IMG/VR virus record: IMGVR_UViG_3300043464_002011
Coordinates: 1-51,285 of that record
Origin: a virus
DNA: 51,285 nt
Reading direction: 5' to 3' (one strand)
Below the pieces are notes generated by a model. That model searched no databases, had not been told where the DNA came from, and saw nothing but the letters and a program-made list of their open reading frames with translations. Positions within the stretch are counted from its first letter, which is position 1; the number at the start of each line of letters is the position of its first letter. The translations under genes and the position numbers were made by a program. This document shows positions 1-51,285 of the stretch, one piece after another.

Positions 1-2093
1 TCTTGAGTAAATGTATATGAAGTTACATAACTAGCAGTAGAAATATTCCATGCAGTTGATAAATTAAACTGTTGAACTGTATCAGTAGTTGAATCATTAA
101 CAATATAAAAAGCTGTGCCATCTGGTTTAAAGAATAACGAATGTGGTGTTCCAGCAGTTGTAGTTACACTAAATGATAATCCTGAATAAACAGCAGTAGA
201 AACATCGAATGCAGTAGATAAAGTATATTGATAGACTGTATCATTGGTTGATCCAATAATATACATTTTAGTGCCATCTGTTGACATACTTAATCCTAAT
301 GCATTGGTTTCTTGTCCAGTAATAGAAATACTATTAACATATCCCCATCCTTCAACACCACTAGTTTTAGTTAAGATTTCTTGCGTGTTAGATATTTTAA
401 AATTACCATCTACTTCTAATTTAACACTTGGACTTGTTGTTCCTATACCAACATTACCAGTTCCTTTTGGTGTCAATAATATATTGATATTAGTATCAGA
501 CCCTTGAGCGGATAAAACCGGACTATTTCCTGTTGCAGATCCAGTTATTTGAACATAATTAACAGCAGATGTGGTATGCGATATTCTAAATTGCTCGTCT
601 GATACATTAGATGACGTATAAAATCTAACGCTACCTCCACCCGTTGCATATAGACCAAAATTTGCCGAACCCATTGCTCCTAATTTTTGAATATTATTCG
701 AATTGTCGCGAGAAAATAAGGTATATTGGCCCGTTGTTGTTGCATCGTCAAATTGTACCTGAGTATTAGAACTTGACCCAGTTTTTATCTTAACTGAACC
801 CGTGCCTTTAGCTGCAATATTAAAATCAATATTCGAATCACTACCCTGTGCAGATATAGTAGGACCAGAACCAGTCGCTGCTCCAGTAACGTTAACATAA
901 TTAACAGCAGATGTGGTATGCGATACCCTTAATTGACTATTACTGCCAGCACCCCCCGTTCCAAAATTATGAACTCCCGTACCTTTAGTAACGAAGTTAA
1001 AAGTTACATTTGTATCAGAACCAGTCGCTAATAAAGTTGGCCAATTAGTAGTTGATGCGCCATTCGCTTGAATATAGTTAACAGCAGAATCAACATTAGC
1101 TACCAAAAATTGAATGCCGGAACTTGACCCCGTACGCAATCGAACAGGACCCGTGCCTTTGGTAATCAAATCCAACCCAACATTAGCATCACTACCAGCA
1201 ACATTAATGGCTGGATAATTACCAGTTGTTTGACCGTTCAACTGTAAATAGTTTACAGCGGACGATTGACCTGAAACTATAGTCTGAAGAGCGGCACGGG
1301 TATAGAATGAGAGTATGCCAGTTCCTTTAGTTGCAATATTAAAATCTATATTAGTATCCGAACCTTGTGCGGATAATGTAGGACCAGAACCTGTTGCTGC
1401 GCCAGTTGCTTGGGCGTAGTTAACTGTAGAAGCAGTATGAGAAACCTGAAATTGTTTATTACCAACCGTATTAGTCCAAAACTCGACAGGTAGATTTCCT
1501 TTAGATGATAAAACCAAACCAACATTAGTATCGCTACCTTGCGCCATCATACCAACGGTATATCCAGTTTGACTACCAAATGCTCTAGGGTAATTTACAA
1601 TAGAACCACCAGTACTAAACGGATGGTCAGTTGCAGTAAATACAACTCCATTAGCAACTGCTAATTTAGTAATTCCGGTACTAACAGCACTTAATGTTAA
1701 ATCAGTAGAGGGGGCAGTAACAGAAGGTGTAATAACAGCAGAAGCATTGGCAGTTCCAGACACATCTAATTTATACGCTGGTGAGCTAGTTCCGATACCA
1801 ACATTGCCTGAATATTGTGCAAATTTTATAGTACCAGTATCTAATACTTCGATACTAGGAATACCAGACACATCATTAACAGCAAATATAGTACCAGACA
1901 AACTATTAGTGATACTGAATAATTGGCCAGCCGATCCTTCAAAACTTAATGTTCCGCTAGAAGTTGGGTATGCTTTTAATGTAATATTCTGAGCTGCAGT
2001 TGATGAGTCTGCCCCAGAAAATACAATCTTTGGATCTTCGGTAGACGAACCAATATTTGGTGTAATTACGATGTTACGATCATTATATGACAT
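1..2093 (-). CDS. Tail fibre / virion structural protein, 3' end outside window
   Basis: Open frame from an ATG at 2093 that runs off the left edge without a stop, so at least 697 residues are visible and the C-terminus is missing. It starts MSYNDRNIVITPNIG and is built of low-complexity Ser/Thr/Ala/Gly-rich segments. Phrases such as 'GNVGIGTSSPAYKLDVSGT' near residues 95-115 are typical of phage fibre domains that precede a chaperone or peptidase S74 C-terminus. Similar units of about 120 bp recur along the frame, suggesting a repetitive beta-rich shaft. A late-promoter word lies 26 bases upstream. Role inferred: host-contact fibre. The end of the protein is needed to tell whether it carries an S74 autoprotease. 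Confidence 0.8.
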   Translation of the reverse strand, partial: MSYNDRNIVITPNIGSSTEDPKIVFSGADSSTAAQNITLKAYPTSSGTLSFEGSAGQLFSITNSLSGTIFAVNDVSGIPSIEVLDTGTIKFAQYSGNVGIGTSSPAYKLDVSGTANASAVITPSVTAPSTDLTLSAVSTGITKLAVANGVVFTATDHPFSTGGSIVNYPRAFGSQTGYTVGMMAQGSDTNVGLVLSSKGNLPVEFWTNTVGNKQFQVSHTASTVNYAQATGAATGSGPTLSAQGSDTNIDFNIATKGTGILSFYTRAALQTIVSGQSSAVNYLQLNGQTTGNYPAINVAGSDANVGLDLITKGTGPVRLRTGSSSGIQFLVANVDSAVNYIQANGASTTNWPTLLATGSDTNVTFNFVTKGTGVHNFGTGGAGSNSQLRVSHTTSAVNYVNVTGAATGSGPTISAQGSDSNIDFNIAAKGTGSVKIKTGSSSNTQVQFDDATTTGQYTLFSRDNSNNIQKLGAMGSANFGLYATGGGSVRFYTSSNVSDEQFRISHTTSAVNYVQITGSATGNSPVLSAQGSDTNINILLTPKGTGNVGIGTTSPSVKLEVDGNFKISNTQEILTKTSGVEGWGYVNSISITGQETNALGLSMSTDGTKMYIIGSTNDTVYQYTLSTAFDVSTAVYSGLSFSVTTTAGTPHSLFFKPDGTAFYIVNDSTTDTVQQFNLSTAWNISTASYVTSYTFTQ

Positions 2094-2118
2094 TTAAAAT
2101 CCTACTTTTTATATTCTA

Positions 2119-2126
2119 TATTTATC
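2119..2126 (-). promoter_or_regulatory. T4-type late promoter word GATAAATA
   Basis: On the minus strand GATAAATA matches 7 of 8 bases of the T4 late consensus TATAAATA. It lies about 25 bases before the ATG at 2093 and overlaps the TGA stop of the preceding gene. Its position in front of a fibre gene fits late transcription. Confidence 0.55.
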
Positions 2127-3375
2127 ACAATCCATATCGGCCTCTTAACGCATTGAAACTTTGTACGATATCAGCAGCTGATAATGCTCGATTGTAAATA
2201 TTAGTAACACCAATTCTACCGTCAAAACGATTACCGCCACGCACACCTATTGTTAATGTTTTAACGGTATTAGTAATAGCACCAGTTGATGCACTACTAG
2301 TGGAAACATAGGACCCATTTCTATATATTCGCAATAAACTACCATCATAGGTTGCTACAATATGATGCCATGCATTTACTGACACACTTTCATATAATGT
2401 TATCCAAGTAGCAGAAGCTGTACCCGCAGAAAATCGTTCGGCAGTAATTTGGGTAGTAGCCCCAGCAGTACCACCAAGAAAGTATAAATTATACCCATCT
2501 CGTCCAGACCCAGGATTGCTTTCACGGTCAAAAATACCAGTATAATTTGATGCTCCTGGATTTCTAGTAGGATATATCCATGCTTCTAATGTATATGGTG
2601 AATTACCCAAGAATTGTAGATTAGGGTTATTAGCAAAGGTTAATTGTTGCGATTTAGTATAATCATAACTAAAATATCCGCTTGAGTTGTATACAGGCGA
2701 ATTAACTATAGTTGCAGTATTGTTGTTATTACTAATATCAGATACTGTAGTAGATTGAGTAATTATAGAACCAGTAGTTGGTGTGTAAGCTGTTAACCCT
2801 GTTTTTTTAGTTAATTGTGGACCAGAAACATATAATCGTTTACCGATTGCTAACGGAGTTGTCCATATTATTGACATGATTGCAGTACCCGCTTGATCTG
2901 CAACGGCAGTTAATGATAACCGATACCACCCATCACCAATATATTTAAGTTGTTTATCAACAATTACGCCACTATAATCGACCATAGTACTGGATGACAA
3001 CGTATAATCAACTTGGCGTTGGGTTGTCCATGCTCTGCCAGTACCTGTCCAAAATCTTAATGATATAATATTAATAGAATCTATATCTCTAACATACCAA
3101 CTTTGTGTTACTGTATCGCCTGCAGCAACTGATGATGCCCCTTCATAAATATATTGCGCCCCAGAATTATCAGATATGGTTATGATAGTATATGAGTTAT
3201 TAACTGGGCCGCCGGTTGATATTAATGTTTTATAACATCGAGTAGCATTTAGAGAACTTAAACTTTCGCTATCGGGATACAAATTTTCCGATTGATTATA
3301 ACTTTTAAGATTCACGGGGTCTAACGATAATACCAATCCAGAACTTGATAGTTCTGGTCCACTATAACAACTCAT
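2125..3375 (-). CDS. LamG/concanavalin-like tail protein, copy 1
   Basis: 416 residues. The opening carries the 'GLVLSLDPVNLKSY' phrase shared with the next two genes. The C-terminal half (about residues 215-416) reads as a LamG/ConA-type jelly-roll: 'YTLEAWIYP', 'WHHIVATYDGSLLRIYRNG', 'IGVRGG.RFDGRIG..NIYNRALSAADI'. Such domains bind surface glycans. Residues 60-200 look like a separate beta-rich carbohydrate-binding module. The start overlaps the upstream gene by ATGA, so the three LamG genes form one translationally coupled set. Likely a peripheral fibre or adhesin subunit. The family is confident; the ligand is unknown. Confidence 0.8.
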   Translation of the reverse strand: MSCYSGPELSSSGLVLSLDPVNLKSYNQSENLYPDSESLSSLNATRCYKTLISTGGPVNNSYTIITISDNSGAQYIYEGASSVAAGDTVTQSWYVRDIDSINIISLRFWTGTGRAWTTQRQVDYTLSSSTMVDYSGVIVDKQLKYIGDGWYRLSLTAVADQAGTAIMSIIWTTPLAIGKRLYVSGPQLTKKTGLTAYTPTTGSIITQSTTVSDISNNNNTATIVNSPVYNSSGYFSYDYTKSQQLTFANNPNLQFLGNSPYTLEAWIYPTRNPGASNYTGIFDRESNPGSGRDGYNLYFLGGTAGATTQITAERFSAGTASATWITLYESVSVNAWHHIVATYDGSLLRIYRNGSYVSTSSASTGAITNTVKTLTIGVRGGNRFDGRIGVTNIYNRALSAADIVQSFNALRGRYGL

Positions 3376-4664
3376 AATCCAAATCTCCCACGTAGCGCAT
3401 TGAAGTTTTGTTTGATTTCTAATTCAGTTAATGTACGATTATACATCTTAACATTGCTAATATTGGATTTGGAATAATACGAATAACTACCAACATTAGC
3501 AGCACCAACACGCAATACACTTTGAACCCCAGTAAATGGAATAGTATCTATAGTATCAGTTTTTTTCAACACACCATTTAGATAAGTTTTAAAAATTGAA
3601 CCGCTTTTAGTAACCGCAACTTGGAACCAATTTCCAACTATTATATCGGTACCAATAACCAAACTAGTTGTATTAGGATTAGCTGGTCCGGTATTAGTCC
3701 ACACACTATATCGAAGTGTGGTAGAATTATATAAGAACATACAATGAAACCCTTGATATGCAATTAATGCGCTAAAAGATTCGGTTGCATCATAATTTCC
3801 AGGAGCAGAATCATTAATTCTAGCCCATACTTCTGTGGTATGATCATTATACAAATAGGTTTGAGAGCTTAATAATCCGCTTGTTGTTACTTTAGCATAA
3901 CCACCAATTTTGGTAGATGCGTCACGAGTAAAATTGATTGAGTTAGTAGTATTGTCATAAGAATAATACGATGGATTATTTAATGTAAAATTATAACCAT
4001 TTCCACTAGTATCTAATAATGAGGTACTTCTAGCTATAGCTGTGGATATGGTTTTTGTATAATCGGTTAATGATGTGTCGATTTCTAATTGTGCACCCCA
4101 TAAATAAATACCGGATACACCATCCCCGGTGGCAGTCCCATTCCCATTAGCGTCGCCCAAACTAATTTGAAGATTATATGAACCTGATACTGTAGCAGTA
4201 AAAGTAATATAACATCTATACCAACCATTTGACGCATTAACGATTGTAGTTTGCGAACCAGCAACAGTGCCTGCGGCCAGGTTAATTAAACTACCTGCAC
4301 CCATGTATGCATTTGGTGATGAATTAGCAGTATCAAACCATATCATCGCATTGGTGAACCCAGCTTGTTTTAAATATATACTAAAAATGTAAGTAGTACC
4401 AGCAGTAAACTCTGAATAAGTTTGGTATGTAGATTTCCTGCTAGTTATACCATTATTACCAATTAATTTATCAGCAGTAAAATAGCCATTAGGATCAACC
4501 GCAGCATTTGCGGAAATTGTTGTACTAGTTCTACTCCAAACAACATTGCTAAAATCTTCACTATATCGCAATAAATTTTCATACTTATTATAACTTTTCG
4601 GATTAGCAGCATCTAAACATAATAATAGATTACTGGTAACGACAGATGGAGAATGAGATAACAT
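3372..4664 (-). CDS. LamG/concanavalin-like tail protein, copy 2
   Basis: 430 residues, paralogous to both neighbours. It has the 'LLLCLDAANPKSYNKYENLLRYSE' type of opening and a C-terminal jelly-roll ('TTEVWARIND', 'WFQVAVTKSGSIFKTYLNGVL', 'SNISNVKMYNRTLTELEIKQNFNALRGRFGL'). The middle part (about residues 35-200), with 'YTFSIYLKQAG' and 'GWYRCYITFTATVSG', resembles the carbohydrate-binding modules found beside LamG in phage adhesins. ATGA overlap downstream and a one-base overlap upstream. The ending 'NALRGR[FY]GL' is shared with copy 1 and, with V for F/Y, with copy 3. Confidence 0.8.
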   Translation of the reverse strand: MLSHSPSVVTSNLLLCLDAANPKSYNKYENLLRYSEDFSNVVWSRTSTTISANAAVDPNGYFTADKLIGNNGITSRKSTYQTYSEFTAGTTYIFSIYLKQAGFTNAMIWFDTANSSPNAYMGAGSLINLAAGTVAGSQTTIVNASNGWYRCYITFTATVSGSYNLQISLGDANGNGTATGDGVSGIYLWGAQLEIDTSLTDYTKTISTAIARSTSLLDTSGNGYNFTLNNPSYYSYDNTTNSINFTRDASTKIGGYAKVTTSGLLSSQTYLYNDHTTEVWARINDSAPGNYDATESFSALIAYQGFHCMFLYNSTTLRYSVWTNTGPANPNTTSLVIGTDIIVGNWFQVAVTKSGSIFKTYLNGVLKKTDTIDTIPFTGVQSVLRVGAANVGSYSYYSKSNISNVKMYNRTLTELEIKQNFNALRGRFGL

Positions 4665-5827
4665 TATAACCCAACCCTTCCGCGAATTGCGTTAAAATTC
4701 TGATCAATTTCTGCCTGAGATAATTGCTTATTGTATATTTTAAATGTTATCAAATCCATGGGAATTTTATAACTAGAATCATTCACCCAACCGGAAATTC
4801 TACCATTACCTGCAGTAAAACTTCGTAACGGTGCGCTTTGAGTACCAGCCGTTTGTGATAATGTTTGATTAACAGTATCAATGTACATTTTATTACTTGT
4901 ATAGGGGTTACTTGATAGTGATGTATTATTGACCATTACAAAACAATAATGTTTCCAGGTATTCAATAACCCAAGATTTGTTGTTTGAGTTGACGTTAAC
5001 CCATATCGATCGCTTGCTCCGGTATTAAATCCCATGTACCCTCCAACCGCATAAACATCATAACCAGAGAAGCCAAATGGCATAACACCATTTAAACTTT
5101 TTAATTTTGCTACCATTTCAACAGTAATAACATCACCTAACGTTCCTGCGGAAAAATCTGCGTAATTAGTAGAACCATCAAACGTTAACATATTTGAACC
5201 AAATACCGGACTAGCATACAAAGTTGCATTTGTTGGAGTTATAAGATTAGTCCAGTTTGCTCTATTTGGATTAGTAAATGAATTAAAGGTGGTAGCAGAT
5301 GAAGAACGTTCTACTTGAACGCCATCCCACCAAATAATATTTCCAGTGCCGCCAGAATTAGTTCCGTCTAATCGAATAGCAATACCTACTGTATTAGCAT
5401 TTGAAAAAGTAGTTGTAAACGATACTCGCGTCCAATCTGGAGTTATATTAATTGCCCCAGATGGTGCTTCAACATATCCATTGGATGAATTTAATCCTAA
5501 TATAAACAATTGTCCTGTTGTAGTTACAGAACCTTTTACATATGCGCTAACAGTCCAGGATTGACCAGATGCAGCATCAGCTAATTTTATATCTGTTGTA
5601 TTTTGAAAGGGATCGTCCCCGGTAATTACCATTTTCATCGGTGTATTACCAACAGGTGAACTCATAGATGTATCACGAGATATTGTAGCACGAGATGCAC
5701 TAGTCTTCCATCCATACAAATCCGTTGGGTTAGGATGTACGTTTGGACTAAAACTTTTTGGATTAGCTGCATCTAAATGCAATACTAATCCATCTGTGAC
5801 AATAGATGGATTATAAGATATTCCCAT
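4664..5827 (-). CDS. LamG/concanavalin-like tail protein, copy 3
   Basis: 387 residues, third member of the tandem set. It contains 'GLVLHLDAANPKSF' near the start, a middle module ('WTVSAYVKGSVTTTGQLFILG') and a C-terminal jelly-roll with 'WKHYCFVMVNN' and 'ITFKIYNKQLSQAEIDQNFNAIRGRVGL'. It begins immediately after the stop of the collagen-like fibre gene, so it is probably co-transcribed with it. The three copies have diverged strongly in the middle and least at the two ends, as expected for adhesins evolving under changing receptors. Confidence 0.8.
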   Translation of the reverse strand: MGISYNPSIVTDGLVLHLDAANPKSFSPNVHPNPTDLYGWKTSASRATISRDTSMSSPVGNTPMKMVITGDDPFQNTTDIKLADAASGQSWTVSAYVKGSVTTTGQLFILGLNSSNGYVEAPSGAINITPDWTRVSFTTTFSNANTVGIAIRLDGTNSGGTGNIIWWDGVQVERSSSATTFNSFTNPNRANWTNLITPTNATLYASPVFGSNMLTFDGSTNYADFSAGTLGDVITVEMVAKLKSLNGVMPFGFSGYDVYAVGGYMGFNTGASDRYGLTSTQTTNLGLLNTWKHYCFVMVNNTSLSSNPYTSNKMYIDTVNQTLSQTAGTQSAPLRSFTAGNGRISGWVNDSSYKIPMDLITFKIYNKQLSQAEIDQNFNAIRGRVGL

Positions 5828-8800
5828 CTAAAACTCCACTTCCATATCGTCTATATCTTTTCTAATAGCAGTAAATGACCAATAAAATGCATATTCTTTT
5901 CGATCAAAACAATTCCTATTCATACCAACTGTAAAACAATCATTTTCAATATCTATGCTATCAACCCAAAGAACTTTATTATGTTTAATATTGGTTATTT
6001 GAACTTGGCTTCCTGCTATTTTTACCAACCCATGAATATAATCGGGCAATTTAATAATTACCGATATGCCAGATATTGTAGCTTCCCCAGTTAATCTAAC
6101 GCCATGGTATGGCGATTCCAAACTACCATATCGCAAACTCATATTTGGTTTAATTGGATGTTCAATCAAAAATGATTTACTGGTGGCTGCAAAAGACCCA
6201 TTTACGTGTAATTTATATAATGGCGTAATCCCGATACCAACAGTGCCATCTGCTGTAATGACAAATGGTGTTGAATCAGGGTTGGCTTCGTCTTCTACTA
6301 CTAACGCATTGCCTGATCCAGTTTGAGTGATTCTTAATGCATCACCAGCTCCCGAACTAGCCACCCGCACTTGTTGGAAAAAATCTGTTGCCGTACCAAC
6401 CGCTGCCGTATAAGTAGCTATACCAGTAGTACCGTCGGTACTACCATCATAATAGGTTGCTGCAGTTAATCCATTACTTTCGGTATATAATTGGATAGTT
6501 ATTAAATATTCTTGCCATTGTTTTTCATTGGAGACTTGGATTTCATAATTACCAGTGCTTAATTTAACTGCTCGAATATGACTACCAGGACCGCTGATAT
6601 AACAAGCATCTGGTGTGTCTAAAGTAGTCCCTTCAGTGCGAATACACGCAATATAATATACGTATGTGTCTGCATTAATACTTCCTTGTACCGCGTGATT
6701 GGCATTTGGATCAACTATAACAATTTTATATCCAGCCGATGTATAGGTAGCAGTTCCCAGCGCAACAGTGACTATTTTACGCCAAGTTCCTGCTGTAGCA
6801 CTACCGAAATCCAATTTTGTTTGATACATTGACAATGATACTGGTCCTGTAGCACCTTGAATACCAGTAGCTCCAGTGAGGCCAACTAATCCAGATGCAC
6901 CACTAGCTCCTTGCGATCCAGTAGGGCCAGTTGATCCACTAGCACCTTGAATACCACTAGCTCCTTGAATGCCTGTTGCACCACTAGCTCCTTGTACACC
7001 ACTAGCACCTCTAATACCAGTTGCGCCACTGGCGCCTTGAATGCCACTGGTACCTTGAATACCAGTTGCACCACTAGCGCCTTGAATACCAGTTGCACCA
7101 CTAGCTCCTTGGGGACCATACGCATATAATGCTGCTGAAATCCAGGTGCCTGATCCCGATCCGTTGATATTTTGTGAAGTGGTGTTTGCTGTATATGCAG
7201 TAACTTCTACATAGTCGGTTGTGCCGTTAAAATAAGCAATTGTAGATAAATTTTGACCATACCCTGCACCTGTTAAAATCTGTGTTTGATCAATTCCAAG
7301 TTGTGTACTTCCGTTCTTTCTTAATTGGATATTAGATTGTTGGGTTGTGATAGCACCAGCATCCCACCACACTGCAACATTGATATTATAATAACCAGCA
7401 ATATTAGGTTTAAATTGACTGGATGTTAACCAGTTATTAGGATCAAAATCATCAACGAATGTAACAACTTGATCAGATCCGCTGGTGATAGTTTGAGCTG
7501 TTCCATTTTTAACACCGCGAACTACATACGAGCCAGCAGTTAAAAATCCGCCATTTGCACCGCTTGCTCCCTGTATACCAGTTGCACCGCTTGCACCAAC
7601 TCCAGTTGCACCAACACCACTTGCGCCTTGGGTCCCGGTTGCACCTTGCAATCCTTGTACCCCAGTAGCACCAGTGATACCAGTAGAACCACTAGCACCT
7701 TGTGTTCCAGTAGCACCAGTTAATCCTACAGATCCACTAGCACCTTGAATACCACTTGCACCTCTAATACCGGTTGCACCACTAGCACCTTGAATACCAC
7801 TAGCACCTTGAATACCGGTTGCACCACTAGAACCTTGAATACCAGATGCGCCTTGAATACCACTTGCGCCTTGAACGCCACTAGCACCTCTAATACCGGT
7901 TGCACCACTTGCACCCTGAATACCAGATGCACCTTGAATACCACTTGCACCTTGAATACCAGATGCGCCTTGAATACCACTAGCACCTTGAATACCAGAT
8001 GCACCACTTGCACCCTGAATACCAGATGCACCTTGAATACCACTGGCGCCTTGTAATCCGGTATCGCCTTTATCACCTGTTCTAGCAAAAGTTATAATTA
8101 CATCTAATCCATTAGTCAATGAAGTAGTTCCGGAGATATAACTAACTGGTACCTTAAAATAATTCCCCGATTGTGTTAAAGTACCAGTGATAGCAAACAT
8201 TGAATACGTTGCTTCATTCACTTCGTCTTTGATTGAGAAATGCCCTTTTATAGCAGATGTCGAATCATCAATTGTTAATAATAAATTAGTTACTACAATG
8301 CTATTGTGATCAGTATTATTGATGTATAATACCGTGGCACTAGAAAAAATAGAATTATTAAATTTTAAATAACCAGTGCCTGGATCAGTATCGGCGGTAT
8401 TAGTTGAATAGAAATAATCAAGAGCAGCACCACCGAAGGAACCTTGCGGACCAGTAGCACCGGTAATACCAGTTGCACCACTAGCGCCTTGAATACCACT
8501 TGCACCTTGAATACCAGATGCGCCCCTGATACCAGTTGCACCACTAGCACCCTGAATACCAGATGCGCCTTGAATACCAGATGCACCTTGAACGCCACTA
8601 GCACCCTGAATACCACTAGCGCCTTGAATACCAGATGCGCCTTGAATACCAGATGCACCTTGAACGCCACTAGCACCCTGAATACCACTAGCGCCCCTGA
8701 TACCAGTTGCACCAGATGCGCCTTGAATACCAGATGCCCCTTGAATACCACTAGCGCCTTGAATACCACTAGCGCCTTGGGTACCAGTTGCCCCAGTTAA

Positions 8801-11800
8801 ACCAGATGATCCGCTGGCTCCTTGAACACCTTGAATACCAGATGCGCCTTGAACACCACTAGCTCCTCGGATACCACTTGCGCCTTGGATGCCACTTGCT
8901 CCCTGGGCACCACTCGCACCGATTACGCCGGTAGCACCACTTGCGCCTTGTGGACCATCTGGTCCAGCAGATCCAGTGGGACCGACTGGACCAGATGGTC
9001 CTACTAATCCAGTTTGACCAATTGGGCCCGTAGATCCTGTATAACCAATCGAGCCACTAGCACCTTGAATACCAGATGCACCTTGAATACCAGATGCGCC
9101 TTGAATACCAGATGCGCCTTGAATACCAGTTGCACCACTAGCACCTTGAATACCAGATGCACCTTGAACGCCACTAGCCCCTTGAATACCACTAGCGCCT
9201 TGAATACCAGATGCGCCCCTGATACCAGTTGCACCACTAGCACCTTGAATACCAGATGCGCCCCTGATACCAGTTGCACCACTAGCACCCTGAATACCAG
9301 ATACGCCTTGAATTCCTTGAATTCCTTGAATGCCACTAGCGCCTTGAATACCAGATGCGCCTTGAATACCAGATGCGCCTTGAATACCACTAGCACCCTG
9401 AATACCACTAGCGCCTTGAATACCAGATGCGCCCCTGATACCAGTTGCACCAGATGCGCCTTGAATACCAGATGCCCCTTGAATACCACTAGCGCCTTGA
9501 ATACCAGATGCGCCCCTGATACCAGTTGCACCACTAGCACCCTGAATACCAGATACGCCTTGAATTCCTTGAATTCCTTGAATTCCTTGAACACCTGTTG
9601 CACCTGTATACCCAATTACACCACTGGCACCTTGAATACCAGTTGCTCCACTAGCACCTTGTAATCCGGTATCGCCTTTGTCACCTGTTCTAGCAAAAGT
9701 TATTATTACATCTAAATCATTAGTCAATGAAGTGGTGCCAGAAATATAGCTAACTGGTACTTTAAAATAATTACCTGATTCAGTATGATATCCGGTAATA
9801 GCAAACATTGTATACGTTGCTTCATTTAATTCGTCTTTAATTGAAAAATGCCGTTTTCTCGCAGAAGTGGAATCATCAATTGATTGTAATAAATTAGTTG
9901 CAATTATGCTATTATGATCAGTGTTATTAATATATAATACGGTAGCGCTTGATAAAGTAGTGTTATTAAATTTTAAATATCCGGTGCCAGGGTCGGAATC
10001 TATTATGTTAGTGGAATAGTAATAATCTAGTGCAGTTCCACCAAATGAACCTTGCGGACCAGTCGCGCCAGAAATACCAGTAGAACCACTAGCACCTTGA
10101 ATACCAGATGCACCTTGCGGACCAGTAGCACCAGTTAACCCGATAACCCCACTAGCACCTTGAATACCTGATGCACCCTGAATGCCACTTGCACCTTGAA
10201 TGCCACTAGCACCTTGAATACCTGATGCACCCTGAATGCCACTAGCGCCTTGAATACCAGATGCGCCTTGAATACCAGATGCGCCTTGAATACCAGATGC
10301 GCCCCTGATACCAGTTGCACCACTAGCACCCTGAATACCAGATGCGCCTTGAATACCAGATGCCCCTTGAATACCACTAGCGCCTTGAATACCAGATGCG
10401 CCTTGAATTCCTTGAATTCCTTGAACACCTGTTGCACCTGTATACCCAATTACACCACTGGCACCTTGAATACCAGTTGCTCCACTAGCACCCTGTATTC
10501 CCTGTGATCCTAAAGTACCTTGGGATCCACTTGCACCTTGGAAACCCTGAGTGCCTGATGCTCCTTGAACTCCCTGTGCACCAGTTGCACCTGTGATACC
10601 AGTTGAACCACTAGCTCCTTGAGTTCCGGTCGCACCAGTTAATCCTATCGATCCACTAGCACCTTGGATACCTTGAATACCACTAGCTCCTTGGATACCT
10701 TGAATACCACTAGCTCCTTGCAATCCTTGTACCCCAGTAGCACCTGTGATACCAGTTGAACCACTTGCGCCTTGGGTTCCGGTCGCACCAGTTAATCCTA
10801 TAGATCCACTAGCACCTTGGATACCACTAGCGCCTTGAATACCACTAGCACCTTGAATACCACTGGCACCTCTAATACCGGTTGCACCACTAGCACCTCT
10901 AATACCGGTTGCACCACTAGCACCTTGAATACCGGTTGCACCACTTGCACCTTGAATACCAGATGCACCACTTGCACCTTGAATACCAGATGCACCACTT
11001 GCACCTTGAATACCAGATGCACCACTAGCACCTTGAACGCCACTAGCACCTTGAACGCCACTAGCACCTTGAATGCCACTAGCACCTTGTAATCCGGTAT
11101 CTCCTTTATCACCTGTTCTAGCAAAAGTTATAATTACATCTAACCCATTAGTCAATGAAGTAGTTCCGGAGATATAACTAACTGGGACCTTAAAATAATT
11201 GCCCAACTGAATTGAATCACCAGTGATAGCAAACATTGAATATATTGATTCATTCACTTCGTCTTTGATTGAGAAATGCCCTTTTATCGCAGAAGTGGAA
11301 TCATCAATTGTTAATAATAAATTAGTTGCTACTATATTATTATGATCAGTATTATTGATGTATAATACTGTGGCGCTTGATAATGAAGTTGTGTTGAATT
11401 TTAAATAACCAGTACCTGGGTCGGTATCGGCGGTATTAGTTGAATAGAAATAATCAAGAGCAGCACCACCGAAGGAACCTTGCGGACCAGTTGCACCTGT
11501 AATACCAGTTGATCCACTAGCGCCTTGAATTCCACTGGCACCTTGAATACCACTAGCACCTTGAATACCACTAGCACCTTGAATACCACTAGCACCTTGA
11601 ATACCAGATGCGCCTTGAATACCTGATGCACCACTAGCACCCTGAATACCAGATGCGCCCCTGATACCAGTTGCACCACTAGCACCTTGAATACCAGATG
11701 CCCCTTGAATACCACTAGCACCTTGAATACCAGATGCGCCTTGAATACCTGATGCACCTTGAATGCCACTAGCACCTTGAATTCCTGGAGTACCAGTTGC

Positions 11801-13915
11801 ACCTGTAATACCAGTTGATCCACTAGCGCCTTGAGTACCAGTTGCCCCAGTTAAACCAGATGATCCGCTGGCTCCTTGAATACCTTGAATACCTTGAACG
11901 CCACTTGCGCCTTGAACACCACTAGCTCCTTGATTACCTTGAGTTCCAGTTGCACCTGTGATACCAGTTGATCCGCTAGCGCCTTGAATTCCGGACGCAC
12001 CTTGAGTTCCCTGAACACCAGATGCACCTTGAGTTCCCTGAACACCAGTTGCACCAATACTGCCAGCATTTCCTGATTGTCCCGCTGCCCCACTCGCTCC
12101 ACTAATGCCAGTAGCACCGATTACTCCGGTAGCACCGCTTGCGCCTTGCACCCCAACTGTGCCTTGAATTCCAGATGCACCTTGTGCACCACTTGCGCCT
12201 TGTGTGCCAGTTGCACCACTAGCACCTTGGATGCCACTAGCACCTTGAATACCACTAACGCCTTGTGTTCCAGTTGCACCACTTGCACCTTGGATGCCAC
12301 TTGCACCTTGGATGCCACTAGCTCCTTGTATCCCACTTGCTCCCTGTGTGCCAGATGCGCCGCGAATACCACTAGCACCTTGAACACCCTGAATACCAGT
12401 AGACCCGCTTGCACCAACGCCGCTTGCACCAATCACCCCGGTAGCACCACTAGCTCCATTCGGACCAATTGGTCCCGCAGCTCCAGTTGGACCAATTGGT
12501 CCGATCTCACCATCAATACCTTGTGAACCAGCTGGTCCAGTTGCCCCAATATACCCGATTGAACCAGATGCGCCACGACTGCCTGATGCGCCAGGTAAAC
12601 TTACACCACTCGCTCCTTGTAAACCAGCTGTGCCTTGGACACCAGTTGCCCCAATTAGGCCAATTATCCCACTGGCACCGGCTACTCCGGTGGATCCACT
12701 AGCGCCTTGTATACCTTGTACCCCAGATGCACCCATCTCACCTTTATCGCCAGTTCTAGCAAAGGTAATAATAACGTCCAAGTTGTCATCATATGATGTT
12801 GCTCCTGATAGATGAGTGATAGGAACGGTGATGTAATCATCATGAATTATGATATTGCCTGTTATTGCAAACATGGCATATACAGCTTGATTTGTTTTGT
12901 TTGAAACTGAAAAATGACCTTTTATCGCGGAAGTAGAATCATCAATTGTCACCAAATAATTGTAGGTGGACACTCCATAATGGTCAAGTGTACTGATATG
13001 TAATAAACTAGCATTATTAAATAAAGTATTATTGAATCGAAAAACACCAGATCCAGGATTTGAATCATCAGTTAATATATTATAAAAATAATCAAATGCT
13101 TCACCACCAAATGTACCAGCAGGTCCAGTAGCACCATCTACACCAATAATTCCGTCAATACCAGCAGGACCAGTAGCACCATCTACGCCAATAATTCCAT
13201 CAATACCAGCAGGACCAGTAGCACCATCAATACCAGCAGGTCCAGTAGCACCATCTACACCAATAATTCCGTCAATACCAGCAGGACCAGTAGCACCATC
13301 AACACCAATAATTCCGTCAACGCCAGCAGGACCAGTAGCACCATCAATACCAGCAGGTCCAGTAGCACCATCAACACCAATAATTCCGTCAACGCCAGCA
13401 GGACCAGTAGCACCATCTACGCCAATAATTCCATCAATACCAGCAGGACCAGTAGCACCATCAATACCAGCAGGTCCAGTAGCACCATCAACACCAGCAG
13501 GTCCAGTAGCACCATCAACACCAATAATTCCGTCAACGCCAGCAGGTCCAGTAGCACCATCAATACCAGCAGGTCCAGTAGCACCATCTACACCAATAAT
13601 TCCGTCAACACCAGCAGGTCCAGTAGCACCATCAACACCAATAATTCCGTCAATACCAGCAGGACCAGTAGCACCATCAACACCAATAATTCCGTCAACA
13701 CCAGCAGGTCCAGTAGCACCATCAATACCAGCAGGTCCAGTTGCTCCAACATTGCCACCAGCACCAGTATTCAATGGGATACCGCCTGGGGTTCTTCCAT
13801 CACTTATACGTAAATCACCAACTGATTCATTATAAAATATTGTACCTTTTTCGCCTACATATTGGTCGGCTGATAGCGAAGTCACACGACCCGATTTGAT
13901 TTTATGAATTGTCAT
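5828..13915 (-). CDS. Giant collagen-like tail fibre, 2695 aa
   Basis: Residues 1-50 (MTIHKIKSGRVTSL.., 'GTIFYNESVGDLRISDGRTPGG') match the N-terminal module common to fibre proteins of T4-like aquatic phages. Gly-X-Y collagen triplets follow, first as GATGPAG[IV]DGIIGVD units (about residues 57-265), then as GIQGAS/GATG units. They are interrupted by four copies of a globular domain of about 125 residues ('DYFY..', 'TIDDSTSAIKGHFS', 'DVIITFARTGDKG') near residues 266-395, 808-942, 1287-1420 and 1823-1955. A C1q/TNF-like jelly-roll lies near 2120-2268 ('AGSYVVRGVKNGTAQ', 'KPNIAGYYNINVAVWWD'). The C-terminal 330 residues form the tip ('VGIGITPLYKLHVNGS' and a compact domain ending DDMEVEF). 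GGAAG precedes the ATG. Probably a long trimeric fibre. The tract is prone to length change by recombination, and assembly collapse is also possible. Confidence 0.85.
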   Translation of the reverse strand: MTIHKIKSGRVTSLSADQYVGEKGTIFYNESVGDLRISDGRTPGGIPLNTGAGGNVGATGPAGIDGATGPAGVDGIIGVDGATGPAGIDGIIGVDGATGPAGVDGIIGVDGATGPAGIDGATGPAGVDGIIGVDGATGPAGVDGATGPAGIDGATGPAGIDGIIGVDGATGPAGVDGIIGVDGATGPAGIDGATGPAGVDGIIGVDGATGPAGIDGIIGVDGATGPAGIDGATGPAGIDGIIGVDGATGPAGIDGIIGVDGATGPAGTFGGEAFDYFYNILTDDSNPGSGVFRFNNTLFNNASLLHISTLDHYGVSTYNYLVTIDDSTSAIKGHFSVSNKTNQAVYAMFAITGNIIIHDDYITVPITHLSGATSYDDNLDVIITFARTGDKGEMGASGVQGIQGASGSTGVAGASGIIGLIGATGVQGTAGLQGASGVSLPGASGSRGASGSIGYIGATGPAGSQGIDGEIGPIGPTGAAGPIGPNGASGATGVIGASGVGASGSTGIQGVQGASGIRGASGTQGASGIQGASGIQGASGIQGASGATGTQGVSGIQGASGIQGASGATGTQGASGAQGASGIQGTVGVQGASGATGVIGATGISGASGAAGQSGNAGSIGATGVQGTQGASGVQGTQGASGIQGASGSTGITGATGTQGNQGASGVQGASGVQGIQGIQGASGSSGLTGATGTQGASGSTGITGATGTPGIQGASGIQGASGIQGASGIQGASGIQGASGIQGASGATGIRGASGIQGASGASGIQGASGIQGASGIQGASGIQGASGIQGASGIQGASGSTGITGATGPQGSFGGAALDYFYSTNTADTDPGTGYLKFNTTSLSSATVLYINNTDHNNIVATNLLLTIDDSTSAIKGHFSIKDEVNESIYSMFAITGDSIQLGNYFKVPVSYISGTTSLTNGLDVIITFARTGDKGDTGLQGASGIQGASGVQGASGVQGASGASGIQGASGASGIQGASGASGIQGASGATGIQGASGATGIRGASGATGIRGASGIQGASGIQGASGIQGASGSIGLTGATGTQGASGSTGITGATGVQGLQGASGIQGIQGASGIQGIQGASGSIGLTGATGTQGASGSTGITGATGAQGVQGASGTQGFQGASGSQGTLGSQGIQGASGATGIQGASGVIGYTGATGVQGIQGIQGASGIQGASGIQGASGIQGASGIQGASGATGIRGASGIQGASGIQGASGIQGASGIQGASGIQGASGIQGASGIQGASGIQGASGVIGLTGATGPQGASGIQGASGSTGISGATGPQGSFGGTALDYYYSTNIIDSDPGTGYLKFNNTTLSSATVLYINNTDHNSIIATNLLQSIDDSTSARKRHFSIKDELNEATYTMFAITGYHTESGNYFKVPVSYISGTTSLTNDLDVIITFARTGDKGDTGLQGASGATGIQGASGVIGYTGATGVQGIQGIQGIQGVSGIQGASGATGIRGASGIQGASGIQGASGIQGASGATGIRGASGIQGASGIQGASGIQGASGIQGASGIQGASGIQGIQGIQGVSGIQGASGATGIRGASGIQGASGATGIRGASGIQGASGIQGASGVQGASGIQGASGATGIQGASGIQGASGIQGASGIQGASGSIGYTGSTGPIGQTGLVGPSGPVGPTGSAGPDGPQGASGATGVIGASGAQGASGIQGASGIRGASGVQGASGIQGVQGASGSSGLTGATGTQGASGIQGASGIQGASGIQGASGATGIRGASGIQGASGVQGASGIQGASGIQGASGIQGASGVQGASGIQGASGIQGASGATGIRGASGIQGASGIQGASGATGITGATGPQGSFGGAALDYFYSTNTADTDPGTGYLKFNNSIFSSATVLYINNTDHNSIVVTNLLLTIDDSTSAIKGHFSIKDEVNEATYSMFAITGTLTQSGNYFKVPVSYISGTTSLTNGLDVIITFARTGDKGDTGLQGASGIQGASGIQGASGASGIQGASGIQGASGIQGASGIQGASGIQGASGATGIRGASGVQGASGIQGASGIQGSSGATGIQGASGIQGASGATGIRGASGIQGASGSVGLTGATGTQGASGSTGITGATGVQGLQGATGTQGASGVGATGVGASGATGIQGASGANGGFLTAGSYVVRGVKNGTAQTITSGSDQVVTFVDDFDPNNWLTSSQFKPNIAGYYNINVAVWWDAGAITTQQSNIQLRKNGSTQLGIDQTQILTGAGYGQNLSTIAYFNGTTDYVEVTAYTANTTSQNINGSGSGTWISAALYAYGPQGASGATGIQGASGATGIQGTSGIQGASGATGIRGASGVQGASGATGIQGASGIQGASGSTGPTGSQGASGASGLVGLTGATGIQGATGPVSLSMYQTKLDFGSATAGTWRKIVTVALGTATYTSAGYKIVIVDPNANHAVQGSINADTYVYYIACIRTEGTTLDTPDACYISGPGSHIRAVKLSTGNYEIQVSNEKQWQEYLITIQLYTESNGLTAATYYDGSTDGTTGIATYTAAVGTATDFFQQVRVASSGAGDALRITQTGSGNALVVEDEANPDSTPFVITADGTVGIGITPLYKLHVNGSFAATSKSFLIEHPIKPNMSLRYGSLESPYHGVRLTGEATISGISVIIKLPDYIHGLVKIAGSQVQITNIKHNKVLWVDSIDIENDCFTVGMNRNCFDRKEYAFYWSFTAIRKDIDDMEVEF
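6840..13770 (-). repeat. Collagen-like Gly-X-Y repeat tract
   Basis: Short tandem repeats coding for G-A-S/G-I-Q/G-A-T triplets (18-bp and 9-bp periods) and, near the 5' end, for GATGPAG-DGIIGVD (45-bp period). Dozens of near-identical copies alternate with the globular domains. The Y positions are mostly Ser, Gln or Ala rather than Pro. Long open frames on the opposite strand here are a by-product of the repeats. Confidence 0.9.
8060..13117 (-). repeat. Four copies of a ~380-bp globular-domain repeat
   Basis: Copies lie at about 12738-13117, 11100-11480, 9670-10053 and 8060-8445 inside the collagen-like fibre gene. Each runs from the codons for [ST]FGG.A.DY to FARTGDKG. The three copies nearest the 3' end are nearly the same at the DNA level over long stretches; the first has diverged. 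This suggests duplication with later gene conversion. Confidence 0.8.
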
Positions 13916-13935
13916 TTAACTTCCAAAAATGTAAA

Positions 13936-14361
13936 TTAATGCTTTTTAGAATTTCTGAATTCTTGTTCTAGCCAGTCAAAATTTTCGAGAAAATCGTATG
14001 ATTGATTTTCTTTTTCAACCATTACTTTTTTATCAGTAAAAACATCTTTTTCAGATAATGTATCTCTGGTAGGTGGAAGTTGCACGGTTTCTGACTGTGT
14101 TTTGTCAGATAACGCACCTTTGTCATGCAATATTTGATTGATAACAGGGTTGGAAGCACCGGCCTGATGTTTCTTCAATTCAAATTCTTGTTGTAGTGGA
14201 AATACATGAATTGGAACTTCTGGTAATTCACCTTTTTCAACAGGATCATTAGTTGACGTAACAATTCCACCTCCATCCGATGGGATTGTTATAGAAATTG
14301 GTATGTTTATGGTCACCGGGCTGCCGCTGGCGTTCTCTATTAAAAATTCTTTAGCTCTCAT
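13936..14361 (-). CDS. Virion-associated hypothetical protein with MRxxEF start
   Basis: 141 residues from the ATG at 14361 (MRAKEFLIEN). A longer frame reaches back to 14415, but it overlaps the upstream gene, and the MRAKEF start matches three other proteins in this window that begin MRxxEF. Residues 58-75 ('VFPLQQEFELKKHQAG') match the protein at 21686-21892 ('VPPLQQKIELMKKSSG'), so the two are paralogues. The middle is a beta-rich 'PVTINIPISITIPSDG' segment and the tail is charged. A late-promoter word ends 5 bases before the ATG and there is no clear Shine-Dalgarno. Function unknown. Confidence 0.7.
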   Translation of the reverse strand: MRAKEFLIENASGSPVTINIPISITIPSDGGGIVTSTNDPVEKGELPEVPIHVFPLQQEFELKKHQAGASNPVINQILHDKGALSDKTQSETVQLPPTRDTLSEKDVFTDKKVMVEKENQSYDFLENFDWLEQEFRNSKKH

Positions 14362-14366
14362 GGATG

Positions 14367-14374
14367 TATTTATT
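14367..14374 (-). promoter_or_regulatory. Late promoter word TAATAAATA abutting the start codon
   Basis: ATAAATA followed by CATCC and then the ATG at 14361. A T4-type late promoter starts transcription about 6-7 bases after the last A, which would put the mRNA 5' end at or within the ATG. The same arrangement occurs at 21898 and 16220. Confidence 0.55.
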
Positions 14375-14380
14375 ATTTTT

Positions 14381-14698
14381 CTAAATTGCAGCCGGTTTAA
14401 CTGAAACAACTGCATCCATTTCTTCTATTGTAAATTTCAAAATCCAATGGTCATTTTCAAAAATTGGTATATTATCATATGCTACTATGAATTTACTTTG
14501 ATCGATTGATGAACAATCCTGTATAGTTACTTCTAGTATTTTGTTTTCAGACGATATTCCTTCTTCAGTTTTTTCATACCATTTTGATAATGTATATCTA
14601 TCATCATATAAAGAAAATGGATTTTCATTATACAAATCATTCCATGTATATGGATATTTTATTATTTCATTTGATTTTGATACTTTGATATAATTCAT
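14381..14698 (-). CDS. Conserved phage-type hypothetical protein
   Basis: 105 residues starting MNYIKVSKSNEIIKYPYTWNDL. The 'YPYT..DL....P.SL' phrase near residues 15-30 is reminiscent of small tail-region proteins of aquatic phages. Beta-strand-rich with no signal peptide or membrane segment. It ends with KPAAI immediately before the promoter for the next gene. Shine-Dalgarno weak (GGTAAAA). Function not recognised; possibly a minor virion or tail-assembly protein. Confidence 0.65.
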   Translation of the reverse strand: MNYIKVSKSNEIIKYPYTWNDLYNENPFSLYDDRYTLSKWYEKTEEGISSENKILEVTIQDCSSIDQSKFIVAYDNIPIFENDHWILKFTIEEMDAVVSVKPAAI

Positions 14699-14707
14699 AT
14701 TTTTACC

Positions 14708-15583
14708 TTACAGTTTAATCAAGGTAACATATCCAGGATTACTTCTAGAACTAATGCTAGTAGTCCCAGATACAGTTATATTAGTTGCACTAGAATGTAT
14801 ATAATTTTCCGGCGTTGTCTGATATGTGCCACCATTGCCACCTGCACCACCAAATTGATCATCAGTTCCCTTACCTAATCCATATCCACCTGCTGAATAC
14901 AGCCCATTAAACCCTCCAAGAGCACCATTTATACTTTGTGTTATCCAAGATGTCCAACCTGACCCAGCTGTCGTTGTATAGGTACTACTATTAGATGGGG
15001 TTGTAGTTGCAAATCTATTTTCTTTAGCACCAAGCCCTCCTGCTGCACATATTAAATTTGTTCCAACATTGGTAGGATTAAATAGCCATTGATTTTTTGT
15101 ACCCTTTGCTACAAACGTTGCACCACCACCTCCTGCACTACAATAATCACTGTAGGTTGTATGTCCAGCTGCACCTGCTTGGCCAATTGACATCCATAAA
15201 ATATCTGATTGTTCAAATGCAAATGTTGCCTCTATGTATGCACCAAGACCACCAGCATATGAACTATCCCCACCTGGTGCTCCTCTTGCAACGATCTTAT
15301 AATTTCCGGTTTCTGGTATACAAAATGCTTGAACACCTTGAACTGGAACTTTAAAATAAACGTTGTTATTTAAAAGAGTATACAAATTTCCAGTATACAT
15401 ACTCAGTAATTGAGCATTTGTTGGACCATACATCCATGTTTTAACGGTATTAGATCCATATGTGCCAGCTAATAAAGGACTGGTAAAAGTTCCCGATGTA
15501 AAATCAAATAGACCAGCACCGCCGCCTCTTCCTCTGCCGAAATCCCGCACACTTGCACTTGAAAATGTTGATAATAATGGCAT
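14708..15583 (-). CDS. Glycine-rich adhesin-like virion protein, copy 1
   Basis: 291 residues. The first 30 are Gly/Arg-rich (GRGRGGGAG). Residues 80-291 form a glycine-rich domain: 'GNYKIVARGAPGGDS', 'IEATFAFEQSDILWMSIGQAGAAG', 'SAGGGGATFVAKG', 'LICAAGGLGA', 'SAGGYGLGKGTDDQFGGAGGNGG'. This pattern is that of Gly-rich domains also seen in phage receptor-binding tips, where polyglycine helices pack into a rigid layer. Paralogue of 17624-18532, with the same 'YFKVPVQGVQAFCIPETG / YFEVPYNGVQVWTVPKSG' lead-in. Shine-Dalgarno GGAAA. Probably surface-exposed and host-binding. Confidence 0.75.
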   Translation of the reverse strand: MPLLSTFSSASVRDFGRGRGGGAGLFDFTSGTFTSPLLAGTYGSNTVKTWMYGPTNAQLLSMYTGNLYTLLNNNVYFKVPVQGVQAFCIPETGNYKIVARGAPGGDSSYAGGLGAYIEATFAFEQSDILWMSIGQAGAAGHTTYSDYCSAGGGGATFVAKGTKNQWLFNPTNVGTNLICAAGGLGAKENRFATTTPSNSSTYTTTAGSGWTSWITQSINGALGGFNGLYSAGGYGLGKGTDDQFGGAGGNGGTYQTTPENYIHSSATNITVSGTTSISSRSNPGYVTLIKL

Positions 15584-15591
15584 TATATTTC

Positions 15592-16215
15592 CTATGCAAA
15601 TTTAGACTGTGATGCAAGAACGGTATATGTTAATGAAGCAGTTTTAATAATAGTATAAGTGTAAGCATCAATTGCGCTAGCATTACCTGATGTTGGTGCT
15701 GAACCACCCTGCCATTTAGGAGTTACTGCAGCGGCATCTATTTTAACTCCCGATGGATAATATGCTGTACCGCCATTTGTATTCATAAACACAACTGTTA
15801 CAGATTCACCAACATTCATGACAGAATCAAGTGTATTACTTGCATTTGATCTAATATTAATTGTAAAGTTTGCCGATGCATTCGATGTATAATATAAAAT
15901 AGATTGCGTTGAGACATCAAAATTTATAGTTCCTGTTGCTGCTGTAGCTGATATAGTAACACGTTCTTTAGCGTTAACTAATTTTGTAGCAAGTGCAGTT
16001 GCAGAACCAGCAAATATTTGTGTATTAGTGAATGTATTAGAATTTGCAGTATTTAAACTAATAACCCCAGCATTAATAGAAATAGTAGTTTCATCTATTT
16101 TTACTCCGCCGATTGTTGATGCAGTGGCTGCTGGAATCACCTCACTAGAAGGATTAATATATCCTGAATTTGTTAGATATGATGAAAAAAAAGCAAGATT
16201 TCTATTATTTGACAT
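15592..16215 (-). CDS. Small tail/fibre structural protein
   Basis: 207 residues. Residues 18-45 ('SSEVIPAATASTIGGVKIDETTISINAGVISL') carry the 'A[ST]T.GGVK[IV]D...I..GVIS' phrase that also occurs in 19373-19981 and 21333-21683. This phrase is typical of short repeats in phage fibres. The remainder ('ATGTINFDVSTQSILYYTSNASANFTINIR', 'VGESVTVVFMNTNGG') is a beta-sandwich common in marine myophage structural proteins. A late-promoter word lies four bases before the ATG. Confidence 0.7.
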   Translation of the reverse strand: MSNNRNLAFFSSYLTNSGYINPSSEVIPAATASTIGGVKIDETTISINAGVISLNTANSNTFTNTQIFAGSATALATKLVNAKERVTISATAATGTINFDVSTQSILYYTSNASANFTINIRSNASNTLDSVMNVGESVTVVFMNTNGGTAYYPSGVKIDAAAVTPKWQGGSAPTSGNASAIDAYTYTIIKTASLTYTVLASQSKFA

Positions 16216-16219
16216 AATG

Positions 16220-16227
16220 TATTTATC
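16220..16227 (-). promoter_or_regulatory. Late promoter word GATAAATA next to ATG
   Basis: Minus-strand AGGATAAATA, then CATT, then the ATG at 16215. The AGGA could be a distant Shine-Dalgarno, but it would not be transcribed if the mRNA starts 6-7 bases after the promoter word. Confidence 0.5.
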
Positions 16228-16235
16228 CTAATATT

Positions 16236-17612
16236 TTATATAATTATATTATAAAATGTTAAATTACTATTAGTGCTAGATGCAGATGCGTTATAAAAAT
16301 AAAGATCCGCATCAGTATTGGTAGTTATTGTGTATGAAGCAGCCGCCAGAGTAATACTTGGTCCTGCATATGATAGATCGGTTTTTTTAATAATTGATAT
16401 AGTTTTATCGTAAAGTGTATAAGAACCAACGAAATAGAGATCAGGAAGAAGTTTCATTGCATAATATCCATGATACAGATATATGTTGCCTTTATTGTCT
16501 TTTTCCAACAGATCCGGTGGAAAATTTGTACTATTACCACTCAAGCGCATAACCCATACCACTGAAAAATTAGAAATATTATAGCAATGCACATAACTAT
16601 ATGGAGTATATTCACTGCTGATTGTATAAATGTAATTTCCAGAAATAACAGAATTATTTGTACTACATCCGTTTCCAATGTAAGTAGATCCTGGATCAGA
16701 AAATGTTGTTGTAGAAAGCCAAGAAACTGATGAATTGAGTCTAACAGTAACCCCTAATGGTTTCGTAGTACTGGTAGTTGTACAATATGAACCATGTAGA
16801 TATATTATCCCAGATGAATCAACTGTTGGTTTATTATTCAACCCAATATAACCACCAGATGGGCCTGATATAGCTATTGCTGAAGTGTATTGACCGGATA
16901 ATGAATTTCCAAATTTATAAACAGATTGCGTTGAGTTCCAATATGATGAAACATAAAAAGTCCCAGAGTTGTTTTGAAATACTACCCCGCCATACGGTAT
17001 ATTATTTTTAGAAATCAAACCACCATCAGTATTGATAATGTAACACACCCCGGTAGTATTACTATATTTTTTAACAGATGCATATAGGTAACCATCAGTT
17101 CCAATAAAACAATTAACAGAATTAACAGCTGATGATGAACTAGAAATATATCTCCGCCATAGCATTGTACCATTTGATGAATATTTAGAAATAAATACAT
17201 AGTTATAATACCCTGATTGAATAAAATCAGACATAACATAGCAATTATCGGATGAGTCAATGCATGAATCAATTGTTTTTTCAAGGCTAGGGAATTTTTT
17301 CTGCCATAATACGGTCCCACTTGGTGAGTGTTTAACCATATATGATTCCCTTTCAGTTACAACAGTTGTATAGGTAGCATAAATACTACCATCAGAACAA
17401 ACGTGCAATGTATTTGCACCTGACATGTAGGTATTACTGCTAGTGGTTATTGATGATTTAAATGCACACCATACACCTTCATTAGGCCATAGATCTGATA
17501 ATCGTTGGATATAGTTATCTTTGATATTAAATATCCCTGATGTTTTGAATTTACTTATTGATATTTTAGATGAACGAATAATATTACCAAAATACTTATT
17601 GACAGATGCCAT
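16236..17612 (-). CDS. Beta-propeller-like repeat virion protein
   Basis: 458 residues with repeated units of about 45-50 residues of the form 'h.....DG.IY.......hh..h...G...W...h'. Examples are 'HVCSDGSIYATYTT', 'YMVKHSPSGTVLWQKKF', 'SSDNCYVMSD', 'ISKYSSNGTMLWRRYI' and 'DNKGNIYLYHGY'. These are typical of PQQ/SBBP-type propeller blades. No signal peptide. It sits between two glycine-rich adhesin-like genes in the virion block, so it is most likely a receptor-facing or baseplate-attached domain rather than an enzyme. The propeller assignment is inferred from repeat spacing. Confidence 0.65.
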   Translation of the reverse strand: MASVNKYFGNIIRSSKISISKFKTSGIFNIKDNYIQRLSDLWPNEGVWCAFKSSITTSSNTYMSGANTLHVCSDGSIYATYTTVVTERESYMVKHSPSGTVLWQKKFPSLEKTIDSCIDSSDNCYVMSDFIQSGYYNYVFISKYSSNGTMLWRRYISSSSSAVNSVNCFIGTDGYLYASVKKYSNTTGVCYIINTDGGLISKNNIPYGGVVFQNNSGTFYVSSYWNSTQSVYKFGNSLSGQYTSAIAISGPSGGYIGLNNKPTVDSSGIIYLHGSYCTTTSTTKPLGVTVRLNSSVSWLSTTTFSDPGSTYIGNGCSTNNSVISGNYIYTISSEYTPYSYVHCYNISNFSVVWVMRLSGNSTNFPPDLLEKDNKGNIYLYHGYYAMKLLPDLYFVGSYTLYDKTISIIKKTDLSYAGPSITLAAASYTITTNTDADLYFYNASASSTNSNLTFYNIII

Positions 17613-17623
17613 GATATTTCCCT

Positions 17624-18532
17624 TTAACTATAACTTACTTTAACGTATCCAGCCTGCAAGGTTGACATCAATTCTCTGGTTACATTTGTTGCAGTAGTAT
17701 CTACATAACAATCAGAATACTTCGGGCCATTAATGGTACCCCCGAGAGGAAATCCACCAGCACTGATATAATAAAAAAATGAATAATAATATGAATGTCT
17801 AGAGCCATTTAATGAGCCGGATGAAGATTTAACGGCATTATATGCAGTCAATGATTGTCCAGTATAACTAGCATTTACAACAGTGCCATCACTATACGAT
17901 AATCCTGCACCTGCACACACTAAACATGCGGTTAAATTTGCTATATTAGTTATATCAGAACCTTTGGCGACTAATGTAAATCCACCACACCCCCCGTTGT
18001 TAGATGTCCCATAACCAGACTGTGTTCCACGATGGCCTATTAACATCCATATTATCTCATTTTTTAATAAACTAAAAGTTGCTGTTATTTTTGCTGGATA
18101 TCCATATAAGGTGCTACCCCCAGAAGCATTACCGCTGGGGGCACCGGCTACTTCAAATGTGTATAACCCTGATTTTGGTACAGTCCATACTTGAACCCCA
18201 TTATATGGTACTTCAAAATATGTATTCGTACTATCTGCTAGTATTGATGAGAGTGTACCTGTCCCAGTTCCAATACTATCATAATATGTTTGTAATTCGG
18301 CTTTTGTTGGCGGGACCGAATTTGGTGGTATATAGGATGAATTAGAAGTTTGAATATATCCAAATTGAGTATTTTTTGATGTACCGAATGTAACAGGAAA
18401 AACTAATTTATATAATTCAAACCACGGCCAGCTTGTGTTTTGATATGCATTTTTTACCGACCAAATTCCGTTTGCTACATCAGTAGTTACAGTGATAGTT
18501 TTCCCTATTAAACTACCACCAAATCTAGCCAT
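17624..18532 (-). CDS. Glycine-rich adhesin-like virion protein, copy 2
   Basis: 302 residues, paralogue of 14708-15583 through the C-terminal 200 residues: 'YFEVPYNGVQVWTVPKSGLYTFEVAGAPSG', 'IIWMLIGHRGTQSG', 'NNGGCGGFTLVAKGSD', 'ACLVCAGAGLSYSDG', 'ISAGGFPLGG'. The N-terminal 80 residues differ. The stop of the upstream gene overlaps its start (TAATG). Probably an alternative receptor-binding tip. Two differently tuned copies on each side of the propeller-like gene suggest several adhesins per virion. Confidence 0.75.
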   Translation of the reverse strand: MARFGGSLIGKTITVTTDVANGIWSVKNAYQNTSWPWFELYKLVFPVTFGTSKNTQFGYIQTSNSSYIPPNSVPPTKAELQTYYDSIGTGTGTLSSILADSTNTYFEVPYNGVQVWTVPKSGLYTFEVAGAPSGNASGGSTLYGYPAKITATFSLLKNEIIWMLIGHRGTQSGYGTSNNGGCGGFTLVAKGSDITNIANLTACLVCAGAGLSYSDGTVVNASYTGQSLTAYNAVKSSSGSLNGSRHSYYYSFFYYISAGGFPLGGTINGPKYSDCYVDTTATNVTRELMSTLQAGYVKVSYS

Positions 18533-18927
18533 TAAAACATATCCTCGTAACTAACAACATATACCAATGTACTCGCAATTGATGATGTAACAATGATGGA
18601 CATGCCTTCTTGTAAGTAGAATGAAGATGCCTTATCTATTGCAACCAATGAAGCATTATATGGCACCACTACTGTAGAAAGTAATGAATATGCAACACCA
18701 CCTGATGGTGAAGAACCTTGTGACACATCACCATTTGTATAAAGTGCTATTGAAGTTGGTATATTTGATGATGTATTTATATTAGATATGTTTATAACAT
18801 TGATTTTATAAACATGTCCTGAATTTGCAGGATTTGCAACTAATACAACCGCTGATGTTACTGATGGGTTATAATATGTTGTTACCCCATTAATTGTTGA
18901 TAAATTTGCTATATTTGGATTTGCCAT
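18532..18927 (-). CDS. Small virion protein, paralogue 1
   Basis: 131 residues, MANPNIANLSTINGVTTYYN.., with an all-beta pattern. Matches the next gene in the 'ASSFYLQEGMSIIVTSSIASTLVYVVSYE' segment near the end (there 'ATSFYLPENNCIVVSSSIANSIKYTITYE'). Such proteins of about 130 residues are common in T4-like marine phage virion clusters. Shine-Dalgarno GGAATAATAATG. Role not known beyond structural. Confidence 0.7.
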   Translation of the reverse strand: MANPNIANLSTINGVTTYYNPSVTSAVVLVANPANSGHVYKINVINISNINTSSNIPTSIALYTNGDVSQGSSPSGGVAYSLLSTVVVPYNASLVAIDKASSFYLQEGMSIIVTSSIASTLVYVVSYEDMF

Positions 18928-18954
18928 TATTATTCCATAATTTATTTTTAATAC

Positions 18955-19371
18955 TCAGATGCTTTCTGCCATATTAATATATTTAATACTCGTAGCGGCT
19001 ATTTCATACGTTATGGTATACTTTATTGAATTTGCAATTGATGATGATACCACTATACAATTATTTTCTGGTAGGTAAAAGCTAGTAGCTCTATCGCTAA
19101 AGACCATCGATGATGAGCTATATATTGGTATATCTTTCATCATTTCAACCATAGTTCCTGGGAATGGGTTTTTTATAATTCCAACTCCAATACCCAAATA
19201 GACACTACAGATTGCGGTGCCTTCACTTATATTAGATGCAAGTATTGATTCAATTTTAATTGCACAATCCGAACCATTTGAAAGTAATACAATGTTACCA
19301 GTGGTAGAAGGAGTTAGATATGATGTTTTTAATCTCATTGCGGTCATTTTAAGTAAATTTTGAACAGCCAT
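18955..19371 (-). CDS. Small virion protein, paralogue 2
   Basis: 138 residues from the ATG at 19371 (MAVQNLLKMTAMRL). The frame can be extended four codons to a TTG, but the ATG directly after the upstream TGA is preferred. Same C-terminal motif as its neighbour (residues 105-130). Beta-rich, no membrane segment. The two look like an ancestral duplication. Confidence 0.7.
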   Translation of the reverse strand: MAVQNLLKMTAMRLKTSYLTPSTTGNIVLLSNGSDCAIKIESILASNISEGTAICSVYLGIGVGIIKNPFPGTMVEMMKDIPIYSSSSMVFSDRATSFYLPENNCIVVSSSIANSIKYTITYEIAATSIKYINMAESI

Positions 19372-19372
19372 A

Positions 19373-19981
19373 TCATCCACCAAATATAATTGTCATAATA
19401 AGACTCTTTCCTATATGAGAATTACTACTTATCACACCGTTATCAATTGTAACAGTTGTGCCATCTACTTTAACCCCGCCCAAGGTTGATGTAGTAGCGG
19501 TTGGCATAGACTGTAATGAAACATTTGAAAAAGCAAAAATATCTACTAAATCTTCTTCATTACAACCAGTATTTAGTGTTATTGAAGCCCCATTAGTTGC
19601 GGTATAGGATGCGGGATCTAATAATGTTCCGTTGATATATACGTTTATAAAATTAACTGTATATATTACATTAAATACTGTTTGTCCAGGAAGTGCTGTA
19701 TATGAAGTTCTATTATACGCAGATGAACCTCCTCCACCTGCTGAACTAATGACACCATTATCAATAGTAATTGATGTTCCATCAACTTTTACACCACCTA
19801 ATACTGTTGTACTAGCAGTTGGTAATGTATAATTCGAAATGAAGGTTACTTGATCAGATGTGTTTTTAAAATACAATTTTTCATCGGCATAATTCAACGC
19901 GATCTCGCCATAATCTAAATCAGTAGCGAGTGGGATTTTGCCGATTACTGATGATTTTTTCAGTAATACTTTGTTTGCCAT
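19373..19981 (-). CDS. Fibre-type structural protein with GGVKVDG repeats
   Basis: 202 residues. The N-terminus (MANKVLLKKSSVIGKIPLATDLDYGEIALNYADEKLYFKN) is the short 'rack' module used at the start of many aquatic phage fibres. Two copies of 'A[ST]T[TS].LGGVKVDGT..TIDNGVIS' flank a central domain ('YTALPGQTVFNVIYTVNFINVYINGTLLDPASYTATNG'), which is the familiar phage tail-spike Ig-like segment. Shine-Dalgarno AGGA. Confidence 0.75.
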   Translation of the reverse strand: MANKVLLKKSSVIGKIPLATDLDYGEIALNYADEKLYFKNTSDQVTFISNYTLPTASTTVLGGVKVDGTSITIDNGVISSAGGGGSSAYNRTSYTALPGQTVFNVIYTVNFINVYINGTLLDPASYTATNGASITLNTGCNEEDLVDIFAFSNVSLQSMPTATTSTLGGVKVDGTTVTIDNGVISSNSHIGKSLIMTIIFGG

Positions 19982-20051
19982 TTTAAATCCTATAGAGGAA
20001 AGTTCTGCAATAATTGCAAGGGTAGAATAGAAATTCTTCCCAATATTTTAT

Positions 20052-21323
20052 TTAGTAAGTACCGCCGTCTATATCACCAACCGATAACACACCTGATGAA
20101 TATAATAGCCCACTACCAGCAATGGTTGATTTTAATTGTAGGTTATCAGCTGCAATTTCAATACCACCATCAGTTGCAACATTAACAATAAATGTTGAAC
20201 CGGATAATGTCAACCCATCACCGCCTGAATACGCACCACCACCATTGAATTGTACCCATTGCTGACCTGAAAAATTGGTCAAATAATGATTACCTTGTAC
20301 CCAACCAGATTTACCATAATTGGTACCTTCTAATATGAATATTGAAGCACCTTTTAATTCAGCATAAGTATCTGCGTCAGCTGATCTAGATAATGTATAA
20401 TTAGAACCATCATCGCTGTATAGATATACACCATTTTCTGATGCAGTTGATTGATTTTTTAATAAAATTCTATAACCATCGCCGTGTGCTTGAGTTAATG
20501 CACCATGACCATCAATAACCAAAGTCCCAGTTGTTCCAGTTAATTCTACATTAGAATCTGCTAATAAATTAGCAGCATCTTTCCATGTTAACCCAGTAAC
20601 TGCATTATCAACATAATCTTTATTAGCAGCATCACTACCAACTTCTGGTGTACCAACATTGGTTATTTTCGCACCATTGACATCAACATTCCCTAACCCA
20701 TTTGGGTCTAATGAAATATCGCCATTTGTATTTGTGGATGAAATAATATTGCCATTGAAGTTTAAATTATCAATTGTTAGTTCGGTTAATCCAGCTAATG
20801 AAGTGGAGGTTGCGCCTAATGATATAGATGTTGAGCCAATGGTTATTGAGCCACTAACTGGTATTGCGGCCCAAGATACAACACCAGCTCCATTAGTGGT
20901 TAAAACATAATTGGCAGTACCATCTACTCTAGGTAATGTATAAGCACCAGCAATAGAAACTTTTCCAGTACCATTAGGTGCTAATAGTAAATTTCCATTA
21001 GTATCAGTAGTGCTAATAGTGTTGCCATTTAATTCAATATTATCTACGAATAAATCATCGATTTTTTTATTAGAATCTACAACAATAGCAGAAGATGCAG
21101 TTAATGTGCCAGCAGAGTGATCTAATCTATCGGTAAAAAATTTACCACCGATAACAACATGGGTTGCGGCATTTCCACTAGTTTCTGAACCCATACCAAT
21201 GTATAATCGATCACCACCATTACTACCATTATCTGTTAATCCAGAATATGCTAATTCACCATTACCTAATGTTGATGGATTGCCTGATGTTTCTGAACGT
21301 TTTATTCTAATAATGTTACTCAT
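20052..21323 (-). CDS. Tail-fibre-like virion structural protein
   Basis: 423 residues. The N-terminal module is 'IIRIKRSETSGNPSTLGNGELAYSG'. Repeated 'NG[NT]IISSTNTNGDISLDPNG.G.V' units follow (residues 95-215), then 'AANKDYVDNAVTGLTWKDAANLL' and a domain ending 'LTLSGSTFIVNVATDGGIEIAADNLQLKSTIAG'. This architecture is standard for short structural fibres of marine T4-like phages. Shine-Dalgarno AAGGA. Confidence 0.8.
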   Translation of the reverse strand: MSNIIRIKRSETSGNPSTLGNGELAYSGLTDNGSNGGDRLYIGMGSETSGNAATHVVIGGKFFTDRLDHSAGTLTASSAIVVDSNKKIDDLFVDNIELNGNTISTTDTNGNLLLAPNGTGKVSIAGAYTLPRVDGTANYVLTTNGAGVVSWAAIPVSGSITIGSTSISLGATSTSLAGLTELTIDNLNFNGNIISSTNTNGDISLDPNGLGNVDVNGAKITNVGTPEVGSDAANKDYVDNAVTGLTWKDAANLLADSNVELTGTTGTLVIDGHGALTQAHGDGYRILLKNQSTASENGVYLYSDDGSNYTLSRSADADTYAELKGASIFILEGTNYGKSGWVQGNHYLTNFSGQQWVQFNGGGAYSGGDGLTLSGSTFIVNVATDGGIEIAADNLQLKSTIAGSGLLYSSGVLSVGDIDGGTY

Positions 21324-21332
21324 TTAAATTCC

Positions 21333-21683
21333 TTAATAATGACCGCCATCTAAATTTTGATTGCTGCCAAGCGATAATAACACATTTGTGTTATCTGTTA
21401 ATTGACTAATATCAGTTGGTGCAAGTGAACTAATAACTCCATTATTAATAGTAATAGTATTTCCATCAATTTTGACACCACCTTTAATAGTAGTAGAGGC
21501 AGTTGGTAGTATATAAGTACCGCCGCCTGAACCACCAATGATAATTCCACCTGGAGTTTCTCCATCCGATATTCGTATAGTATTGGTATTACTATCGTAC
21601 CAAAGACGATTGCGATCACCAATCCGAGTTTCCCCGTCATCATATCCGCGATAACTAGTAAAAAAATCTTGGGTAAAGGCCAC
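21333..21683 (-). CDS. Short fibre-type protein
   Basis: 116 residues with a GTG start at 21683 preceded by GAGGA at good spacing. 'DRNRLWYDSNTNTIRISDGETPGG' (residues 23-46) is the same N-terminal module as in the giant collagen-like fibre. Then one 'ASTTIKGGVKIDGNTITINNGVIS' unit. It ends 'LGSNQNLDGGHY', which resembles the 'VGDIDGGTY' end of the next gene. Likely a minor fibre or connector. Confidence 0.7.
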   Translation of the reverse strand: MAFTQDFFTSYRGYDDGETRIGDRNRLWYDSNTNTIRISDGETPGGIIIGGSGGGTYILPTASTTIKGGVKIDGNTITINNGVISSLAPTDISQLTDNTNVLLSLGSNQNLDGGHY

Positions 21684-21685
21684 GA

Positions 21686-21892
21686 TTAATCCTCAAAAGG
21701 ACCATCATCATCTGCCTGATCAAAGACAGATTGAATACCTGATGATTTTTTCATCAATTCGATCTTCTGTTGTAATGGTGGAACAAAAACTGGATTATCT
21801 TCTAATTCAGATGGGTCTTTTTTATTTTCTTTGTCGCCATCTAATGTATCAATTACATCAGCCAACGCTCTCATAAATTCTGCAGCTCTCAT
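21686..21892 (-). CDS. Small MRxxEF protein, paralogue of 13936-14361
   Basis: 68 residues, MRAAEFMRALADVID.., then 'VFVPPLQQKIELMKKSSG', matching 'VFPLQQEFELKKHQAG' in the 13936 gene. Acidic C-terminus (DQADDDGPFED). A late-promoter word ends five bases before the ATG and the bases around the ATG are nearly the same as at 14361. Function unknown. Confidence 0.7.
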   Translation of the reverse strand: MRAAEFMRALADVIDTLDGDKENKKDPSELEDNPVFVPPLQQKIELMKKSSGIQSVFDQADDDGPFED

Positions 21893-21897
21893 AGATG

Positions 21898-21905
21898 TAT
21901 TTATC
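21898..21905 (-). promoter_or_regulatory. Late promoter word GATAAATA next to ATG
   Basis: Minus-strand GGATAAATA, CATCT, then the ATG at 21892. Same spacing as at 14367. Confidence 0.5.
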
Positions 21906-21906
21906 C

Positions 21907-23508
21907 TTAATAGATTTCACGCCATTGCATACTAACACCAACATTAGTTGATTGTGAGCCAAGATTAGTTGCAACTACTAGAAATATCTCGGAATCCGTA
22001 CTGTCAAAGTTTTGCACAATATAATTCTTTTTTGCAGATGATGGGATGTTACTAGCCGGTGCGCCTCCTGCTTTTTGACTACCTTGGGTAGATGCACCAA
22101 CAAATCCACTATCCATTTCTTGCCCATCTGTCCATGCGGTAGCAGTAGAATTATATTGAATACCTGAATCATTATGCACATCTACCCATGAATTACCTGT
22201 TAGAAATGCTTGTGCTGGTAATTTTATCAGTCTCCATTTAATATTAACACCATCACTGAATATATTCAAATTACCCATGCGAACAATCATTCTATTTGAA
22301 TATGTATGAAATGTATTTTTTAATCTAATTGCCATAACTGGCGCAGTAATTCCAGCATTTATCACTTTTAATGTAGGTGTAGTAGCAGCCCAATCCTGTC
22401 CCGCTTCAACATAGCCACCTTCACTGAATACTGTTGAACATATTTGATCCATAGATCCACCCGTAGTTGTACCAATATTTCTTATTTCGCATCTAACGGG
22501 AAGATTTGGATTACTCATGTAAACAGTTGGTAAATTATTGCTATGTAAAAATTCATGAACATAAACTACACCACCATCATGTGCAAATCCAACCCTAACT
22601 CTACCAACGCCCAGCCACTGGAAATCAATCGCTACTAATTGTGTATTAAGTATGTTCAACCATGATACAGTATCTAAATTCCATTGTGATTGAGTTTTCC
22701 TGACTTCAATGGGAGCGCCAGAAACAAAACTTCTTATTACCCATGATAAAGTCCCATCGCCTGCTTGTTCGAAATAAATTCCATCGTTGTCATCAAAGTA
22801 TCCAGTTCGTTTAACTACGTTCGGTGTAGCTGCTCCAAAATTTATACTACTAAAAATTACTTGAGATTTACCAGGCATATAATGATGATAAAATTTTGTT
22901 TGATGGATGATAAAACTAGATGGATTAGAAGTAGTGGTTAATGTACAACATGCTTTATTTTTTACAAATTCAATGGCACCACCATTTCCAGCATAATCAA
23001 TAAAAGCGGGGTCGATACCATATAAGTGCTTATAATCACCTAAAGTAAAAGGTTCTGAAATTCTTTGTCTACCGAATGCATCTAGGGCACCAGTTGAAAA
23101 TGAAATAGGGATAGGATTTCCACTATCATTTTTTATTTCAACTTCTGGTAAACTGCTAATTGAAACACTGCCATCCACTGTAATAGAACCACCATTATCA
23201 CTAATTGCCCATGGGGTAGTACCTTGTTTAACAGTCCAATCACCATCTTGCTGAACTTTTCCTATAACTGCAGAACTCGTTTTTAATGTTACTTGCCCAT
23301 TAGTACCGATTGATACTGGTGCAGAATGATTTTCATCCCATACATTCCCTAATGTATCGATTTGAATTCTAACCTTATCAACCAGAACATCGCCTTGTAA
23401 TGATATTCCATCAACATGTGTGCGAACAACTGGTTCACCAGACTCATTATATTGCATAGCTTTATGCAGATTTTTTAAATTATTATCGTTTGGGTGAATA
23501 TATGTCAT
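21907..23508 (-). CDS. Large virion structural protein, 533 aa
   Basis: The N-terminal 150 residues are made of short beta units ('QGDVLVDKVRIQIDTLGNVW', 'SITVDGSVSISSLPEVEI'). 'STGALDAFGRQRISEPFTLGDYKHLYG' (about residues 138-164) is a well conserved phrase of T4-like marine phage structural proteins and introduces a lectin-like beta-sandwich to residue 370. The last 150 residues contain 'NTFHTYSNRMIVRMGNLNIFSDGVNIKWRLIKL'. Shine-Dalgarno GAGG. Role inferred: structural, tail or baseplate periphery. Confidence 0.75.
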   Translation of the reverse strand: MTYIHPNDNNLKNLHKAMQYNESGEPVVRTHVDGISLQGDVLVDKVRIQIDTLGNVWDENHSAPVSIGTNGQVTLKTSSAVIGKVQQDGDWTVKQGTTPWAISDNGGSITVDGSVSISSLPEVEIKNDSGNPIPISFSTGALDAFGRQRISEPFTLGDYKHLYGIDPAFIDYAGNGGAIEFVKNKACCTLTTTSNPSSFIIHQTKFYHHYMPGKSQVIFSSINFGAATPNVVKRTGYFDDNDGIYFEQAGDGTLSWVIRSFVSGAPIEVRKTQSQWNLDTVSWLNILNTQLVAIDFQWLGVGRVRVGFAHDGGVVYVHEFLHSNNLPTVYMSNPNLPVRCEIRNIGTTTGGSMDQICSTVFSEGGYVEAGQDWAATTPTLKVINAGITAPVMAIRLKNTFHTYSNRMIVRMGNLNIFSDGVNIKWRLIKLPAQAFLTGNSWVDVHNDSGIQYNSTATAWTDGQEMDSGFVGASTQGSQKAGGAPASNIPSSAKKNYIVQNFDSTDSEIFLVVATNLGSQSTNVGVSMQWREIY

Positions 23509-23509
23509 C

Positions 23510-23722
23510 TTAAACCTCTGGACCTAATTCCCATGGATGTCCTGTAGCTGGACTAACTGTTCCTGGGCTATTATAAACATTATATGGTCTATAACCAATT
23601 TTAGTAATATCAACTGGATCAGTATTAATAAGTTTTCCTTGACGTTTTAATTCAGCCAATTCTAATTTTAAATCTCTACGTTCGGATTTTGGGATATGTG
23701 TTGAAATACCATTTTCTGCCAT
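23510..23722 (-). CDS. Conserved small virion-cluster protein
   Basis: 70 residues, MAENGISTHIPKSERRDLKLELAELKRQ..., ending 'PGTVSPATGHPWELGPEV'. The 'MAENG[IV]STH[IL]PK' opening and 'GHPW' tail resemble a small protein next to structural genes in many T4-like marine phages. Shine-Dalgarno AAGGAAAA. It is the first gene of the minus-strand virion block; the divergent ALAS gene begins 37 bases away. Confidence 0.7.
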   Translation of the reverse strand: MAENGISTHIPKSERRDLKLELAELKRQGKLINTDPVDITKIGYRPYNVYNSPGTVSPATGHPWELGPEV

Positions 23723-23747
23723 AATTTTTTTCCTTTTGTATATTTAG

Positions 23748-23754
23748 TTAAATA
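23748..23754 (+). promoter_or_regulatory. Late-type promoter word TTAAATA before ALAS
   Basis: TTAAATA, five bases (TCGGT), then the ATG at 23760. One mismatch to the T4 core ATAAATA. The spacing is the same as at 14367, 21898 and 29248. No Shine-Dalgarno is visible, so a leaderless late transcript is possible. Confidence 0.4.
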
Positions 23755-23759
23755 TCGGT

Positions 23760-24947
23760 ATGATTAACAAAGAACCATTCAATAAACTTATTAATGATTT
23801 AAAAGAAACTGGAAAGTATAGAGTTTTCAATGACATACTACGAGAACAAGGTAAATTTCCAAATGCAATCTGGTATGGGCCATATGCCATTAAAAATATT
23901 GTCAATTGGTGTAGTAATGATTATCTATCACTTGGACAGCATAAAGTAGTACTAGATGCAATGCGAACAGCATTAGATATGACAGGTGCTGGATCCGGTG
24001 GTACGAGAAATATATCAGGTACTACCCATTATCATGTTGCATTAGAACATGAATTGGCATCATTGCATAAAAAAGAGAGTGCATTATTATTTACTTCGGC
24101 TTATGTAGCGAATACGTCAAGTTTAATAGCATTGGCTAAAATTATCCCAAATATTGAATTTATAAGTGATAGCAAAAACCATAATAGTCTAATAATGGGT
24201 ATTGTTCATAGTCGTGCATCTAAACAAATATTCAAGCATAATGATTTAGTAGAGTTGGAAAATTGTTTGAAGAAATCGGTTCAAAATGAAAATATTCCCT
24301 GTATTGTATTTGAAAGCATATACAGTATGGAAGGTGATATTAGTCCTATTAAAGAAATTTGTGATTTAGCTGACAAATATAATGCTATTACATACTGTGA
24401 TGAAGTTCATGCAGTAGGAGTTAGAGGATTTACTGGTGCTGGTGAGTTAGAAGAAATGGATTTGCAAGATCGAGTTGATATTGTTAATGGTACGCTTGGC
24501 AAAGCATTTGGTGTACAAGGTGGTTATATCGCAGGGGATTCTATAGTAATTGATGCTATTCGAAGCATCGCGGATGGATTCATCTTTAGTACGTCATTGA
24601 GCCCAGTTATTGTCGCTGGCGCATTAGCTGCAGTTAAATATTCAAAAGCTCATAATGAATTAAGAGAAAAACACCAAGAACGTGCTAGTAAATTAAAAAA
24701 AATGATGAAGGAAGCTGGAATACCAGTGATGGATTCAGTTACACATATCGTACCTGTTTTGATTGGTGATGCTAAAAGAGCTAGAGAAATTAGTGATAGA
24801 TTATTAAATGATTATAGTATTTACGTACAAGCAATTAATTCTCCAACAGTAGATGTTGGCACTGAACGATTGCGATTTGCACCAACTCCGTTTCATGATG
24901 ATGGAATGATTGAAGATTTAATCGATGCATTAAAATCAATTTTGTAA
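23760..24947 (+). CDS. hemA: 5-aminolevulinate synthase (C4/Shemin pathway)
   Basis: 395 residues, full length for a bacterial ALAS (about 400). It condenses glycine and succinyl-CoA to 5-aminolevulinate, CoA and CO2, the first step of tetrapyrrole synthesis, with PLP as cofactor. Motifs of the alpha-oxoamine synthase family are intact: '[12 protein letters not shown]' (50-61), '[13 protein letters not shown]' (76-88), '[11 protein letters not shown]' (213-223; Asp214 and His217 contact PLP) and 'NGTLGKAFG' with PLP-binding Lys248. 'RNISGT' rather than the AONS/KBL version favours ALAS. It stands alone on the plus strand between two minus-strand virion blocks. Shemin-pathway genes have been reported in aquatic phage sequences, so the gene itself is not new. 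Product very likely; activity inferred. Confidence 0.92.
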
Positions 24948-25012
24948 ATGTTTACGTACTTCTTAAACACTATAATATGTTTCTTTTGAACAGTTAATAA
25001 AACCATTGAGGT

Positions 25013-25037
25013 GATATCCCTAACAATTAGGGATATC
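25013..25037. other. Perfect 10-bp inverted repeat between convergent genes
   Basis: GATATCCCTA, loop ACAAT, TAGGGATATC, located between the 3' ends of the ALAS gene and the minus-strand gene at 25050. No run of T follows on either strand, so it is not a classical intrinsic terminator. It could still stop or protect the two converging mRNAs. Confidence 0.6.
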
Positions 25038-25049
25038 GAGTATGACTGG

Positions 25050-25334
25050 TTAGCAGTCTTCTGCACCAGTGAATTCTGGGCGTTGCTTGATGATTTCATA
25101 TAATGTTGCACGATCTGCACCAGCAACATATTCTTCACCAGTTATTTGAAATTTTCCGGCAGATAGTGGTTGTTTTTCATTATCTCTTGCTTCTTTGGAT
25201 GCATATCCATAGATAGTGATTTCAGTGCCCTTTCCTTTGAAATCCTCTTGTACTGCGCCAATATTCCAATATTGAGCATATACTGGTGATTCTTCAGTAC
25301 CGAATTCAGTATTAATATTAATTTGTAATGCCAT
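25050..25334 (-). CDS. Small virion-type hypothetical protein
   Basis: 94 residues, MALQININTEFG.., with an alternating beta pattern and 'YAQYWNIGAVQEDFKGKGTEITIYGYAS'. Similar in size and opening style to 27680-28039 (beta-rich, 'V.AYWKKIG'), and small proteins of this kind neighbour virion genes in T4-like marine phages. No enzymatic motif. It follows the gene at 25344 by nine bases and is probably co-transcribed with it. Confidence 0.65.
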   Translation of the reverse strand: MALQININTEFGTEESPVYAQYWNIGAVQEDFKGKGTEITIYGYASKEARDNEKQPLSAGKFQITGEEYVAGADRATLYEIIKQRPEFTGAEDC

Positions 25335-25343
25335 TGTATTTTC

Positions 25344-25565
25344 CTATTTGTTGTTAATTATTCTTTCAATATTATTTATTTTAGATTTTAGAATTGCTAT
25401 ATCATTATTTTGTTTAGCATCATCATCTTTTGCATGAAGTACACTTCTAGCTAAAAACTGTAATAATGATTCATCCTCAGTATCTGTTTCTGGATAGTGT
25501 TTTTTCGCATCACTTTTTAACTGTGCTAGATAGTTTGATGTCTCTATTAATTCACTAATCTTCAT
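25344..25565 (-). CDS. Hypothetical helical protein
   Basis: 73 residues, MKISELIETSNYLAQL.., highly charged and predominantly helical, with a likely coiled-coil end ('NDIAILKSKINNIERIINNK'). The MKISEL opening loosely resembles the MRxxEF group. Shine-Dalgarno AAGGAAT. No function recognised. Confidence 0.6.
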   Translation of the reverse strand: MKISELIETSNYLAQLKSDAKKHYPETDTEDESLLQFLARSVLHAKDDDAKQNNDIAILKSKINNIERIINNK

Positions 25566-25595
25566 ACAGGATTCCTTCTAATCCACATCCAAATT

Positions 25596-25624
25596 TTGAC
25601 AATACGTAATAAATGTAGTATAAT
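25596..25624 (+). promoter_or_regulatory. Consensus sigma-70 promoter for the homing endonuclease
   Basis: TTGACA at 25596-25601, a 17-base spacer and TATAAT at 25619-25624: a perfect match to the bacterial housekeeping promoter. Transcription would begin near 25631 and read into the GIY-YIG gene. Confidence 0.8.
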
Positions 25625-25637
25625 ATTTTCATAGTAA

Positions 25638-25649
25638 TATTTATAAATA
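25638..25649. promoter_or_regulatory. Palindromic late promoter TATTTATAAATA
   Basis: Perfect TATAAATA on the plus strand (25642-25649) and also on the minus strand (25638-25645). It could fire both ways: plus strand into the GIY-YIG gene, minus strand into 25565 and 25334. Confidence 0.65.
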
Positions 25650-25654
25650 ATGGT

Positions 25655-25684
25655 GTAGATCGCGGAATTGGCGTTCCCATCTAC
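25655..25684 (+). other. 5' hairpin in the leader of the GIY-YIG gene
   Basis: GTAGAT (25655-25660) pairs with ATCTAC (25679-25684), and GGAA (25664-25667) with TTCC (25674-25677). The stem would begin almost exactly where the late transcript is expected to start and ends before the Shine-Dalgarno AAGGAG, so it may stabilise the 5' end rather than block translation. Confidence 0.5.
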
Positions 25685-25709
25685 TTTAATACTGAAAAGG
25701 AGTATCAAC

Positions 25710-26639
25710 ATGGATATTTATTCCATTTATAAAATTACAAATACAATTAATGAGAAAATTTATATAGGTTTTACAAATAACTTTGAAAGAAGGATCGTAG
25801 AACATACTAGAAACTCAAGAAAACTAAATTCGCATTTATACTATGCTATTAAAAAGTATGGCATCGATAAATTTACCTTTGAAATAATATATCAATCGTT
25901 AGAAGGGGATTATTTAAAAAATGCAATGGAGACATATTTTATCAATTTATATGATAGTTACCATTCTGGATACAATATGACCCTCGGTGGGGATGGTACA
26001 TTAGGAAGATTATGGACCGATAAGCAAAAACAAATGATTAGTATACGAAATAAAGGTCAACTATCAAATAATAAGGGAAAAACATATATTGAATTATATG
26101 GGGAAGAAAAAGCATTAGAAAAAATCAATAAATTAAAAAAGACATGGATTTATAAAGAATCATTAAAACCGATGAAGATTATTCACAAAACATCTAGGTT
26201 AGGGAGAAGTTATAATGAAATATTCGGTGAAGAAAAGGCTAAAGAAATATCTGAGAAAAAACGTATAAAAATGTTAGGTGATAAAAATCATAGATATGGA
26301 AAACCTGGTGCTTTTACGGGTAAGAAACATTCTCCGGAAACGATTGCATTGCGTAAAGGAAAGACCTTCGATGAAATATACGGGGTAGAACGAGCAAAAG
26401 AGCTCAAGGAAAAACTGAGTGAAGCTAACACTGGTGAAAATAACCCAATGTATGGAAAAGTAGGGGCCATGGCCGGTAGAACACATACCGAAGAATCTAA
26501 ATTGAAAATGAGTTTGTCAAGAAAGGGCAAAAAACTAACACCACAGGAAATATTGATTTGTCCGTATTGTGGTAATGCCAGCAATGCATCGAACGCAAAA
26601 CGCTGGCATTTTGATAATTGTAAATATAAACCTGGTTAG
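25710..26639 (+). CDS. GIY-YIG homing endonuclease with NUMOD3 repeats
   Basis: 309 residues from the ATG at 25710, chosen because AAGGAG sits eight bases upstream and the GIY-YIG domain begins at once. The domain spans residues 1-95: 'YSIYKITNTINEKIYIGFTNN' (the GIY-YIG strands), Arg in 'FERRIVEH' and catalytic Glu in 'AMETYFINLY'. Three NUMOD3-type DNA-binding segments follow ('NHRYGKPGAFTGKKHSPET', 'NNPMYGKVGAMAGRTHTEES'), and the end is a CPYCG...HFDNC zinc finger. This is the layout of free-standing phage homing enzymes (Seg/I-TevI class). It sits against the direction of the neighbouring minus-strand genes and overlaps the next stop by four bases. It looks intact. Confidence 0.9.
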   Translation: MDIYSIYKITNTINEKIYIGFTNNFERRIVEHTRNSRKLNSHLYYAIKKYGIDKFTFEIIYQSLEGDYLKNAMETYFINLYDSYHSGYNMTLGGDGTLGRLWTDKQKQMISIRNKGQLSNNKGKTYIELYGEEKALEKINKLKKTWIYKESLKPMKIIHKTSRLGRSYNEIFGEEKAKEISEKKRIKMLGDKNHRYGKPGAFTGKKHSPETIALRKGKTFDEIYGVERAKELKEKLSEANTGENNPMYGKVGAMAGRTHTEESKLKMSLSRKGKKLTPQEILICPYCGNASNASNAKRWHFDNCKYKPG

Positions 26640-27451
26640 TTAGCGTTGCCTTTGCATGCAGCTCTTTTCGCTTCGGTTAATGCTTTATAATCAACAGGCC
26701 ATAAATAATTTAATGGTAATTCAACCGCATTCGCTGGGTATGCAAATTGGACTCCTGATAATTGTTGGATTTGATCAATTGGCGCTCTAACTTTTGTCAA
26801 GTCATTTCCTTGATTTCCGACATGTGGTATTAGAAATCCAGCAACTTCATTAGTTGTTGTGTCAATTACTATTTTATAAAATGCATGAGGAACGACTATT
26901 TGGTTTAAACCAATAGTTTTATCACCTGGTCCATATAATGGACCAGAATAAATTACATATGGATGATTTCTCTGTGTTACCCATCCACGAATATTAGTTT
27001 CGGTCAATTTAATTATTCCTCTATTAGTTCCTGGTAATTGAGCCACCATATTAGTTAATAAGAAACTTTCTTTTTCTGTTTGATCGAACCTTGATTGATC
27101 TGCATTGGGTACTACGTGACCAATATCATAGCCGCTGCCTTTAAAATCGATTAGCTCTGCCCTACTACCTTTTGGTAAGCTTTGATCGGGGGCAAAGCCA
27201 TTAGAACGTGGAACACATCCTAACGCATATTCAGGATATAATGTATAAGAAACCCAAACTGGTAATTTTGCAGTAGTATCGTTTAATGTAACATAACCAG
27301 CACGACATATTGCTACACCTTGTTTAGAAGTTTGTGGAAAGCCATACGGTGATTGTACTTGACATTTTTCAATTGGATATGGGGCAACTTGTTCCCAAGC
27401 ATGCACCATTCCTGATGACATTAATAAGATTAATGCAAATAATTTTTTCAT
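26636..27451 (-). CDS. Secreted DNA/RNA non-specific endonuclease (NUC family)
   Basis: 271 residues. MKKLFALILLMSSGMVHA is a Sec signal peptide, probably cleaved after residue 18. The nuclease domain has 'GYDIGHVVPNAD' with the general-base His112 (family motif DRGH, here DIGH), 'NMVAQLPGTNRG' with the metal-ligand Asn143, 'YVIYSGPLYG' and 'VVPHAFYKIVI'. Four Cys suggest disulphides. These enzymes cut single- and double-stranded DNA and RNA with Mg2+ in the periplasm or outside the cell. Export makes host DNA breakdown inside the cell less likely than removal of external or competing DNA. Convergent with the GIY-YIG gene. Confidence 0.87.
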   Translation of the reverse strand: MKKLFALILLMSSGMVHAWEQVAPYPIEKCQVQSPYGFPQTSKQGVAICRAGYVTLNDTTAKLPVWVSYTLYPEYALGCVPRSNGFAPDQSLPKGSRAELIDFKGSGYDIGHVVPNADQSRFDQTEKESFLLTNMVAQLPGTNRGIIKLTETNIRGWVTQRNHPYVIYSGPLYGPGDKTIGLNQIVVPHAFYKIVIDTTTNEVAGFLIPHVGNQGNDLTKVRAPIDQIQQLSGVQFAYPANAVELPLNYLWPVDYKALTEAKRAACKGNAN

Positions 27452-27467
27452 TTATAATACTCCGTTT

Positions 27468-27644
27468 TTATACTAATTTATCGGTTAATGGCCCAGATGG
27501 GTGTTGTTGCAACTGTGTTTTTAGTTGTTCATCCAATTCAGCAATTAATTTTGCAACATTTTTATATGGCTGATCGGTTAATGCTGCAAATATTAAATTT
27601 ACTTGGTTTACATCAAGGGTTACTGTTACTAGTGTTTTATCCAT
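27468..27644 (-). CDS. Small hypothetical protein, 58 aa
   Basis: 58 residues from the ATG at 27644: MDKTLVTVTLDVNQVNLIF..., ending 'QQHPSGPLTDKLV'. 'VTLDVNQVNLIFAALTDQPYKNVAKLIAELDEQLKTQL' has the strand-helix-helix look of small conserved phage proteins (a hydrophobic strand, then two amphipathic helices). GGAT precedes the ATG and a late-promoter word lies 25 bases upstream. Function unknown. Confidence 0.7.
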   Translation of the reverse strand: MDKTLVTVTLDVNQVNLIFAALTDQPYKNVAKLIAELDEQLKTQLQQHPSGPLTDKLV

Positions 27645-27668
27645 TTTTAATCCTTTGTTTTAAATTTT

Positions 27669-27675
27669 TATTTAT
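27669..27675 (-). promoter_or_regulatory. Late promoter word ATAAATA
   Basis: Minus-strand CATAAATA about 25 bases before the ATG at 27644, overlapping the end of the upstream gene. Confidence 0.5.
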
Positions 27676-27679
27676 GGAG

Positions 27680-28039
27680 TTACACAAAATGATCAGAAAT
27701 TTCTGGAGTTACCCATGGCATAGCTGTATCTATAACTGGATTAATCTTATCGATAATTTGCTTTAAAATTTGTTCATTAACATGTTCTTCGTAATGTCCA
27801 ACGACGGTGGATTTAATCCAATCTAGTACATTTTCTTCAGTTAATCCTGAAAATGGAATAAAAGGACCTGAGTTATCAGTAGAATCTGCGGTAAATGGAG
27901 TAGCACCATTAAAGATGCCTTCATTACCATTTTCATCAGTGCCAATTTTTTTCCAATAGGCTTGTACTACTACATTTGCAGTAGATCCAATTGTAGTAGT
28001 TTTTAAACTGGTTACTTCCCATGTATATGTAATTGTCAT
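27680..28039 (-). CDS. Conserved phage structural-type protein
   Basis: 119 residues, MTITYTWEVTSLKTTTIGSTANVVVQAYWKKIGTD.. The pattern 'YTW.V..L........VV..A.W...G.D..G' followed by 'FIPFSGLTEENVLDWIKSTV' and a helical end is widespread in T4-like marine phages. There the 'F.p...LTEe.Vl.Wi' phrase is common to a small virion protein. Co-transcribed with the frameshifted gene upstream. Role not established. Confidence 0.7.
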   Translation of the reverse strand: MTITYTWEVTSLKTTTIGSTANVVVQAYWKKIGTDENGNEGIFNGATPFTADSTDNSGPFIPFSGLTEENVLDWIKSTVVGHYEEHVNEQILKQIIDKINPVIDTAMPWVTPEISDHFV

Positions 28040-28042
28040 AAT

Positions 28043-28229
28043 TTATCCTTTTAATTTCAATTGTTCAATATCTTTATCTAATTTATCGATATGCAGTTGT
28101 TGTTCTTTAATTGCTTCTATTAATACAGTGCAATCAGTCAAGTCAATTGGTGTGTTTTTGATTTTTCCACGAGAACGTAAATGTCCAAGTATCGCCTCGT
28201 TTTACGGGTGGTAAAATATTATTTCTCAT
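28043..28229 (-). pseudogene. Phage small protein gene with a +1 frameshift
   Basis: The ATG at 28229 (after a late promoter) opens 'MRNNILPPVKRGDTWTFTFSWKN' and hits TGA at 28143-28145. Deleting one A from the five-A run at 28162-28166 restores '...FSWKIKNTPIDLTDCTVLIEAIKEQQLHI', which continues as a helical end to a TAA at 28043-28045. The joined protein (61 aa) matches the well-known phage type 'RGDTW.F.F.WK...TPIDLT.CT'. Alternatives are a real loss, a programmed or slippage frameshift on the A run, or a sequencing error. Confidence 0.7.
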
Positions 28230-28257
28230 TAGGACTACCTTATTTTTGTAATTCTAA

Positions 28258-28264
28258 TATTTAT
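28258..28264 (-). promoter_or_regulatory. Late promoter word (G)ATAAATA
   Basis: Minus-strand AGATAAATA about 29 bases before the ATG at 28229. This leaves a normal leader for the frameshifted gene and those after it. Confidence 0.55.
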
Positions 28265-28273
28265 CTTTTTACA

Positions 28274-28684
28274 TTATTTGAACCAGCCTATTTTCTTACC
28301 AGATGATTCTCTTTCATAATATTCATTAAGACTTCCAGGAAATCTCCAAGCCCATATTGAGACTAATATCATAAAACCACCAGAATATGCGATTGTGGTA
28401 GAATTGTGTGTAGTAAACCATAAAATAACTAATGAACTAGACATGACAGCTAACATCATGTATTTCATTTTTGTTGGAAACACTTTATTATTGACCCAAT
28501 TACTTAAAAACGGACCAAAAAATTTGTGATTATATAACCATTTATGCATAGCTGGACTACTTTTGCTAAAACATATAGCAGAACCGACAATAAATGGACT
28601 GAATGGCAATCCTGGGGTTATAATACCGAGATACCCAATACCTAGTAATATGAATCCAGATATTTTCCATAACCAATTTTTCAT
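28274..28684 (-). CDS. DUF454 (YbaN-like) inner-membrane protein
   Basis: 136 residues. 'FILLGIGYLGIITPGLPFSPFIVGSAICFSKSSPAMHKWLYNHKFFGPFLSNW' (residues 11-63) matches the DUF454/YbaN family signature (GxLGI..PGLP..PF......CF..SSP..H.WL..H..FGP....W). Two further hydrophobic segments at about 73-92 and 97-112. The family's role is unknown. It shares a short operon with yqgE and a transglycosylase, so an envelope function during late infection is plausible. Confidence 0.85.
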   Translation of the reverse strand: MKNWLWKISGFILLGIGYLGIITPGLPFSPFIVGSAICFSKSSPAMHKWLYNHKFFGPFLSNWVNNKVFPTKMKYMMLAVMSSSLVILWFTTHNSTTIAYSGGFMILVSIWAWRFPGSLNEYYERESSGKKIGWFK

Positions 28685-28693
28685 TATATATCC

Positions 28694-29242
28694 TTATGAT
28701 AATATGCTTTGTGAAAATTCTTCTGCAGCTTTTTCTAATGCTTTATTCCATTGTACTTTGGTGTCATGATTAAACACTAAATCTGTGTCGCTATTGGTAA
28801 AACACCAACTAGTGTTCTTATCTTCTGGTTCAATGCCATTAATTTCTTTATGTAGTTTACCAGGTGGCCATCCACAAATTCCAAAAAATAACCTCCACTT
28901 TTTTGGTAAGTCATTATTAGAAAATCGTCGCATGATTTCTTTTGATGAGCTTAATGAGAAGTTTTCATTAAGCCGAAGTGTATTATCGCAACTCCATTCA
29001 TTAGAATGAATTAAACTAATACTATTCGGATTGACTGGACCACCTATATAGACATATCCTGGTATATCAAAATCTAAATCAAGTTGATCACCTAATTCAT
29101 TTATAGTATAGTTACTTCGTTTATTAAGAACTATACCAATACTTCCTTGATTATGATGTTCAACAATCATTGCGACTGTTTTATACCAGAAATTGCCTTT
29201 TACTGATGGCGGGGATATAATTAAATTACCTATTAAATTCAT
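28694..29242 (-). CDS. yqgE: YqgE/AlgH family protein
   Basis: 182 residues, normal length for the family. Signature stretches are present: 'GNLIISPPSV....FWYKTVAMIVEHHNQGSIGIVLNKRSNYTI', 'VYIGGPVNPNSISLIHS', and 'RLFFGICGWPPGKLHKEI', which corresponds to the family 'G..GW.pGQLE.Ei'. The cellular role of YqgE is poorly known. TAAATA sits five bases before the ATG with no Shine-Dalgarno, suggesting leaderless late expression. The gene probably came from a bacterial host. Confidence 0.88.
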   Translation of the reverse strand: MNLIGNLIISPPSVKGNFWYKTVAMIVEHHNQGSIGIVLNKRSNYTINELGDQLDLDFDIPGYVYIGGPVNPNSISLIHSNEWSCDNTLRLNENFSLSSSKEIMRRFSNNDLPKKWRLFFGICGWPPGKLHKEINGIEPEDKNTSWCFTNSDTDLVFNHDTKVQWNKALEKAAEEFSQSILS

Positions 29243-29247
29243 AAAGT

Positions 29248-29253
29248 TATTTA
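29248..29253 (-). promoter_or_regulatory. Late-type word TAAATA next to yqgE
   Basis: Minus-strand GTTAAATA, ACTTT, then the ATG at 29242. One mismatch to ATAAATA; spacing matches the other abutting cases. Confidence 0.4.
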
Positions 29254-29254
29254 A

Positions 29255-29878
29255 CTATACAAACCTTGATACAGATTTTTTTACATCTCCCACAGTGATT
29301 GTTCCATCTTTATTTCTATCTAATCCTGCATTTTGGTTATAAACTTTGTTTCCGCGTGAACTGATTACATAATTATCAGGTTGTCCTGCAGCGGCTGGAT
29401 AAAATGTTGCCACATACATATCACCGGCATCGGACCCAGGTTTAAGTTTAACACTTTTGTAATATAAGTAAACATAATCTAGTTGTTCAACAGCTGACAT
29501 TTTAGCTAATGCATCGGTAGTAGTTCCAAGTCTTCTAGCAGTATCTGGCATGAATTGAATAAGGCCAGTTGCGTTAGATGTTGAATTAACTCTTGATGGA
29601 TCAACACCTGATTCTTGCTTCATAATAGCAAGCAAATCATTAGCTCTAACACCTAACTTATTTGCAACCTTTTCTAATTTTCTGTTAAAATCTGGGTCTT
29701 GAATAGTTGCTATATCAGCAGTCGATGATCCAGCACCAGCCGAATCGGTAGAAGTAGTACCAGTAATATTATCTAATGCACCGAGTGGATTAGATAACAT
29801 ACTAATAATATTACCTGCAGATGATATCGCGCTACCCGCATCAAATTCTGTTAATTTTGAAAATTCACGAAATCGCAT
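29255..29878 (-). CDS. SLT-type lytic transglycosylase, virion-associated
   Basis: 207 residues. Residues 66-165 form a lysozyme-like SLT domain: 'KVANKLGVRANDLLAIMKQESGVDP' with catalytic Glu89, then 'NATGLIQFMPDTARRLG' and 'QLDYVYLYYK'. This cleaves peptidoglycan glycan strands. The end has an EF-hand-like calcium loop ('DRNKDGTITVGD'). The N-terminus MRFREFSKLTEF shares the MRxxEF motif of three other proteins here. Residues 20-60 are Ser/Thr/Ala-rich linker. Most likely a virion-borne peptidoglycan hydrolase used during entry or assembly. Start overlaps the preceding stop. Confidence 0.85.
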   Translation of the reverse strand: MRFREFSKLTEFDAGSAISSAGNIISMLSNPLGALDNITGTTSTDSAGAGSSTADIATIQDPDFNRKLEKVANKLGVRANDLLAIMKQESGVDPSRVNSTSNATGLIQFMPDTARRLGTTTDALAKMSAVEQLDYVYLYYKSVKLKPGSDAGDMYVATFYPAAAGQPDNYVISSRGNKVYNQNAGLDRNKDGTITVGDVKKSVSRFV

Positions 29879-30237
29879 TAGTTACCTTTCCATTTGGGCA
29901 AAGGGCCTCCGTAGTCAGCCGAACGCACATATTTACCATCAATTGATTGAACTTTCTTACCAATTCTAAATTTTCGTTTTGTATTTCTTTTACGTAAGCC
30001 CTGTGCTTGACATGATGATAATTGGCTTGCACCTAATTCACCATCAGTTTTTTTAGAAAGACACAGCTTTTTAGGAGCCTTTCCAGCTTCATCAATTTCG
30101 AATTCTTCATCCACACTATATTGCGTTTCTGGTTTGTGACCACGTGGACCAACTTGGTCTTCGCGAGATCCAGGTCGTGCAGGGCGTTTTTTTCCTACTC
30201 CAAAATTATCTTCATTTAAAAATTCACTTGCTCTCAT
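29878..30237 (-). CDS. Basic virion-cluster protein with MRxxEF start
   Basis: 119 residues, MRASEFLNEDNFGVGKKRPARPG... An acidic middle (DEEFEIDEAG) is followed by a basic Cys-containing stretch ('KKLCLSKKTDGELGASQLSSCQAQGLRKRNTKRKFRIGKK'). Proteins with 'GASQL..C..QG' are found in other T4-like aquatic phages. Shine-Dalgarno GAGGAAG, with a late-promoter word about 20 bases upstream. No function recognised; its charge would suit DNA or scaffold binding. Confidence 0.65.
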   Translation of the reverse strand: MRASEFLNEDNFGVGKKRPARPGSREDQVGPRGHKPETQYSVDEEFEIDEAGKAPKKLCLSKKTDGELGASQLSSCQAQGLRKRNTKRKFRIGKKVQSIDGKYVRSADYGGPLPKWKGN

Positions 30238-30255
30238 GTTACTTCCTCTGTCAAG

Positions 30256-30263
30256 TATTTATC
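30256..30263 (-). promoter_or_regulatory. Late promoter word GATAAATA
   Basis: Minus-strand TGTGATAAATA overlaps the TGA stop of the epimerase gene and lies 18 bases before the ATG at 30237. The same stop/promoter overlap is seen at 2119. Confidence 0.55.
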
Positions 30264-31074
30264 ACAATCCACGATCAATCCATTCGTAAACTGATAACCA
30301 TTTGCGTTTTCCGATAGTTGATTTCAATAAGGTTAAGTCGGCTTTTGTATTATATTGTTCAGTTGGTTTTGGTGAGGCAAATTCAATTTGTACCCCTTCT
30401 TGAATTGCAATTTCTTCCGCTAAATCTAAATAACTGTGTGATAGTCCAGAGCCAACATTCCAGATGCCTGAACCATTGATAGTTTTAATGAAATCAATAT
30501 GTAATTTGCATACGTCTCCGACCCAAACCCAATCACGTTTGATGCGATCAGCATTTGCCCAAATAGTGATCTTTCCTTCATTTTTGGCCTCTTCTCGCCA
30601 CTTACATAAGATATCAGCTCGTTCTCCTTTGGTATGCATATATTTTCCATACACGTTGAAGTATCGAAATCCTTGAACATAGATGTTATGCTCTTGCTGC
30701 AATACCCATCTATCAAATAAGTATTTCGACCACGCATATGGTGTTTCTGGATGACAAGGAGCAAATTCCGAAAAATTCTTATTATTTCCATAAACAGCGC
30801 TGGAACTGGCATATTGCATATGCACTTTATTCTTATTGCATTCAGTAAAAAGCCATTGACTGAACTCATAGTTCTTATGTATAATCGTATCAACGTCAGC
30901 ATCACTGGTATCTGTAACAGCACCCAGATGTATGACCCATTTATATTTTTTTACATCAGGTAAATTATTAGGATCCCATTCCCATGTCTCGATTTCCCAG
31001 AATTCTTCTTGGGATAGCCATTCGAGCATATTACGTCCAACAAATCCGTTGGCACCGGTGACTAGTATTCTCAT
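30262..31074 (-). CDS. NAD-dependent sugar epimerase, HldD/RfaD-like
   Basis: 270 residues from the ATG at 31074 (MRILVTGANGFVGRN). The frame runs further upstream, but the Rossmann motif begins here and AGAGG precedes it. Short-chain dehydrogenase features: 'TGANGFVG' NAD(P) loop, 'WVIHLGAVTDT', 'YASSSAVYG' and the catalytic 'YAWSK' Tyr-x3-Lys. 'GFRYFNVYG' and 'RIKRDWVWVGDVCKL' match ADP-L-glycero-D-manno-heptose 6-epimerase, which makes the heptose of LPS inner core. It is shorter than E. coli HldD (310). A phage copy could alter host LPS. Exact substrate inferred. Confidence 0.8.
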   Translation of the reverse strand: MRILVTGANGFVGRNMLEWLSQEEFWEIETWEWDPNNLPDVKKYKWVIHLGAVTDTSDADVDTIIHKNYEFSQWLFTECNKNKVHMQYASSSAVYGNNKNFSEFAPCHPETPYAWSKYLFDRWVLQQEHNIYVQGFRYFNVYGKYMHTKGERADILCKWREEAKNEGKITIWANADRIKRDWVWVGDVCKLHIDFIKTINGSGIWNVGSGLSHSYLDLAEEIAIQEGVQIEFASPKPTEQYNTKADLTLLKSTIGKRKWLSVYEWIDRGL

Positions 31075-31091
31075 TTGTATGCCTCTGTAAT

Positions 31092-31099
31092 TATTTATT
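31092..31099 (-). promoter_or_regulatory. Late promoter word AATAAATA (minus strand)
   Basis: AATAAATA about 17 bases before the epimerase ATG at 31074. It overlaps by two bases the -35 box of the divergent sigma-70 promoter. Confidence 0.55.
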
Positions 31100-31126
31100 G
31101 ACATCCACCATAAGAAGGAGTATAAT
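31098..31126 (+). promoter_or_regulatory. Perfect sigma-70 promoter at the head of the small-gene cluster
   Basis: TTGACA (31098-31103), 17 bases, TATAAT (31121-31126). The ATG at 31133 lies exactly where transcription should start, so the first gene would be read from a leaderless mRNA. An AAGGAG within the spacer would not be in that transcript. Confidence 0.8.
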
Positions 31127-31132
31127 TCATAC

Positions 31133-31444
31133 ATGAATATAGCGATATCAAAGTTAGACAAGCGATACACCGGTCATCAATACTTCAAATACAGCATGGT
31201 TTTCAGATGGCAACCTTCTTGGCAACAAGGTGATCGAACAGCAAAATTCTGTGAAATGCGTCAATGGTGTTGGGAAACATTTGGTCCTAGTTGCTCATTA
31301 AATGAATTCATGGAGTTAATGATTCATAACAAGCCAATAGTCAATGAAAGATGGTGTTGGACTAGTCCATATGAGGGAACTCCTGCTAGAATACTTATAA
31401 AAAGTGAAGAAGATAAGAACTGGTTTGCATTACGGTGGGGCTGA
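31133..31444 (+). CDS. WF-L[RK]W family protein 1
   Basis: 103 residues, first gene of the plus-strand cluster. It opens M.I.I.KLDKRYT, like the last member at 41006. It has the two landmarks of the family: an aromatic/Cys helix ('CEMRQWCWETFGP', residues 40-52) and the ending 'KSEEDKNWFALRWG'. Four further Trp residues lie between. The family ends are [FY]-x-x-[DN]-E-x-[DHE]-x-x-W-F-x-[LI]-[RK]-W-[GS]. No known domain recognised. Early expression is likely from the promoter at 31098. Confidence 0.7.
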   Translation: MNIAISKLDKRYTGHQYFKYSMVFRWQPSWQQGDRTAKFCEMRQWCWETFGPSCSLNEFMELMIHNKPIVNERWCWTSPYEGTPARILIKSEEDKNWFALRWG

Positions 31445-31680
31445 TGAAAAAACAATATAAGATAAGTACTGAATTTTTTTCAGCAAACGTGCATCCATAT
31501 GCAGTTTATTTAGGGGATGGTTTTTATGACGAATATCCTGAAATAATTGAATGGGCATCACAACAATTTGGTGGTGATGGTTGGTGTGAGACCCAAAATG
31601 AGAGATGGTCATATACATTTTCATATATATGGTTCGCAAATGAGATTGATAGGAATTGGTTTTTATTAAAATGGAGTTAA
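31444..31680 (+). CDS. WF-L[RK]W family protein 2
   Basis: 78 residues from the ATG at 31444, sharing one base with the previous stop (TGATG). The GGTGGGG coding for the previous protein's final RWG acts as Shine-Dalgarno. Helix 'EIIEWASQQFGG' and ending 'WFANEIDRNWFLLKWS'. The length and order of landmarks match the family. Function unknown. Confidence 0.7.
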   Translation: MKKQYKISTEFFSANVHPYAVYLGDGFYDEYPEIIEWASQQFGGDGWCETQNERWSYTFSYIWFANEIDRNWFLLKWS

Positions 31681-31681
31681 C

Positions 31682-31888
31682 ATGAGAATTAAAAAAATGC
31701 CGTTTGAGCACAATAGTTTTATATTGAGCAAAGATAATGGCAATAAAGGATTAGACACGAGAGAATGGAATGAAGTAGCAGAGTGGCTCACTGAACGAAA
31801 AATGAAGTTTAATATGCAAGGTGGCATTCTCACATTGTATAGAGAGATGGATTGCACTTTGTTCACATTAAGATGGATATCAGAATAA
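31682..31888 (+). CDS. WF-L[RK]W family protein 3 (divergent)
   Basis: 68 residues, MRIKKMPFEHNSF... Helix 'WNEVAEWLTERK' and ending 'LYREMDCTLFTLRWISE', in which WF is replaced by LF and three residues follow the RW. The TGGAG coding for the previous KWS serves as ribosome-binding site. One base separates the two genes. Confidence 0.65.
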   Translation: MRIKKMPFEHNSFILSKDNGNKGLDTREWNEVAEWLTERKMKFNMQGGILTLYREMDCTLFTLRWISE

Positions 31889-31912
31889 TTATTAAAATCC
31901 AAGGAGTGGATT

Positions 31913-32269
31913 ATGAAAGAGTTATCAAAACAATCAATTTTGTCAATGATACGCAGAGTACAACCAGAATTGATTGCACAAAATATCGTGGGGGTTCAAC
32001 CAATGACAAGCCAAGCTGGTCAGATATTTTCATTGAGAACGCGATATGATACAAGACCATTGCGTCAAGGCGATGATTATACTGATTACCAAGATTATGT
32101 ATATTGGGTTAGTCCAAGTAGTAAGATCCATGTTCAAGACTGCGTTAAATGGTGTGAAGAAGTATTCGGAGAAATTCTAGGTGATCGGTGGAAATTAGTA
32201 CCTGATGATCGATTTATTTTCCGAAATGCAGCTGACAGAAATTGGTTTATTATAAGATGGGGTGCTTGA
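31913..32269 (+). CDS. WF-L[RK]W family protein 4
   Basis: 118 residues, one of the longest members. The N-terminal 60 residues are unlike the others. Then helix 'VQDCVKWCEEVFGEILGDRW' and the ending 'FIFRNAADRNWFIIRWGA'. It has its own Shine-Dalgarno (AAGGAG) after a 24-base gap, so it may be translated independently. Confidence 0.7.
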   Translation: MKELSKQSILSMIRRVQPELIAQNIVGVQPMTSQAGQIFSLRTRYDTRPLRQGDDYTDYQDYVYWVSPSSKIHVQDCVKWCEEVFGEILGDRWKLVPDDRFIFRNAADRNWFIIRWGA

Positions 32270-32514
32270 TGAAAAAATTATCGCTTACTAGGGATGTCGC
32301 TGTTCGTAAAGCCAGTAAATATTCGGTTGCACATTCGCCGATGGTTGAATTTACTGGCAATCTTGATCAGGTATTCTCTAAACAAATGGAACTAGTTTAT
32401 AAGCATTTTGAACAAGAAAATAAATGTAAGATTAAGCCGTCATACGATGAGCCAAAATATGCAGAATTTGAGGACGATGCAAATTATACCTGGTTTTTAC
32501 TGAGATGGTCATGA
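32269..32514 (+). CDS. WF-L[RK]W family protein 5
   Basis: 81 residues from the ATG at 32269 (MKKLSLTRDV), one-base overlap with the previous stop. Helix 'KQMELVYKHFEQENKCK' lacks the usual WC. Ending 'EFEDDANYTWFLLRWS'. The GATGGGG coding for the previous RWG provides the Shine-Dalgarno. Confidence 0.68.
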   Translation: MKKLSLTRDVAVRKASKYSVAHSPMVEFTGNLDQVFSKQMELVYKHFEQENKCKIKPSYDEPKYAEFEDDANYTWFLLRWS

Positions 32515-32804
32515 ATAAAATAGCAGAAAAAACACTTAAAGAATTAGCTGATGACACTAAACAGTATGCAAAAGAGTTAGAAAAACAGCGAACCTTTAGA
32601 AATCGAATGATTGTGGTATTACGAGAAATACGGGATGATTATGCAAATAGTAACAGTAACTGGAGTATCACTTCGTTACTATCACATATTAAAGACACCT
32701 ATGGGTTGAACATACCAATGCGTGAAGGTCAAGTTGATGTAGATGCGGCAGTAATAGTAAACGAACACAAATATTTTTTGTTCAAAATAAAATATGGAAT
32801 ATGA
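32511..32804 (+). CDS. Helical small protein, possible distant family member
   Basis: 97 residues from the ATG at 32511 (ATGA overlap). The N-terminal 45 residues form a charged coiled coil ('TLKELADDTKQYAKELEKQRTFRN'). The middle 'WSITSLLSHIKDTYG' looks like a small helical domain. The end 'AAVIVNEHKYFLFKIKYGI' keeps the shape of the family motif with Y for W. Assignment to the family is tentative. Confidence 0.6.
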   Translation: MNKIAEKTLKELADDTKQYAKELEKQRTFRNRMIVVLREIRDDYANSNSNWSITSLLSHIKDTYGLNIPMREGQVDVDAAVIVNEHKYFLFKIKYGI

Positions 32805-33001
32805 AAACAGTAGATTTAAATCAGTTTGATCGACCAATGGAAATTTTCACTTGGATGTGTACTCATTGGGGTCCACCTGGATTAAATGATCGATGGGATT
32901 TACGAGAATTAACATATCTTGACTTAACTAATGAGTCAGATTTAACTTTTTTATTATTAAAATGGAATCTTAAAAAACATGATACATGGAATACAAAGTA
33001 A
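32801..33001 (+). CDS. WF-L[RK]W family protein with extended tail
   Basis: 66 residues, ATGA overlap with the previous gene. Helix 'MEIFTWMCTHWGPPGLNDRW' and motif 'LTNESDLTFLLLKWN', after which ten extra residues follow before the stop. The extension overlaps the start of the next gene by 23 bases. Confidence 0.65.
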   Translation: MKTVDLNQFDRPMEIFTWMCTHWGPPGLNDRWDLRELTYLDLTNESDLTFLLLKWNLKKHDTWNTK

Positions 33002-33311
33002 TAGCTCACATATATTGTGTCATTCAAATGGCAGTTCTTCAATAACATCCGGTTCATTACGAATACAAGATGGTCATTTAGAAGCATATACTGGTTATAG
33101 TTGGACACCAATAGCATCTGAGAATGGGATAGTTGGGTTAACGTCAAACGCTGAACAGGCGTTAGATTGGGCATGTAAAAAAATGATTGAAGAAAAAGAA
33201 GAACAAATTTTAATCGAAAAATATCCAGCATTAGCTAGTGCCAAAGGTCAATATGATATGATTAAGCAACTATGCAAAGCTGAAGAAGTGCTTGAAAAAA
33301 ATAATGGGTGA
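32979..33311 (+). CDS. Conserved phage hypothetical protein
   Basis: 110 residues. The first half ('SGSLRIQDGHLEAYTGYSWTPIASE') is a beta element with a self-contained 'V.dG.le.y.g..W.pi' phrase. The second half is a helix-rich 'SNAEQALDWACKKMIEEKEEQILIEKYPALASAKGQYDMIKQL' typical of a widespread small phage protein ('A.eWa..Km.ee......K.P.l..a...yd.m..L'). Not a member of the WF family. Start chosen at the first ATG; the 23-base overlap leaves it uncertain. Confidence 0.68.
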   Translation: MIHGIQSNSSHILCHSNGSSSITSGSLRIQDGHLEAYTGYSWTPIASENGIVGLTSNAEQALDWACKKMIEEKEEQILIEKYPALASAKGQYDMIKQLCKAEEVLEKNNG

Positions 33312-33314
33312 TAA

Positions 33315-33659
33315 ATGGGATTTATAATTTTAGTACTGTTACAATTTAAACATTGGTACATTGATTTTGTTAATCAAACGAATATTGAAGTTATTAGCAA
33401 AGGACATTATGGTGAGTTACCTGGTATAATGCATAGTTTAAAACATGGCTTTGCCACTGGTCTGATTATTCTATTGATCAACCCATATCTTGCTGCATAT
33501 ATTGGTTTGTTGGATTTTATTCTTCATTATCATATTGATTGGACTAAACGAAACTTTGGTAATCAAGATATCCAGAATCCTAAATTTTGGCGAGATCTTG
33601 GACTTGATCAGATGGCGCATCAATTGTGTTATATTGGATATATAGGAATGGTTTTATGA
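33315..33659 (+). CDS. DUF3307-like membrane protein
   Basis: 114 residues with hydrophobic segments near 2-12, 45-75 and 100-113. His and Asp residues lie within membranes ('MHSLKHGFATGLIILLI', 'LLDFILHYHIDWTKRNFGN', 'FWRDLGLDQMAHQLCYIGY'), matching the DUF3307 pattern (H...H.., D.HY.ID..K, LDQ..H). Similar genes are known in phages. Function unknown. Ends with ATGA overlap into the next gene. Confidence 0.72.
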   Translation: MGFIILVLLQFKHWYIDFVNQTNIEVISKGHYGELPGIMHSLKHGFATGLIILLINPYLAAYIGLLDFILHYHIDWTKRNFGNQDIQNPKFWRDLGLDQMAHQLCYIGYIGMVL

Positions 33660-33910
33660 GACGTTCAGTAGATATCAAACAACATGATTCTTGGACCAAA
33701 ATTACCATCAATAGATCAGTTCCTGTTGGAGTATACGATGACATGATTACATGGTGTCGTGAGCAAAATAGTGATTCATTTTTTTATGCTAATCAAGGCA
33801 AACCGGTGATCGATCCTAACACTTTTGAAATTAAATTTTTGCGACATGAATTCTGGTTTGAAAGACCAGAAATGGCAAATTGGTTTAATTTACGTTGGAG
33901 TCATTCATGA
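33656..33910 (+). CDS. WF-L[RK]W family protein
   Basis: 84 residues from the ATG at 33656 (MRRSVDIKQHDSW). Helix 'YDDMITWCREQNSD' and ending 'FWFERPEMANWFNLRWSHS'. The codons for LRWS include GTTGGAG, a Shine-Dalgarno placed before the next ATG at 33907. Confidence 0.7.
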   Translation: MRRSVDIKQHDSWTKITINRSVPVGVYDDMITWCREQNSDSFFYANQGKPVIDPNTFEIKFLRHEFWFERPEMANWFNLRWSHS

Positions 33911-34215
33911 TCAAATTTAATTTACAAATAAAAAATCCTTTTTTCAAAAATAGTAATTTTGAGAATTTATGGTTCAAAAGCGGATCATTTAATCCACACA
34001 AGCATTGGGAATTACAACTGATGCATTATGATTGGAACTTGTTTGAACTTAACCTGGTCATTAGTTGGTTAGGTGAAGATCACGCAGGTCCAAAGTTAGA
34101 GATTGGTATTTTAGGATATCAATTTGCAATATCAGTCTATGATAGTAGACATTGGGATTATTTAAATAATACATGGGAAGTATATGACAACAGAGAAGAA
34201 AACGAGAACACCTAA
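33907..34215 (+). CDS. Conserved phage hypothetical protein (HWELQL type)
   Basis: 102 residues from the ATG at 33907 (ATGA overlap). 'NPHKHWELQLMHYDWNLFELNLVISWLGEDHAGPKLEIGILGYQFAISVYDSRHWDY' is a beta-rich stretch with the 'HK.WE.Ql......lf.l......g.DHaG..l.i.llG' layout and 'D.RHWdy...W' end that I associate with small conserved phage proteins. Function unknown. Confidence 0.68.
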   Translation: MIKFNLQIKNPFFKNSNFENLWFKSGSFNPHKHWELQLMHYDWNLFELNLVISWLGEDHAGPKLEIGILGYQFAISVYDSRHWDYLNNTWEVYDNREENENT

Positions 34216-34462
34216 ACCACTAATTGAACACCGAGACATTTTGGGACGTTTGTTAAAGATTGGTGATGTTGTAGCAGTCAGTTTACACAATAATATGAAG
34301 ATAGCAAGAGTCACCAAATTGAATCCCAAAATGGTTAAGGTACAATTGTTGAATGTGAAAACTAGTACATGGTATACTGGCTCTCACAATAAGTACCCTG
34401 AAGATTTAGTGATAGTTGATGGGCCATATGTTACAATGTACATTTTAAAAACCAGTGCGTAG
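34184..34462 (+). CDS. Small SH3-like hypothetical protein
   Basis: 92 residues, overlapping the previous gene by 32 bases. A basic N-terminus (TTEKKTRTPKPL) is followed by 'LGRLLKIGDVVAVSLHNNMKIARVTKLNPKMVKVQLL', a pattern of small beta-barrels (KOW/SH3-like) that bind RNA or protein. It ends 'YVTMYILKTSA'. The overlap is long but the frame is clean. Confidence 0.6.
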   Translation: MTTEKKTRTPKPLIEHRDILGRLLKIGDVVAVSLHNNMKIARVTKLNPKMVKVQLLNVKTSTWYTGSHNKYPEDLVIVDGPYVTMYILKTSA

Positions 34463-34721
34463 AAAAATAACAAATTTAGATGATGTCCACTCATACGAGG
34501 CTAATCAACTTGTGGAGTGGCTAATTAAAAATGTAGGTCCAGAAGTATTGCAATTGTCCAATACATGGTATCGTGCAGGATATAATTGGGAATTATATTT
34601 AAAATCTGTATTTGACGATGATACTGGGTATGTGATTAAAGAAAATATATATGTGAAATTTGATGCCAGAATAGTTAAAAGAGCGCAAATGACATGGTTT
34701 AAATTAAGGTGGATGGCATGA
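34455..34721 (+). CDS. WF-L[RK]W family protein, GTG start
   Basis: 88 residues from a GTG at 34455, eight bases inside the previous gene. Helix 'ANQLVEWLIKNVGPEV', central 'TWYRAGYNWELYL' strand, ending 'ARIVKRAQMTWFKLRWMA'. There is no nearby in-frame ATG; the next methionine codon, in MTWF, is part of the end motif. Confidence 0.65.
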   Translation: MRRKITNLDDVHSYEANQLVEWLIKNVGPEVLQLSNTWYRAGYNWELYLKSVFDDDTGYVIKENIYVKFDARIVKRAQMTWFKLRWMA

Positions 34722-35041
34722 AACCTATATCAATTACAAAAGAACAATGGAAAAAGTTGTTGTTAGAATTACACAACGATTATCCTCCAAGTGTGCTAGC
34801 ACTCAGAGAAAAAACAAAACGTGTACTTGGGTTTACTCCGCGTGAACATACCGAATGGGTTGATAATCCTAAATATGCAGCGGAATATAAGAGTTACCTG
34901 GAAGCTGAACAGTCTTCATTCAGTTCATTATTTCTGTATGAACCTCAAAGAAAAGAGGCAAAAAAGATGATCAAATTAGATTTTTACGATGAAGCTAAAC
35001 GCACGTTTTTCTTGATTAAATACAGCGAGTTTTTAAAATGA
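34718..35041 (+). CDS. WF-L[RK]W family-like protein
   Basis: 107 residues from the ATG at 34718 (ATGA). The first 60 residues ('ITKEQWKKLLLELHNDYPPSVLALREKTKRVLGFTPREHTEWV') resemble the small conserved phage protein with 'W..L...L...P.....LRe..k..LGFt.R.h..W'. The end 'KMIKLDFYDEAKRTFFLIKYSEFLK' keeps the family motif with FF and KY. It may be a fusion of two modules. Confidence 0.65.
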   Translation: MKPISITKEQWKKLLLELHNDYPPSVLALREKTKRVLGFTPREHTEWVDNPKYAAEYKSYLEAEQSSFSSLFLYEPQRKEAKKMIKLDFYDEAKRTFFLIKYSEFLK

Positions 35042-35184
35042 GAGATTTAATACTAGAACGGATTGCTAACCACTGGGATGAATCCTTGGAAGAAATATTT
35101 GACATACGGGTTACTGATGTGTATAATTTATCAGATGAAGAATTATTCAACCTTTACAACACAATCTTTGAATTAGGAATATAA
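35038..35184 (+). CDS. Small acidic protein, 48 aa
   Basis: 48 residues from the ATG at 35038 (ATGA overlap): MRDLILERIANHWDES.., then 'FDIRVTDVYNLSDEELFNLYNTIF', ending in ELGI. Acidic and helical. 'DV..LSDEEL..L' resembles 'DICDMSDDDILQLI' in the protein at 50706, so they may be related. Short, but placed exactly between neighbours with a one-base gap to the next ATG. Confidence 0.6.
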   Translation: MRDLILERIANHWDESLEEIFDIRVTDVYNLSDEELFNLYNTIFELGI

Positions 35185-35185
35185 T

Positions 35186-35398
35186 ATGAAAATGGTACAG
35201 TGCGGCTTATTCAAACTTCCAGGTTTATCTTTTGATAAAGAGGAAATGACAGACGAATTACGTGACGAAATGATTGAATGGTCGGTTAGTTCAAAATGTG
35301 GTATTTTTATGACTGATCGTCTTTGGAGTTTTAAAAACGAAGGACATCGTGATTTCTTTATTTTGAGATGGACTGATCAGATTAATAAAAAAGCTTGA
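35186..35398 (+). CDS. WF-L[RK]W family protein
   Basis: 70 residues. Helix 'LRDEMIEWSVSSKCG', strand 'DRLWSFKN' and end motif 'NEGHRDFFILRWTDQINKKA', with seven residues after the RWT. Start one base after the previous stop; the next gene begins within its stop (TGATG). Confidence 0.68.
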   Translation: MKMVQCGLFKLPGLSFDKEEMTDELRDEMIEWSVSSKCGIFMTDRLWSFKNEGHRDFFILRWTDQINKKA

Positions 35399-35592
35399 TG
35401 AAATACACAATTCTATGTTCATGTCTATGTGATGACGGGTATGTTTGGTACGCCATTCATACCCTTGATTCAGATATATGGCGGTGGATACGCAATCAAT
35501 CTTCAGAAAAATGGGTTGATACTGCTGGTATATCATCATTTGACATCCGAGAAGATTTATTTACGATATTTGCGATACGATGGTCAGCTTAA
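35398..35592 (+). CDS. WF-L[RK]W family protein
   Basis: 64 residues from the ATG at 35398. Opening 'MKYTILCSCLCDDGYVWYAIHTLDSDIWRWIRNQ' has the aromatic helix ('IWRWI') and three Cys. End motif 'DIREDLFTIFAIRWSA' carries IF in place of WF. Of the same sub-type as 36153 and 37122 ('EELYT..'). Confidence 0.66.
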   Translation: MKYTILCSCLCDDGYVWYAIHTLDSDIWRWIRNQSSEKWVDTAGISSFDIREDLFTIFAIRWSA

Positions 35593-35603
35593 ATTGAGAT
35601 TTT

Positions 35604-35735
35604 ATGAAAAAGAGTATTAAATTAAACACGTCGCAATATGAGCGATTGATATCTCTACGGGATCATGAAAAGCCGTCATTGACAATGACTGCCTATGTTA
35701 AAGAACGGTTTACTTGGTTTATGTTACACGTGTGA
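35604..35735 (+). CDS. Short WF-family relative, 43 aa
   Basis: 43 residues from the ATG at 35604: MKKSIKLNTSQYERLISLRD.. and an end 'MTAYVKERFTWFMLHV'. It keeps TWFML but then ends LHV instead of LRW. The N-terminal half resembles a short helix with 'S.YERLI.LRD'. Possibly a remnant or minimal member. Shine-Dalgarno TTGAG before the ATG. Confidence 0.55.
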   Translation: MKKSIKLNTSQYERLISLRDHEKPSLTMTAYVKERFTWFMLHV

Positions 35736-35739
35736 TAAT

Positions 35740-35958
35740 ATGATTACTAAAGCGATATATGAACTGCCAGATAAAGCAAGACATTCAATTCAAGAATTTT
35801 ATTACGCCAATGCTGATCTCCTCACTCACGAATATATGGAATTGTTTCACAAAACATTTAGATGCACTACTGAGGAAATTTCATTTGGTGAATGGACATT
35901 GACGTTCAAAGATGAGGATTACACCTGGTTTATTTTAAAATGGGGATCTCATGGTTAG
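35740..35958 (+). CDS. WF-L[RK]W family protein
   Basis: 72 residues from the ATG at 35740. Middle 'SIQEFYYANADLLTHEYMELFHKTFRCTTEEISFGEW' and end 'LTFKDEDYTWFILKWGSHG'. Close relative of the next gene, which shares 'F..T[FY]RCT..EI' and 'DE[DN]YTWF[IV]LKWG'; this looks like a local duplication. Confidence 0.7.
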   Translation: MITKAIYELPDKARHSIQEFYYANADLLTHEYMELFHKTFRCTTEEISFGEWTLTFKDEDYTWFILKWGSHG

Positions 35959-36163
35959 ACTTAAATTGAATAATCATACTATATGGCCTATTTTGAATCG
36001 ATATTTCATAGAACACAAAGGATTATCCGATGGTAAGTTCATTGATCAGTTTGAAACTACTTACAGATGTACTGTCATTGAAATTGATGGGTTTTACGAA
36101 ATCGAATTTACGGATGAAAATTATACATGGTTTGTATTGAAATGGGGATACCATGACCAATAA
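35951..36163 (+). CDS. WF-L[RK]W family protein, duplicate of previous
   Basis: 70 residues, eight-base overlap. 'FIDQFETTYRCTVIEIDGFYEIEFTDENYTWFVLKWGYHDQ' aligns with the previous protein over its last 45 residues. The AATGGGGAT coding for the previous KWG supplies the Shine-Dalgarno. Confidence 0.7.
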   Translation: MVRLKLNNHTIWPILNRYFIEHKGLSDGKFIDQFETTYRCTVIEIDGFYEIEFTDENYTWFVLKWGYHDQ

Positions 36164-36392
36164 AATAATCAGACCAATTGTTGCTAGTAATAAGAAATTC
36201 AATATGTATGAGATTGAAACCGATAAGAATAATAACAAATGGTACTATTTACGCATATATTCAGCAGAAATACGTAGATGGGTTAAAACTTGTAATGTGT
36301 CATTATGGAAGAGGACCGAATGCATGACTATTGTTGATTATGCTATTAAAGAAGAACTATACACAATGTTTGTGTTGAAATGGGAAGCATAA
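36153..36392 (+). CDS. WF-L[RK]W family protein
   Basis: 79 residues. 'WYYLRIYSAEIRRWVKTCNVSLWKRTEC' and end 'AIKEELYTMFVLKWEA'. Same sub-type as 35398, 36842 and 37122 ('EI.RWVK', 'EELYT'). Confidence 0.66.
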   Translation: MTNKIIRPIVASNKKFNMYEIETDKNNNKWYYLRIYSAEIRRWVKTCNVSLWKRTECMTIVDYAIKEELYTMFVLKWEA

Positions 36393-36664
36393 TGCATACC
36401 CATTATACCCTTTTACAAAAATCAAAGAATTTTACACTTTTGCATTGTTGTGTTAAAAATAAAGAGTATTGGGCGGTTTCATTAACACCAACTGCAAAGG
36501 TTTGGTTATCTGAAAAAGAAATAGCAGATATTAAAGAGTTTTTTATATGTAATTCGTTAGTTAATTCATTGGGTCCAATGTCATGGAAGGTAGAATCGGA
36601 AGAATCAGCTCGGGCAATGTATAATTGGGTTAATATAAAATGGTCTGGATATGATGAAAATTGA
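36392..36664 (+). CDS. WF-L[RK]W family protein
   Basis: 90 residues from the ATG at 36392 (TAATG). 'YWAVSLTPTAKVWLSEKEIADIKEFFICNSLVNSLGPMSWKV' and end 'SEESARAMYNWVNIKWSGYDEN', where WV stands for WF and five residues follow the WS. Confidence 0.62.
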   Translation: MHTHYTLLQKSKNFTLLHCCVKNKEYWAVSLTPTAKVWLSEKEIADIKEFFICNSLVNSLGPMSWKVESEESARAMYNWVNIKWSGYDEN

Positions 36665-36845
36665 AACACAGCAACTTATAGAGTACCATGGATTACGAAT
36701 TCGCAATTCACCCGGTGAAAAGTATGATTGGTGCGCCAAGAACTTTGGAAATCTTGGTACTAGATGGTTCATTAAAAATAATTATATCTATTTCAAAAAT
36801 GAAGCAGATTTTTCATGGTATGTATTAATGTGGGGGGATAAATGA
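36651..36845 (+). CDS. WF-L[RK]W family protein
   Basis: 64 residues; two adjacent ATGs (36651 and 36654) make the exact start uncertain. Helix 'EKYDWCAKNFGNLGTRW', strand 'FIKNNYIYF' and end 'KNEADFSWYVLMWGDK'. A very clean example of the helix-strand-strand layout. Confidence 0.68.
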   Translation: MMKIETQQLIEYHGLRIRNSPGEKYDWCAKNFGNLGTRWFIKNNYIYFKNEADFSWYVLMWGDK

Positions 36846-37111
36846 ATGAAATAATGTGTGTACATGAGTTTATAATATCCAATCTTTCATACATGTACCC
36901 AGCCACTATGAACGGTCCAGATTATGACCCATATAACGAAATACTCGACAAATTCTATGAATCAGAAATTGGGCGATGGGTGAAACGACGAAGTAAATCA
37001 ATTAGGGTTTTAGGAGTCGCCGATTATGCATTTGATTGCAACAGATACCAAGTAATGGCAGAATTATCGGAAACTGACAAAACTTGGTTTTTATTGAAAT
37101 GGGGAAAGTAA
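36842..37111 (+). CDS. WF-L[RK]W family protein
   Basis: 89 residues, ATGA overlap. 'ESEIGRWVKRRSKSIRVLGVADYAFDCNRYQV' and end 'ELSETDKTWFLLKWGK'. The 'GRWVK' and 'VADYA' phrases link it to 36153 ('RRWVK', 'IVDYA'). Confidence 0.68.
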   Translation: MNEIMCVHEFIISNLSYMYPATMNGPDYDPYNEILDKFYESEIGRWVKRRSKSIRVLGVADYAFDCNRYQVMAELSETDKTWFLLKWGK

Positions 37112-37121
37112 TGGGGATTAT

Positions 37122-37328
37122 ATGTTCACAGTAGTAGATAAGCATTATAACAGCTTAATGAATGATTATTGGTATCGTATAGACGTCCAGGATCATAAAT
37201 TGATACACTGGATAGTAAAACAACCACAAAGACTATGGTATCATATTGAACATTCTAATCACGGGGTTTCATATACTATCAATGAAGAATTATATACCGT
37301 ACTTCAACTTACATGGGGAGACCAATGA
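37122..37328 (+). CDS. WF-L[RK]W family protein
   Basis: 68 residues, starting ten bases after the previous stop with GGGGATT as Shine-Dalgarno. 'YWYRIDVQDHKLIHWIVKQPQRLWYHIE' and end 'TINEELYTVLQLTWGDQ' (VL for WF, LTW for LRW). ACATGGGGAGACC, coding for TWGDQ, gives the ribosome site for the thioesterase. Confidence 0.63.
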   Translation: MFTVVDKHYNSLMNDYWYRIDVQDHKLIHWIVKQPQRLWYHIEHSNHGVSYTINEELYTVLQLTWGDQ

Positions 37329-37678
37329 AACAACACAAATTAGTTTTACAAAGCCATTTAAACCATTACGGGTTTCTTTTTGGCGGCGAGATGTTAAAGT
37401 GGATCGATACCGTTGGATATGTTGCAGTCAATGTTGAATTTCCAGGACACGAATTTGTCACAGTTGGATTGAACCAGGTTGTATTTCATAAAAGTATGCC
37501 AGCGGGTTCTATCCTTGAATTTGACACAAAGTTGATAAAAAAAGGCACGACATCAGCGACTTTCAACATTGATGTATTCTGTTTAAACAGAAATAATGAA
37601 TTAGTATTCACAACAGAAATCACATTTGTAGCAATTGATAAAGACGGTAATAAAACACCAATCAAGGACACACCATGA
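37325..37678 (+). CDS. Hotdog-fold acyl-CoA thioesterase
   Basis: 117 residues from the ATG at 37325 (ATGA overlap). 'LNHYGFLFGGEMLKWIDTVGYVAVNVEFPGHEFVTVGLNQVVFHKSMPAGSILEFDTKLIKKGTTSATFNIDVF' has the complete hotdog signature: the 'N..G.lfGG..l.W.D..g' helix with its Asp, 'vTv.l..v.F..p...G' and 'G.tS...'. It resembles YciA-type acyl-CoA hydrolases. Thioesterases of this kind are known in T4-like marine phages. Substrate not predictable. Confidence 0.85.
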   Translation: MKQHKLVLQSHLNHYGFLFGGEMLKWIDTVGYVAVNVEFPGHEFVTVGLNQVVFHKSMPAGSILEFDTKLIKKGTTSATFNIDVFCLNRNNELVFTTEITFVAIDKDGNKTPIKDTP

Positions 37679-37944
37679 CATTTATTCAAAAACATTTACA
37701 TCACGGTTTTCTAATGCAAGCTTTTGGCTTCAAATCAGCAGCTGGTTATCCAGTTCTTATCGATTATGAAAAATGCACCGATGACAAGATTGTTGGGTAT
37801 GTGTGCTTTGACTGTTATAATATGCCTTTAGAATGGGATATTAACGGTAGACCATTAAAATTACCATTACATCAAGGTCTGGGATTAGTACCAATCCGAA
37901 AAGTCGAAAGTTATGAAGTAATCCCAATTGAAGAACGAGTATAA
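37675..37944 (+). CDS. Conserved phage hypothetical protein
   Basis: 89 residues, ATGA overlap with the thioesterase. MTFIQKHLHHGFLMQAFGFKSAAG.., middle 'VGYVCFDCYNMPLEWDINGRPLKLPLHQGLGLVPI', and a last part rich in Glu. Two Cys in CFDC could bind a metal. No domain recognised. Confidence 0.6.
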   Translation: MTFIQKHLHHGFLMQAFGFKSAAGYPVLIDYEKCTDDKIVGYVCFDCYNMPLEWDINGRPLKLPLHQGLGLVPIRKVESYEVIPIEERV

Positions 37945-37951
37945 CGATTGA

Positions 37952-37985
37952 ATTCCTCCTACCAATAAATAATGATAGGAGGAAT
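37952..37985 (+). promoter_or_regulatory. Late-promoter / Shine-Dalgarno-sequestering hairpin switch
   Basis: ATTCCTCCTA (37952-37961) and TAGGAGGAAT (37976-37985) form a perfect 10-bp stem that contains the whole Shine-Dalgarno AGGAGG. The 14-base loop carries AATAAATA (37964-37971). A late transcript would start near 37978 and lack the left arm, leaving the ribosome site free. Read-through early transcripts would be closed. Confidence 0.7.
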
Positions 37986-37988
37986 ATC

Positions 37989-38183
37989 ATGACCGAAGAT
38001 GAATTCAAAACCAAATACCCAGATCATGTCCATTGCATTTGTGTTGAACGAACCGAAGATGATTTAAAGTGGGTGGTTAAATTAGCTACTATTTTAAGAC
38101 ATATTGGGTGTAGAGTATTCAGGGAATATGCAATACAGAATAATCCTAAATCTTCAATTCCCATTTTATCAATCGAGCCGTAA
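37989..38183 (+). pseudogene. 5' part of a small gene interrupted by a TnpB element
   Basis: 64 residues remain: MTEDEFKTKYPDHVHCICVERTEDDLKWVVKLATILRHIGCRVFREYAIQNN.., ending SIEP then TAA, with the first bases of the insertion following at once. Removing about 1278 bases (38181/82 to 39459/60) continues the same frame as 'FTEQDHANKFNELVEYVKNEKNTR' to TAA at 39531. The full protein would be about 88 residues. The shortened protein could still be made under the hairpin switch. Function unknown. Confidence 0.65.
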
Positions 38184-39460
38184 TACCCTGTCTTTTAAGG
38201 CGGGGATGAAAGGCGAATTATATACCCAAAATTTAATCATGTCAAGCAATTACCACTAAATAACTAATGCAAAACCTGAAATATAAATATCGATTGTACC
38301 CATCACAGGAACAGATCCAATTATTAAACCAAGTAGTTGGTAACAATCGCTATGTCTGGAATCATTTCTTAAATCAAGAAATGCAACAATACCAGATCGA
38401 TAACAAGTTCAGGTTTTTCAATAAAAACAGTGCAGATTTAACCAGTTTGAAAAAAGCTACTGAATGGTTGCAATCTTCACCATCAACGAGCTTACAACAA
38501 ACTATCCGCTATCTTGATGTGGCATTGAAAGCTAGTTTTAAAAAGAATTCTAAAGCTACTAAAGGATTTCCAAAGTTTAAAAAGAAACGAAACTTTTCCG
38601 GATCATTTACTCTAGCTATGGTCAATTCTGATAGAAACTGTGATTTCAATTCAGGTAAATTTAAAATACCTAATATCGGATGGATTAAATGCCGTTATCA
38701 TAGGGCATTACCTAGTGATTTCAAGACATGTCAAATAAAACAAGAAGCCCATAATTGGTTTGTTGTAGTTACATGTACAAAACCAAAATTACCTACGAGA
38801 ACTACTACTACTAATTCAGTTGGTATTGACATCAATTCATCTGAATACGTGTTAAGTAATGGCATTCGTTACCTAATTCCTAAATTTCTTCGTGAAAACC
38901 AAGCGAAAATTAAGAAATTACAACGAAAGCTATCTCGTAAGAAAAAAGGCAGTCATAATTACTTGAAAGCTCAGTTGAAGTTAGCTAAAATTAATTATCG
39001 TGTTAAACTAAAACGATTAGATTACTTTCATAAACTTTCTCGTCAGCTTGTCGATGATTATGATGTCATTTCATTAGAAGATTTAAATGTCAAATCAATA
39101 CAACAATGGAATGGTCATATAATCAAAGATAACGGATTTGCTATGCTTCGACAGTTTATTGAATATAAGTCTGAATTATACGGTGGTAAAACGGTAATAA
39201 TTGACCGTTATTACCCGTCTAGTAAGACTTGTTCAAACTGTGGTAGTATACAAGACATCGAGTTATCAAGTAGAACATATGACTGCAAGTCATGTGGAGA
39301 AGTAATAGATCGCGACTTAAATGCCGCGATTAATATTGATAGGGCAGGAACTGCCCGACTTAATGCCTGTGGAGATCCCCGGTATGATCAATTAGTAATG
39401 ATTGGTCAATTACTAGGTATCAATGAATCAGGAAGCCTCGTCCTTTAGGGCGAGTTAGTT
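38184..39460 (+). mobile_element. TnpB-only IS200/IS605-type element (IS1341-like)
   Basis: Left end: imperfect hairpin CCCTGTC-TTTTAA-GGCGGGG at about 38185-38204. Right end: hairpin CTCGTCC-TTTA-GGGCGAG at 39437-39454, within the conserved 'GAATCAGGAAGCC..' end common in the family. No tnpA is present, so it depends on a transposase elsewhere. The exact edges are within a few bases because such elements make no target duplication. Confidence 0.75.
38267..39448 (+). CDS. tnpB: TnpB RNA-guided endonuclease, apparently intact
   Basis: 393 residues, full length. The N-terminal helix-turn-helix and wedge region begins 'YKYRLYPSQEQIQLLNQVVGNNRYVWN'. RuvC-I Asp188 ('GIDINSSEYVLSNG'), RuvC-II Glu271 ('ISLEDLNV'), zinc ribbon Cys322/325/340/343 ('CSNCGS', 'CKSCGE') and RuvC-III Asp350 ('DRDLNAAINI') are all present. 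TnpB cuts DNA guided by an omega RNA made from its own 3' end and the flanking sequence. TAAATA followed by ACTA precedes the ATG. Confidence 0.9.
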   Translation: MQNLKYKYRLYPSQEQIQLLNQVVGNNRYVWNHFLNQEMQQYQIDNKFRFFNKNSADLTSLKKATEWLQSSPSTSLQQTIRYLDVALKASFKKNSKATKGFPKFKKKRNFSGSFTLAMVNSDRNCDFNSGKFKIPNIGWIKCRYHRALPSDFKTCQIKQEAHNWFVVVTCTKPKLPTRTTTTNSVGIDINSSEYVLSNGIRYLIPKFLRENQAKIKKLQRKLSRKKKGSHNYLKAQLKLAKINYRVKLKRLDYFHKLSRQLVDDYDVISLEDLNVKSIQQWNGHIIKDNGFAMLRQFIEYKSELYGGKTVIIDRYYPSSKTCSNCGSIQDIELSSRTYDCKSCGEVIDRDLNAAINIDRAGTARLNACGDPRYDQLVMIGQLLGINESGSLVL

Positions 39461-39480
39461 CACAGAACAAGATCACGCGA
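39330..39480 (+). ncRNA. Probable omega (right-end) RNA of the TnpB element
   Basis: In this family the guide RNA comes from the tnpB 3' end plus the right-end hairpin, and the guide is the first 15-20 bases outside the element, here from about 39461. The hairpin at 39437-39454 is clear. The 5' boundary is a guess. Confidence 0.45.
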
Positions 39481-39533
39481 ACAAGTTTAACGAACTAGTG
39501 GAGTATGTGAAAAATGAAAAAAATACGCGATAA
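39459..39533 (+). pseudogene. 3' part of the gene interrupted by TnpB
   Basis: Frame TTC ACA GAA CAA .. to TAA at 39531-39533 encodes 'FTEQDHANKFNELVEYVKNEKN'. It has no start of its own. It is in phase with the 5' part at 37989, and it overlaps the next gene's ATG at 39514 by 20 bases, as intact neighbours do. That supports its being a former gene end. Confidence 0.6.
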
Positions 39534-39714
39534 CATTGTAACCATACATTTTACATTCGCAAAAGAAATCATGATCTTTATCAGGGAATTACGTGATATC
39601 GGATTAATTCAAGGCATTGATTTTGATTTTGAAATAAAATCCTATCCACAAAGAGCATGTTTTTATTTTAAACGCCCTGAACATGCAACTTTCTACCGAC
39701 TCAAATTGTCATAA
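39514..39714 (+). CDS. WF-L[RK]W family protein (divergent)
   Basis: 66 residues, MKKIRDNIVTIHFTFAKEIMIFIREL.. The end 'ACFYFKRPEHATFYRLKLS' has the family strand-helix-strand shape with FY for WF and LKLS for LRWS. Shine-Dalgarno GGAG lies 12 bases before the ATG, within the end of the interrupted gene. Confidence 0.6.
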   Translation: MKKIRDNIVTIHFTFAKEIMIFIRELRDIGLIQGIDFDFEIKSYPQRACFYFKRPEHATFYRLKLS

Positions 39715-39743
39715 TTGACATTCTTAATTCAATTTGATATAAT
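39715..39743 (+). promoter_or_regulatory. Perfect sigma-70 promoter
   Basis: TTGACA at 39715-39720, 17 bases, TATAAT at 39738-39743. Transcription start near 39750, then GGAG before the ATG at 39770. Renews early transcription after the TnpB insertion. Confidence 0.8.
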
Positions 39744-39769
39744 GAATTTTTATCATTTTGGAGTTAAGA

Positions 39770-40228
39770 ATGTCAATCACCTTTTATACCAAACAAGGCA
39801 GAAGATACAAGCCAGTCAGCGAGTATGATGATAAACTACTGAGTTCATACCCAGATGGAGCACATTTGGTTGTTTGCAAGCCTGGTTCTACTAGTACAAA
39901 ATACAATGTTGACCCAGCTTTTGCACCAATGATTGCAGCTGGCAGATATGCTATCGATAAATTAGCCACCGCTATTGTAGAAGGCACTATTGCTAGACCA
40001 TCTATAACATTAAACACTGAGCAACAAGCTGCATGGGATGCTTTTGTCGCAACCATGAAAAAAGAAGATATTTCAATGATATCTTACCCGAGTGCAGCCC
40101 AAGCAGCAGAGACCATCATGAAAGATCTAGAACAACAAACTGCTCAACTGTTAGAGAACCCAGCTGTGAAAATCAGCTACGACAACTTTCAACTTTTATC
40201 AAAACTTACATTGGAGAAACAAAAATGA
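39770..40228 (+). CDS. Conserved phage hypothetical protein, 152 aa
   Basis: 152 residues from the ATG at 39770 (GGAG at 39760; a TTG four codons earlier is less likely). 'MSITFYTKQGRRYKPVSEYDDKLLSSYPDGAHLVVCKPGSTSTKYNVDPAFAPMIAA' is a small beta domain, followed by helices ('NTEQQAAWDAFVATMKKE', 'AAQAAETIMKDLEQQTAQLLENPAVK'). Proteins with 'YP.G.hLv...PG....ky.v.P..A..lAA' are common in large phages. Role unknown. Ends with ATGA into the next gene. Confidence 0.7.
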   Translation: MSITFYTKQGRRYKPVSEYDDKLLSSYPDGAHLVVCKPGSTSTKYNVDPAFAPMIAAGRYAIDKLATAIVEGTIARPSITLNTEQQAAWDAFVATMKKEDISMISYPSAAQAAETIMKDLEQQTAQLLENPAVKISYDNFQLLSKLTLEKQK

Positions 40229-40572
40229 TGATACTTGCAGTTATTATTGCATTCGTAATTGGGTTACTTATTGGTGGATATATCTTTTTCTGGTTAACTG
40301 TGACAGCTTATTCAATGAATAAACAAGATGTTATTGATGCTTTAGATAAATCGATCAGTATAGATGATGATGAAAACCCAATCAGTGCAAAACCCACCGC
40401 AAATGCAATTGAAATCTTAATTGAGCAGCATGGTGCAAAATTTATTGGATGGGCAGCTGAATCGGATATGTTTGTTTCTCAGGGTAATACAATTGAAGAA
40501 GTTTTAAAATATGCAAGCGAACGATTTCCTGGTACTGAATTTACATATCGATTAGCTGAATCTAAAAAATAA
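40225..40572 (+). CDS. Membrane-anchored small protein with HicB-like domain
   Basis: 115 residues from the ATG at 40225. One N-terminal transmembrane helix (MILAVIIAFVIGLLIGGYIFFWLTV), a linker, then 'EILIEQHGAKFIGWAAESDMFVSQGNTIEEVLKYASERFPGTEFTY'. The last part resembles the HicB-type beta-alpha fold ('..f.A.g.t.EE.l..a...fP...f'). Paralogue of 41344-41664. The domain is probably cytoplasmic. Confidence 0.7.
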   Translation: MMILAVIIAFVIGLLIGGYIFFWLTVTAYSMNKQDVIDALDKSISIDDDENPISAKPTANAIEILIEQHGAKFIGWAAESDMFVSQGNTIEEVLKYASERFPGTEFTYRLAESKK

Positions 40573-40805
40573 TGCAAGTTCATACAGAAGAATATGTTTA
40601 TCAGGCTTTACTCTATCATGATGATAGAATAAAGCTTTATGATAGATATGGTGAAGACGAGGTGTTCCAAGATATGTTTGAATGGTGTGATACAACGTTT
40701 GGTGAACTAATGTGGTACAATTCGTATGCAGAGATTGATGATTGTGATATTTTCGCCTTCAGAAAAGCAGAGCACAGGAATTGGTTTGTAATCAAGTGGT
40801 CATGA
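40572..40805 (+). CDS. WF-L[RK]W family protein
   Basis: 77 residues (TAATG overlap). Helix 'FQDMFEWCDTTFGELMWY' and end 'IFAFRKAEHRNWFVIKWS', one of the clearest members. The AAGTGGTC coding for KWS precedes the next ATG by a few bases. Confidence 0.72.
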   Translation: MQVHTEEYVYQALLYHDDRIKLYDRYGEDEVFQDMFEWCDTTFGELMWYNSYAEIDDCDIFAFRKAEHRNWFVIKWS

Positions 40806-41002
40806 CTAAAATTAAAATATCCAAACGTAATTATGTTGAAGTCTATCAATGGATGACTAAAAAATTCGGTTATCACAATGACGGTGCAAACTGGATGATT
40901 GTTACCTATGCAAAATTAAGTCCAGAAACAGACGAAACTTATCTTGAAATTTACCAAGGTGATCCAGTAAAAATAACATTAGCCATCATCAGATGGAGTT
41001 GA
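40802..41002 (+). CDS. WF-L[RK]W family protein
   Basis: 66 residues from the ATG at 40802 (ATGA). Helix 'YVEVYQWMTKKFGYHNDGANWMI' and end 'YQGDPVKITLAIIRWS' (LA for WF). GATGGAG, coding for RWS, is the Shine-Dalgarno for the next gene. Confidence 0.66.
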   Translation: MTKIKISKRNYVEVYQWMTKKFGYHNDGANWMIVTYAKLSPETDETYLEIYQGDPVKITLAIIRWS

Positions 41003-41005
41003 AAA

Positions 41006-41281
41006 ATGAAAGTAATTAAATTAGACAAACGATATACAATGTCCAACTTTGGATTCACGCATGCTATCCAATTCGATGACTATAAATCTGCTGTTGGAAA
41101 AATAGCAAGATTTTTGTCATCCAAATATGGCCCTGAGCCATATACTCATCTACAAAAAATACATCATCCATGGACTTGTGACAGCAAGTATATAAACAAA
41201 AAGCTCCGATGTCGGATCTTTGTTAAAAATGAAACAGTTATCACACTAGCTTTACTGAGTGTAGATCTTACCAATCCGTAA
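41006..41281 (+). CDS. Last gene of the plus cluster, KLDKRYT type
   Basis: 91 residues, MKVIKLDKRYTMSNFGF.., sharing 'I.KLDKRYT' with the first gene of the cluster (31133). Helix 'AVGKIARFLSSKYGPEP', end 'RIFVKNETVITLALLSVDLTNP', a weak form of the family motif. An intrinsic terminator follows. Confidence 0.63.
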   Translation: MKVIKLDKRYTMSNFGFTHAIQFDDYKSAVGKIARFLSSKYGPEPYTHLQKIHHPWTCDSKYINKKLRCRIFVKNETVITLALLSVDLTNP

Positions 41282-41286
41282 TTTAC

Positions 41287-41309
41287 AAAACCCTCTTCGG
41301 AGGGTTTTT
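41287..41309 (+). terminator. Intrinsic terminator
   Basis: CCCTC-TTCG-GAGGG stem with flanking A and T runs (TTTTT). Closes the plus-strand small-gene cluster. Confidence 0.85.
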
Positions 41310-41343
41310 CTTTGACTAAATATTATAAACGGAGGATATATCC

Positions 41344-41664
41344 ATGGGACAGTTTTTAATATATTCAATCATATTCGCATGTGGTTGGTTAGCTAATCAT
41401 TATATGTTTAAGTACCATATGATCGAGCATCCAGAAAAAATGCAAGATATGATTGAAGAACTCAAAGAAATAAAAAAGATCAATGATCAAAACAAATTTA
41501 ATGCCAAAGAACCCGATGTAATTGTCAGGGTTGAATATCATGGAACATTGACCTATTTATTTAATACTGAATCTGGGCAATTCCTTGGGCAAGGGTTAAC
41601 TATCGAAGAAGCATTGGAGAAGGCTATTGTTAGATTCCCTGATACCAAATTTTTTGTGGAATGA
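41344..41664 (+). CDS. Membrane-anchored small protein with HicB-like domain, copy 2
   Basis: 106 residues, GGAGG eight bases upstream. N-terminal transmembrane helix (LIYSIIFACGWLANHYMF), a charged helix, then 'VRVEYHGTLTYLFNTESGQFLGQGLTIEEALEKAIVRFPDTKFFVE'. It aligns with the C-terminal domain of 40225-40572. Flanked by terminators on both sides. Confidence 0.7.
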   Translation: MGQFLIYSIIFACGWLANHYMFKYHMIEHPEKMQDMIEELKEIKKINDQNKFNAKEPDVIVRVEYHGTLTYLFNTESGQFLGQGLTIEEALEKAIVRFPDTKFFVE

Positions 41665-41671
41665 TAGATAG

Positions 41672-41699
41672 AAAAAAGCCCACATATGTGGGCTTTTTT
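41672..41699. terminator. Bidirectional intrinsic terminator
   Basis: AAAAAAGCCCACA-TATGTGGGCTTTTTT, a perfect stem with A and T runs that works on both strands, between convergent genes. Confidence 0.9.
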
Positions 41700-41700
41700 C

Positions 41701-42096
41701 TTAATGGCGGTTTGGATAGATCACTTTGAATTCTTTACCAACTTTCTTTGCAAAATCATGGGTGTACCATGTTCCACCGGTTGGCTGAGGTGAATCCTCC
41801 CATGGGATGACCAACAGTATATCAGCTTCGTGAACAATATGGCGATTTCTTTCAAAATATGAGAATGGTTCACGTACTTCATCTGACTCATGAAATGCTC
41901 GTAGTGATGCAATCACGGGTGGATGACACACTGTTTTCAACCCGAGATCGGCAGCAATCTCTGCAACTTCAACATCAACTCCAACACAATCACCATGATG
42001 TAATTCTGCAGTTGGGTGATTGGCGAGAAAGTCAACCACGGCCATTTTTTGTTCAATGTTCATACCAGAACGAGTACCGGTTATGCCTATTTTCAT
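41701..42096 (-). CDS. SLOG-fold (DprA/LOG-like) protein
   Basis: 131 residues. 'MKIGITGTRSGMN' opening and 'LHHGDCVGVDVEVAEIAADLG' with the glycine-rich loop, 'HPP' and 'RNRHIVHEADILLVIPWE....TGGTWYTHDFAKKVGK'. This is the layout of SLOG Rossmann-like proteins that bind nucleotide derivatives. Precise substrate unknown. It ends at the bidirectional terminator. Members are found in phages and in nucleotide-signalling systems. Confidence 0.78.
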   Translation of the reverse strand: MKIGITGTRSGMNIEQKMAVVDFLANHPTAELHHGDCVGVDVEVAEIAADLGLKTVCHPPVIASLRAFHESDEVREPFSYFERNRHIVHEADILLVIPWEDSPQPTGGTWYTHDFAKKVGKEFKVIYPNRH

Positions 42097-42278
42097 TTAT
42101 TTCCCTCTTCACAATATGATCTAACTTCAATATCTGGATTAATTTGTTTTATTTCGGATGCCAATCTTCTACCCAATGCCAGACATTGTGTTTCCGATTT
42201 CAACCCTGGTATTGGTCGTAATTCCACCTGATGATGAAATTGTGCCTTTAAAGAGGTCAGCAGGATTAGAATGTACAT
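42093..42278 (-). CDS. Small exported hypothetical protein
   Basis: 61 residues from the ATG at 42278, which follows the previous TAA by one base. A longer frame to 42347 lies inside the upstream gene and is rejected. MYILILLTSLKAQ is a short hydrophobic leader, then 'VELRPIPGLKSETQCLALGRRLASEIKQINPDIEVRSYCEEGNK' with a Cys pair that could form a disulphide. Confidence 0.62.
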   Translation of the reverse strand: MYILILLTSLKAQFHHQVELRPIPGLKSETQCLALGRRLASEIKQINPDIEVRSYCEEGNK

Positions 42279-42279
42279 A

Positions 42280-42468
42280 TTACCAGTCCTGTACCCCAGT
42301 AATTTCAACTGTGAGATTACACACAGTTTCATTAACGTAATATTCAAATGAAATGGTCAATATATTACCGATTGGTCCTGGTATGTTGTTGATTACGAAC
42401 GTAGAAACTTCAGGGAAGTTTTCCAAGGTTTTTTGTATTTTGTTTAATTCATTAGTTGATAGTTGCAT
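42280..42468 (-). CDS. Hypothetical protein, 62 aa
   Basis: MQLSTNELNKIQKTLENFPEVSTFVINNIPGPIGNILTISFEYYVNETVCNLTVEITGVQDW-like layout: an N-terminal helix then three beta strands. Overlaps the gene before it by 17 bases. No family recognised. Confidence 0.58.
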   Translation of the reverse strand: MQLSTNELNKIQKTLENFPEVSTFVINNIPGPIGNILTISFEYYVNETVCNLTVEITGVQDW

Positions 42469-42706
42469 TATTAAGCCTTTTTATAAGTTTTGACGCTAAT
42501 TCTGGATTGGTTTGTTGAAGAACAGCTAGATATCTACGGGTTGTAGTACTACCATCCGAATATTCAATTCGGACCATTAACCTAGATATCCTTTTTCCTA
42601 CTGGGCTGCAGAAGCCGGTTATTTTAGTTTTACCATTATCAATATAACTGTTAACTGGTATTAAGCAATATGGATCTTCATCATGATCCCAGCTGTTTTG
42701 TTTCAT
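42452..42706 (-). CDS. Hypothetical protein, 84 aa
   Basis: Helical end ('RYLAVLQQTNPELASKLIKRLNNATIN') after a beta part ('RISRLMVRIEYSDGSTTTRRYL'). Overlaps the upstream gene by 26 bases. No recognised domain. Confidence 0.55.
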   Translation of the reverse strand: MKQNSWDHDEDPYCLIPVNSYIDNGKTKITGFCSPVGKRISRLMVRIEYSDGSTTTRRYLAVLQQTNPELASKLIKRLNNATIN

Positions 42707-43007
42707 TTGGTTTCTCCACCATTATAGGTAAATTAATAATTCTGCGTAATGTATCATGAACTTCTGGTATACTGAGATATCCAAGAACATCGCCATTACT
42801 AACTGGATTATCATAGTCTATTATATACTCGTCCTCACATGATGGAAAGTGTACAACAGCAACTTCATATAATCCTTGATCTCCACCATAAGTATATGGA
42901 CCTTGTATTATCGATGCACCATAGTTATTTGGAAATCTCATGAGAATTTGACGTGAATCTCGAATATTTCTTGTGCCAACCACATATTCTGGTATTATTA
43001 CTTCCAT
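42681..43007 (-). CDS. Conserved phage protein (NNYGASI type)
   Basis: 108 residues. 'RFPNNYGASIIQGPYTYGGDQGLYEVAVVHF....DYDNPVSNGDVLGYLSIPEVHDTLRRIINL' follows the well-known layout 'f.N.yGaSV......Yg...glyElavl.........y..pi..dVlG.l...ev...l..i' of a widespread small phage protein. Function unknown. Begins just past the terminator at 43021, so it probably has its own promoter. Confidence 0.72.
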   Translation of the reverse strand: MEVIIPEYVVGTRNIRDSRQILMRFPNNYGASIIQGPYTYGGDQGLYEVAVVHFPSCEDEYIIDYDNPVSNGDVLGYLSIPEVHDTLRRIINLPIMVEKPNETKQLGS

Positions 43008-43020
43008 GTTTCCCCCAATA

Positions 43021-43044
43021 GAAAAAGGCCACCGAAGTGGCCTT
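43021..43044 (-). terminator. Intrinsic terminator with UUCG loop
   Basis: Minus strand: AAGGCCAC-TTCG-GTGGCCTT followed by TTTC; perfect stem, seven bases after the stop of the SPFH gene. Confidence 0.9.
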
Positions 43045-43050
43045 GTTGTG

Positions 43051-43842
43051 TTATTTCATCATCAGAGCGGTGAAATTGGAAGGGACAACAATTGTTTGCA
43101 CCTTGCCTTCTTTGATACCTTCTGAAATATTCATCATTGCCATTGCTCGCATATATTCAATAGCCCCAGAATTGCTATTTAATACTGAGATACGTTCGGC
43201 TTCTTGTTTAGCAGTTTGTACTTCAATCTCTTTTTGTTTATAAGAGTTTTTAGCACGAACCAACTCATTTGCAGATTGTACAATTGAATCAGCTGGAACG
43301 ATACTTTTGACCATGACCTGGCTAATGGTCAAATCAGTTGCTAAATGTTCTTCTTCGAGAGATTTAACAATCAGTTCTTTTACTTCCTGCTCGATTGCTG
43401 GTCGTGCATCATTCATTTCCAACGCCTCGTATTTCCGAGCAGATTTGTATACCGCATTTCTTGCTACATTGACAATGTAGTTATACATTAAGTAACTATC
43501 ACTGCCGTCATATGCATGGAATGCTGAGTTTTTAGTGGTGTACAATTCTGCACCTGAATTAGGATTCACATTGTAAATTACAACCAAATCAAAATCTTTC
43601 ATGGTTGAATTGTCTTTTGCAACCGGTGATAAATCTTCGATTTTCACAGCAACATCTTTAACTGGTACTGTTAAAACATCACCAATAATAACTTGATTCC
43701 ATGAACCGGGTTGTAGTTCAGTTGGTACGATTTGTTTGTTGATATCTCTACGGATACCGATGTGACCAGATTCTACACGAACGCAACCAGATAAAGTGGC
43801 TGCGACTAATGCTAAAGCTGTCAATTTTAGTGTGTATTTCAT
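43051..43842 (-). CDS. SPFH/Band-7 lipoprotein
   Basis: 263 residues. A lipoprotein signal peptide ends LSGC with Cys20 as lipid anchor. Residues 25-190 form an SPFH/prohibitin domain ('GHIGIRRDINKQIVPTELQPG', 'VKIEDLSPVAKDNSTMKDFDLVVIYNVNP', 'ARPAIEQEVKELIVKSLEEEHLATDLTISQVMVKSIVPADSI'). Then an Ala/Glu coiled coil ('KEIEVQTAKQEAERIS') and 'AIEYMRAMAMMNISEG'. Shine-Dalgarno GAGGT. SPFH proteins organise membranes and chaperone proteases. Phage copies are known. The envelope side of the membrane is implied by the lipobox. Confidence 0.85.
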   Translation of the reverse strand: MKYTLKLTALALVAATLSGCVRVESGHIGIRRDINKQIVPTELQPGSWNQVIIGDVLTVPVKDVAVKIEDLSPVAKDNSTMKDFDLVVIYNVNPNSGAELYTTKNSAFHAYDGSDSYLMYNYIVNVARNAVYKSARKYEALEMNDARPAIEQEVKELIVKSLEEEHLATDLTISQVMVKSIVPADSIVQSANELVRAKNSYKQKEIEVQTAKQEAERISVLNSNSGAIEYMRAMAMMNISEGIKEGKVQTIVVPSNFTALMMK

Positions 43843-43849
43843 GTTTACC

Positions 43850-44026
43850 TCAAAATAAAATTACAAATATGGTTAATGTGATAACCGTCAAGAGAGAGCA
43901 TATAATACTGTATACAACAGTCTTTGTCAAGCTTAATTTTTCTTGTTCATTTAACAAACGTAAAAAATCAATCCCCACATGAAAAAAACCATATAATACT
44001 ACAAAAGCTATAATTAGTCTAATCAT
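43850..44026 (-). CDS. Small two-helix membrane protein, 58 aa
   Basis: ATG at 44026, frame to TGA at 43850-43852. Two hydrophobic segments (about residues 2-19 and 37-58: 'VVYSIICSLLTVITLTIFVILF') flank a short charged stretch. The sigma-70 promoter for the SPFH gene lies inside it. Type of function unknown; holin-like topology is possible. Confidence 0.5.
   Translation of the reverse strand: MIRLIIAFVVLYGFFHVGIDFLRLLNEQEKLSLTKTVVYSIICSLLTVITLTIFVILF
43902..43930 (-). promoter_or_regulatory. Sigma-70 promoter for the SPFH gene
   Basis: Minus strand TTGACA (43930-43925), 17 bases, TATTAT (43907-43902): one mismatch. Start near 43895, about 50 bases before the SPFH ATG. Confidence 0.65.
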
Positions 44027-44029
44027 TGT

Positions 44030-44410
44030 TTACTCACTGTCTACAATATTACTGATGATATTAATCAGTTCATCTGTCTTTGATGATAGATCTATGAAAT
44101 TCATGTCCTCATATGCATTGAATGCATCAAGCCCACGACTGTTTGATTCATCAATAAATGATTGGCGGAACTCATGATTAATCCAAATGTAAGATTTATC
44201 CTTCACATAGTCATGAAAATCTACCTGATACACAGTTCTATCAACTGTATCAAATATGATGTTTAATTCGTATTGTCGGTCATCCCATCTGGTCAATATA
44301 TATGCTGAACTGCCATAACATTGCCAATTGTAGTCAGTACCTTCTGTGATTTTATATTTGATTAAATCCAGATAAGAGTCAAGTGTTATTACTGCCATAT
44401 TATTACTCAT
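44030..44410 (-). CDS. Hypothetical protein, 126 aa
   Basis: MSNNMAVITLDSYLDLIKYKITEGTDYNWQCYGSSAYILTRWDDRQYELNIIFDT..: a helix followed by a beta-sheet with 'YSWQ.YG..A..L..WD'-like spacing, and an acidic helical end. Two possible starts (44410, 44398). Overlaps the previous gene by eight bases. No recognised family. Confidence 0.6.
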   Translation of the reverse strand: MSNNMAVITLDSYLDLIKYKITEGTDYNWQCYGSSAYILTRWDDRQYELNIIFDTVDRTVYQVDFHDYVKDKSYIWINHEFRQSFIDESNSRGLDAFNAYEDMNFIDLSSKTDELINIISNIVDSE

Positions 44411-44663
44411 ATTTCCATGGTTTCAATACCACTTGAAAAAAGTGGGTTGGATGCCAAATATCCGTGATGAATGAATACCGTCTAGCGGTTGATTCGCGCA
44501 ACGATTTATCTTCAATCAGTTCAATTTGGCTTTTAAAATTTAACAAATCAAATCCAAATGGATCGATTTGGACATCTGGGAATGGATATGATTGGATCAC
44601 TTTCTTGCTATCAAGTGTACCGGGCACTCGCTCAATCACTTCTATCCAATAAATATGTCTCAT
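44403..44663 (-). CDS. Hypothetical protein, 86 aa
   Basis: MRHIYWIEVIERVPGTLDSKKVIQSYPFPDV.. with a beta start, helix 'LNFKSQIELIEDKSLRESTA' and a strand-rich end ('HFFQVVLKPWKYE'). ATGA-type overlap with the next gene upstream. Part of an operon of small genes behind nadV. Confidence 0.6.
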   Translation of the reverse strand: MRHIYWIEVIERVPGTLDSKKVIQSYPFPDVQIDPFGFDLLNFKSQIELIEDKSLRESTARRYSFITDIWHPTHFFQVVLKPWKYE

Positions 44664-44908
44664 TCATATTCCCCGTGTTTTTTAACACCATACTCATCAT
44701 CCATGAGTTTGGTTTTATAATAGTCTGCCCATTCGGTTATTTCATCAACCACCCATCTTTCAGCATCTTCTTGACTATCGAAAGATTTATTAGTTGCTGA
44801 TTCCCAACCACTGGTTAGTATCCAGTAAAAGTAAGAAGTTTTCACTTCTACTCTGTACGTGATTTTACCATAGGTCATGCGTGATATTATTCGATATTTT
44901 CGTTTCAT
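44660..44908 (-). CDS. Hypothetical protein, paralogue of next gene
   Basis: 82 residues. 'KYRIISRMTYGKITYRVEVKTSYFYWILTSGWESATNKSFDSQEDAERWV' aligns with 'KYRITSDMDERMRIRFSIDRYEKHFILFGEWIRVKSWLDSLEDAESYL' in 44905-45147. Beta-strand N-terminus followed by a helix after 'EDAE'. ATGA overlaps on both sides. Similar 'y+i......+..W......s.edAe' proteins are common in phages. Confidence 0.65.
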   Translation of the reverse strand: MKRKYRIISRMTYGKITYRVEVKTSYFYWILTSGWESATNKSFDSQEDAERWVVDEITEWADYYKTKLMDDEYGVKKHGEYE

Positions 44909-45147
44909 TCTATCACCTTATGTACTTTCGTACCATAATTAGAAATTTCTTTTTCTATAATCATGGCTTCAGTATCTTTTGCAAGTAACTGTTTTAAATA
45001 TGATTCAGCGTCTTCTAATGAGTCCAACCATGATTTCACCCTAATCCATTCACCAAACAATATGAAGTGTTTTTCATAGCGATCTATGGAAAATCTTATA
45101 CGCATACGTTCATCCATGTCAGATGTTATTCTATATTTTGTTGACAT
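44905..45147 (-). CDS. Hypothetical protein, paralogue of previous gene
   Basis: 80 residues, same layout as 44660-44908. Shine-Dalgarno GAGGAA. It begins 28 bases after nadV and is probably co-transcribed with it. Confidence 0.65.
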   Translation of the reverse strand: MSTKYRITSDMDERMRIRFSIDRYEKHFILFGEWIRVKSWLDSLEDAESYLKQLLAKDTEAMIIEKEISNYGTKVHKVIE

Positions 45148-45174
45148 AATTCCTCATCTATAGTTTTTCAGATG

Positions 45175-46638
45175 TTACTTTGAAGCCCATTCACGGACTT
45201 CATCAAAAGATTGACGATATTTTCTATGGCCATTTTCAAACCATAACTTCCAACCAGCACCTGGATACATAAAACCGTACTCGTTGCCTTCGTGTATAGC
45301 ATCGTATACTTCCAAGTTACCATTGGCATCTTCACGACATCTAACTAATCCTGATAATGATTTTTTACCAAGATCGGTTTTTGGTTCTTTTAATTTACGA
45401 GTCCAACGCAGCCCATCAAATGTTGCAATACTTTTCATACTGAAACTGAAATCGTCTCTTGAAGTACCATTTGATAATCCAGCGCCCATACCAATAGCAA
45501 AGTTATCAATACTGAAACCAGCATCAACCCATCCTTTAATTACACTTTCGTAAGTATTCCATTTAATACCATCGCCTTGTAATACTGCGGTATAGCAAGG
45601 GATAACTTTGTAGCCTTTTTCATTGACTTCTACACCAAATGCATATTCAATGTCATTGCCGACCATACCTGGCTCTACTGTAATATCACCAGAATCAGGA
45701 CGAAACACAAATGTACCACCGCTATTGATAACACGTTCTTTTAATTCAGGACCACCAACATAATCTCTAACAAATCTACGACTATCGTATGTGTCAATAA
45801 CTGCACTAATCATTGGAATACCAATTCCACGGGTTTTAGTGCGTTCAACTGCTTGTTCCAGTAATTCAACTGCCATTACTGCTGCACCGTAATCATCTTT
45901 GGTAGTTGCGTCAGAATTATCACACATTGTACTGTGTTCAGTTGCATCAATACTTGAAGTATATGCTTTTGAAGTGTTATACAAACGTTTGATATAACGA
46001 TTGGCTTGTAAACAATCACTGCCATCAAAAATTACGGCATGTGCTATGGCAGTAAGTACTGCAGATTCAGGAGAACTACCACCACGATCACCAAAGAAAT
46101 GACAACGGGTGTTCAACTGATTCATGTGAGCACCAGTTTCTTCGATATAATGTGCAAATGTTTTTCTAATTGCTAACGATAAACTTGCTACTGAACTCAT
46201 TGTCCAGATAATATCTTGTGCAATAGTTTCCGAGTATGCAGGTAACCAAGCTGAACGGTCATCGGTATTAATAATGCCTAAAATAGGCGTTTGTGGTTGT
46301 ACGATACGACCTTCTTCAACACCAAAAATTGCTAATGGTAATTTACCGTCTAATTCGTGTGCAATATATTCCCATCCAGCTCGGTAGAAATCATAGCCTT
46401 GTTCGGTAATTTCCAATTCAGCTTCATCGATCATTTCATCGGTGATACGGACAGATGCAAAATATGAAGCAACCATTGATTGCCCCATTGCAACTATGAT
46501 ATCCGAATATTTGCTAACTTTGCGTGGGACGATAACCGAATAAGATTTTTTAGTTGATCTTTTTAATTGCTTCCAATGTGTAGCTTTGTAGGCATCGGCT
46601 TGTAGGATAAAATTTTGTTGTTTTAGATGTTCTATCAT
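45175..46638 (-). CDS. nadV: Nicotinamide phosphoribosyltransferase
   Basis: 487 residues, normal for NadV/NAMPT. It makes NMN from nicotinamide and PRPP for NAD salvage. 'NFILQADAYKATHWKQ' at the start, 'RCHFFGDRGGSSPESA', 'IDATEHSTMC' with the phosphorylatable active-site His, 'IPMISAVIDTYDSRR', 'TFVFRPDSGD' PRPP/NMN-binding motif and 'FAIGMGAGLSNGTSRDDFSFSMK' are all intact. nadV is a frequent phage gene. AAGGAG precedes the ATG after a structured leader, with a strong promoter upstream. Confidence 0.95.
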   Translation of the reverse strand: MIEHLKQQNFILQADAYKATHWKQLKRSTKKSYSVIVPRKVSKYSDIIVAMGQSMVASYFASVRITDEMIDEAELEITEQGYDFYRAGWEYIAHELDGKLPLAIFGVEEGRIVQPQTPILGIINTDDRSAWLPAYSETIAQDIIWTMSSVASLSLAIRKTFAHYIEETGAHMNQLNTRCHFFGDRGGSSPESAVLTAIAHAVIFDGSDCLQANRYIKRLYNTSKAYTSSIDATEHSTMCDNSDATTKDDYGAAVMAVELLEQAVERTKTRGIGIPMISAVIDTYDSRRFVRDYVGGPELKERVINSGGTFVFRPDSGDITVEPGMVGNDIEYAFGVEVNEKGYKVIPCYTAVLQGDGIKWNTYESVIKGWVDAGFSIDNFAIGMGAGLSNGTSRDDFSFSMKSIATFDGLRWTRKLKEPKTDLGKKSLSGLVRCREDANGNLEVYDAIHEGNEYGFMYPGAGWKLWFENGHRKYRQSFDEVREWASK

Positions 46639-46662
46639 TTTTAAACTCCTTAAAAATTAATT

Positions 46663-46685
46663 AATACATTGTCTATCAATGTATT
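46663..46685 (-). other. Inverted repeat in the nadV leader
   Basis: AATACATTG-TCTAT-CAATGTATT, a perfect 9-bp stem. The predicted start of transcription (about 46683) falls at its edge, so it would form a 5'-terminal hairpin, or serve as an operator overlapping the start site. Confidence 0.6.
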
Positions 46686-46689
46686 GTGT

Positions 46690-46717
46690 ATTATACACTA
46701 TTACTTATATTTGTCAA
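46690..46717 (-). promoter_or_regulatory. Sigma-70 promoter of nadV
   Basis: Minus strand TTGACA (46717-46712), 16-base spacer, TATAAT (46695-46690); both boxes are perfect. Confidence 0.75.
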
Positions 46718-46727
46718 GCTGGATTGG

Positions 46728-46868
46728 TTACCAATCCACCCCAAGTAGACGAAATACCCAATAAACAATAACACCGGTTAGTGCACCAAGAAACCCAGCT
46801 CGTCCAAATAATAATGAAGTAAATAGAACTGTTGCTAACTGGGCGATCATAATAATCACATATACCAT
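46728..46868 (-). CDS. Small membrane protein, 46 aa
   Basis: ATG at 46868 after GGAGG, TAA at 46728-46730. MVYVIIMIAQLATVLF.. then 'LLFGRAGFLGALTGVIVYWVF', two hydrophobic segments with a short Gly/Arg turn. Small and unrecognised, but the ribosome site and promoter-like sequence make it believable. Confidence 0.6.
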   Translation of the reverse strand: MVYVIIMIAQLATVLFTSLLFGRAGFLGALTGVIVYWVFRLLGVDW

Positions 46869-46877
46869 AAATCCTCC

Positions 46878-46919
46878 AAAGAAAGTAGATATAATGTCTA
46901 CTTTCTTTTAATGTGTCAA
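46878..46919 (-). promoter_or_regulatory. Weak promoter over an inverted repeat
   Basis: Minus strand TTGACA (46919-46914), 17 bases, CATTAT (46896-46891). The -10 lies in the loop of a 12-bp inverted repeat, AAAGAAAGTAGA / TCTACTTTCTTT (46878-46908). Possibly an operator. There is no T-run after it, so terminator use is less likely. Confidence 0.45.
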
Positions 46920-46932
46920 CTAGAAATTAGAG

Positions 46933-47886
46933 TTAATCGTCGTCATCTGAATCCCATTCTTCTTTTTCTTTATCAAGAATTTCAGACATTGCTTTGATTA
47001 AAGTTCTATATGGGCTATGTGCTTGTGATTGACTACCACGGCCACTTGGTGGAACCCATAATTTACGGGTATCAGTAACAAAATCATCGACAAAGATACC
47101 TTTCAATAATTCAACAATTAATGCAATTGTTTCTTCTTTACTGTATTTTTCAGCATATTGAATTATGTAATCTTTAAGCCGATCGACAATTGCCCATTTA
47201 TATGAGTCATTAGATAGGTATCTTGATAATTTATTATTTTCATCATAGTTGAATACAGTTACTGGGAGCATATATTTTTTCATCATGAGCTGCTGAGTAG
47301 ATATTGCGTCGCACTTTGTGATGGTATCAGATAATGCACTGATCTCAGAGATGGCATCATATAGTGTATCAACAAATGCTGGAACCAAGTCAGCAACATC
47401 TTGAAATGTGTAATAAAAATATACATATTCACCATCTTGATTTTTGGCCATGTATTGATGTCGTTCGGCAATGATTGCATCAAATACCGCACGATGAACC
47501 ATAATCAATTCTACTTTAAGTTGATCTTTTCCATATGGTTTGAAATACAATCTTTCTTCATGATTTGCATCCCACATTTTTTCTGCATTGAATCCTTCTT
47601 TTTTTACTTCGATATCATGGTACTTATTATCACCAATTTCAAATTCAACCATCCGTTGAGTAAGTAATTTCATGAATGGATCGAAACCGGCACCATGCTC
47701 ATTGATGCATGCTCCGTAATCGTTGTAGGTTGCATAAAATGGTAGGGGGCAAACTGAATACAATGAATTATTGTAAATAAAATTATTGAGTTCATCTTTA
47801 TTTTTAAGTAATGCAAATACAACTACATCGTCTTGATCTTTAATATGAAGATTACTAATAGCACAACTACCTGCCCAACTACCCAT
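46933..47886 (-). CDS. Conserved phage protein (MGSW type), 317 aa
   Basis: 317 residues from the ATG at 47886 (AAGGTGG upstream). The frame goes ten codons further but inside the upstream gene. 'MGSWAGSCAISNLHI' is a recurring opening of large phage proteins of unknown role. The middle contains 'VELIMVHRAVFDAIIAERHQYM', the end is acidic (EEWDSDDDD). No catalytic motif recognised. Confidence 0.7.
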   Translation of the reverse strand: MGSWAGSCAISNLHIKDQDDVVVFALLKNKDELNNFIYNNSLYSVCPLPFYATYNDYGACINEHGAGFDPFMKLLTQRMVEFEIGDNKYHDIEVKKEGFNAEKMWDANHEERLYFKPYGKDQLKVELIMVHRAVFDAIIAERHQYMAKNQDGEYVYFYYTFQDVADLVPAFVDTLYDAISEISALSDTITKCDAISTQQLMMKKYMLPVTVFNYDENNKLSRYLSNDSYKWAIVDRLKDYIIQYAEKYSKEETIALIVELLKGIFVDDFVTDTRKLWVPPSGRGSQSQAHSPYRTLIKAMSEILDKEKEEWDSDDDD

Positions 47887-48193
47887 TTTGTCCACCTTTA
47901 TTGTTGGTTTTATCAACCCATTTTTGTAATTTAATTTCAGCGATTTGTTGCAAATCTTGTTCGGTTATATTTGGATATGTGATTCGTATCAAATCTAGAA
48001 TACATATAATCGTATCGATCGCTTCGCCTATAACACCATCATCACCTGGATTCTTATAACTTTGTCCTTGATCAATGGTTACTTCTTCTGCTAGTTCACC
48101 CAGTTCAGACATAGTATGTCCGAGGACACCAAGCACAGTTCGGTCGTTTTTAACTGAATCAGAAATTTTAAATACTTGTTCAATGAATGTCAT
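47879..48193 (-). CDS. MazG-like nucleotide pyrophosphohydrolase
   Basis: 104 residues from the ATG at 48193 (MTFIEQVFKISD..). The frame extends back to 48256 but overlaps the previous gene. 'HTMSELGELAEEVTID' and 'DGVIGEAIDTIICILDLI' give the E-x2-E and E-x2-D pairs of the all-alpha NTP pyrophosphatase fold. It would hydrolyse (d)NTPs or ppGpp-like nucleotides, clearing odd nucleotides or altering signalling. Substrate not known. Eight-base overlap with the next gene. Confidence 0.75.
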   Translation of the reverse strand: MTFIEQVFKISDSVKNDRTVLGVLGHTMSELGELAEEVTIDQGQSYKNPGDDGVIGEAIDTIICILDLIRITYPNITEQDLQQIAEIKLQKWVDKTNNKGGQNG

Positions 48194-48194
48194 T

Positions 48195-48380
48195 TTAAAA
48201 ACACCCCATTTGGTTTCTGTCATTTCCCCATACCACTTCTGATCGATATTCGGCATATTCTTTTTTCACATCTGCTAGTGCATCACATTTGTTATCATAC
48301 ATAATTTGTAATTCTTCCAATCGTGATTCAAGATTTGCGATGCGGGTGAGTAGTTCTGCAATAGTTGGTGTATTTGTCAT
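48195..48380 (-). CDS. Coiled-coil small protein, 61 aa
   Basis: MTNTPTIAELLTRIANLESRLEELQIMYDNKCDALADVKKEYAEY.. Heptads of Leu/Ile/Tyr show a coiled coil over residues 8-48; the end is 'VVWGNDRNQMGCF'. ATGA overlap with the gene upstream. A small oligomerising protein; function unknown. Confidence 0.65.
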   Translation of the reverse strand: MTNTPTIAELLTRIANLESRLEELQIMYDNKCDALADVKKEYAEYRSEVVWGNDRNQMGCF

Positions 48381-48553
48381 TTATCTACCTTCATACATTT
48401 ACCCCAATCATATTGTTTCAATTGTGCTTTTGCAGCTTGATTAGCTGCTTCGCATTTTTCCATTGTTGTAAATCCATCAACTACTGCCGGACCACCAGTT
48501 GCGTTCTGAAGAATACCAGTTGATAGATATAAAAATAATGCATAAGTTGTCAT
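48377..48553 (-). CDS. Small exported protein, 58 aa
   Basis: 58 residues from the ATG at 48553 (AAAGGG upstream). MTTYALFLYLSTGIL is a hydrophobic leader, then 'FTTMEKCEAANQAAKAQLKQYDWGKCMKVDK' with two Cys that can pair, a layout of many small phage periplasmic proteins ('..C..A............C...'). The sigma-70 promoter is just upstream. Confidence 0.65.
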   Translation of the reverse strand: MTTYALFLYLSTGILQNATGGPAVVDGFTTMEKCEAANQAAKAQLKQYDWGKCMKVDK

Positions 48554-48583
48554 GTTAACCCTTTTTAATGTTGAGATGACCAT

Positions 48584-48612
48584 AGTATAGATCAATTAAT
48601 AGAAAATGTCAA
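48584..48612 (-). promoter_or_regulatory. Sigma-70 promoter
   Basis: Minus strand TTGACA (48612-48607), 17 bases, TATACT (48589-48584). Reads into 48553, the MazG-like gene and the genes after it. Confidence 0.65.
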
Positions 48613-48707
48613 TCAAATTTTTCCTTAATCCATGCTTGTACGTTGTACAACCAATCAAAAAATGATAGTACTAGGTAAATTGCAAATGAAACAATTTTAT
48701 CTTTCAT
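48609..48707 (-). CDS. Very small protein, 32 aa
   Basis: ATG at 48707 right after the TAA of the previous gene (GAGGACTAAATG), TGA at 48609-48611. MKDKIVSFAIYLVLSFFDWLY.., one hydrophobic helix with a basic end. Supported by the overlap style and ribosome site only. Confidence 0.45.
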   Translation of the reverse strand: MKDKIVSFAIYLVLSFFDWLYNVQAWIKEKFD

Positions 48708-48938
48708 TTAGTCCTCACTAAACTGGCGTTTTATTTTTGTGTGTAAAAGACCAGCTCCTACCAAGTAGAACTGTTCGTTATCACTGAGTTTCATGTAATC
48801 ATCTATGTTATAGCAATGTGATCTGAATACTGCATCAATTTGCATAAGCATTCCTTCAGCAAATTTCTGGATTAGTTCTTCTTCGCTGTTAACATCAGTT
48901 TTCGCGGATTCATAAATGCATTTAATCATTTTATTCAT
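48708..48938 (-). CDS. Hypothetical protein, 76 aa
   Basis: MNKMIKCIYESAKTDVNSEEELIQKFAEGMLMQIDAVFRSHCYNIDDYMKL..: helical and acidic, with 'DNEQFYLVGAGLLHTKIKRQFSED' at the end. ATGA overlap with the gene upstream. No match recognised. Confidence 0.6.
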   Translation of the reverse strand: MNKMIKCIYESAKTDVNSEEELIQKFAEGMLMQIDAVFRSHCYNIDDYMKLSDNEQFYLVGAGLLHTKIKRQFSED

Positions 48939-49183
48939 ATCACACCTGTTAACTTAAAATGTTGAACAAAGTTATTGTAGTCTTGTTCATCTCTAAAATG
49001 AAATTTATACACACCAGTTCTACCACGAAATGCTCTAGGGAACCAGTAGTGTGGTGATTCTGGTTGATGTCTTGGTTCTATATTTTCCTTGCACCATTCA
49101 ATCATACTTACGTAAACGATTGGGCGTTGCATAGGATCAGTTATCCATTCTTTAAATGGTATGGTTGCTATGTAAAAACTCAT
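48935..49183 (-). CDS. WF-L[RK]W family relative, minus cluster
   Basis: 82 residues. Helix 'YVSMIEWCKENIEPRHQPESPHYWFPR' has the family WC helix and following aromatic strand. End 'VYKFHFRDEQDYNNFVQHFKLTGVI' keeps the position of the motif but with NF and HF. Last gene of the minus cluster and the most diverged at its end. Confidence 0.63.
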   Translation of the reverse strand: MSFYIATIPFKEWITDPMQRPIVYVSMIEWCKENIEPRHQPESPHYWFPRAFRGRTGVYKFHFRDEQDYNNFVQHFKLTGVI

Positions 49184-49380
49184 TCCAAGTACTCCGAAAA
49201 ATTAAGTATAAACCAGTTCATATGTTCTTCGTATGCAAACATAAACGTATACTCTACACTTCCCCAATGATCTGTCATTTTATTACAAAAATCTGCCATT
49301 TCATTATAATATTTTGGAAAATATCGGCTTGGCTTAAACTGTACTTTCCATGGGAATGGATCGTTATAACCATCGCTCAT
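49180..49380 (-). CDS. WF-L[RK]W family protein, FSEYL type
   Basis: 66 residues. 'YYNEMADFCNKMTDHWGSVEYTF' and end 'AYEEHMNWFILNFSEYLE'. The codons TCG GAG TAC for SEY give CGGAG, a Shine-Dalgarno for the next gene, which starts within its stop. Confidence 0.7.
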   Translation of the reverse strand: MSDGYNDPFPWKVQFKPSRYFPKYYNEMADFCNKMTDHWGSVEYTFMFAYEEHMNWFILNFSEYLE

Positions 49381-49616
49381 AAGTACTCCGAAAATCTAAT
49401 GATAAACCAGGTTCGGTGATGTTCTTTTTCAAAATAAAACATTTTTACACCACGATATACTACCCAATCCCACGTAAAGTAATATGTACCAATATGGTCT
49501 CTGCACCATTGGGTCATTTCTGAAATTATTTCTGAAAATATACCGTAATCGTCTTTTATTTTTACAGGGAATTTACAATGTGCATGATCCAATATATTAT
49601 CAATAACCGCATTCAT
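49377..49616 (-). CDS. WF-L[RK]W family protein, FSEYL type
   Basis: 79 residues. 'IISEMTQWCRDHIGTYYFTWDWVVYRG' and end 'YFEKEHHRTWFIIRFSEYL'. ATGA overlaps on both sides. Paralogous to 49613-49852 along its whole length ('VWCK', 'YYWEW'). Confidence 0.72.
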   Translation of the reverse strand: MNAVIDNILDHAHCKFPVKIKDDYGIFSEIISEMTQWCRDHIGTYYFTWDWVVYRGVKMFYFEKEHHRTWFIIRFSEYL

Positions 49617-49852
49617 AGGTACTCCGAAAATTTAAGTATAAACCAGGATCGGTTTTCTTCTGAACTAAAGCAAAACGTTCTCACAGTTCCAGCAGGGGAC
49701 CATTCCCAATAATAATTATAGGTACGGAAATTTTTCTTACACCAGACCCGCATTACTGATATTGTCATAATGTCAGCTAAAATAAATTCCAAGCCATATG
49801 GACAATCATGAACAAAATCGAAATCACTGGTATTGATAGTTGTTAATTTCAT
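49613..49852 (-). CDS. WF-L[RK]W family protein, FSEYL type
   Basis: 79 residues. 'TISVMRVWCKKNFRTYNYYWEWSPAGTVRTF' and end 'FSSEENRSWFILKFSEYL'. Same length as its neighbour and a clear tandem relative. Confidence 0.72.
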   Translation of the reverse strand: MKLTTINTSDFDFVHDCPYGLEFILADIMTISVMRVWCKKNFRTYNYYWEWSPAGTVRTFCFSSEENRSWFILKFSEYL

Positions 49853-50097
49853 GAGTATTTCAACATAAACCAGGTTGCTTTTGAATCATCAAAAAATTCT
49901 AAATATGATTCTTCGCATTCTTTATCATCCACCTTAACAGCACCTGCTAATTTTAGTTCTTTTTTTATGATGATAGAACGACCTTCTGAAAATTTGCCTG
50001 GTTCTAATTTTAACCGAGTATCAACATCTTTGATGAAATTCTGCCACCAGCTTGGTTGACTTTCTAAAAATTCATCGTATTCTAAATATAATTTCAT
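49849..50097 (-). CDS. WF-L[RK]W family protein
   Basis: 82 residues from the ATG at 50097 (MKLYLEYDEFL). An upstream in-frame ATG falls inside the previous gene's end motif. 'PSWWQNFIKDVDTRLKL' and end 'YLEFFDDSKATWFMLKYS'. Confidence 0.68.
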   Translation of the reverse strand: MKLYLEYDEFLESQPSWWQNFIKDVDTRLKLEPGKFSEGRSIIIKKELKLAGAVKVDDKECEESYLEFFDDSKATWFMLKYS

Positions 50098-50300
50098 GAC
50101 CACCTCAAAATAAACCAAGTCTTATGTTCATCACTCTTGAAGGTAATCCGAGTAATGCCATCCACACCCTCAACTTTAATGATATTTGGATCTAAACTTT
50201 TAACAAAATTAAGCCATCGTTGGTGAGTCTCGGTTTTCAAATACAGTAGTGTAATGTTATGACCTACTGTACTGCCCTCTTTTAAATCTAGATCACTCAT
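50094..50300 (-). CDS. WF-L[RK]W family protein, tandem duplicate A
   Basis: 68 residues from the ATG at 50300 (MSDLDLKEG). Shares 'FVKSLDPNIIKVE' and the last 19 residues (TRITFKSDEH..) with the next gene. GAGGTGG, from the codons of the upstream gene's LRW, precedes its ATG. Confidence 0.73.
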   Translation of the reverse strand: MSDLDLKEGSTVGHNITLLYLKTETHQRWLNFVKSLDPNIIKVEGVDGITRITFKSDEHKTWFILRWS

Positions 50301-50500
50301 GACCACCTCAAAATAAACCAAGTCTTATGTTCATCACTCTTAAAGGTAATCCGAGTGAATCCTTTCACGCACTCAACTTTAATGATATTTGGATCTAAAC
50401 TTTTAACAAAATCATACCATAGGTGTTGAGGACCGGCTTTACAAAACAGTTGTGTAATGTTTTTGTTTACTGTATCTCCTTTTAAATATAGAACACTCAT
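50297..50500 (-). CDS. WF-L[RK]W family protein, tandem duplicate B
   Basis: 67 residues from the ATG at 50500 (MSVLYLKGD). The end of about 50 bases, including 'WFILRWS', is nearly the same as in duplicate A, while the N-terminal half has changed. The newest visible duplication in the cluster. Confidence 0.73.
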   Translation of the reverse strand: MSVLYLKGDTVNKNITQLFCKAGPQHLWYDFVKSLDPNIIKVECVKGFTRITFKSDEHKTWFILRWS

Positions 50501-50709
50501 GACCACCTCAAAATAAACCAATTACGTTGTTCTTCGTTGGCAAAGTAAAAATGATTATACCGTGATGTAAATTGGCTACCAAATTGGTCTTTACACCATA
50601 GCTCCATTTCTTGTTGATTTGTGTTTCGTATTTCATCATGAGTACGAAGAACGTCAGCACCGAATTTAAATTTAAACGCAATCCCTGCATCGAAAATTTC
50701 TATGATCAT
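50497..50709 (-). CDS. WF-L[RK]W family protein
   Basis: 70 residues, MIIEIFDAGIAFKFKFGADVLRTHDEIR.. Helix 'QQEMELWCKDQFGSQF', strand 'RYNHFYF' and end 'ANEEQRNWFILRWS', the best match to the family consensus. Its ATGA start overlaps the stop of the previous gene. First family member of the minus cluster. Confidence 0.75.
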   Translation of the reverse strand: MIIEIFDAGIAFKFKFGADVLRTHDEIRNTNQQEMELWCKDQFGSQFTSRYNHFYFANEEQRNWFILRWS

Positions 50710-51023
50710 ATCAAAGTAGATCTAATATAAGCCAATGTTGATTTTACATCAATCAGTTGCAAGATATCATCGTCACTCATATCACAAATATCGGTAATAG
50801 TGATATCCAATTCCTTGGTAATTCTATAAGTTGTACCACCAAACGTTTCATGATCAACTACTTGATGTCTGGTATGAACCGATGGTGGTTTTCTTGCATT
50901 AAGTGTAATTTTACGACATTCATGGTATTTGACCAATTCTTCTTTTGATAAAGAATTGGTTCCTCTTTTAGTGACTTCTTTTAAAAAAGCCCATGCTTCA
51001 TTTACTGATAGTTGTTCACTCAT
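50706..51023 (-). CDS. Hypothetical protein, 105 aa
   Basis: MSEQLSVNEAWAFLKEVTKRGTNSLSKEELVKYHECRK.. A helical N-terminus and a beta part ('GTTYRITKELDITITDICDMSDDDILQLIDV'). 'DICDMSDDDILQLI' resembles 'DVYNLSDEELFNLY' of the 48-residue protein at 35038. No recognised domain. Confidence 0.6.
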   Translation of the reverse strand: MSEQLSVNEAWAFLKEVTKRGTNSLSKEELVKYHECRKITLNARKPPSVHTRHQVVDHETFGGTTYRITKELDITITDICDMSDDDILQLIDVKSTLAYIRSTLI

Positions 51024-51027
51024 GTTA

Positions 51028-51216
51028 TTACCAATGGTGTATGTTAGATGCTATTACAAATAGACAAGTTATAACGTGAAGCATAACCCAGCAAGTTCGT
51101 ATTACTAGACTAACAGTAGCTTCACGTTGTGATAAGATTGGAACCGTTGGTTCATCGTGATCGGTCTCACCCATTAAATGGTCAAATGCTCTAGCAAAGA
51201 TTCTAGTCCAATTCAT
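51028..51216 (-). CDS. Small membrane protein, 62 aa
   Basis: 62 residues from the ATG at 51216. A longer frame to 51282 overlaps the preceding gene and is rejected. MNWTRIFARAFDHLMGE.., then 'SLVIRTCWVMLHVITCLFVIASNIHHW', one C-terminal transmembrane helix. Confidence 0.58.
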   Translation of the reverse strand: MNWTRIFARAFDHLMGETDHDEPTVPILSQREATVSLVIRTCWVMLHVITCLFVIASNIHHW

Positions 51217-51217
51217 T

Positions 51218-51285
51218 TCACTTAACTGTAATTTTATGTCCACAAGGAGGACACACAATAAAATGTATAGTATCTGTTCCACCAG
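51218..51285 (-). CDS. 3' end of an upstream gene (zinc-ribbon-like tail)
   Basis: Only the end is in the window: '..GTDTIHFIVCPPCGHKITVK' then TGA at 51218-51220. C-x2-C with His suggests a zinc-binding end. It overlaps no other gene and leaves one base before the next ATG. Confidence 0.5.
   Translation of the reverse strand, partial: GGTDTIHFIVCPPCGHKITVK

Follow-up and report, generated by a model that had tools for sequence, protein, structure and literature searches.

The locus considered here raises the question whether a hairpin in front of a small phage gene acts as a switch that keeps the gene silent on early RNA and releases it on late RNA. It lies in a 51,285-base IMG/VR virus record, which was analysed over its full length and is called the window in the following. 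The window is classified as a fragment of an uncultured T4-like phage because the structural protein encoded at 21907-23508 (minus strand) is 51% identical to its counterpart from cyanophage S-RIM32 over 74% of its length; a search of isolated phages for similar DNA gave no match. The sequence-only reading of this DNA had described a perfect 10-bp inverted repeat whose 3' arm contains AGGAGG and whose 14-nt loop contains AATAAATA, and this anatomy is confirmed in the sequence, with the following features:

37952-37961, plus strand: 5' arm of the hairpin (anti-Shine-Dalgarno, anti-SD), ATTCCTCCTA, read from the sequence
37962-37975, plus strand: hairpin loop of 14 nt, CCAATAAATAATGA, read from the sequence
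37976-37985, plus strand: 3' arm of the hairpin, TAGGAGGAAT, containing AGGAGG, read from the sequence
37977-37982, plus strand: Shine-Dalgarno sequence (SD) AGGAGG, 6 nt before the ATG at 37989
37964-37971, plus strand: loop motif AATAAATA, putative late promoter of the gp55 type, inferred start at about 37977
37675-37944, plus strand: upstream ORF of 89 aa, stop codon TAA at 37942-37944, 7 nt before the hairpin
37989-38183, plus strand: guarded ORF of 64 aa, remnant of an 83-aa gene, with a different C-terminal end following a tnpB insertion

The minimum free energy of the segment 37945-38030 (-17.1 kcal/mol) was equalled by 3 of 200 dinucleotide shuffles. A perfect stem of 8 bp or longer covers the SD region at two of the window's 97 crude gene starts, one of them being the start at 37989, and only the stem before this start encloses ATAAATA. 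If the SD and the spacer are kept fixed and the upstream 48 nt are shuffled, a stem of 10 bp or longer arises in 0.025% of the shuffles. No family in Rfam matched the hairpin.

The predicted cost of opening the SD and the start codon was then compared between a long read-through RNA and an RNA started at the promoter. In the long RNA, where the 3' strand of a stable hairpin includes the SD, opening the start of gene 37989 is predicted to cost 15.4 kcal/mol, while the predicted late RNA from the loop promoter keeps a weak fold of 4.8 kcal/mol. The value for the long RNA ranks fourth among the 258 distinct starts of the lineage set (median 4.4), which were taken from the window and the related fragments G001, G003, G006 and G007, and it stands at a z of 4.1 against shuffles of the gene's own upstream region, none of 60 being as high. 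The same computation gives decreases from 14.7 to 1.9 kcal/mol for T4 gene e, from 14.5 to 1.6 for I-TevI, from 15.8 to 3.3 for gene 49, and from 13.2 to 0.4 for I-TevII. The folding contrast between long and short RNA that had been proposed for this locus is thus supported by the comparison with the lineage starts and by the T4 controls.

The significance of AATAAATA comes from its position and not from its count, since its nine occurrences against 11.3 expected are unremarkable. The motif NATAAATA is found 24-34 nt upstream of 16 of the 258 distinct lineage starts and is the most frequent of 21 permutations at this distance; the 20 other letter arrangements average 3.7, with a maximum of 13 that belongs to the overlapping word TAAATAA. 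The first base of NATAAATA is free in the lineage (five A, six G, four C, five T), and orthologous promoters keep ATAAATA with a varying first base (MAIVSISRIQQRRG / MAVVQISRIQQRRG), represented by CATAAATA in G001 and by TATAAATA in G006 and G007. On the plus strand of the window, NATAAATA is combined with an SD and an ATG only at the 37964 site. Two minus-strand promoters, at 30237 and 31074, show equal spacing, with the box 25-26 nt before the ATG and an AGAGG SD that begins about at the expected RNA start. A function of NATAAATA as late promoter has been reported for cyanophage S-PM2 (PMC2984593), and the late box of T4 begins at position -13, which is occupied by A in 9 of 50 late sites (PMC2988020). 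By the T4 rule, the late start is predicted at 37977, the first A of AGGAGG. This position falls after the 5' arm, so that an RNA starting there would lack the arm. Its leader would be as short as 12 nt and would open directly with the SD, which would be cut if transcription began 2 nt further downstream. With this lineage-wide positioning and the T4 comparison in its support, the earlier assignment of the loop motif as a late promoter appears credible. The late sigma factor gp55 (phrog_234) was not found in the window or in the nearest fragments G000-G007, all of which are incomplete, but is present in four larger contigs bearing relatives of the window's structural protein; the control search was positive in all five named T4-like phages (T4, S-RIM32, S-PM2, syn9 and P-SSM2).

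An early RNA reading through the hairpin is plausible, because two perfect sigma-70 promoters precede it and the terminator scan lists no plus-strand terminator-like site between 31126 and 37952:

31098-31126, plus strand: perfect sigma-70 promoter (TTGACA-N17-TATAAT) with which the small-gene cluster begins, 12/12 match
35099-35127, plus strand: second perfect sigma-70 promoter, inside the cluster and upstream of the hairpin, 12/12 match

The hairpin at 37952-37985 is probably best read as an early-off/late-on switch of the T4 type. Long RNAs from the early sigma-70 promoters of the plus-strand small-gene cluster would cross the hairpin and fold its 10-bp stem, by which AGGAGG would be buried and gene 37989 poorly translated. 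Later, a gp55-type RNA polymerase would initiate from the loop box AATAAATA at about 37977, and the resulting late RNA, devoid of the 5' arm, would expose a free SD at its extreme 5' end and allow translation of gene 37989, a timing that may be of importance to the phage. As a separate observation, the regions 31444-37328 and 48708-50709 contain arrays of many small ORFs on both strands, whose products end with a common TWFxLKWG-like motif and apparently represent a large paralogous family. One small ORF at 31913-32269 (plus strand) is an apparent chimera, in which a 46-aa stretch with 48% identity to the T4 major capsid protein gp23 is followed by a tail resembling the neighbouring small proteins.

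The guarded gene is intact, with 83 aa, at the loci L005 (in G004) and L006 (in G005), and is cut after codon 53 by a tnpB element in the window, G001, G002 and G003, four of the six contigs concerned:

38267-39448, plus strand: tnpB (IS605 OrfB / TnpB), within the element interrupting the guarded gene

The sequence-only reading had missed that the ORF is a tnpB-truncated remnant of this longer gene. The protein has no match in isolated phages and none in PHROG or Pfam, and its AlphaFold model, of moderate quality (pLDDT 76.6) with a beta-alpha-beta-beta-alpha arrangement, matched no fold at E <= 0.001. All six contigs (the window and G001-G005, with the loci L002-L006) share one and the same hairpin sequence, with and without tnpB. 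The hairpin therefore predates the insertion, since it is present in G004 and G005 without tnpB, and no covariation is obtainable for it because all six copies are identical. The syntenic ortholog in the diverged fragment G007 (33-35% identity) has neither the hairpin nor NATAAATA; it follows another small gene, and its start overlaps the upstream stop. As the six contigs share the hairpin and the G007 ortholog is without it, the putative switch is regarded as a lineage-specific feature, either gained here or lost in G007.

The inserted element itself spans 38147-39465 (plus strand). The sequence AGAACAAGATCACGCG after its right end continues the intact allele of G004 and G005, where TTTAT immediately precedes AGAACAAGATCACGCG, and a TnpB guide could therefore target the intact allele. 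At the left flank, about 18 nt also differ from the empty allele, and the left end of the element carries a perfect sigma-70 promoter facing outward (38245-38217, minus strand), which is directed across the remnant gene and the hairpin in antisense orientation.

The main rival explanation, which we regard as rather improbable, is translational coupling: ribosomes terminating on the 89-aa ORF at 37944 would unwind the base of the stem and initiate again at 37989, and the stem would then tie translation of gene 37989 to that of its neighbour and not to the transcript class. Such a mechanism would be consistent with the distance of only 7 nt between the stop codon and the stem, with the lower fold stability computed after in silico removal of the sequence to 37954 (-13.3 kcal/mol) or 37957 (-8.0 kcal/mol), compared with -16.8 kcal/mol before, and with the coupled layout of the G007 ortholog, the start of which overlaps the upstream stop. 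However, as estimated from footprint size, a ribosome at the stop codon should extend no further than about 37954 and leave 7 bp of the stem, and coupling gives no reason for the exact placement in the loop of a late promoter of the lineage type, spaced by the usual 25 nt. It is unlikely that the hairpin serves as an operator for a regulatory protein or as a processing or cleavage site, for example for a RegB-like nuclease cutting GGAG, with AATAAATA being incidental. RNA operators do occur in T4, and SDs are cleaved at GGAG by RegB, but structure inhibits RegB (PMC3014915), Rfam is without a match, and no such protein was identified. Little probability is likewise assigned to a neutral chance palindrome around a strong SD. 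The absence of the hairpin from the diverged G007 ortholog, the dispensability of a gene that could be broken, and the 0.07 stems of at least 10 bp over the SD region that shuffles yield per window, a value that leaves the promoter out of account, would fit this explanation, whereas the coincidence with a correctly spaced late box, the z value of 4.1 and further instances in the lineage and in T4 speak against it. Finally, a stable hairpin adjoining a start codon may recall an RNA thermometer or a transcription terminator, but both are very improbable, since the perfect stem, with -16.5 kcal/mol at 37 C and -23.6 kcal/mol at 20 C, is too stable to melt at freshwater temperatures, no T-run follows the stem on either strand, and the hairpin is absent from the terminator scan list.

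The design of the proposed early-off/late-on switch is less exceptional than the sequence-only reading had stated, as it recurs within the lineage and among further uncultured phages. An 11-bp hairpin (TTCTCATACC-..CATAAATA..-GGTATGAGAA) is found in fragment G006, which codes for a structural protein 95% identical to that of the window. It precedes a 364-aa ORF whose start shows the highest opening cost in the lineage (22.1 kcal/mol, decreasing to 4.0). This ORF is located between two parts of nrdA (G006:56112-62500, loci L117-L118), with a further ORF downstream; nrdA is apparently intein-split, its N part corresponding to T4 nrdA and its C part giving matches to Ribonuc_red_lgC and, just below the cut-off, to Intein_splicing. 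The 364-aa ORF has no Pfam match, and its GIY-YIG likeness was seen by eye only. A hairpin-guarded ORF within nrdA parallels mobE in nrdA of phage Aeh1, which has been named as a hairpin-controlled endonuclease gene (PMC2988022, PMC3014915). A 258-aa ORF at G001:8311 (minus strand, L018), also GIY-YIG-like by eye, was observed with CATAAATA and a masked start (11.7 to 2.1 kcal/mol).

A survey of IMG/VR viral contigs with the pattern TCCTCCT..ATAAATA..AGGAGGA (CCTCCT/ATAAATA/AGGAGG) returned 58 stretches, compared to 13 and 13 for two permuted motifs, many of the 58 being duplicates or palindromes without a start codon and the second control representing mostly the same contigs. Only about ten distinct hairpins were counted as preceding an ATG. 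Three of the survey hairpins precede homing endonucleases (L200, L206 and L222, the last in a record that carries gp55), one precedes a head-tail adaptor (L218), and others lie before terminase subunits (L199, L205). A family of palindromes of the form TCCTCCT-N-ATAAATA-N-AGGAGGA (L184, L188, L192, L196, L197, L201, L208 and L215) shows variable inner stem bases, is followed by no start codon and does not represent the switch.

The window contains a second hairpin of related geometry, with an early promoter in place of the late one:

39714-39776, plus strand: second promoter-in-loop hairpin, before gene 39770-40228 and 1.8 kb downstream of the first
39715-39743, plus strand: perfect sigma-70 promoter of gene 39770, with the -10 box TATAAT at 39738-39743 between the hairpin arms

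Here the SD, the AUG and the opening codons of gene 39770-40228 are sequestered by base pairing with the -35 box and the spacer. The start of this gene is the second-highest masked in the lineage, at 20.2 kcal/mol in the long RNA, and RNA from the gene's own promoter would lack the 5' arm, with a cost of 2.8-3.1 kcal/mol. A 12/12 sigma-70 promoter is present at three distinct loci among the 35 that encode relatives, and each of the three has the hairpin (20.4, 13.6 and 14.5 kcal/mol in the long RNA; 2.8, 3.2 and 0.5 in the own-promoter RNA), and the remaining relatives have no strong promoter and costs of 1.6-8.6 kcal/mol. As read from these divergent orthologs, the hairpin shows compensatory changes: in the register common to L256 and L258, the pairs 16-54, 17-53 and 20-50 are changed on both sides and none is broken, and all three sequences, a small number, show double changes in 4 of 12 pairs, compared to 0-2 with the arms slid. 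In the stem of the window itself, pairing is strongest when the register is shifted by two. The early-type hairpin provides the compensatory evidence that is not obtainable from the identical copies of the hairpin at 37952. Strong masking effects are also seen in T4, for 5 of 22 starts with an early-type promoter (1.4 expected) and for 7 of 22 late starts; the strongest early-type case is the start at 62740, which we take to be regB from the protein sequence. Over the whole window lineage, a strong effect was found for 3 of 40 early promoters with 2.6 expected, and the early version therefore belongs to particular genes and not to all.

No earlier report of early-promoter hairpins was met in the openly licensed papers searched (CC0/CC BY/CC BY-SA), and one could exist elsewhere. 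With one late-type and one early-type masking hairpin in the same window and several T4 early genes of equal layout, it may tentatively be proposed that promoter-in-loop hairpins represent a general lock in T4-like phages, which restricts translation to RNA from a gene's own promoter and applies to early sigma-70 and late promoters. The early-promoter geometry kept by compensatory change suggests a wider rule, by which dense phage operons prevent the translation of read-through RNA.

The sequence-only reading had referred to T4 genes e, soc and I-TevI as users of such a switch, and this is borne out by the literature (PMC3014915, PMC2988022) and by the recomputed contrast for e and I-TevI. In T4 gene e, and also in soc and 49, the SD is buried in early read-through RNA and the late RNA lacks the 5' strand of the stem, the late promoter adjoining or lying inside this strand (PMC3014915). 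The masking layout and the energy contrast of e are the same as those of the 37952-37985 hairpin, but e is a lysis gene studied by experiments, whereas the gene in the window codes for a small tnpB-truncated protein known from sequence alone. For I-TevI, I-TevII, I-TevIII, segB and Aeh1 mobE, a late promoter in the hairpin and sequestration of the SD on early or middle transcripts have been described (PMC2988022). The I-TevI box in the T4 sequence is AATAAATA, as in the loop of the window, but these hairpins guard endonucleases, and the gene guarded in the window is not one. The NATAAATA late promoters of cyanomyoviruses (PMC2984593) match the loop motif and the lineage consensus, and no report of an SD-masking hairpin for them was found in the openly licensed papers searched. 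The early/late RNA switch of T4 is thus probably also in use among T4-like phages of freshwater that are far removed from T4, where it probably guards genes besides lysis and homing genes. The device itself is known from T4, and what is new is probably its occurrence in another lineage.
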